A DNA stretch of 25,573 nt from a virus. The notes under the pieces were generated by a model, which saw nothing but the letters and a program-made list of their open reading frames with translations, was not told where the DNA came from and searched no databases. The position numbers and the translations under genes are program-made. This document shows, piece after piece, positions 1 to 25,573 of the stretch. The stretch lies in IMG/VR virus record IMGVR_UViG_3300046369_001362, positions 1-25,573 of that record. One strand, written 5' to 3'. Every line of letters starts with the position of its first letter. Positions within the stretch are counted from its first letter, which is position 1.

Positions 1-291
1 GAGTTTAAAAAAATTCAAAAAGAAATGTATGAAATGTTTGCCCGTAAGCATATGGACTATGGTTTAAATAATATTGCTTTAGGCGGAGATATCGTTAATA
101 ATAGCGATGATAAACAATTCTCTCTAACTGGGTTATGTATTAGATTAACCGATAAAATATCACGTTTAAAAAATTTACTAATTAATGGTAGATCATTTGT
201 TGAAGGTGAAGGTATGCAAGATACATTTATAGATATTGCCAATTATGGAATAATCGGTCTTTTAGTAGGTCGAGATAAATGGAAAAAATAG
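1..291 (+). CDS. Nmad1-like (DUF1599) protein, 5' end cut off by window
   Basis: The reading frame is open from base 1, so the gene probably begins upstream; an internal ATG lies at 25. The visible 96 residues run from a KHMDYG motif through RLTDKISRLKNLL, then EGEGMQDTFIDIANY and a hydrophobic GIIGLLVG end. This order (a DYG turn, an RL-DK-RL helix, then a D-DIANY helix) resembles DUF1599, also called nucleotide modification associated domain 1, an all-helical domain found in phages and near nucleotide- or DNA-modification genes. Its biochemical activity is not settled as far as I know. The stop is followed after one base by the TTG start of the nuclease gene, so the two are probably cotranscribed. 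The family call is by motif only, and a distant MazG-like fold is an alternative. Confidence 0.6.
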   Translation, partial: EFKKIQKEMYEMFARKHMDYGLNNIALGGDIVNNSDDKQFSLTGLCIRLTDKISRLKNLLINGRSFVEGEGMQDTFIDIANYGIIGLLVGRDKWKK

Positions 292-292
292 T

Positions 293-1264
293 TTGGCTAA
301 AAAAATTCCAAAGATTATAAAGGAGATTAGAAATAATCCTCCAACACCCGTTAATTATGCATATCAAAAGAATATATCATATTCCCAGATGTCTATATTT
401 AGAGGATGCCCCCATAGGTGGAAATTACAATATAAGGATAAAATTAAACGTTTTACTTCTTCAATTCATACTGTATTTGGGACGGCCATTCATGAAGTTA
501 TGCAACATTATTTAGATGTGGCATATGATAAATCATTTGCTGCAGCTGATAACTCAATTGATATGGAAGAATTTTTCCAAGAAAAATTTATAGGTGAATA
601 TCGAAATCAATATAATAAAAACAAAGACCAACATTTTTCCTCAGCCGAAGAAATGAGAGAATTTTTTGATGATGGGATGGGTATTTTAAATTGGTTTAAG
701 AAAAAAAGATCTAGGTACTTCTCTAAACGTGGTTGGCATTTAGTTGGTTGCGAAATACCATTAGTAATTGCGCCAAATAAAATGTATAACAACATATTAT
801 ACGCGGGTTTCTTAGATGTCGTCATGTACCATGAGGAAACAGAGACATTTAAAATAATCGATATTAAAACAAGCACCCGTGGGTGGAGGGATCAGGATAA
901 AAAAAATGAGGATAAACAATATCAATTACTTTTATACAAACAATATTTCTCAGAACAGTATGGGATACCTTTAGATAAAATTGAAATTGAATTTTTTATT
1001 GTTAAAAGAAAAGTAATGGATTGGGATGATGAAAAAATAATGTCACCTCATCAAGCATATAGGGTACAGCAATTTAGCCCACCAAGTGGTAAAATTAAAT
1101 TAGGAAGAGCTAAAAAAGCTATAAATAATTTTATAAATGAATGTTTTAATTCTAATGGAGACATAAAAGATATAGAATATCCAAAATCCCCAAGTAAATG
1201 GAATTGTAACTTTTGCCCCTATAAAGAAGATAAAGAAAATTGTGGAGAAGGTATAATCTACTAA
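293..1264 (+). CDS. PD-(D/E)XK nuclease, Cas4/RecB-like, possible Fe-S cluster
   Basis: A predicted DNA exonuclease or endonuclease of 323 residues. It starts with YSQMSIFRGCPHRW (30-43), typical of Cas4/RecB-family nucleases. The core follows in order: H67 in GTAIHEVM, E154, D175 in AGFLDVV, D190-x-K192 in IIDIKTS, and the QYQLLLY motif (209-215). C39 together with C305, C308 and C317 gives the one-plus-three cysteine spacing seen in Cas4 and AddB, where four cysteines hold a 4Fe-4S cluster; a cluster here is inferred. The start used is TTG at 293, because it directly follows the previous stop and keeps the residues before the first motif; no in-frame ATG occurs between the upstream in-frame stop (266) and this codon. 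Likely roles are phage recombination or replication, or host DNA breakdown. No Cas genes are nearby. Confidence 0.85.
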   Translation: MAKKIPKIIKEIRNNPPTPVNYAYQKNISYSQMSIFRGCPHRWKLQYKDKIKRFTSSIHTVFGTAIHEVMQHYLDVAYDKSFAAADNSIDMEEFFQEKFIGEYRNQYNKNKDQHFSSAEEMREFFDDGMGILNWFKKKRSRYFSKRGWHLVGCEIPLVIAPNKMYNNILYAGFLDVVMYHEETETFKIIDIKTSTRGWRDQDKKNEDKQYQLLLYKQYFSEQYGIPLDKIEIEFFIVKRKVMDWDDEKIMSPHQAYRVQQFSPPSGKIKLGRAKKAINNFINECFNSNGDIKDIEYPKSPSKWNCNFCPYKEDKENCGEGIIY

Positions 1265-1266
1265 TT

Positions 1267-1280
1267 TTCGTATATATGTA
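1267..1280 (+). promoter_or_regulatory. Weak promoter candidate upstream of the glycan operon
   Basis: The TTCGTATATATG sequence here resembles the TTCGTATATTTA core of the promoters further along. It falls in one of the few intergenic gaps (1265-1309). However, no TTTG sits 20 nt upstream of the TATA core as it does at the other sites, and the 3' half differs. If real, it would drive the RHH gene and the following 11 kb. Confidence 0.4.
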
Positions 1281-1309
1281 TACCTAAATAATGTTATAAA
1301 ATAAAGATT

Positions 1310-1498
1310 ATGAGCGCAAAAAAAGATATGACACTAACGAGTGTTAAAGTCAAAAGCGATTTATTCGAGAATTTTAAAATTGAATGTGTAAAACGTAAAT
1401 TTTCCTTCCAAAAACTTGCCGATCGGGCTTTGTTTTTGTATCTTACAGATGAAGATTTCCGTAAATCAATTAATAATCAAACTAAACTCGAACTATAA
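1310..1498 (+). CDS. Small ribbon-helix-helix (Arc/CopG-like) DNA-binding protein
   Basis: A 62-residue protein. The segment TSVKVKSDLFENFKIE (residues 10-25) looks like the beta strand and first helix of a ribbon-helix-helix fold, and KFSFQKLADRALFLYL (30-45) supplies the second helix. RHH proteins bind operator DNA as dimers through the paired N-terminal strands. This one is the first gene after a possible promoter and lies just upstream of the long glycan operon, so it may be an autoregulator of that operon or of the phage's own programme; this is inference. The ATG at 1310 follows an AT-rich leader (AAAGATT). The family call is by pattern and fairly secure; the target is unknown. Confidence 0.7.
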   Translation: MSAKKDMTLTSVKVKSDLFENFKIECVKRKFSFQKLADRALFLYLTDEDFRKSINNQTKLEL

Positions 1499-1510
1499 AT
1501 CCAAAAAACA

Positions 1511-2950
1511 ATGAATAAAAGTTTTGAACATCTTCCTAAGGACAAAAGGAAGAAAATATTATTAATTTGTGATGATATAAGAGTACATTCTGGGGTAGCA
1601 ACAGTTGCTAAAGAAATTGTAATTCATACTGCACACCATTTTAATTGGGTCCAAATAGCAGGAGCTATAAAACACCCTGATAAAGGGAAATTAATATCAC
1701 TTGATGAAAGTATTAATAAAGAGTCAAAAATTGATGATTCTTCAGTTAGTATTTATCCTGTTGATGGTTATGGTACCCCCGATTTATTAAGAAATTTAAT
1801 AAAAAAAGAATCACCTGATGCTATTATGTTAATTACTGATCCGAGATATTTTGGTTGGGTTTTTAATATGGAAAATGAAATTCGTAAAACAACCCCAATT
1901 ACCTATTTAAATATTTGGGATGATTACCCAGCACCCATGTATAATAAAGCATTTTATGAAGCTTGTGATTTGTTAATGGGTATTTCAAAGCAAACAGTTA
2001 ATATTAATAAAATAGTATTAGGAGAAGATAAGGGTAATAGGATTTTTAAATATATACCCCACGGTTTAAACCCAGATATTTATAAACCTATAAACCCTGA
2101 AGATAAAGAATTAAAAAAATTTAAAATAAATTTCTTTAAAAAAGATATTCCTGAATTTGTAGTATTCTTTAACTCTAGAAATATTAGGCGTAAACAAATC
2201 CCCGATACCATGTTAGCTTTTAGAGCTTTTCTAGATACACTTCCAAAAGAAAAAGCGGATAAGTGTAGAATGGTTTTACATACAGAAGCTGTTACTGACC
2301 ATGGGACTGATTTGTATAAGGTAGCAGAGTACTTCTTTACAGAAAGTTATCCTAAAGCAATCCAATTTTCCCATAAAAAGCTATCAACCACAGAATTAAA
2401 CTATTTATATAACATTGCTGATGTTCAAATATTACTTACTTCTAATGAGGGTTGGGGCTTAACCCTTACTGAAGCCATATTAGCAGGTACTCCTATTATT
2501 GCTAATACAACGGGTGGAATGCAAGATCAAATGAGATTTGTAGATGAAAATGGAAAATGGTTTACGCCAAGTGCTAATGTACCTTCTAACCATAGGGGTA
2601 CTTATAAAGAACATGGTGAATGGGCATTCCCAGTTTATCCAACATCAAGATCAATTCAAGGTTCTCCTCCAACCCCCTATATTTTTGATGATAGATGTAG
2701 ATGGGAAGATGCTACTGAACAACTAATTAAAGTTTACAACTTATCTAAAAAAGATAGAAATAAATTAGGATTAAAAGGTAGAGAATGGGCTATTAGTAAT
2801 GAAGCCGGTTTTACTTCTAAACATCAAGCAAATAGGGTAATAGAGGCATTTAATGAATTATTTACTAAATGGGAACCTAAAGAAAAATACCAGTTGGTTA
2901 ATGCTACTGAATATAAAGGAAAATTTTTAACACATAAAATACACTATTAA
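1511..2950 (+). CDS. GT-B glycosyltransferase, GT4-like
   Basis: A predicted retaining sugar transferase of 479 residues using a nucleotide-sugar donor. Near the N-terminus is DIRVHSGVATVAKEI (22-36), the glycine-containing acceptor-side loop of GT4 enzymes. The C-terminal Rossmann half carries VVFFNSRNIRRKQIPD, then a conserved EGWGLTLTEAILAGTP stretch (313-328). E313 and E321 stand where GT4 enzymes place their E-x7-E donor-site glutamates, and the following NTTGG loop is also typical. The length is slightly above the usual 350-420, with extra sequence after residue 340. It is the first transferase of the cassette. Its stop overlaps the next start as TAATG, implying translational coupling. 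Sugar specificity cannot be read from the sequence. Confidence 0.88.
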   Translation: MNKSFEHLPKDKRKKILLICDDIRVHSGVATVAKEIVIHTAHHFNWVQIAGAIKHPDKGKLISLDESINKESKIDDSSVSIYPVDGYGTPDLLRNLIKKESPDAIMLITDPRYFGWVFNMENEIRKTTPITYLNIWDDYPAPMYNKAFYEACDLLMGISKQTVNINKIVLGEDKGNRIFKYIPHGLNPDIYKPINPEDKELKKFKINFFKKDIPEFVVFFNSRNIRRKQIPDTMLAFRAFLDTLPKEKADKCRMVLHTEAVTDHGTDLYKVAEYFFTESYPKAIQFSHKKLSTTELNYLYNIADVQILLTSNEGWGLTLTEAILAGTPIIANTTGGMQDQMRFVDENGKWFTPSANVPSNHRGTYKEHGEWAFPVYPTSRSIQGSPPTPYIFDDRCRWEDATEQLIKVYNLSKKDRNKLGLKGREWAISNEAGFTSKHQANRVIEAFNELFTKWEPKEKYQLVNATEYKGKFLTHKIHY

Positions 2951-4251
2951 TGAGTAAACCAAGTTTTGTAATAAGTTGTCCCTATGATACCTATTCAGGT
3001 TATGGTGCCCGTTCCCGTGATATAGTTAAAGCTATTATTAATACCGGTCGATATGAAGTAAAACTTTTACCTCAAAGGTGGGGTAATACTTCTTGGAGTT
3101 TTTGTAATGACCATTCTGAATGGGAATATCTAAATAGTTATAGAATAGATAAAATTGAATCTCAACCAGATATTTGGATGCAAATCACAATACCAAATGA
3201 ATTTCAAGCTGTAGGGAAGTATAACATAGGATGTACTGCGGGTATTGAGGCTACAGTATGTAAACCTGAATGGATTGAGGGTTTAAATAGAATGGATAGT
3301 AATTGGGTTTCTTCTAATTTTGCTAAAGGAATGTTTGAAAGTTTAAATTATGAAAAAAGAAATAAACAAACAAAAGTCTTAGAAGGAAATATAAGAGTGG
3401 AAAAACCAATTGAAGTAATTTTTGAGGGTGCAAATTTAGATGTTTATAAACCTGTTTCAAAGGGTGATATAAAAGTAATTGATTTAGAAGATATTAAAGA
3501 ATCATTTTGTTTTTTAAATGTAGGACATTGGATACAAGGAGATTTTGGTCATGATCGAAAAAATTTAGCCTTATTAGTAAAATCTTTTTATGAAACATTT
3601 AAAGGACCCAATAAACCAAAACCAGCACTAATTTTAAAGGCATCTATGGGAGTAGCTTCTTATATAAGTAGAGATAATATTTTGGATAAGATTAAGTTTA
3701 TAAAAAATACAGTTAATTCAACTTCATTACCTAATATTTATTTACTTAATGGAGAATTTAATGATAGTGAAATGAATGAATTATATAATCACTCTAAGGT
3801 TAAGGCTATGGTAAGTTTAACTAAAGGTGAAGGTTTTGGAAGACCTCTATTAGAATTTAGTCTAACAGGAAAACCTATTATAGCCTCAGGGTGGTCAGGA
3901 CATTTAGATTTTTTAAAACCTAATTTTAGCACCCTGCTCCCAGGAGAATTAGAAAATGTACATAGTAGTGCTGCTAATAACTGGTTAATAAAAGAAGCTC
4001 AATGGTTTAGACCTAATGAAGCTGCTATTGGGAAGAATTTAAAAGATTGTTATAAAAAATATAAACAATTTGTATTAAGGTCAAAACAACAAAAACAATT
4101 TAGTAAATCTAATTTTAGTTATGATAAAATGGAAAAATTAGTTGATAAATTGTTAAGTGTATCTGTACCTGAATTTCCTAAACAAGTAGATTTTCAATTA
4201 CCTCAATTAGAATTACCTCAATTAGAATTACCTCAATTAAAAAAATTATAA
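2950..4251 (+). CDS. GT-B glycosyltransferase, GT4-like, with repeat tail
   Basis: A second predicted GT4-type transferase of 433 residues. The N-terminal YDTYSGYGARSRDIVKAII (12-30) matches the glycine-rich loop of the family, and GEGFGRPLLEFSLTGKPII (293-311) matches the donor-binding E-x7-E motif (E294, E302), followed by SGWSGHLDFL. It is a different protein from the upstream transferase rather than a recent duplicate, since the two share only family motifs. The C-terminus ends in a short pentapeptide repeat, QLELP, encoded by a 15-bp DNA repeat. That tail may be a flexible linker or docking peptide. The start overlaps the upstream stop by one base. A phage glycan-assembly role is inferred from context. 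Confidence 0.85.
   Translation: MSKPSFVISCPYDTYSGYGARSRDIVKAIINTGRYEVKLLPQRWGNTSWSFCNDHSEWEYLNSYRIDKIESQPDIWMQITIPNEFQAVGKYNIGCTAGIEATVCKPEWIEGLNRMDSNWVSSNFAKGMFESLNYEKRNKQTKVLEGNIRVEKPIEVIFEGANLDVYKPVSKGDIKVIDLEDIKESFCFLNVGHWIQGDFGHDRKNLALLVKSFYETFKGPNKPKPALILKASMGVASYISRDNILDKIKFIKNTVNSTSLPNIYLLNGEFNDSEMNELYNHSKVKAMVSLTKGEGFGRPLLEFSLTGKPIIASGWSGHLDFLKPNFSTLLPGELENVHSSAANNWLIKEAQWFRPNEAAIGKNLKDCYKKYKQFVLRSKQQKQFSKSNFSYDKMEKLVDKLLSVSVPEFPKQVDFQLPQLELPQLELPQLKKL
4201..4240 (+). repeat. 15-bp tandem repeat, 2.7 copies, in GT4 C-terminus
   Basis: The unit CCTCAATTAGAATTA occurs at 4201-4215 and 4216-4230, followed by a 10-base partial copy to 4240. It is in frame and encodes the pentapeptide LPQLE. 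Because 15 is a multiple of three, slippage would change tail length without breaking the frame. Confidence 0.9.
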
Positions 4252-4252
4252 T

Positions 4253-4690
4253 ATGAATTTTGATGAATTAAAAGAATGCACTAGGTGTGGGTCCGATGCC
4301 TGTTATAATCAAGAAGTAACAAAAGATATTAATATTGAATATTGTATTGGATGTGGATTTCAACATAATTCAGCTATGATTAGTGGAAGTGAATTTTTAA
4401 AGGAACAATTAGAAGTATTACCTGAATTATATAAAGAATTGATGGACGAAGAAGAAGAATCTGGGAAAATTTGGGTACCTACATCTGTAAATATTAATGA
4501 TAAGGGAATGATATTTGCTAGTGGGAATGGAAGAGATAACTGGTATTGGGCTGCTGTAAAAGTAGTCCCTTGTACTATTGATGAAAAAAAGAAACTAAAA
4601 AGTGATTATAAAGCGGATATGTCTACTTTAAGTCGTTACGATGAAGGTGATTTTATGGATGCCTTATCATACATTGAAGTTATACCATGA
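4253..4690 (+). CDS. Zinc-ribbon protein of unknown function
   Basis: 145 residues. The first 35 contain two CxxC knuckles, C9-x2-C12 and C31-x2-C34, spaced as in a zinc ribbon. The remainder is acidic, with a central WVPTSVNINDKGMIFASGNG segment and several aromatic residues (DNWYWAAVKVVP) that look like a small beta domain. I do not recognise the family. It sits inside the glycan operon directly after the second GT4 enzyme, and its last bases overlap the next start as ATGA, so it is translated with the cassette. It might be a partner or regulator of the cassette, or an unrelated phage gene caught within it. A second small CxxC/CxxC protein lies at 12462. Confidence 0.7.
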   Translation: MNFDELKECTRCGSDACYNQEVTKDINIEYCIGCGFQHNSAMISGSEFLKEQLEVLPELYKELMDEEEESGKIWVPTSVNINDKGMIFASGNGRDNWYWAAVKVVPCTIDEKKKLKSDYKADMSTLSRYDEGDFMDALSYIEVIP

Positions 4691-5127
4691 AATTAGGAGA
4701 TTTAACTGAAAAAATAATATCTGTATTTACTTTAGGTCAAGGTAAAAGGTTAGCTATGTATATAGCTAAATTAAGAGGTAAAGAAGATTGTGGTTGTAAC
4801 AGAAGAAAAGAAAAATTAAATAATTTAAATTTTAAATCTATGTCAATTTCTCAAAAACCCCTTAATTTAGATTGGTCATCTAAATGGAATAAAATTAGGG
4901 GTCAAGTATCTTGTGCTTGTGAATTTAATTATGCTATCTTACAAGTTAAAGATAAACAAAATAATTTAATACATGAAGAAAAAATTATGGCTTCCCCTTA
5001 TATGAGTGGTCAAATTAAAAATAAAGATATTTCCTTACCTTCATTTCTAACCCCTCATTCTTTTAGTTTAAAATTTCATAAAAAACACGAAAATACTTTT
5101 ATTAATCCTGTAAATATAGATTTATAA
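4687..5127 (+). CDS. DCGC-motif phage protein of unknown function
   Basis: 146 residues. The N-terminal 45 residues form a module: an amphipathic helix (LGDLTEKIISVFTLGQGKRL), a basic segment, then DCGCNRRKEKLNN (34-46) with C35 and C37. From memory, short phage and virus-associated proteins carry a similar G-D-E-K helix followed by DCGC-x-RKE-x-LN, but I know no function for them. The rest (about 50-146) has beta-strand-like stretches (SCACEFNYAILQVKD, SFSLKFHKK) and could be a small beta sandwich. ATGA couples it to the zinc-ribbon gene upstream and TAATG to the GT2 gene downstream. The position suggests a link to glycan transfer, but that is inference. Confidence 0.65.
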   Translation: MKLGDLTEKIISVFTLGQGKRLAMYIAKLRGKEDCGCNRRKEKLNNLNFKSMSISQKPLNLDWSSKWNKIRGQVSCACEFNYAILQVKDKQNNLIHEEKIMASPYMSGQIKNKDISLPSFLTPHSFSLKFHKKHENTFINPVNIDL

Positions 5128-5759
5128 TGAGAATAAGTTATGGAATAACTGTTTGTAATGAACATGAAGAACTTCAACATTTAATAGAATTTATAAGCCC
5201 CCTTATAGATAAAGAAGATGAAATAGTTATTGTTTATGATAATAATAGAGTAACTGGTGAAGTACTAGATGTAATAGACCACCACCAAGATAAAGTAAGA
5301 TCTTTTCCATTTGATTTTAAGCAAAACTTTTTAGAAAATAAAAATTATATGAACTCCGAATGTACAGGTGATTATATATTTCAAATAGATGCTGATGAAA
5401 TCCCAAATGAATATTTAGTTAAAAACCTAAAATTAATATTAGAATCTAATAAAGTTGATATTTTAATTGGCCCCAGAAAAAATATAGTTAAAAACTTAAC
5501 TCAAAGTCACATTCAACAGTGGAGATGGAATGTAAATGAAAAAGGTTGGGTTAATTGGCCAGACCAACAAAAAAGAATATACCGTAATGATCCTAGTATA
5601 GCTTGGAGAGGCCATCAAGTCCATGGAATGATTACAGGGTATAAAACATATGCAACTTTACCTTTAAATGAGGAATTTAGTATTACTCATAATAAAACTA
5701 TAGAAAAGCAAGAAGTACAAAATGAAAGATATCATAAAATTGAAACCAAACAATTATAA
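5127..5759 (+). CDS. Family 2-like glycosyltransferase (GT-A fold)
   Basis: 210 residues. The N-terminal ISYGITVCNEHEEL (3-16) is the first strand and helix of GT2 enzymes, EDEIVIVYDN (30-39) the second strand, and FQIDADEIPNEYL (85-97) holds the DxD motif (D88, A89, D90) that binds metal and nucleotide-sugar diphosphate. Downstream, W-rich segments (QWRWNVNEKGWVNW) and RIYRNDPSIAWRGHQVH resemble the acceptor region of LPS core GT2 enzymes of the WaaE/KdtX type. At 210 residues it is shorter than the common 250-300 but the catalytic half is complete. It shares 1-nt TAATG junctions with both neighbours. Likely a glycosyl transfer step of the same pathway; donor unknown. Confidence 0.85.
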   Translation: MRISYGITVCNEHEELQHLIEFISPLIDKEDEIVIVYDNNRVTGEVLDVIDHHQDKVRSFPFDFKQNFLENKNYMNSECTGDYIFQIDADEIPNEYLVKNLKLILESNKVDILIGPRKNIVKNLTQSHIQQWRWNVNEKGWVNWPDQQKRIYRNDPSIAWRGHQVHGMITGYKTYATLPLNEEFSITHNKTIEKQEVQNERYHKIETKQL

Positions 5760-6730
5760 TGAATTGTGCTTTACAAAAAAATAAAAAAGTTGGTATTAAA
5801 GTAGGTAGTAGGGGATTAGGTGATACTATAGCATCGATTCCCACAATACGTAAAATTTCTAAAGTTTATGATAATTTACCCCTAACTGTTTTTTCGCACC
5901 ACCCTGAATTATTTAATGACCATCCTTTAATATCTGAATCTCTACCTATGTCTTACCCAGAAAAAAATTATGAGATTCATAATACATTTAATCATATAGC
6001 AGGAGTAGACCATACATTAAATAACATTACAACATCATTCCGTCACCAAAATATGGATATTAGACAATTTCATGCCGTATCATTAGGGTTTGCCTTAACT
6101 CAAGAAGAAATGGAAATGGATCTCTATATCGAAGATAAAATAAATTTAGATTTTAGTGATTATGTTTTGATACACCCTACTACAACATGGGGTTCTAGAA
6201 CTTGGGATTTAAATAAATGGCAAAAACTAATCAATTTACTTAATAATGATAATATCCCAGTAATAGCTATAGGAAAAAATACAGTAGAACATGGGTATGG
6301 TACAACTGTAAAAGAGGCATTACCTATTAAAATTGAGCTTGGACAAAATTTAATGAATAACCCTATAGTTGGATTATCCCATATAAGGTGGATGATGAAT
6401 AATCAGGCAAAGTTATTAATTACTATGGATACTGGAATTTTACATTTGGCAGGTACAACTGATGTTCGTATATTACAATTAGGAAGTTCGATACATTACA
6501 AATATAGAGCACCTTATAGAAAGGGTACCCAAGAATATAAATATAAATTTATAGGAGGATCTTGTAAAGAATTTTGTGCCAGTAATATGAAATATAATAT
6601 TAAAATACATAATTCCATTCAAAGTAATCCCCCATTAGCTAAATGTTTAGATAATAGGCCTACTTTTGAATGTCATCCCAATGTAGAAGATGTATATAAA
6701 ATAATAAAACAACAATTTAATGAAAAATAA
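5759..6730 (+). CDS. Heptosyltransferase-like enzyme (GT9 family)
   Basis: 323 residues with the layout of family 9 transferases, which add ADP-heptose or related sugars to LPS cores. VGIKVGSRGLGDTIASIPTIR (11-31) is the GT9 N-terminal glycine loop. YVLIHPTTTWGSRTWDLNKW is the C-domain donor-binding entry, where family members usually read H-P-x-x-S-x-x-x-K-x-W. LLITMDTGILHLAGTTDVRILQLG corresponds to the D-S/T-G-x-x-H-x-A donor-site motif. A cysteine-rich C-terminal stretch (SCKEFCASN, KCLDNRPTFECH) is less usual and could bind metal or form disulfides. It overlaps the dehydrogenase gene by 11 bases. This enzyme hints that the glycan might mimic or modify an LPS-like structure. Confidence 0.85.
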   Translation: MNCALQKNKKVGIKVGSRGLGDTIASIPTIRKISKVYDNLPLTVFSHHPELFNDHPLISESLPMSYPEKNYEIHNTFNHIAGVDHTLNNITTSFRHQNMDIRQFHAVSLGFALTQEEMEMDLYIEDKINLDFSDYVLIHPTTTWGSRTWDLNKWQKLINLLNNDNIPVIAIGKNTVEHGYGTTVKEALPIKIELGQNLMNNPIVGLSHIRWMMNNQAKLLITMDTGILHLAGTTDVRILQLGSSIHYKYRAPYRKGTQEYKYKFIGGSCKEFCASNMKYNIKIHNSIQSNPPLAKCLDNRPTFECHPNVEDVYKIIKQQFNEK

Positions 6731-7550
6731 TAAATTTAAAGTAGGAATTATTGGGAATGGGTTTGTAGGGGAAAGCCAAGCCTTTGCTTTTTCCCCAACA
6801 AATGAAGTTAGAATTTATGATATAGACTCTTTAAAATCTACTCATACTAAAGAAGAAATTGATGAATGTGAGTTTATATTTATATGTGTTCCTACACCCA
6901 TGTATAAAGATGGATCCCAAGATATTTCATTTATAGAAAAAGTATTTAATGAAGCTGTTGAAGGGCCTATTTATATTATTAAATCTACTATATTACCAGG
7001 TACCACAAAATCATTATCTAAGAAATTTTCCCACCTTAATATAATTTTTTGTCCTGAATTTCTCACTGAAAGAACTGCAAAATTAGATATGTTAACCCAA
7101 GCAAGAATAGTTTTTGGGGGAGAAAAGGAAGACATTAAAAGAGTAAGGAAGTTATATGAAAATAGATTTATGAATCGTCATATAATTGAAACAGATTCAA
7201 CTACAGCCGAATTAATTAAATATATGAATAATACCTTTTTTGCTACTAAGGTTAGTATTTTAAATGAATTTAAGTTATTAGCTGATAAATTGGGAGCAAA
7301 TTGGAAGGATGCATTATATGGGTTTGCCTCAGATGGTAGAGTAGGAGATAGTCATTTGCATGTTCCAGGACCAGATGGTAGATTAGGATATGGTGGCACT
7401 TGTTTCCCAAAAGATGTTAATGCCCTAATAACATTAGCTAAAGAATTAGGTACACCTCTTAATACTATAAAGGGGGGATGGATAACAAATTTAACAGTGC
7501 GACCTGAAAAAGATTGGGAAGCAGATAAAGGTAGAGCAGTAAGTGAATAA
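6720..7550 (+). CDS. Short UDP-glucose/GDP-mannose 6-dehydrogenase
   Basis: Predicted to oxidise C6 of a nucleotide sugar to a uronic acid with two NAD+. The NAD-binding GNGFVG (12-17) follows the first strand. CVPTPMYKDG (56-65), IKSTILPGTT (87-96) and CPEFLTERTA (111-120) are family motifs. K167-x-x-N170 in AELIKYMNN and the catalytic cysteine C228 in GYGGTCFPKD (224-232) are intact. At 276 residues it is far shorter than the usual 390-450: the frame stops about 45 residues after the cysteine, so the C-terminal nucleotide-sugar-binding domain is missing. The gene does not look frameshifted, because the next ATG follows directly. It may be a compact phage form or a partly functional enzyme. 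It should supply a UDP-sugar acid to the transferases. Confidence 0.88.
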   Translation: MKNNKFKVGIIGNGFVGESQAFAFSPTNEVRIYDIDSLKSTHTKEEIDECEFIFICVPTPMYKDGSQDISFIEKVFNEAVEGPIYIIKSTILPGTTKSLSKKFSHLNIIFCPEFLTERTAKLDMLTQARIVFGGEKEDIKRVRKLYENRFMNRHIIETDSTTAELIKYMNNTFFATKVSILNEFKLLADKLGANWKDALYGFASDGRVGDSHLHVPGPDGRLGYGGTCFPKDVNALITLAKELGTPLNTIKGGWITNLTVRPEKDWEADKGRAVSE

Positions 7551-7551
7551 T

Positions 7552-8061
7552 ATGGAAAAATTAAAGCAAGAATTAAGTAAATTAGGTATAAATTTAAATA
7601 ATTTAGATCATTGGTCTATGTCTATAGAAGGATTTAAATGGATATTAGATAACATACCAAAAGAAAGTAATATTTTAGAAATAGGAGCGGGAAAAGGTAC
7701 AATTGAATTAAACCGTTTTTATAATGTAACTACTATAGAAAACGATATAAATTGGGTTAACTCAGTAAAGGGGGTTAATTATATATACGCTCCTATAACT
7801 TCTGGGTGGTATAATGTAGAAATACTTAAAGAAAAATTACCTACGGATTATGATTTTTTAATTATAGATGGTCCCAAAGGATCCCCTAATAGGGTTCCCT
7901 TACTTAAAAATTTAGATTTATTTCATTTAGATTGTCCCATTCTTGTTGATGACGTACATGCTGAAGCTTCTTTACATATAGCTCAAGTTTTATCTAAAAA
8001 ATTAAATAAAAAATTAACAATACATAATGGTTGGCAGAAAAAATTTGCAACTATATTATAA
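7552..8061 (+). CDS. Class I SAM-dependent methyltransferase-like protein
   Basis: 169 residues from the ATG at 7552; a GTG at 7543 would add three residues but overlaps the upstream gene, so the ATG is preferred. ILEIGAGKGT (41-50) is the SAM-binding motif I, followed by TIEND (61-65), whose acidic residue would hold the ribose. The DFLIIDGPKGSPNRVPLL segment is motif IV-like and PILVDDVHAE follows a later strand. The length covers only the Rossmann core with no extra substrate domain. In a glycan operon the likely substrate is a sugar hydroxyl or the product glycan, as in O-methylation capping; this is inference. The bases after the stop (AAAACAATTTCAG) form a 12-nt gap to the next gene. 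Confidence 0.75.
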   Translation: MEKLKQELSKLGINLNNLDHWSMSIEGFKWILDNIPKESNILEIGAGKGTIELNRFYNVTTIENDINWVNSVKGVNYIYAPITSGWYNVEILKEKLPTDYDFLIIDGPKGSPNRVPLLKNLDLFHLDCPILVDDVHAEASLHIAQVLSKKLNKKLTIHNGWQKKFATIL

Positions 8062-8073
8062 AAACAATTTCAG

Positions 8074-8835
8074 ATGATAATAGATAATAAAGAAACTACT
8101 CAAAAGTTAATAGATTTTTTAAAGCAAGATAAACCCTTTACTTATTTAAGGTATGGAGATGGAGACTTTATTGCAATGTACCCGGAAAGTGTAGGTAAAA
8201 CTATAGGAGCAAATAATCAATCATATATCAGTCAAGATGTTCAAGATCAACTTATAAAAGGATATTCAATAAATGAAAAAAACTATATAATAGGTACTCT
8301 ACAAGATATTAGACATCCTCGAAGTATGAGAAATAATGTAGATTTTAATAAAATTAAAAATTTACCTATTCAACATCCTGATATTTTGTACAGTGCAATT
8401 GCATTACAAGAATCATTTTTAGATTATCCAGAACAATTTTTAGAATTTAGTCAATTGTTATCTAAAAAAAGAACTTTATATGTTAATCATTATATGGAAG
8501 ATGTATTAAAAAAGTTTTATGGAGATATAAAATTTTATGTACAAGTTCCTCAATTCAATGCTTGCAAGGGCTTTAAAGAAGTACTTAAAATAATTCAATC
8601 TATAAATAAAGAAGATTTTGATCAGATTATATTATCATGTGGGCAGTTATCTAGAGTATTAGGAAAAAGTTTATATGAGTTATACCCAAATAAAACTATA
8701 ATAGATGTGGGTTCACTATCGGATAAAATTATTTATGGTACAGAATCATTTCAAAAAATTAGAGTTAGGGGACATATTAGAAATAATGGACAATTAATTC
8801 AAGATAGATTAAAATATTTTATATCTAATTTATGA
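8074..8835 (+). CDS. GT-D fold glycosyltransferase-like protein (DUF1792-like)
   Basis: 253 residues. FTYLRYGDGDFIAMY (22-36) matches the R-x-G-DGE signature of GT-D enzymes such as the DUF1792 domain of streptococcal glycosyltransferases, where the D-x-E/D pair binds metal and UDP-sugar. Near the C-terminus, ILSCGQLSRVLGKSLYELYPN followed by TIIDVGSLSDKI fits the family's G-x-x-x-x-x-LA-x-x-L ... D-x-G pattern. The N-terminus starts directly with the nucleotide-binding region, as in stand-alone members. It overlaps the next gene by ATGA. It adds a third transferase fold to the cassette next to GT-B and GT-A enzymes. Sugar donor unknown, though characterised relatives use UDP-glucose. Confidence 0.7.
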   Translation: MIIDNKETTQKLIDFLKQDKPFTYLRYGDGDFIAMYPESVGKTIGANNQSYISQDVQDQLIKGYSINEKNYIIGTLQDIRHPRSMRNNVDFNKIKNLPIQHPDILYSAIALQESFLDYPEQFLEFSQLLSKKRTLYVNHYMEDVLKKFYGDIKFYVQVPQFNACKGFKEVLKIIQSINKEDFDQIILSCGQLSRVLGKSLYELYPNKTIIDVGSLSDKIIYGTESFQKIRVRGHIRNNGQLIQDRLKYFISNL

Positions 8836-9617
8836 AAATAATAGAAGAATATCATGAGTTTACTTGGGATATGATTAGAGCTTTACCTAAAGCTTATCAC
8901 ACCTACAATCAAGGGTTACCTGTAGAAGTCAAATGCAAACCCGGGTTATCCGAATTATATTACTTTGCTGATAAAGTAACCGAAATTAATAAATTTATTG
9001 CTTATAATGATTCTATTTCATATAATAACGAACCCCCGGAATATGCTTTGCAAAATTGGACCCCTCCCCCATTAAAAGAAAAATATAAGGGAAATGTACA
9101 ATTTTCTAAACCAACAGTTACTATTCAAAATAAATATGCTTTAGAATGGTTTACTGGGGTTTATAATTATTTTCCTTTAGAAGTTCTTGGAGAATTATTT
9201 GATTTCTTAAAAGAAAAATATGATATTATATATATTAGACCTAGGGGCAATACTAAAAATTATTACCAAGATGAAAATGAAATAAAAAGTTTTAATGATT
9301 ATGAATATATTTACAATAACCATCCTTACGTTTATACTATAGAACAATATTTACATCAATACCCTGATTCTAGCTATAATACTATTCAAATGATTTTACA
9401 ATCCACCTCAGATAAACACATAACAGTTTCGGGGGGGAATGCTTGTTTAAGTGCCTATTTTGGGGGAGATGTTTTTATATATGACAGCCCCGAAGGTAGA
9501 GGTGCAGGTAGGGGGGTATGGAAAGATGATTCTTGGTTATCTATGTTAGGTGGGGCTAATATATTTGGGTTTAATAATTATAAAGAATTAATCAATAAAG
9601 TAAAATTAAATTGGTAA
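8832..9617 (+). CDS. Unknown protein, possibly GT-B-like glycosyltransferase
   Basis: 261 residues, not recognised. It is rich in tyrosine, asparagine and proline, with FLKEKYDIIYIRPRGNTKNYY around residues 125-145 and a C-terminal segment SDKHITVSGGNACLSAYFGGDVFIYDSPEGRG. The second region resembles the end of GT-B transferases, where a strand, a Gly-Gly loop and a second strand bind the donor phosphate; GT9 enzymes have a comparable layout. The gene shows long G and C runs unusual for this AT-rich DNA, including seven G at 9431-9437 and six at 9511-9516. It is flanked by the GT-D and SDR genes in the same operon, so a sugar-transfer role is plausible but unproven. Confidence 0.6.
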   Translation: MKIIEEYHEFTWDMIRALPKAYHTYNQGLPVEVKCKPGLSELYYFADKVTEINKFIAYNDSISYNNEPPEYALQNWTPPPLKEKYKGNVQFSKPTVTIQNKYALEWFTGVYNYFPLEVLGELFDFLKEKYDIIYIRPRGNTKNYYQDENEIKSFNDYEYIYNNHPYVYTIEQYLHQYPDSSYNTIQMILQSTSDKHITVSGGNACLSAYFGGDVFIYDSPEGRGAGRGVWKDDSWLSMLGGANIFGFNNYKELINKVKLNW

Positions 9618-9620
9618 CAC

Positions 9621-10646
9621 ATGAATAGAACAATATTAATAACAGGTGTAGCTGGACTATTAGGTAGCCGTTTAGCTGATTGGATAATAGAAACCCAACC
9701 AGAAACTACAGTAATTGGAGTTGATGATTTAAGTGGTGGTTTTAAAGAAAATATCCATCCAAAAGTAAAATTTTGGCAAATGAATTTAATAGAACACCCT
9801 ATTGAAAATATATTTGAGGCACACAATATAGATTATGTATTTCATTTTGCAGCTTATGCTGCTGAAGGATTATCTCCATTTATCCGTACTTACAATTATG
9901 ATAATAACTTAAAAGCAACTGCTCGCCTAGTTAATGAATGTATTAAAAATGATGTTAAAAGGTTAGTATTTACGTCTACATTAGCGGTATATGGTCATGG
10001 CTATGGTGGAATATTTGATGAAAAACAACAACAGGCACCCATTGATCCTTATGGAGTTGCAAAGTATGCTTGTGAAATGGATATTCAAATTGCAGGTGAA
10101 CAACATGGATTAGATTGGTGTATTATTAGACCACATAATGTATATGGTATTAAACAAAATATATGGGATAAGTACAGAAATGTATTAGGCATTTGGATGT
10201 TCCAATATTTAAATGGGATGGATATAACTGTATTTGGTGATGGTGAACAAACAAGAGCATTCAGTTATATAGATGATAGTTTAGAACCTCTTTGGAATGC
10301 CGCTATTAAACCTGAAGCTAGTAAAGAAATAATTAACTTAGGGGGGGTTGAAGAAATTTCAATAAATAAAGCAGCCGAAACTTTAGTTGGTGTATTACAG
10401 AAAGAGGAGGGTATAGACGATTTTAACATCCCAATCCGTTATTTAGAAGCAAGACATGAAGTTAAACATTCAATACCCACTCATCAAAAATCAGTTGATA
10501 TATTAGGATTTGAACACAAAACTTCTTTAAAAGAGGGATTAACTGAGATGTGGAAATGGGCTAAACAACAACCTATGCGTGAAAGGTTTATATGGCCTAG
10601 TTATGAATTAGAAAAAGGAATTTATTCTTTTTGGAAAAGTAAATAA
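9621..10646 (+). CDS. NAD-dependent sugar epimerase/dehydratase (extended SDR)
   Basis: 341 residues, the normal length for extended short-chain dehydrogenases acting on nucleotide sugars, such as UDP-glucose 4-epimerase. The NAD(P)-binding TGVAGLLGS (8-16) keeps the GxxGxxG spacing. HFAAYAAEG (75-83), TSTLAVYG (118-125) with the active-site Ser/Thr, and Y144-G-V-A-K148 give the complete catalytic set. RPHNVYG (170-176) and GDGEQTRAFSYIDD match substrate-domain motifs. A seven-G run lies at 10341-10347. It is 3 nt downstream of the unknown protein and 3 nt upstream of the WecB-like gene. It likely interconverts UDP-sugars for the cassette; whether it acts as a 4-epimerase cannot be decided here. 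Confidence 0.9.
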   Translation: MNRTILITGVAGLLGSRLADWIIETQPETTVIGVDDLSGGFKENIHPKVKFWQMNLIEHPIENIFEAHNIDYVFHFAAYAAEGLSPFIRTYNYDNNLKATARLVNECIKNDVKRLVFTSTLAVYGHGYGGIFDEKQQQAPIDPYGVAKYACEMDIQIAGEQHGLDWCIIRPHNVYGIKQNIWDKYRNVLGIWMFQYLNGMDITVFGDGEQTRAFSYIDDSLEPLWNAAIKPEASKEIINLGGVEEISINKAAETLVGVLQKEEGIDDFNIPIRYLEARHEVKHSIPTHQKSVDILGFEHKTSLKEGLTEMWKWAKQQPMRERFIWPSYELEKGIYSFWKSK

Positions 10647-10649
10647 TAA

Positions 10650-11672
10650 ATGAAAGTTTTAATTTGTTTTAGCACTTACTCTGAATGGATAAAATTAAAA
10701 CCATTAATAAAATTAATGGATAATAAAGAATACAAACTCTTCTTTACAGGACAATATTCAGACTTGTTATCTAAGGTAAAAGTAGATTATACAATTAAAT
10801 TACCCAAACCTTTAGATAATAGTTTAAATTCTATAATGGCTGAATGTATGTTACAATTCCCAACATCCCAATTTGATACTGTGTTACTTCAAGGAAATAG
10901 TAGTGCTACATTAGGTTGTGCTTTAGCAGCTTATAATAAAGGTATTAGAACAATTCATTTAGAAGCAGGGTTAAGAACTCAGGATATAATAGGATCTTAC
11001 CCAGAAGAAGGATATAGGCAAATGATATCTCGAATAACTGAGTTAAATTTTTGCCCTACAACAACTTCATTAGGTCATCTTATTAGTGAAAGAGTAGAAG
11101 GGGATGGGTTTGTAATTGGTAATTCGATTTTAGATAATTTAGTAGAACATGAAAGTAAAAGAGAATATACAAACCAAGTATTAGTAACTCTCCATAAAAT
11201 AGAAAACCATAAATTATTAGATATTTGGTTTAAAAAAATAAATGAAATTGCCTTAAATAACCCTAATTTAGAATTTATTTTTCCTATACATCCTTTACCC
11301 ATAATTAAAAAATATAAATATTTACTTCCAAATATAAAAATTATAAACATCCTCCCCCATGATAAGTTTTTAAAAATATTATTAAAATGTAAATTAGTAA
11401 TTACTGATAGCGGGGGAGTAATGCAAGAAGCAAGTTATTTTAATAAAAAAGTAATAGTATGTAAAAAAACATCAGAATATCCTGAAGGTTTTTATAGTGG
11501 TCATTTACATTTATGTTCTACCCCTGAAAATTTACCTCCTTTGTTTAATAAACTAATAAAAGATTACAAAATACAAATTAGATGTCCATACGGTGAAGGA
11601 AGAACCTCAGAAAATATATATGAAATTATAAAACGTTCAGTCCCACATTTTAATAAACTAAATAATATATGA
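10650..11672 (+). CDS. wecB: UDP-N-acetylglucosamine 2-epimerase-like enzyme
   Basis: 340 residues, a little below the usual 360-380. WecB-family enzymes convert UDP-GlcNAc to UDP-ManNAc, and related members hydrolyse it. HLEAGLRTQD (103-112) is the hallmark motif, followed by YPEEGYRQMISRIT (117-130), where the family usually has PEE-x-NR. FVIGNSILDNL resembles the GN-T/S-x-x-D segment, and VITDSGGVMQEASYFNKKVI is the C-terminal UDP-binding motif (T-D-S-GG-x-x-E-x-x-x-x-x-K). The N-terminal QGNSSATLG replaces the usual HGDT-x-T and is unusual, so the exact reaction is uncertain. It overlaps the DUF616 gene by ATGA. It probably supplies an N-acetyl-hexosamine donor. Confidence 0.82.
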   Translation: MKVLICFSTYSEWIKLKPLIKLMDNKEYKLFFTGQYSDLLSKVKVDYTIKLPKPLDNSLNSIMAECMLQFPTSQFDTVLLQGNSSATLGCALAAYNKGIRTIHLEAGLRTQDIIGSYPEEGYRQMISRITELNFCPTTTSLGHLISERVEGDGFVIGNSILDNLVEHESKREYTNQVLVTLHKIENHKLLDIWFKKINEIALNNPNLEFIFPIHPLPIIKKYKYLLPNIKIINILPHDKFLKILLKCKLVITDSGGVMQEASYFNKKVIVCKKTSEYPEGFYSGHLHLCSTPENLPPLFNKLIKDYKIQIRCPYGEGRTSENIYEIIKRSVPHFNKLNNI

Positions 11673-12418
11673 AATTAATAGTATATACAGCATTATTTGC
11701 AGATGAAAATATTCCTTTAGAGGAAGTTGGAGAATTTTATCCCTTTACACATAAAAAAGAGGATGTTAAATATATAGCTTTTACTAATAGAATGGATTTA
11801 GTATCTAACTTTTGGGATGTTATGTATACCCCAATTGAAGAAGGATTATCTCCTAGAATGATGTCTAGAAAAGTTAAATGGAATCCAACTAAACATCTAT
11901 TATTAGATTTTACTCATACTATATGGTTAGACTCACAGTGCTATTTTAAAATTGAACCTAAAGCAATTGTAAATTATTTTTTACAAAGTGAATTCCATAC
12001 CGCAATCCACCACCATACAGATTTACAAAGTACATATTCAGAGGGAATGTTGCAATGTTACTATTACTGTCTGGATAAACCTTCAATTATTAACCCCCAA
12101 ATGGAAAAATATTTTAAAGAGGGACTACCCTATAAGTATGACCATTATGAAACAGGTATTTTAATTAGAAAAAACTGTGATGAATCAAACCAATTATCAG
12201 AAAATGTTTGGAACGAATTACAAAACTATAGCATTAGAGACCAATTAAGCACTCCTTATTGTGTATTTAAAGCTAGACAAAATGGGGATAAAGGTATAAA
12301 AACTATACCTGAATCTTTTACGGCTCATAAAGGAGGTTTACCTTTACCTAAATCTCAAATATTTTTTACTGTTCCAAAACCTACTAAATTACTCAAAGAA
12401 AATTTGGATGACAGATAA
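11669..12418 (+). CDS. DUF616 / TOD1-MUCI70-like glycosyltransferase domain protein
   Basis: 249 residues. KLIVYTALFADENIPLEE at the start, VKYIAFTNRMD in the middle of the first third, then RMMSRKVKWNPTKHLLLDFTHTIWLDSQCYFK follow the order seen in DUF616 proteins: a YTA-x-F-x-x-YD start, an FTD strand, an R-x-x-K-x-x-PH segment and a S-I-WID-x-x metal-binding-like strand. AIHHHTDLQSTYSEG corresponds to the family's H-x-x-R-D-x-x-x-E-x segment. The family is glycosyltransferase-like in plants and in bacterial capsule clusters. It is the last gene of the 11-kb glycan operon, and the next promoter's -33 box lies inside its final codons. Activity is inferred from family and context. Confidence 0.7.
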   Translation: MKLIVYTALFADENIPLEEVGEFYPFTHKKEDVKYIAFTNRMDLVSNFWDVMYTPIEEGLSPRMMSRKVKWNPTKHLLLDFTHTIWLDSQCYFKIEPKAIVNYFLQSEFHTAIHHHTDLQSTYSEGMLQCYYYCLDKPSIINPQMEKYFKEGLPYKYDHYETGILIRKNCDESNQLSENVWNELQNYSIRDQLSTPYCVFKARQNGDKGIKTIPESFTAHKGGLPLPKSQIFFTVPKPTKLLKENLDDR

Positions 12419-12434
12419 ATCCTTCGTATATTCC
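12403..12434 (+). promoter_or_regulatory. Bacteroidetes-type promoter P2 (TTTG-N20-TATATTCC)
   Basis: TTTG at 12403-12406, a 20-nt spacer, then TATATTCC at 12427-12434 preceded by TTCG. The spacing equals that of the other four two-box sites. The -33 box overlaps the end of the DUF616 gene and the -7 box lies in the following gap, 28 nt upstream of the next ATG. An AAAAAGGTTAT element follows at 12446-12456. Confidence 0.75.
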
Positions 12435-12461
12435 CACCTAATTTAAAAAGGTTATATATTT

Positions 12462-12812
12462 ATGCGACAGACTATCAAAACCCCACTTAAAATGAAAATG
12501 ATTTCTTGTACACAATGTGGTTCTCCAATGCCAGAATTAAGATTAACTAAATTTGGTTACGATTTTTGTGTTAATTGTTCTACAGTAGGCACTAAACGTG
12601 GCATTCCCGTAATGAGAGGATCAGGTGATCATACCTGGACTGAAACTATTATTATGGAAGAGGATCAATATGAAGAATTTGTAGTAGCATCCGCACTTGA
12701 ACGTGGAGATAAAAATGCTGCTAAAGCTGAGATGTTAAATATGGATAAAGAAGACCGCAATTTACAAGGCCCATTCCAAATAATCAATAATACAGATAAA
12801 GATAGAACTTAG
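12462..12812 (+). CDS. Small zinc-ribbon-like protein of unknown function
   Basis: 116 residues. Two CxxC pairs, C16-x2-C19 (CTQC) and C36-x2-C39 (CVNC), are separated by 16 residues, as in a zinc ribbon. A glycine-rich GIPVMRGSGDHTWTETIIM segment follows, and an acidic, alanine-rich helix ends the protein. I do not recognise the family. It is the first gene after promoter P2, so it should be expressed separately from the glycan operon. The ATG at 12462 is used; in-frame ATGs at 12492 and 12498 are alternatives that would still keep all four cysteines. The start lies 6 nt past the AAAAAGGTTAT element, unlike other leader genes where the element abuts the ATG. Confidence 0.75.
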   Translation: MRQTIKTPLKMKMISCTQCGSPMPELRLTKFGYDFCVNCSTVGTKRGIPVMRGSGDHTWTETIIMEEDQYEEFVVASALERGDKNAAKAEMLNMDKEDRNLQGPFQIINNTDKDRT

Positions 12813-12814
12813 TT

Positions 12815-13432
12815 ATGCCTAAACCAAAACCATTATCTAAAGAAATGATAGTGGCGGCTCAAGCAAAAACTAAATCTAATATGGCCGCCGCAAGGTATTT
12901 GCATGTTTCTTATCAACACTATAAGAGATATGCTAAAATGTATAAGGTATTTGAAGGTCATAAAAACCAAAGTGGTAAAGGTATACCTAAATTTTTAAAG
13001 GGTACGGGTAAAGAACCTGCACTTTTGGATATTATTGAAGGTAGAGTATCATCTGCTCATTTTTCCCCTGCAAAAATAAAGTATCGTTTAATAGAAGAGG
13101 GATATTTATCAGAGAAATGCTCAATGTGTGGTTTCCAAGAACGTAGGGTACTCGATTATAAAATGCCCTTATTGTTACACTTCAAAGATAATAATAAATC
13201 AAATTACACACGCGATAACATTGAGTTACTATGTTATAATCACTATTTTCTCACAGTTGGAGATATATTTACAGAGAAGGATGTTAAACAAATTGAATCA
13301 CATCAAGAACACGTAGGTACAACTGATAAAGTAGAATGGGAAGTAGACGATTATCACCTTCAACGTTTAAGGGAATTAGGATTAAGCAATGAAGAAGAAG
13401 ATGATGTTAACCAATATATTTCTAGAATATGA
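12815..13432 (+). CDS. HNH endonuclease-like protein with N-terminal helix-turn-helix
   Basis: 205 residues. Residues 7-45 (MIVAAQAKTKSNMAAARYLHVSYQHYKRYAK in order) look like a helix-turn-helix in which AARYL-x-VS-x-x-x-Y-x-RYAK forms the recognition part. The second half has C102-x2-C105, then LLLHFKDNNKSNYTRDNIELLC, a pattern like the HNH motif: H122, an asparagine-rich loop, N135 and the L-x-x-LC strand. C140 and H143 (C-x2-H) stand where HNH proteins normally have C-x2-C plus H. It may be a degenerate or variant HNH nuclease, or a DNA-binding protein that lost catalysis. Phage HNH proteins serve as homing nucleases or in genome packaging. It couples to the next small gene by ATGA. Confidence 0.65.
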   Translation: MPKPKPLSKEMIVAAQAKTKSNMAAARYLHVSYQHYKRYAKMYKVFEGHKNQSGKGIPKFLKGTGKEPALLDIIEGRVSSAHFSPAKIKYRLIEEGYLSEKCSMCGFQERRVLDYKMPLLLHFKDNNKSNYTRDNIELLCYNHYFLTVGDIFTEKDVKQIESHQEHVGTTDKVEWEVDDYHLQRLRELGLSNEEEDDVNQYISRI

Positions 13433-13608
13433 AAAAAGCTAGACGCGCCAGGTCAATAAATAAAAAACATCATAAGATTACCCAGGATTATGATAAGCAA
13501 AAAAGTAAGCATTTAGAAAAATTAACTGATAAAATGCTCAAGAATGATGAAAAAGCAAACCAATTAAAATCAAAAACAATGAAAGGTGACTTTCTTAAAA
13601 ACTTTTAA
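13429..13608 (+). CDS. Small basic protein of unknown function
   Basis: 59 residues, starting with a strongly basic MKKARRARSINKKHH and continuing as a charged, lysine-rich single helix (about 25% lysine) with no cysteine and no hydrophobic segment. The ATG overlaps the stop of the HNH-like gene as ATGA, and the stop is followed after 2 nt by the next ATG, which supports translation. It may bind nucleic acid, but nothing in the sequence identifies a family. Confidence 0.6.
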   Translation: MKKARRARSINKKHHKITQDYDKQKSKHLEKLTDKMLKNDEKANQLKSKTMKGDFLKNF

Positions 13609-13610
13609 TT

Positions 13611-13925
13611 ATGGAAATGAAATTTAAACACAAATGGGAATTTGATACTACGGAAGAAATGAATGGTATCTTCAAAGATGGGATGAAGGAATTAAATGAT
13701 CTAATTGTAGATATTGCTTTAGATAATTTAAAAACAAAACGAAAGCAAATCCCTGTAGTATCAATTTATACTAAGGATGAAGATATGATTTACGATATTA
13801 TGATTGATCGTCCTGATATGGTAGAAACATTAGAACAGAATTTAACTACAATGGAAGAGTACGAAGATTATGAGCGTTGTCAAAAAATTGTTAACGCTCT
13901 AGATTATTTAAAATCAAAATCTTAA
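13611..13925 (+). CDS. Acidic protein of unknown function
   Basis: 104 residues, not recognised. It begins MEMKFKHKWEFDTTEEMN, then carries two probable helices (KELNDLIVDIALDNLK and EQNLTTMEEYEDYERCQKIVNALDYLKS), with a short strand (PVVSIYTKDEDM) between them. The fold is probably mixed alpha/beta and cytoplasmic, with no signal or metal site. The ATG at 13611 is used; an ATG two codons later is possible. It sits between a small basic protein and the lysozyme-like gene in the P2 unit, with 2-nt gaps on both sides. Function unknown. Confidence 0.7.
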   Translation: MEMKFKHKWEFDTTEEMNGIFKDGMKELNDLIVDIALDNLKTKRKQIPVVSIYTKDEDMIYDIMIDRPDMVETLEQNLTTMEEYEDYERCQKIVNALDYLKSKS

Positions 13926-13927
13926 TT

Positions 13928-14503
13928 ATGAAAAATTTATTCAAAAATCTGTTTATTATTTTAGGTTTATCCCTATTGATGGCTTTTACTAACTATACTC
14001 GTCCCAAAAAGACACCTATTAATACTATATTAAGTGCTCCTATAGTAAAGATAGATACAAAAATTAAACTAGAAGAAATTAAAATAAAAGGCCATACGGC
14101 CTTTTTAACTGCTCTAGGCCATAGGGAATCAGGCAATAGATATCATGTAGTTAACCGTTTTGGTTATATGGGTAAATATCAATTTGGTAAATCAACATTA
14201 AAAACATTAAAGATTAAAGTCACCAAAGAAGAGTTTTTAAATAATCCCAATTTGCAGGAAGAAGCAATGAGAAAACTACTTATATATAATAAAAAACGTC
14301 TTAAAAAATATATAGATAGGTTTGATGGACAAGTAATAAATGGTATATTAATCACCGAATCAGGATTATTAGCTGCGGCACACTTAGGGGGTGCTGGTAG
14401 TGTTAAAAAATGGTTCAGAACTGGAAAAATAAAACAAGATGGTAATGGTGTAAAAATAACTCAATATATGGAGCAATTTTCTGGTTATAGCTTATATTTA
14501 TAA
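13928..14503 (+). CDS. Lysozyme / lytic transglycosylase-like protein with N-terminal membrane anchor
   Basis: 191 residues. Residues 4-21 (LFKNLFIILGLSLLMAFT) form a hydrophobic signal or anchor after a short basic start, pointing to export to the periplasm. The catalytic region starts at about 57: LGHRESGNRYHVVN has E67 in the position of the catalytic glutamate of lysozyme-like transglycosylases, followed by GYMGKYQFGKSTL (79-91), the G-x-x-G-x-YQ-F segment. LLAAAHLGGAGSVKKWF (147-163) corresponds to the family's A-x-H-x-x-G motif. It would cut peptidoglycan, either for host lysis or for local wall opening during infection. No holin-like gene is directly adjacent. SignalP-type prediction would tell whether the anchor is cleaved. 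It ends 12 nt before a small basic gene. Confidence 0.8.
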   Translation: MKNLFKNLFIILGLSLLMAFTNYTRPKKTPINTILSAPIVKIDTKIKLEEIKIKGHTAFLTALGHRESGNRYHVVNRFGYMGKYQFGKSTLKTLKIKVTKEEFLNNPNLQEEAMRKLLIYNKKRLKKYIDRFDGQVINGILITESGLLAAAHLGGAGSVKKWFRTGKIKQDGNGVKITQYMEQFSGYSLYL

Positions 14504-14515
14504 TCAAAAAAGATT

Positions 14516-14650
14516 ATGGCAAGAGTAGTTGTAGGTGATTATAGACCAAATAAAAGAAAAAAACGACCTGGAGTACATGCAAAAAGTAAATCCAGTAAGA
14601 TGAAACAAAGTAAAAACTATGTTAAACAGTACAAGGGACAAGGGAAATAG
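14516..14650 (+). CDS. Small basic conserved-looking phage protein
   Basis: 44 residues, very basic: MARVVVGDYRPNKRKKRPGV, then HAKSKSSKMKQSKNYVKQYKGQGK. From memory, short phage proteins with an RPGVHAK-x-K-x-S-K-x-K-x-SKNY-x-K-x-Y-x-GQG plan are common in large tailed phages, but no function is known to me. A ribosomal-protein-like basic tail suggests nucleic-acid contact. The ATG is 12 nt after the lysozyme stop. It is too short for most gene callers. Confidence 0.7.
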   Translation: MARVVVGDYRPNKRKKRPGVHAKSKSSKMKQSKNYVKQYKGQGK

Positions 14651-14651
14651 A

Positions 14652-14804
14652 ATGAATGTAACAGTAACAAGCTTATTTAATCATATGACCGATGCTGATT
14701 TTTTGGCATTACATGAAGCGGGTGAGCTAAAAAATTTCTGTTGGGCTTTATCTGTAGACTTACAATCAAAAGGCAATGAAAAAGATTACACTTACACAGC
14801 ATGA
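14652..14804 (+). CDS. Small protein of unknown function
   Basis: 50 residues from ATG 14652, one base after the preceding stop. The frame is open further upstream to ATG 14619, but that start lies inside the basic gene and would add only 11 residues, so 14652 is preferred. The protein is mostly helical: SLFNHMTDADFLALHEAGELKNFCWALSVDL in order. It has no recognisable domain. Confidence 0.5.
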   Translation: MNVTVTSLFNHMTDADFLALHEAGELKNFCWALSVDLQSKGNEKDYTYTA

Positions 14805-14970
14805 ATGGTATGATGCCATGAAACTTCCAACACCTCATAGGAATAAGAAAAAATACTATAGAAAAGAAAAACATAAGAAAAATGGGAACCAATTTGGTTC
14901 CCATAATTATTTTTCATATATTTACAGAGTAAAATTAAGGTTATGGCTCTTTGGGAATTTAGAAATTTAA
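14776..14970 (+). CDS. Possible small basic protein overlapping terminator and promoter
   Basis: 64 residues from ATG 14776. It overlaps the end of the previous gene by 29 nt and the next gene by 28 nt. The first half (MKKITLTQHEWYDAMKLPTP, then HRNKKKYYRKEKHKK) looks like a genuine small phage protein, while the second half is read across the hairpin and promoter P3 and could be accidental. A strong hairpin inside a coding region would be odd, so either the gene is real and the 3' part has been taken over by regulatory DNA, or the frame is spurious. Confidence 0.4.
   Translation: MKKITLTQHEWYDAMKLPTPHRNKKKYYRKEKHKKNGNQFGSHNYFSYIYRVKLRLWLFGNLEI
14882..14910 (+). terminator. Hairpin terminator after the lysozyme unit
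   Basis: Bases 14882-14904 form a perfect inverted repeat with 11-nt arms (ATGGGAACCAA / TTGGTTCCCAT) around one central base; the realistic stem is about 9 bp with a 5-nt loop. A T-rich stretch (AATTATTTTT) follows directly. This is the usual plan of an intrinsic terminator for the 12462-14804 unit. Its 3' arm also contains the TTTG -33 box of promoter P3. Confidence 0.75.
14893..14924 (+). promoter_or_regulatory. Bacteroidetes-type promoter P3 (TTTG-N20-TATATTTA)
   Basis: TTTG at 14893-14896, 20 nt, then TATATTTA at 14917-14924 in the context TTCATATATTTAC. The box lies 18 nt upstream of the SWIM gene ATG, so the 5' leader is very short. The leader ends in TTAAGGTT immediately before the ATG. 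Confidence 0.78.
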
Positions 14971-15383
14971 ATAAATATGGTAATTACAGAAAACGAATCA
15001 TCCATACTGAAGGTGCATTAAGTATACCTGGTAGTGGGTTTGGTCCTTCTGTATTAGCCAATAGATTTAAGTATGAGTATAAGCATGTATTATTACCTCC
15101 TAGTTTATTAAGCATAGGTGGTAAAAAGTATATTGTTCCTACATGGCAAGAAGTATTACCTGAAACTGAATTAAGTGATATTAATTGGATTAAACCTAAA
15201 CCTAAAGTTAAACAAGAACCTATTATTGAAACTCATACTAGCAGTAGCAATGCAGATAAAACGTATAAAACAGCATATTACCCCGAATCAGGTAAGTTTT
15301 ATTGCGATTGCCCAGGTAGATGGAGAGCGTTTGATAACCGTTGTAAACACATAAAAGCATTAGAATTAAAAATAAATAAATAA
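14943..15383 (+). CDS. SWIM-type zinc-finger protein
   Basis: 146 residues. The C-terminus carries YYPESGKFYCDCPGRWRAF (112-130) followed by NRCKHIKAL (132-140), giving C121-x-C123 ... C134-x-H136, the zinc ligands of a SWIM domain (CxCxnCxH). SWIM domains contact nucleic acid or protein and occur in some recombination and helicase partners. The N-terminal 80 residues (LWEFRNLNKYGNYRKR, ALSIPGSGFGPSVLANRFKYEYKHVLLPPSL) are not recognised. It is the first gene after promoter P3 and lies directly upstream of the DNA ligase gene, so it may act with it in DNA repair or replication; that link is inference. The start AAGGTTATG matches the leader-gene pattern. Confidence 0.75.
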   Translation: MALWEFRNLNKYGNYRKRIIHTEGALSIPGSGFGPSVLANRFKYEYKHVLLPPSLLSIGGKKYIVPTWQEVLPETELSDINWIKPKPKVKQEPIIETHTSSSNADKTYKTAYYPESGKFYCDCPGRWRAFDNRCKHIKALELKINK

Positions 15384-15392
15384 ATAAAGGTT

Positions 15393-16658
15393 ATGACAGA
15401 ATTACAAAATTTTATAGATAATATGCGTGCTACAAGTAGTAGTACAGAAAAAGTTCAAATAATAAAGGATGCTGGTTCATTCATTCATGAAGTATTAGAA
15501 TATACTTATAATCCTTATAAACAATACCATGTTACAAGTAAAACTTGTAAAAAGAATAGTGATAAAGTAAGTTACACAGATTATACTTTATTTGAGTTGT
15601 TAGATAAATTAACTAATAGAGAAGTTACAGGCCATGCTGCAATTGAGTTAGTTAATGGGTTTGCTACTAAAAATGTTGATTGGTATTTAATTTATAAAAT
15701 AATAGATAAAGATTTAGGTATTAGAGCAGGTGACTCAATAATTAATAAGGCAATACCAGGATTAATACCTACATTTAAAGTTGCATTAGCCAAAGAATAT
15801 GATGGTAAATGTGATTGGCAAAATGATAATTGGTGGGCATCAAGAAAATTAGATGGTGTTAGATGTTTAGCTGTAGTTAATTATGAAGGTGAATGTACAC
15901 TTTATTCTAGAATGGGTAAAGAATTAACTACATTAAATAAAGTTAAAGAAGCAATTGAAGCAACAGGTATTATTAATACTGTATTTGATGGTGAGATTTG
16001 TTTAATTGATGAGAATGGTAATGAAGACTTTCAAGGTGTAATGAAACAATTAAGACGTAAAGACCATCAGATTGAAAATCCTGCTTATATGATATTTGAT
16101 ATGATTCATAAACCTAATTTTGATAATCAAAAAGGAGGTCCTATATTAAGTGAAAGATTATCAGCATTAAGAGGATTTTTACTTGGTAGATTTAATATAA
16201 CTAATATTTTACGTTATACATCCCAATTCCGAATAACAGATGGTAGACACTTTGATAAATGGGGTCAAATAGCAACTGATAATAATTGGGAAGGATTTAT
16301 GATACGTAAAGATGTTAGTTATGAAGGTAAACGTACTAAAAACTTACTTAAAGTAAAGAAATTTTATGATGCTGAGTATGTTGTAGTTGATTATGATAAT
16401 GATGATCATGAAGTAGTTAGAGATGGTAGATCAGAAACAATTAAAATGCTAGCTCAAGTATGGATTGAACATAAAGGACATAGAGTAAAAGTTGGTAGTG
16501 GTTGGACTCAAGATCAACGTTTACAATATATGGATGGTTCAATTGTAGGTAAAGTAATTACTGTTCAATATTTTGAAGAAACTAAAAATGATAAAGGTGG
16601 AATTAGTTTAAGATTTCCAACTGTTAAAATTGTTCATGGTAATGAACGATCTATGTAA
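15393..16658 (+). CDS. ATP-dependent DNA ligase
   Basis: 421 residues. It seals nicks in duplex DNA using ATP and a lysyl-AMP intermediate. Nucleophile motif I is K152-LDGVR (152-157). SRMGKE (172-177), FDGEI (198-202, motif III), EGFMIRKD (300-307, motif IV) and LLKVKKF (318-324, motif V) follow in the normal order. The last 90 residues form the OB-fold region, including VGSGWTQDQRL. An N-terminal helical domain of about 130 residues precedes the core, as in phage T4-type ligases, so the length is normal. The stop of the SWIM gene is 9 nt upstream. The start has AATAAAGGTTATG, the pattern otherwise found after promoters, although no two-box promoter is visible here. Confidence 0.95.
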   Translation: MTELQNFIDNMRATSSSTEKVQIIKDAGSFIHEVLEYTYNPYKQYHVTSKTCKKNSDKVSYTDYTLFELLDKLTNREVTGHAAIELVNGFATKNVDWYLIYKIIDKDLGIRAGDSIINKAIPGLIPTFKVALAKEYDGKCDWQNDNWWASRKLDGVRCLAVVNYEGECTLYSRMGKELTTLNKVKEAIEATGIINTVFDGEICLIDENGNEDFQGVMKQLRRKDHQIENPAYMIFDMIHKPNFDNQKGGPILSERLSALRGFLLGRFNITNILRYTSQFRITDGRHFDKWGQIATDNNWEGFMIRKDVSYEGKRTKNLLKVKKFYDAEYVVVDYDNDDHEVVRDGRSETIKMLAQVWIEHKGHRVKVGSGWTQDQRLQYMDGSIVGKVITVQYFEETKNDKGGISLRFPTVKIVHGNERSM

Positions 16659-16680
16659 TTAGATTTGGTATATCTAAAAA
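16659..16680 (+). terminator. Weak AU-rich hairpin after the ligase gene
   Basis: TTAGAT at 16659-16664 and ATCTAA at 16672-16677 can pair around a TTGGTAT loop, followed by A-rich DNA rather than a T tract. It is weak as a terminator. It is listed because the -33 box of promoter P4 starts at the end of the 5' arm and continues into its loop, the same arrangement as at the two stronger hairpins. Confidence 0.4.
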
Positions 16681-16695
16681 ATATTCGTATATTTA
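16664..16695 (+). promoter_or_regulatory. Bacteroidetes-type promoter P4 (TTTG-N20-TATATTTA)
   Basis: TTTG at 16664-16667, 20 nt, then TATATTTA at 16688-16695 preceded by TTCG (16684-16687). It precedes the unknown gene at 16736 with a roughly 40-nt leader. The sequence after the -7 box is filled by AGATAAAT repeats and ends in AAAGGTTAT before the ATG. Confidence 0.78.
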
Positions 16696-16726
16696 GATAA
16701 ATAGATAAATAGATAAATAAATAAAT
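16695..16726 (+). repeat. AGATAAAT tandem repeat in the P4 leader
   Basis: Three exact 8-bp copies of AGATAAAT (16695-16702, 16703-16710, 16711-16718) and one variant (AAATAAAT, 16719-16726). The first copy begins at the last base of the -7 box. Copy-number change would alter leader length and the distance from promoter to start codon. Confidence 0.85.
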
Positions 16727-16735
16727 AAAGGTTAT

Positions 16736-17146
16736 ATGGATAAATTAATTGTTAAATTTGAAGGTAAAGAAGAACCAACAGTATATAATATTGTTACTTT
16801 TCTTAAAAATAAATCAAAATTAAAAGAAGTATTATTTAGTAATGTTCAAGATTTGATTAGACACCCTTTAACTGAATGGCATGAAATAGTACATGCTGAA
16901 GTAAATCGTGGTGAAGGTGATAGTGAATCAAAACCATATGAATCCAAATATGAAAGAGAAAATATAGCATTACCTAAAGAAATGGCTAAGGAAATTGTTA
17001 AGGTAGCTACTTCACTTAAAGGTTGTACTATTAATTTTGTTGATAAATGTAATAAAGTATTAGATTTTGATTTACATGAAAAACTAAATAATAAATACGG
17101 ATTTACAGGTGCTAAACGTTTATATAATATATTTAAATTAAATTAA
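16736..17146 (+). CDS. Unknown phage protein
   Basis: 136 residues, not recognised. It starts MDKLIVKFEGKEEPTVYNIV, then continues with charged helices and an IALPKEMAKEIVKVATSLKGC segment around 90-110, ending in GFTGAKRLYNIFKLN. It has no metal motif, signal or membrane segment and is likely soluble and mixed alpha/beta. It is the first gene of the P4 unit and runs 2 nt before the next ATG. Its position between ligase and membrane genes gives no clear hint. Start chosen because AAAGGTTAT sits immediately before it. Confidence 0.7.
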   Translation: MDKLIVKFEGKEEPTVYNIVTFLKNKSKLKEVLFSNVQDLIRHPLTEWHEIVHAEVNRGEGDSESKPYESKYERENIALPKEMAKEIVKVATSLKGCTINFVDKCNKVLDFDLHEKLNNKYGFTGAKRLYNIFKLN

Positions 17147-17148
17147 TT

Positions 17149-17532
17149 ATGGCTGAAAATAGAGGTAGACCAAGTGAAAATGTAGTTAAACTTACAAAAT
17201 GGAATCTAGATACAGATGATTCTATATGGAAATATGATATGGATAAGTCAACTAATGGTCCTTATTCAGTAGAACAAAAATTCCAAGCTGGGAATAAACC
17301 AGAAAAATTTAAAATTGACCAAAAACCTTATGGTAAACATCCGGTTGTAATGGTATTTAAAACATCTAATCGTTCTAATGCTAAAACCAAAATTAAAGTA
17401 TTTAATAAAAATATAGATTATATTTTAAGTGCCAAAAAGTTACCTGGTGTACCTGAGAAGGCAGAAATAATTGATTTAGCTGTTGGTAAATCATTTATTA
17501 ATAAGTATAAACAAAAATATAATTTAGCTTAA
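17149..17532 (+). CDS. Unknown basic phage protein
   Basis: 127 residues, rich in lysine and asparagine. It begins MAENRGRPSENVVKLTKWNL; the GRP could be an AT-hook-like contact, though a single RGRP is weak evidence. The middle (PYGKHPVVMVFKTSNRSNAKTKIKVFNKNIDYIL) looks like beta strands. No family is recognised. It follows the previous gene by 2 nt (TAATTATG) and is followed by a 43-nt gap containing TTTATATATTTATAAC. That gap motif lacks a TTTG box 20 nt upstream, so a separate promoter is not supported. Confidence 0.65.
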   Translation: MAENRGRPSENVVKLTKWNLDTDDSIWKYDMDKSTNGPYSVEQKFQAGNKPEKFKIDQKPYGKHPVVMVFKTSNRSNAKTKIKVFNKNIDYILSAKKLPGVPEKAEIIDLAVGKSFINKYKQKYNLA

Positions 17533-17575
17533 TCTTTATATATTTATAACAAAATATTAATCAATTAATTATCAA

Positions 17576-17878
17576 ATGAAAACAATTTTAATTATTTTAG
17601 TTTTATTAGTAGCAGCCGCTGCAGTATATTATTTCGGATTTTATAAAAAAGGAAAAATTAATGATCGTGATGGTGATTTTATTCCTGATGAGGTAGAAGA
17701 TGCAGTTGAAGATGTTAAAGAAGTTGTTAAAGAAACTAAGCGTAGAGCTAAAGCTGTAAAAAAAGAACTTAAAGATGTTGCTAGTGCAGCTAAAGAAGTT
17801 ATTAACCAAGCTGGTGATGTAGCTGCTGCTGCAAAAGGAAAACCAAGACGAGGTAGAAAACCAAAAGCAAAAAAATAA
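17576..17878 (+). CDS. Membrane-anchored protein with Ca-binding-like loop, coiled coil and AT-hook-like tail
   Basis: 100 residues with a clear modular plan. Residues 3-22 (TILIILVLLVAAAAVYYFGF) form one transmembrane helix. DRDGDFIPDEVE (30-41) resembles the dockerin/thrombospondin type-3 calcium loop (D30, D32, D34, E41). Residues 40-86 are a long amphipathic helix with DVKEVVKETKRRAKAVKKEL, likely coiled coil. The tail KGKPRRGRKPKAKK (87-100) is very basic and contains an RGRKP AT-hook-like core. Topology and use are not known; the protein could link membrane and DNA or act as a virion part. The reverse strand shows long open frames here only because of the repetitive GCA/GAA codons. The neighbour at 17882 follows after 3 nt. 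Confidence 0.75.
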   Translation: MKTILIILVLLVAAAAVYYFGFYKKGKINDRDGDFIPDEVEDAVEDVKEVVKETKRRAKAVKKELKDVASAAKEVINQAGDVAAAAKGKPRRGRKPKAKK

Positions 17879-17881
17879 AAT

Positions 17882-18811
17882 ATGAGCAAATATAACTTAA
17901 CAGATATTTTAGAACAGTATAAAATCGGTTCAGGTTGGACTACAGATTTTGATTATGATGGGATGTTAAAGACCGGTTTAGGAACTAGTATTGATACTCC
18001 TATTGAAGTATTAAAGAAAATGTCTGATGACTTTGAGGATGTTAATTATCATAGAGAAAATAGCCATTTACAAGATGCTATTGACGCAATAGAAATTGGG
18101 GATATGAAGGAAGCTGAAGGTAGATTGAATGATTTTCATGTTGAAATTAGAAAAACCATTAAAGATCAAGGTATGGATATTGAGCCAACAGTAGGTAAAT
18201 TTATGGCTTCTAAAATGGAAGAAGAAATGGCAGTATTCTCATCTGAAGAGGATGAAGATAAGTATATTGAAAAAATGACTAAAAAAACACTTGAAAAAGA
18301 AAAAGCTGCTAAAAAGAAAAAAGAAGTAGAAGAAGTAACTTCACGTGAAGGTTCTCGTATTGAAGGTTTACTTAGTATTCCTTTAAAAGCTAAATTCTTA
18401 GAAGCATTTCAAGATTTATATTTTGATTTAGTTGAAGAAGATCCATTCATGGCTGAAGATGTAGTTGATCATTTAGGTATTGAAATGTTAAAACATTTAG
18501 ATGCTATCCAAGCTCAAGGTGATAAATTAGCTGGTATGGATCAACAAGAATTTACAGCTATTGATGAAGAAGATTCAATTGAAGAAGCATTACCTAAATT
18601 TAAAGGTGTGCCCCCAATGAAAGATATTGTTAAAGCATTAAAAGATGATGCTAAAGCAACAGATTCAGAAATAAAACAATTCATGGCATCAGTTAAAAAA
18701 TCAGGTGATGAATTTGATGATGTAGATGATTATGTTGAAGACTTTAAAAATTATGTTGCTGATAAATCATTACAAGAACACTTCGGTCGTTTCATGAAAG
18801 ATTACCAATAA
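17882..18811 (+). CDS. Long acidic protein, possibly structural or scaffold
   Basis: 309 residues, strongly acidic and helical, not recognised. It starts MSKYNLTDILEQYKIGSGWT and carries a lysine/glutamate coiled segment around 128-150 (KYIEKMTKKTLEKEKAAKKKKEV in two parts), then RIEGLLSIPLKAKFLEAFQDLYFDL and several acidic stretches (DEEDSIEEALPKF, GDEFDDVDDYVEDF). No membrane segment or cysteine is seen. High helicity, charge and position at the end of a unit closed by a strong terminator fit a structural or scaffold-like protein, but this is inference. It is separated from the membrane protein by 3 nt, so the two are likely made together. Confidence 0.7.
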   Translation: MSKYNLTDILEQYKIGSGWTTDFDYDGMLKTGLGTSIDTPIEVLKKMSDDFEDVNYHRENSHLQDAIDAIEIGDMKEAEGRLNDFHVEIRKTIKDQGMDIEPTVGKFMASKMEEEMAVFSSEEDEDKYIEKMTKKTLEKEKAAKKKKEVEEVTSREGSRIEGLLSIPLKAKFLEAFQDLYFDLVEEDPFMAEDVVDHLGIEMLKHLDAIQAQGDKLAGMDQQEFTAIDEEDSIEEALPKFKGVPPMKDIVKALKDDAKATDSEIKQFMASVKKSGDEFDDVDDYVEDFKNYVADKSLQEHFGRFMKDYQ

Positions 18812-18835
18812 AATAAATTAAAATAAATTAAAGAT

Positions 18836-18870
18836 AATGCGGTATCCATTTGGTTACCGCATTTTTTTTT
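18836..18870 (+). terminator. Strong intrinsic terminator at the end of the P4 unit
   Basis: AATGCGGTA (18836-18844) pairs with TACCGCATT (18854-18862). Inside it a further CC-GG pair closes an ATTT loop after one T-T mismatch. Nine consecutive T residues follow (18862-18870). This is the clearest intrinsic terminator in the window. The 3' arm contains TTTGG, the -33 box of P5, and the last T residues are the first bases of the P5 TTCG element. Confidence 0.92.
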
Positions 18871-18880
18871 CGTATATTTA
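18849..18880 (+). promoter_or_regulatory. Bacteroidetes-type promoter P5 (TTTGGTTACC-N10-TTCGTATATTTACC)
   Basis: TTTGGTTACC at 18849-18858, 10 nt, then TTCGTATATTTACC at 18869-18882, which puts 20 nt between TTTG and TATATTTA. The same two strings recur with the same spacing at P6. It lies inside the terminator region of the upstream unit and drives the 18919 gene. Confidence 0.85.
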
Positions 18881-18884
18881 CCCT

Positions 18885-18902
18885 GTTGATAATTAAGTCA
18901 AC
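18885..18902 (+). promoter_or_regulatory. Stem-loop with AATTAA loop just after promoter P5
   Basis: GTTGAT (18885-18890) can pair with GTCAAC (18897-18902), six pairs with one T-G wobble, around the loop AATTAA. It begins 4 nt after the -7 box, so it lies at or very near the transcript 5' end. A stem of the same size with a near-identical loop but a different stem sequence follows P6. Confidence 0.6.
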
Positions 18903-18918
18903 GCATTAAATAAAGGTT

Positions 18919-19065
18919 ATGAACGAACAATTTATTAAAGCAATTACAATTGCAATTGACAAAAAAATGATTACTGCCGACCAAGGGTTTGAGATCATTA
19001 GAGAGCAAAGTACTGAGCGTACTAGTGTTATTAACGAAACTATAGGTTTCAACCAAAAAAGATAG
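18919..19065 (+). CDS. Small protein of unknown function
   Basis: 48 residues. It begins MNEQFIKAITIAIDKKMI and has a second helix (ADQGFEIIREQSTERTS), ending in a short polar tail (INETIGFNQKR). It looks like a helical hairpin, and no family is recognised. It is the leader gene of the P5 unit with AAATAAAGGTTATG at the start, and its stop is 2 nt before the next ATG. Expression is well supported by promoter, hairpin and spacing. Confidence 0.7.
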   Translation: MNEQFIKAITIAIDKKMITADQGFEIIREQSTERTSVINETIGFNQKR

Positions 19066-19067
19066 TT

Positions 19068-19355
19068 ATGAAAACATTTGACGATTTAAAATTTACAAAA
19101 CATAGAGTTACTAAAAAAGCTATTATGGCATCACTTGAACTTAAACCTAATGTGTTTATATCAGTGGTTGCAGGTGAAGGAATGTACAGTACATCTAGAA
19201 AAGGTGTTAGAGCCGAATGTACTAAAGTTGAAGATGCTTCTTCATTTGAAGTTGCTATCATAGATGAAAACTTACCTGATGATGAGCAGCAATGGGATGT
19301 TAATGGTTGGCAAACTAGAGAAGATATTAATAAATTAATAATTGAGAACTCATGA
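19068..19355 (+). CDS. Unknown phage protein
   Basis: 95 residues. After a charged start (MKTFDDLKFTKHRVTKKAI) it has beta-rich segments (NVFISVVAGEGMYST, FEVAIIDENL) and an aromatic acidic region (DDEQQWDVNGWQTRED). No metal site, signal peptide or known motif is visible. It is in the P5 unit and overlaps the next start as ATGA, suggesting coupled translation. Function unknown; small phage proteins in this position often modify host enzymes, but nothing here supports a specific target. Confidence 0.7.
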   Translation: MKTFDDLKFTKHRVTKKAIMASLELKPNVFISVVAGEGMYSTSRKGVRAECTKVEDASSFEVAIIDENLPDDEQQWDVNGWQTREDINKLIIENS

Positions 19356-19588
19356 GTAAAGATAAAAGATATGTAGTGACAATGGATATGTATGTTTATG
19401 CTGATAGTGATTATATGGCTAAGAAACGTGCACATGATTTAAAATTATCAATTGAGAATAGACGCCATTCAGATCAGGTTACAGTAACTGAAATTGGTGA
19501 GCAACCATTTGCTTCTATGGAATATAGAAAATTAGGTAGTCCAACATTCCATCCTAAAGATTGGAATAACGAACCATTACCATTTTAA
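19352..19588 (+). CDS. Unknown phage protein
   Basis: 78 residues. A clear beta-strand start (RYVVTMDMYVYADSD) is followed by a helix (YMAKKRAHDLKLSIEN) and a second strand (QVTVTEIGEQPF), a beta-alpha-beta plan like small ferredoxin-like folds. It ends with GSPTFHPKDWNNEPLPF. No catalytic residues are obvious. It shares ATGA with the gene before and has one base before the next ATG. Function unknown. Confidence 0.7.
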   Translation: MSKDKRYVVTMDMYVYADSDYMAKKRAHDLKLSIENRRHSDQVTVTEIGEQPFASMEYRKLGSPTFHPKDWNNEPLPF

Positions 19589-19589
19589 T

Positions 19590-19727
19590 ATGAAAAAAGG
19601 AGATTGGTTATTATATAATAATAAACGTAAAAAGTGCTTTGGTATACACCATAATGGTAATATTTTACTTAAAATGAATGGTACTATAGTTCAAGTACAT
19701 AAAGAAAAAGTAAAAATTCCCGCATAA
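19590..19727 (+). CDS. Small beta-rich protein of unknown function
   Basis: 45 residues: MKKGDWLLYNNKRKKCFGIH, then HNGNILLKMNGTIVQVHKEKVKIPA. The alternation of short strands (GDWLLY, KCFGIHH, NILLKM, TIVQVH) suggests a tiny SH3-like barrel. It starts one base after the previous stop and closes the P5 unit, 3 nt before the P6 -33 box. Confidence 0.65.
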   Translation: MKKGDWLLYNNKRKKCFGIHHNGNILLKMNGTIVQVHKEKVKIPA

Positions 19728-19730
19728 AAA

Positions 19731-19762
19731 TTTGGTTACCCGGGCTAGGGTTCGTATATTTA
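19731..19762 (+). promoter_or_regulatory. Bacteroidetes-type promoter P6 (TTTGGTTACC-N10-TTCGTATATTTACC)
   Basis: TTTGGTTACC at 19731-19740, 10 nt, then TTCGTATATTTACC at 19751-19764. Both strings and the spacing are identical to P5, while the 10 nt between differ completely (CGGGCTAGGG here), which points to conserved boxes rather than recent copying. No terminator hairpin is seen at this site. It drives the 19806 gene and possibly everything to the end of the window. Confidence 0.85.
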
Positions 19763-19768
19763 CCACGT

Positions 19769-19786
19769 TGATGCAGTTAAGCATCA
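19769..19786 (+). promoter_or_regulatory. Stem-loop with AGTTAA loop just after promoter P6
   Basis: TGATGC (19769-19774) pairs fully with GCATCA (19781-19786) around the loop AGTTAA. It begins 6 nt after the -7 box. Compared with the P5 hairpin, several stem pairs change together while the loop differs by one base, as expected of a structured RNA element. Confidence 0.62.
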
Positions 19787-19805
19787 CATAAAAATAATAA
19801 AGGTT

Positions 19806-20552
19806 ATGTCAAATACAGAAACAATGCAATTAGATTTATTTCATGGAGTAGTATTAACTACTAAACAACAAGAAGAAGTTAATGATTTTGTTAAAAAAAT
19901 GGCTGAAAGAGCTGTTAAATCTCAAGATGATGTTAATAGAACAATGTTATTACTTGATGAAGCAGGATTTGTTCAAGGTGTTGATTATGATAGTAGTTTT
20001 GAAGTTTACGAGGTTACTAAAGAAGCATCATTTGGTTATTCATATAATAATACAAATTATGAGCATGAAGTTACTTACATGAATGCTGTAGGTGGTGTTT
20101 ATCTTAAAGTTAATACCATTAAAGAGGGTAAAATAAAAGAATATAAAGCTTCAGTTGATAGAGAAGGTGGTAAATTAATGTGTACTAATATTACTCAACA
20201 ATATAGATATTATAAGCCAAGTTCATTGCTTACTAAATTTAATGAGCATAATGAGCGTAAAATAAATGAGCTTGAACATAATAATAAGCAAAAAATTGCT
20301 TTAGATATTATAGTTGCTAAGTACCAGAAATTATATCCTAAAGCTGAGGTTAAAATTAGTTCTGATTATTATAGAAGATCTTATCATAGTTTTCCAACTG
20401 TTAAAGTTAAATTTGAATCAGGTAGTTCAGTTGAATTTACTTTAGGTTATGGTGATGAAATGGAAAAAGAAAGATTTCATAAAAAATATGATGCTCAACA
20501 TGAAACAACAAAAGATTTATGTGATAGATTTAATAATCAAAAAGCTAAATAA
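19806..20552 (+). CDS. Unknown phage protein, 248 residues
   Basis: 248 residues, not recognised. It begins MSNTETMQLDLFHGVVLTTK with a helix (QQEEVNDFVKKMAERAVKSQ) after it. A tyrosine-rich middle (FGYSYNNTNYEHEVTYMNAVGG split over two strands, QQYRYYKPSSLL) is followed by a charged helix (NEHNERKINELEHNNKQKIA) and a beta segment (FPTVKVKFESGSSVEFTLGYG). The plan is helix-beta-helix-beta with no cysteine cluster or membrane helix. It is the leader gene of the P6 unit with AATAAAGGTTATG at its start, so it is probably expressed strongly. Function unknown. Confidence 0.7.
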   Translation: MSNTETMQLDLFHGVVLTTKQQEEVNDFVKKMAERAVKSQDDVNRTMLLLDEAGFVQGVDYDSSFEVYEVTKEASFGYSYNNTNYEHEVTYMNAVGGVYLKVNTIKEGKIKEYKASVDREGGKLMCTNITQQYRYYKPSSLLTKFNEHNERKINELEHNNKQKIALDIIVAKYQKLYPKAEVKISSDYYRRSYHSFPTVKVKFESGSSVEFTLGYGDEMEKERFHKKYDAQHETTKDLCDRFNNQKAK

Positions 20553-20553
20553 T

Positions 20554-20751
20554 ATGAAGTTATACGATGTGCCTAGAAATAGTAAAATTAGAGTAGTGGG
20601 GGATATTAAAGTACCTCCCGCTGCTCCAATTATCGAAGAGCAAGAAGTATTAAATTTTAGCCATGTAGATGGAATGTATAGTTACTGTACTAATAGTAAT
20701 AATGAAGTAGTACATTTAGCAGCATGGACTGAAGTAGAAATTATTAAATAA
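20554..20751 (+). CDS. Small protein of unknown function
   Basis: 65 residues from ATG 20554, one base after the previous stop; the frame is open upstream but those extra codons lie inside the previous gene. KIRVVGDIKVPPAAPIIEEQ, then VLNFSHVDGMYSYCTNSNNE and VVHLAAWTEVEII suggest a compact beta barrel. No family recognised. The alternation resembles small phage proteins with SH3-like folds, which is only a weak hint. Confidence 0.65.
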   Translation: MKLYDVPRNSKIRVVGDIKVPPAAPIIEEQEVLNFSHVDGMYSYCTNSNNEVVHLAAWTEVEIIK

Positions 20752-20758
20752 ATAAGAT

Positions 20759-20986
20759 ATGAAAGTAAAAAAACAAGTTTTAACATATTGCTTGGCTCAA
20801 GCAAAAGAACTTTATAAATTGGGTGAACGTGATAAAGCTAGAGATTATTGTGACATGGGAATTGGTTACGTAGCAGCTAAAAAAGAAGATGGTTGGGATG
20901 GAGAAGACCTAATTGAAGACGTTAAAATTAACTTATGGTTAGAACGTTTTTGGATGTTTTTAGAAAATAAAAATTTAATGTTATAA
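20759..20986 (+). CDS. Small helical protein of unknown function
   Basis: 75 residues. VKKQVLTYCLAQAKELYKLG followed by ERDKARDYCDMGIGYVAAKK gives two helices with a turn, similar in look to a single TPR-like hairpin (A-x-x-LY-x-x-G-x-x-x-x-A-x-x-Y). A tryptophan-rich acidic tail (WDGEDLIEDVKINLWLERFW) follows. No catalytic motif. It sits 7 nt after the previous gene and one base before the next. Confidence 0.65.
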   Translation: MKVKKQVLTYCLAQAKELYKLGERDKARDYCDMGIGYVAAKKEDGWDGEDLIEDVKINLWLERFWMFLENKNLML

Positions 20987-20987
20987 T

Positions 20988-21107
20988 ATGTGCATGTCAG
21001 GAATACATTACGAAATTGAAGACGAATTTGAAGAGGATTTTATTGAAGTCGATCCTAAATTAATTTGTAAATACTCAGGACTTCTATCAATTTACGCTTA
21101 TGAATAA
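20988..21107 (+). CDS. Tiny acidic protein of unknown function
   Basis: 39 residues: MCMSGIHYEIEDEFEEDFIE, then VDPKLICKYSGLLSIYAYE. The first half is very acidic and the second mildly hydrophobic. The ATG follows the previous stop by one base, and the end overlaps the next start by 8 nt, which supports a real but unassigned gene. Confidence 0.5.
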   Translation: MCMSGIHYEIEDEFEEDFIEVDPKLICKYSGLLSIYAYE

Positions 21108-21279
21108 TATAAACAAATTTTTAAACACGTATTATCCAATTATTATAGCATTTATTTGTATGTGCTATTCAATCGGATTAGGATTATTTGGTTACACTGA
21201 AGAAGCTCAATACTCAGCTCATTGGGCAGGAACAATTTTACTATTTGCTATAGCAATCAGACAAAGACGAGGAAGATGA
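21100..21279 (+). CDS. Small membrane protein, two probable TM segments
   Basis: 59 residues. YYPIIIAFICMCYSIGLGLF (11-30) and HWAGTILLFAIAI (41-53) are hydrophobic, joined by a short polar loop (GYTEEAQYSA), and the protein ends in a basic QRRGR, which by the positive-inside rule suggests a cytoplasmic C-terminus. It overlaps both neighbours by a few bases. A holin-like role is possible by size and topology but unsupported. Confidence 0.6.
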   Translation: MNNINKFLNTYYPIIIAFICMCYSIGLGLFGYTEEAQYSAHWAGTILLFAIAIRQRRGR

Positions 21280-21461
21280 GTATAGCAATGTTTATAGTAG
21301 GGTTTTGTATATTTGCAGCCTATGTAGGTTTCTTAATGTGGAATATATTTTATAATCATAATAAGAATAGAGAAGAAAATTATCCTGGATACTATGCTAG
21401 ACATGGGTATCCCCATAATAGAGTTAGTAGAATGAAGGGTAAAAAAGAAGAAGTAGAATGA
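21276..21461 (+). CDS. Small membrane protein, one TM segment
   Basis: 61 residues from ATG 21276, which overlaps the previous stop as ATGA; the frame extends upstream but those codons lie in the preceding gene. AMFIVGFCIFAAYVGFLMW (4-22) is one transmembrane helix, followed by a polar, tyrosine-rich and basic tail (NREENYPGYYARHGYPHNRV, then SRMKGKKEEVE). It is coupled to the next gene by ATGA as well. Confidence 0.6.
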   Translation: MSIAMFIVGFCIFAAYVGFLMWNIFYNHNKNREENYPGYYARHGYPHNRVSRMKGKKEEVE

Positions 21462-21610
21462 GTAGAATAGAAGAATTAGTATATAGTGCCCATGAGTATG
21501 GTAAACGAGCCCAACTGTTTGATGAGGTTTCTAAGATAAAATTAGAATCTCCAGCAATGAAATTAGAAGAGGTTTATGATAAAGCATATCAAAATATAAT
21601 GAATACATAG
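21458..21610 (+). CDS. Small helical protein of unknown function
   Basis: 50 residues: MSRIEELVYSAHEYGKRAQL, then FDEVSKIKLESPAMKLEEVYDKAYQNIMNT. It appears to be two amphipathic helices. The ATG overlaps the upstream stop (ATGA) and the stop lies 2 nt before the methylglyoxal synthase ATG. No family recognised. Confidence 0.55.
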   Translation: MSRIEELVYSAHEYGKRAQLFDEVSKIKLESPAMKLEEVYDKAYQNIMNT

Positions 21611-21612
21611 AT

Positions 21613-21987
21613 ATGAAGTTTGCATTAATAGCACATGATAATAAGAAAGCAGATATGGTTGCTTTTGTTTCTAAACGTTTACCTTTCTTTAATAGAGAAG
21701 ATGTTAACATAGTTACAACAGGAACAACAGGTAAAAAAGTTAAACATGCTGGTATTAAAAAGGTAGAAACAGTTAATTCGGGACCATTAGGAGGTGATGC
21801 TGAGATAGCAGCAATGGTAGTAAGAGGGGAAATTACAGCAGTATTATTTATGAGGGATCCTTTAGATAAGCACCCCCATGATGTAGATATTAATATGTTA
21901 ATGAGATTATGTGATGTGCATGATATACCTTTAGCTACTAATTATAGAACAGCAAGTATATTAATTAAATGGTTTAAGAATAAATAG
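21613..21987 (+). CDS. mgsA: Methylglyoxal synthase
   Basis: 124 residues, close to the single-domain length of MgsA enzymes, which convert dihydroxyacetone phosphate to methylglyoxal and phosphate. LIAHDNKK (5-12) has H8; TTGTTGKK (35-42) is the phosphate-binding loop; SGPLGGDAEIAAMV (56-69) has D62; FMRDPLDKHPHDVDINML (79-96) holds D82, H89 and D92. By motif alignment these correspond to E. coli H19, D71, D91, H98 and D101, all conserved here. The GGDAEIAA block differs mildly from the common GGDQQIGA. Nothing nearby suggests a sugar-phosphate pathway, so a host-metabolism role (phosphate release, or a glycolytic bypass during infection) is inferred. It lies 2 nt after a small gene and 4 nt before a membrane gene. 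Confidence 0.93.
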   Translation: MKFALIAHDNKKADMVAFVSKRLPFFNREDVNIVTTGTTGKKVKHAGIKKVETVNSGPLGGDAEIAAMVVRGEITAVLFMRDPLDKHPHDVDINMLMRLCDVHDIPLATNYRTASILIKWFKNK

Positions 21988-21991
21988 GTAT

Positions 21992-22348
21992 ATGATTAAA
22001 ATGGATTATTTCTTATTAGGTATATTTTGGTTTACATTAGGCCATATAGCTGTGTTTTTTCAATTAAATGGTCAATTTAAATGGGAATGGTTTGCTAAAA
22101 ATGAATGGGCATTAGCTTTATTTGGATTAGTAATTTCATTTTTTTATATTTGGGGTACTAAATATACAGTATTATCATTTGACGGTTTATTATGGCCAGC
22201 TAGATTTGTAGGTTTTGGGATTGGGATGATTATATATGCTTTAGGTTTATGGGTTTTCTTTAAAGAAGGTATAACACCTAAAACGTTTATTAGTTTAGTT
22301 ATATGTGTAATTTTAATTTGTATACAAGTATTATGGAAAAACAAATAG
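21992..22348 (+). CDS. Four-helix membrane protein of unknown function
   Basis: 118 residues with four hydrophobic stretches at about 7-25, 40-57, 68-90 and 96-114, including LGIFWFTLGHIAVFF and ALALFGLVISFFYIWG. Size and layout resemble small four-helix transporters, but I see no diagnostic motif. An internal ATG three codons in (22001) is an alternative start. It follows the methylglyoxal synthase by 4 nt and overlaps the oxygenase-like gene by 16 nt. A transport or membrane-modifying job is possible; none is assigned. Confidence 0.65.
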   Translation: MIKMDYFLLGIFWFTLGHIAVFFQLNGQFKWEWFAKNEWALALFGLVISFFYIWGTKYTVLSFDGLLWPARFVGFGIGMIIYALGLWVFFKEGITPKTFISLVICVILICIQVLWKNK

Positions 22349-22980
22349 ATGTAAATTTTACATTAGTACAAGGGTTGTTTATTTCTACCCATACATTAGA
22401 TATAGATCATGATGCTATAGTTTCGGAAGTAATTGAAGCTAGGGAACATCCTGATAGACACCCTATGTCTAAAAAATTTAGAGATAGTTCTTTTGAAAGA
22501 GGTGAAATGCATCATACTTTTTATGAAGATACAAATATGTTTGACAAAACAGTACAAAAATTACTACCTCCTGTTCAAAATATAATAGATACTATATTTG
22601 GAGGTAATAGATTAATATTTGAGGAAGTATGGGGTCATATAATTCCCCCGGGTGACCAAACAATGGTTCACAACCACGGTAGTAATTTTAAAATCCCAGG
22701 ATTGTCTTTTGCTTATTATCCTCATGTGGTTCCAGATGGAGGTAATATTTATTTTTTATGTGAAGTCAATGGTAGTAAAACTACTTATGAGCATGAAATT
22801 AAAAAGGGGGATTTATTGTTTTTTTCACAAGAATTATGGCATTATACCCCTAGGAATGGGTCAAATCAAAATAGGGTAACTATTAGTGGGAATTTATTTG
22901 GTACCGCTGCTTTTTATCAAGAATTACAACAAGATAAGTATGCAACTAGTCCATATTGGAATTATGCTGGTAGACCTTAA
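22333..22980 (+). CDS. 2-oxoglutarate/Fe(II) oxygenase-like protein
   Basis: 215 residues from ATG 22333; a frame-open ATG at 22303 would add ten residues inside the upstream gene and is less likely. The core has VHNHGSNF (112-119) with H113 and H115, then GLSFAYYPHVVPDGGNIYFL (123-142), GDLLFFSQELWHYTPRNG (159-176) with H170, and NRVTISGNLFG with R181. This is the order of phage 2OG-Fe(II) dioxygenases (HxH/D ... H ... R), where the two histidines and an acidic or histidine residue hold iron and the arginine holds 2-oxoglutarate. Such enzymes hydroxylate proteins, nucleic acids or small molecules; the substrate here is unknown. The N-terminal 80 residues resemble prolyl-hydroxylase-like phage proteins only in general terms. 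Confidence 0.72.
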   Translation: MEKQIDVNFTLVQGLFISTHTLDIDHDAIVSEVIEAREHPDRHPMSKKFRDSSFERGEMHHTFYEDTNMFDKTVQKLLPPVQNIIDTIFGGNRLIFEEVWGHIIPPGDQTMVHNHGSNFKIPGLSFAYYPHVVPDGGNIYFLCEVNGSKTTYEHEIKKGDLLFFSQELWHYTPRNGSNQNRVTISGNLFGTAAFYQELQQDKYATSPYWNYAGRP

Positions 22981-23007
22981 AAATAAATATGAAAAATATT
23001 TAAATTT

Positions 23008-23277
23008 ATGAAAAAAATTAAAGCAAGATGGATGCCCTTATTAAGGGTAATGGTTCGAGATAGGAGATTAAATCCTATAGAACGTTTAGGTACTAGAGTT
23101 GGTTATATGGGCGTTGGATTTTTAATAGCAGGTCAGTGGACTGTAGAACCTATATTATTTATAATGGGTTTCATTTGTGTACTAATTCAGGTTAGTATCC
23201 GTAGACAATGGAACTTAGTAGTATTGCAACTTAATGGTCTGATAGCTTGGACCATACATTTTATAAATTCATTATGA
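23008..23277 (+). CDS. Small membrane protein of unknown function
   Basis: 89 residues. A very basic N-terminus (KKIKARWMPLLRVMVRDRRL) precedes hydrophobic segments at about 31-44, 47-62 and 70-87, giving two or three membrane passes; the positive N-terminus should be cytoplasmic. No motif recognised. The 27-nt gap before it contains only AT-rich DNA and a short spurious ATG. Its stop overlaps the next start as ATGA. Confidence 0.6.
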   Translation: MKKIKARWMPLLRVMVRDRRLNPIERLGTRVGYMGVGFLIAGQWTVEPILFIMGFICVLIQVSIRRQWNLVVLQLNGLIAWTIHFINSL

Positions 23278-23408
23278 TAAATCAAAATAAATTAGAAGAA
23301 ATTAGAGCATTGCACAAAATGATTATTGAACTTAAATCAAATCCAAGTGTTGAGAGTAAAAAAACAATACAACAACTTCAACAGAAGTTAGATGATCTAA
23401 AATTATGA
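23274..23408 (+). CDS. Tiny coiled-coil protein
   Basis: 44 residues: MINQNKLEEIRALHKMIIEL, then KSNPSVESKKTIQQLQQKLDDLKL. Two helices with leucine/isoleucine heptads (LEEIRALHKMIIEL and IQQLQQKLDDLKL) and a short linker predict a coiled-coil hairpin. It overlaps the upstream stop and the downstream Smr start, so it is translated with both. Function unknown. Confidence 0.5.
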   Translation: MINQNKLEEIRALHKMIIELKSNPSVESKKTIQQLQQKLDDLKL

Positions 23409-23638
23409 ATCATAAAATAGATTTACATGGGTTAACTCACAATGAAGCAGTAAGAAGGGTAGAAACTAAACTTATAGGAATATCACTTACTAATTATTAT
23501 CAAGTAGAAATTATAACAGGTAAATCTAAGTCAATGCAAGATAAAATAATTAATGAGGTATTAGGGCCCCTCAAATTTTCTCATTATATTCCCGCATATA
23601 ACACAGGAACAATAATTGTAACTCAAGATGGATTATAA
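23405..23638 (+). CDS. Smr-domain protein
   Basis: 77 residues, the length of a stand-alone Smr domain. DLHGLTHNEA (6-15) is the diagnostic DLHG motif with H8, and VEIITGKSKSMQDKI (34-48) matches the second T/HG-x-G/S motif. Smr domains of MutS2 and related proteins nick DNA or cleave RNA, and some only bind nucleic acid. The phage protein could act in recombination, repair or RNA turnover. It is flanked by overlaps with the coiled-coil gene and the sulfotransferase gene (11 nt). Confidence 0.88.
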   Translation: MNHKIDLHGLTHNEAVRRVETKLIGISLTNYYQVEIITGKSKSMQDKIINEVLGPLKFSHYIPAYNTGTIIVTQDGL

Positions 23639-24494
23639 TTTACCAAATTTTTTAATAATAGGAGTAATGAAAGGGGGAACTACCTCTTTAAATATTGCTT
23701 TGGCTCAAGGTAAAGATAGATTTACAGTTAAAGCTAATACTAAACAAGAAACATTTAATTCCAATCCAGATATAAACCCAAATATGTTTATTGGGGGGAT
23801 GGGTGCCTTAAATCATAAAGAATTAGATTTTTTCTCTAAAGATGGAAATTATAAACATGGGATTGATATATATAAAAGATTCTTTAATGTTAATAATTCA
23901 GAAACTTGTACCCCAAATCCTATATTAATAGGGGAATGTAGTCCTAGTTATTTTACTTTAGATGAGTACCCAGGGGATATTATAAATAGAATTCAAAGAT
24001 ATTTACCAGATATTAAAATTATTTTAAGTTTAAGAGACCCTATTGAAAGAGCCTATTCCCACTTTATTCATATGAATAGAAATAATTGGCATTATGATAA
24101 TCTTTATAAAAATAAAACTTTTAGAGAAATAGTAATGGGGGAATGGAAACACAAATCACCTAATTATGTAATAACCAGATCATTTTACTCTAAAAATTTA
24201 CTAAAATATAAATCAGCATTTGGTGATAACCTATTTGTGACTACACAAGAAAATCTTTTAAATGATCCAGTGTTTGAATTAAATAAAATATATGATTTTT
24301 TAGGTGTAAAAAAACCCCCATATGAGGATAAACAATTTAAAGCAAATAGAAACATTGATCATAATCCTGATTATTCTATAAAAAATATGGATAAGGAAAT
24401 AAAGGAATATTTAAGAGAATTATTTAGATCAGATGTAACTCAAACCGTAAAATTATTACCTCAAGTAGATTTTAGTTATTGGAATAAATATTAA
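23628..24494 (+). CDS. PAPS-dependent sulfotransferase
   Basis: 288 residues. FLIIGVMKGGTTSL (8-21) is the 5'-phosphosulfate-binding loop with K15 as the conserved lysine, and IILSLRDPIERAYSHF (131-146) is the 3'-phosphate-binding motif with its R-x-P-x-x-R-x-x-S core. The frame is complete, including the C-terminal KANRN segment. The enzyme would move sulfate from PAPS to a hydroxyl or amine, most often on a sugar. With the upstream glycan genes, sulfation of a phage-made or host glycan is a reasonable guess. No PAPS synthesis genes are visible, so donor supply would come from the host. It overlaps the Smr gene by 11 nt and ends 2 nt before the next. Confidence 0.9.
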   Translation: MDYNLPNFLIIGVMKGGTTSLNIALAQGKDRFTVKANTKQETFNSNPDINPNMFIGGMGALNHKELDFFSKDGNYKHGIDIYKRFFNVNNSETCTPNPILIGECSPSYFTLDEYPGDIINRIQRYLPDIKIILSLRDPIERAYSHFIHMNRNNWHYDNLYKNKTFREIVMGEWKHKSPNYVITRSFYSKNLLKYKSAFGDNLFVTTQENLLNDPVFELNKIYDFLGVKKPPYEDKQFKANRNIDHNPDYSIKNMDKEIKEYLRELFRSDVTQTVKLLPQVDFSYWNKY

Positions 24495-24496
24495 TT

Positions 24497-24706
24497 ATGA
24501 CTTTATACCCTAACATAGTTTATAATAATGGCGTAGCATATAAAATACTTACTATAATACCAATGCATAATTTTGCTGATAAAAATGGTAATATAAATAA
24601 ACAAGTATTAGGGATGTATGTACATGAAAAAGGTGGGGATCATGTATTACAAAGACAAGACAAATTTTTAATTTGTGAAACAATAGAAGAAGCAACAGTA
24701 GTATGA
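24497..24706 (+). CDS. Unknown phage protein, 69 residues
   Basis: 69 residues, beta-rich (NIVYNNGVAYKILTIIPMHN, then KQVLGMYVHEKGGDHVLQRQ and KFLICETIEEATVV). It has no motif I recognise. It sits between the sulfotransferase and the second epimerase, overlapping the latter as ATGA, so it belongs to that sugar-related cluster by position. A small beta-barrel or tail-fibre-like accessory fold is possible but unproven. Confidence 0.6.
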   Translation: MTLYPNIVYNNGVAYKILTIIPMHNFADKNGNINKQVLGMYVHEKGGDHVLQRQDKFLICETIEEATVV

Positions 24707-25536
24707 AACGTATATTAGTAACGGGGGCAGGTGGGTTTATAGGAAGTAATTTAATGAATTATTTAGCATTAGATAAAACAATATCAATACAAGGTATGGA
24801 TAATAATCCTCGCATTGATAATGAATATATGATTAATTTAAATATTAAGAATATAGATAAATTTGCATGGCAACCTAATATAATTTATCATTTAGCGGCA
24901 CAATCTAAAGTGCAACAATCATTTGATGACCCAAAACAAAACACAGAGGATAATGTAATGGGGACTTTAGCGGTACTAGAATATGCTAGAAAAAGAAAAT
25001 GCAAAGTAGTATATGCTGGCTCAGCTTCAAGGCATGTTGACCCAGCTTCATCCCCTTACGCTACTACAAAATATATGGGCGAAACATTATGTAAAATGTA
25101 TAGAAAATGTTTTGGTGTAGATGTTGAAATAGCTAGATTTTATAATGCATATGGACCAAATGAATACTTACACCCTACTGAAAGTAATGTAATTGGTATT
25201 TGGAGATATAATACCCAAAATAATATAAAGTGTAAAATAGTAGGTGATGGTGAACAAGAAAGAGACTTTATTCATGTTCAAGACATTGTTGAAGGGCTGG
25301 TTGCTATAGGGGATAGTATCTCAAGTCATGACGATGCCTGGGAATTAGGAACAGGCTCAACTTTAACTGTAAATAATTTAGCTACCATGTTTCATGAAAA
25401 ATTTAATATTAATTTTGATTGGGTTGAAGATCAAAAAGGTAATGTACGTAAATCAAAACTAATAAATACAGATGCTTATGAAAGGTTAGGTTGGAAACCT
25501 AAAAGAAGATTAGTAGATTATATAATGTCGCTATGA
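24703..25536 (+). CDS. Second NAD-dependent sugar epimerase/dehydratase (extended SDR)
   Basis: 277 residues, shorter than the 341-residue relative at 9621. TGAGGFIGS (7-15) is the GxxGxxG coenzyme loop, YHLAAQSKVQQSFDDP (62-77) the nucleotide-sugar strand, VVYAGSASRH (102-111) the Ser-containing active-site strand, and Y119-A-T-T-K123 the catalytic pair. RFYNAYGPNE and GDGEQERDFIHVQDIVEGL follow as usual. The protein is about 40 residues short of a typical UDP-glucose 4-epimerase, mainly in the second half, yet all catalytic positions are kept. It likely prepares a nucleotide sugar for a glycan, possibly one sulfated by its neighbour. The next gene starts by ATGA overlap and leaves the window. 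Confidence 0.88.
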   Translation: MKRILVTGAGGFIGSNLMNYLALDKTISIQGMDNNPRIDNEYMINLNIKNIDKFAWQPNIIYHLAAQSKVQQSFDDPKQNTEDNVMGTLAVLEYARKRKCKVVYAGSASRHVDPASSPYATTKYMGETLCKMYRKCFGVDVEIARFYNAYGPNEYLHPTESNVIGIWRYNTQNNIKCKIVGDGEQERDFIHVQDIVEGLVAIGDSISSHDDAWELGTGSTLTVNNLATMFHEKFNINFDWVEDQKGNVRKSKLINTDAYERLGWKPKRRLVDYIMSL

Positions 25537-25573
25537 AAGAAATAAACTTTGTTTTTAAAAATAAAACAATATA
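25533..25573 (+). CDS. Start of a further gene, 3' end outside window
   Basis: ATG 25533 overlaps the epimerase stop as ATGA and the frame is open to the window end, giving 13 residues (MKEINFVFKNKTI). The overlap pattern used throughout the window makes a real gene likely. Nothing can be said about its function. Confidence 0.5.
   Translation, partial: MKEINFVFKNKTI

Follow-up and report, generated by a model that had tools for sequence, protein, structure and literature searches.

The mgsA locus and its product

The window, by which is meant the whole stretch of DNA that was analysed, is a virus record of 25,573 bases. On its plus strand it carries mgsA, the gene for a methylglyoxal synthase (MgsA), and the features that are relevant to this gene are the following:

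293..5759, + strand: block collinear with Flavobacterium phage immuto, 38-55% amino acid identity
21100..21279, + strand: small predicted membrane ORF, 59 aa, with homologues in 10 viral loci and no PHROG match
21222..21461, + strand: small predicted membrane ORF, 79 aa, start codon uncertain, with homologues in 10 viral loci and no PHROG match
21458..21610, + strand: small ORF, 50 aa, directly upstream of mgsA (2-nt gap), with homologues in 9 of about 80 viral loci within 7 kb of mgsA and no PHROG match
21613..21987, + strand: mgsA, methylglyoxal synthase (MgsA), 124 aa, ATG start and TAG stop, assigned from sequence, family models and predicted structure
21992..22348, + strand: predicted membrane ORF, 118 aa, directly downstream of mgsA (4-nt gap), with homologues in 7 viral loci

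The protein is matched over its full length by the NCBIfam model NF003559 (methylglyoxal synthase), with 147.4 bits against a cut-off of 84; it also scores 139.9 bits with TIGR00160, narrowly below the cut-off of 146.9, and 51.4 bits with Pfam MGS. In a sequence search of the PDB, solved MgsA structures were retrieved with E values down to 1e-33 and were, at the threshold used, its sole relatives. Residues were numbered on E. coli MgsA, whose sequence was checked against 1b93. Specifically, the alignment places the catalytic H19, D71, D91, H98 and D101 of the E. coli enzyme on H8, D62, D82, H89 and D92 of the window protein, so that all five positions are present. K23, T45, T47, T48, S65, G66 and R107 (E. 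coli numbering) are also retained, and both sets of residues are invariant among 44 distinct viral relatives.

The AlphaFold model of the protein (pLDDT 95.8) was matched by Foldseek to MgsA 1wo8 with a TM score of 0.94-0.95 and a deviation of 0.8 Å. More generally, the model lies within 0.8-0.9 Å of the Thermus and Bacillus enzymes and about 1.0 Å of that of E. coli, with about 47% identity to its structural MgsA matches, while the regulatory, non-catalytic MGS domain of carbamoyl phosphate synthetase (CPS) is approached only to about 3 Å. By sequence and structural model, the identity of the predicted product as a methylglyoxal synthase is confirmed and chance is excluded; the modelled fold is, in addition, distinct from that of regulatory MGS-like domains. 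The preliminary description of this DNA, which had assigned the ORF to MgsA with all five catalytic positions in place, is thus borne out by alignment, family model and structure. Regulatory MGS-like domains do exist, as the CPS matches illustrate, and a moonlighting or regulatory MGS-fold protein that does not need catalysis could be imagined; such a reading is extremely unlikely, however, as the catalytic residues are fully invariant in the 44 viral proteins, dN/dS is low (see below) and the structural match is at the level of MgsA rather than of CPS.

With bacterial MgsA (EC 4.2.3.3; solved from E. coli, B. subtilis, Thermus and Borrelia) the window protein has in common the fold, the core length, the catalytic and phosphate-binding residues and the curated family NF003559. 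It differs in being phage-borne, and the viral copies form a clade of their own inside Bacteroidota MgsA, usually with the motif HDVDI where most bacterial relatives have HEPDI. The short C-terminus of the protein might be taken for a loss of allosteric control by inorganic phosphate (Pi), but this interpretation was rejected because the same stretch is missing in the bacterial relatives, which are equally short.

Phage nature of the window and its relatives

The block at 293-5759 comprises a PD-(D/E)XK nuclease, a small ORF, two glycosyltransferases, a hypothetical gene and a GT2 glycosyltransferase that ends at 5759. This nuclease-glycosyltransferase order is collinear with that of Flavobacterium phage vB_FspM_immuto (Immutovirus, 160 kb), which also provides the nearest relative of the window exonuclease gene (43%). 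From gene order and sequence, the collinear block assigns the window to the immuto-like phages. Immuto has a T4-type capsid related to that of the mgsA-bearing relatives of the window, although it is absent among the INPHARED records with an mgsA match. The lack of Shine-Dalgarno-like motifs upstream of the window genes (0 of 49) and a GC content of 29% fit a Bacteroidota host. Moreover, the GC3 of mgsA (0.18) is like that of its neighbors (0.155 +/- 0.034), which argues against recent acquisition from a host with another base composition.

The window, 25.6 kb long, is a fragment in which structural hallmark genes are missing; the relatives closest to it are likewise fragmentary and lack the T4-type capsid gene gp23. 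The contigs that carry viral relatives of mgsA reach 311 kb, and gp23 is present in 15 of 27 related records, with a T4 portal gene in 4 further ones. The capsids of the mgsA-bearing relatives fall into several divergent T4-type lineages, one of which is nearest to Microcystis phage Mel-JY01 (58%) and immuto (55%), and a second to an uncultured phage followed by the Prevotella LAK phages. The carriers of mgsA are large phages of the T4 type, with probable Bacteroidota hosts. That the ORF is instead a host fragment mis-binned as virus, a proposal as extremely unlikely as that of a non-catalytic MGS-fold protein, is contradicted by the virus record itself, by the collinearity with immuto and by gp23 and portal genes on the contigs of relatives. 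Host contamination of the window is ruled out on the same grounds, in agreement with the phage-encoded nature first ascribed to the gene.

Genomic neighborhood of mgsA

In the window, mgsA belongs to a closely packed series of very small ORFs (21100-22348), several of which have membrane segments predicted from the sequence. Even the closest relatives have these ORFs in a shuffled order, and in other lineages the neighbors are quite different, so that a conserved mgsA operon was rejected. The lack of conserved neighbors would indicate that mgsA travels and acts on its own, and it is probably a stand-alone gene. The gene had initially been placed in a unit of mini membrane proteins and not with sugar genes; the first half of this statement holds for the immediate neighbors, while the second does not extend to the window as a whole. 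Indeed, a glycan and nucleotide-sugar locus, with several glycosyltransferases, a UDP-GlcNAc 2-epimerase, a nucleotide-sugar dehydrogenase and epimerases, is located at 1511-12418, and a further epimerase at 24703-25536. The region near mgsA also encodes a 2OG-Fe(II) oxygenase (phrog_81; 22303-22980), a stand-alone Smr domain protein of 77 aa (23405-23638) and a sulfotransferase (23628-24494).

In several phage lineages (our loci L021, L032, L047, L056 and L074) mgsA is adjoined by a nucleotidyltransferase of the glycerol-3-phosphate/heptose-phosphate type. Together with the nucleotide-sugar epimerases, this would suggest that MgsA feeds a phage sugar or glycerol-phosphate pathway. In particular, 4 of 16 independent records have a cytidylyltransferase-like gene no more than 2.5 kb from mgsA, where 1.2 would be expected (P about 0.02, in a test chosen after the data had been seen). 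The adjacent nucleotidyltransferase, however, stays below the curated cut-offs for both glycerol-3-phosphate cytidylyltransferase and RfaE, and in the window, as in most lineages, mgsA has no such gene nearby. Feeding of such a pathway is consequently considered very unlikely, and the proximity of the two genes would be a lead only.

Distribution, phylogeny and selection

A relative of MgsA is encoded by at least 326 IMG/VR contigs according to the sequence patterns used, while another count gave 160. In the phylogenetic tree, the viral proteins form one clade (support 99/98) that is nested inside Bacteroidota MgsA. Both the phylogeny and the survey of viral metagenomes had been proposed in the preliminary description, which stated that no common phage role of MgsA was known; in the light of this distribution, and of the earlier listings of auxiliary metabolic genes described below, that statement needs correction. 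The dN/dS ratio is about 0.03-0.16 for the window copy against its relatives, with a median of 0.13 over 291 viral pairs, values that are rough because synonymous sites are near saturation (dS 0.85-2.0) and yet lie far below 1. These ratios argue that mgsA is under purifying selection and is retained for its function. Taken together, the number of contigs, the single clade nested in Bacteroidota and the low dN/dS characterise mgsA as an old, functional auxiliary metabolic gene, which by sequence comparison is host-derived from Bacteroidota and is distributed across several divergent T4-type lineages.

Six rows from bacterial genomes fall inside the viral clade. One of them (L085; NZWA01000013.1, Flavobacteriales MAG NAT55) is evidently a phage contig binned in a MAG, with ten ORFs common to viral mgsA loci. 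The copy of Planktosalinus lacus (L082) has, judged by eye, a chromosomal neighborhood of the lpxD/lpxA/efp/sucD kind, and three Flavobacteriaceae MAGs (L083, L084 and L086) have no general gene content around mgsA in common with the viral loci. These four copies, which are 67-71% identical to that of the window, may possibly reflect gene flow from phage to host or an old donor. Related Bacteroidota genomes already have an mgsA of their own, and many Flavobacterium species (L106-L131) have two mgsA genes in tandem, with about 200 bases between them; the identity of each to the phage copy is 38-53%.

Previous records of viral mgsA

In the Lake Baikal virome, mgsA was reported on a 120-kb virus scaffold, of the virotype Caulobacter phage Cr30, that accounted for up to 8.8% of the reads in one sample (PMC8066274). 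In the part of that report considered here, the gene is listed under propanoate metabolism with its assigned function, and active site, phylogeny, selection and host are not checked. A brine-pool virome likewise gives mgsA as a viral auxiliary metabolic gene, with no functional study (PMC11252502). No functional study of a viral mgsA was found in the open-access literature, and neither PHROGs nor the BFVD structure library holds a viral MgsA. A tblastn search of INPHARED with MgsA matched 22 records. Three of them were examined (OR848172.1, MT835608.1 and MT835478.1; loci L262, L263 and L264) and were discarded as phage MgsA, being bacterial DNA on unverified shotgun scaffolds. Their mgsA genes lie, respectively, in the orders dapB-mgsA-cca-birA, penicillin-binding protein-ParA-mgsA-hisS and ftsW/rodA-mgsA-dacA (D-Ala-D-Ala carboxypeptidase), by which the three records are recognised as mislabelled host DNA in a phage collection. 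In other words, the enzyme is well known, and phage mgsA is a real, widespread and uncharacterised metabolic gene.

Possible roles of MgsA during infection

By analogy with the known enzyme, phage MgsA would, as a hexamer, convert dihydroxyacetone phosphate (DHAP) into methylglyoxal and Pi. Two companion functions were searched for in the phages, namely glyoxalase and phosphate uptake. A glyoxalase that could be paired with MgsA was found in 0 of 28 related records (positive control in 12 of 14) and, as the phages bring none, the disposal of methylglyoxal would fall to the host. Glyoxalase I above a strict cut-off was found in 0 of 12 Bacteroidota genomes, a cut-off that also fails most control genomes. 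The phosphate-binding protein gene PstS (PF12849) was found in 0 of 31 related records (positive control in 13 of 14), while PhoH is present in 14 of 28. PhoH is a common, general phage gene, so that its presence in half of the records is unremarkable.

These results bear on two further possibilities. The first is that the chief purpose of an active enzyme is phosphate scavenging in phosphate-limited waters, a benefit also advanced, for marine infections, in the preliminary description. The reaction releases Pi, low Pi relieves the inhibition of host MgsA (PMC11850910), and the PhoH genes would be on this side of the argument, general phage genes though they are. Nonetheless, with PstS absent from the 31 related records, nothing points to a broader phosphate programme; the idea is left with no genomic support and appears quite unlikely. 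The second possibility is toxicity, that is, an active enzyme whose methylglyoxal modifies nucleic acids and proteins of the host and so aids takeover or excludes competing phages, effects that the preliminary description had raised as well. Methylglyoxal is a strong toxic electrophile (PMC11850910), and the results of both glyoxalase searches, with the reservation made for the bacterial cut-off, would be in keeping with such a function. On the other hand, phage DNA and proteins would be damaged equally, mgsA shows no linkage to genes for host degradation or exclusion, and the source Bacteroidota live with mgsA of their own. A role in toxicity is therefore regarded as unlikely.

The explanation that we favor, and to which we would give about an even chance, is that mgsA stands alone as an auxiliary metabolic gene in T4-type phages, probably of Bacteroidota, and that an active MgsA provides a phage-controlled outlet at the triose-phosphate node. 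If the enzyme works inside infected cells, as we infer, this outlet for DHAP would prevent the build-up of sugar phosphates. That is, as infection disturbs the balance between glycolysis and biosynthesis, DHAP would be drawn off and its phosphate would re-enter the Pi/ATP pool required for nucleotide synthesis, with the detoxification of methylglyoxal left to the host. As related Bacteroidota genomes already possess mgsA, the benefit for the phage must come from dosage or deregulation. The conversion of DHAP into methylglyoxal releases phosphate, and E. coli MgsA is inhibited by Pi at 0.3-0.5 mM (PMC11850910); B. subtilis MgsA is controlled (inhibited) by Crh, according to the title of a reference in PMC11852113. 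A copy of its own would accordingly make sense for the phage even in a host with mgsA, because the host enzyme is probably held back by controls of this kind, and the phage enzyme could act when that of the host does not.

Implications for phage biology

Known phage metabolic genes mostly concern photosynthesis, the pentose phosphate pathway, nucleotides and phosphate uptake, and Bacteroidota are major polysaccharide degraders in water. A conserved and selected MgsA would mean that many Bacteroidota phages gain from opening the methylglyoxal bypass, a route with a toxic product. Since MgsA is just one small enzyme and simple to assay, its role is directly testable, and the viral clade can serve as a marker in metatranscriptomes. 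A broader and more tentative proposal is that Bacteroidota T4-type phages widely use their own MgsA as a metabolic valve or weapon, with infection deliberately steered through methylglyoxal so as to free the Pi of triose phosphates and to stress the host or rival phages. If true, this would represent the first phage programme at the methylglyoxal branch of glycolysis.
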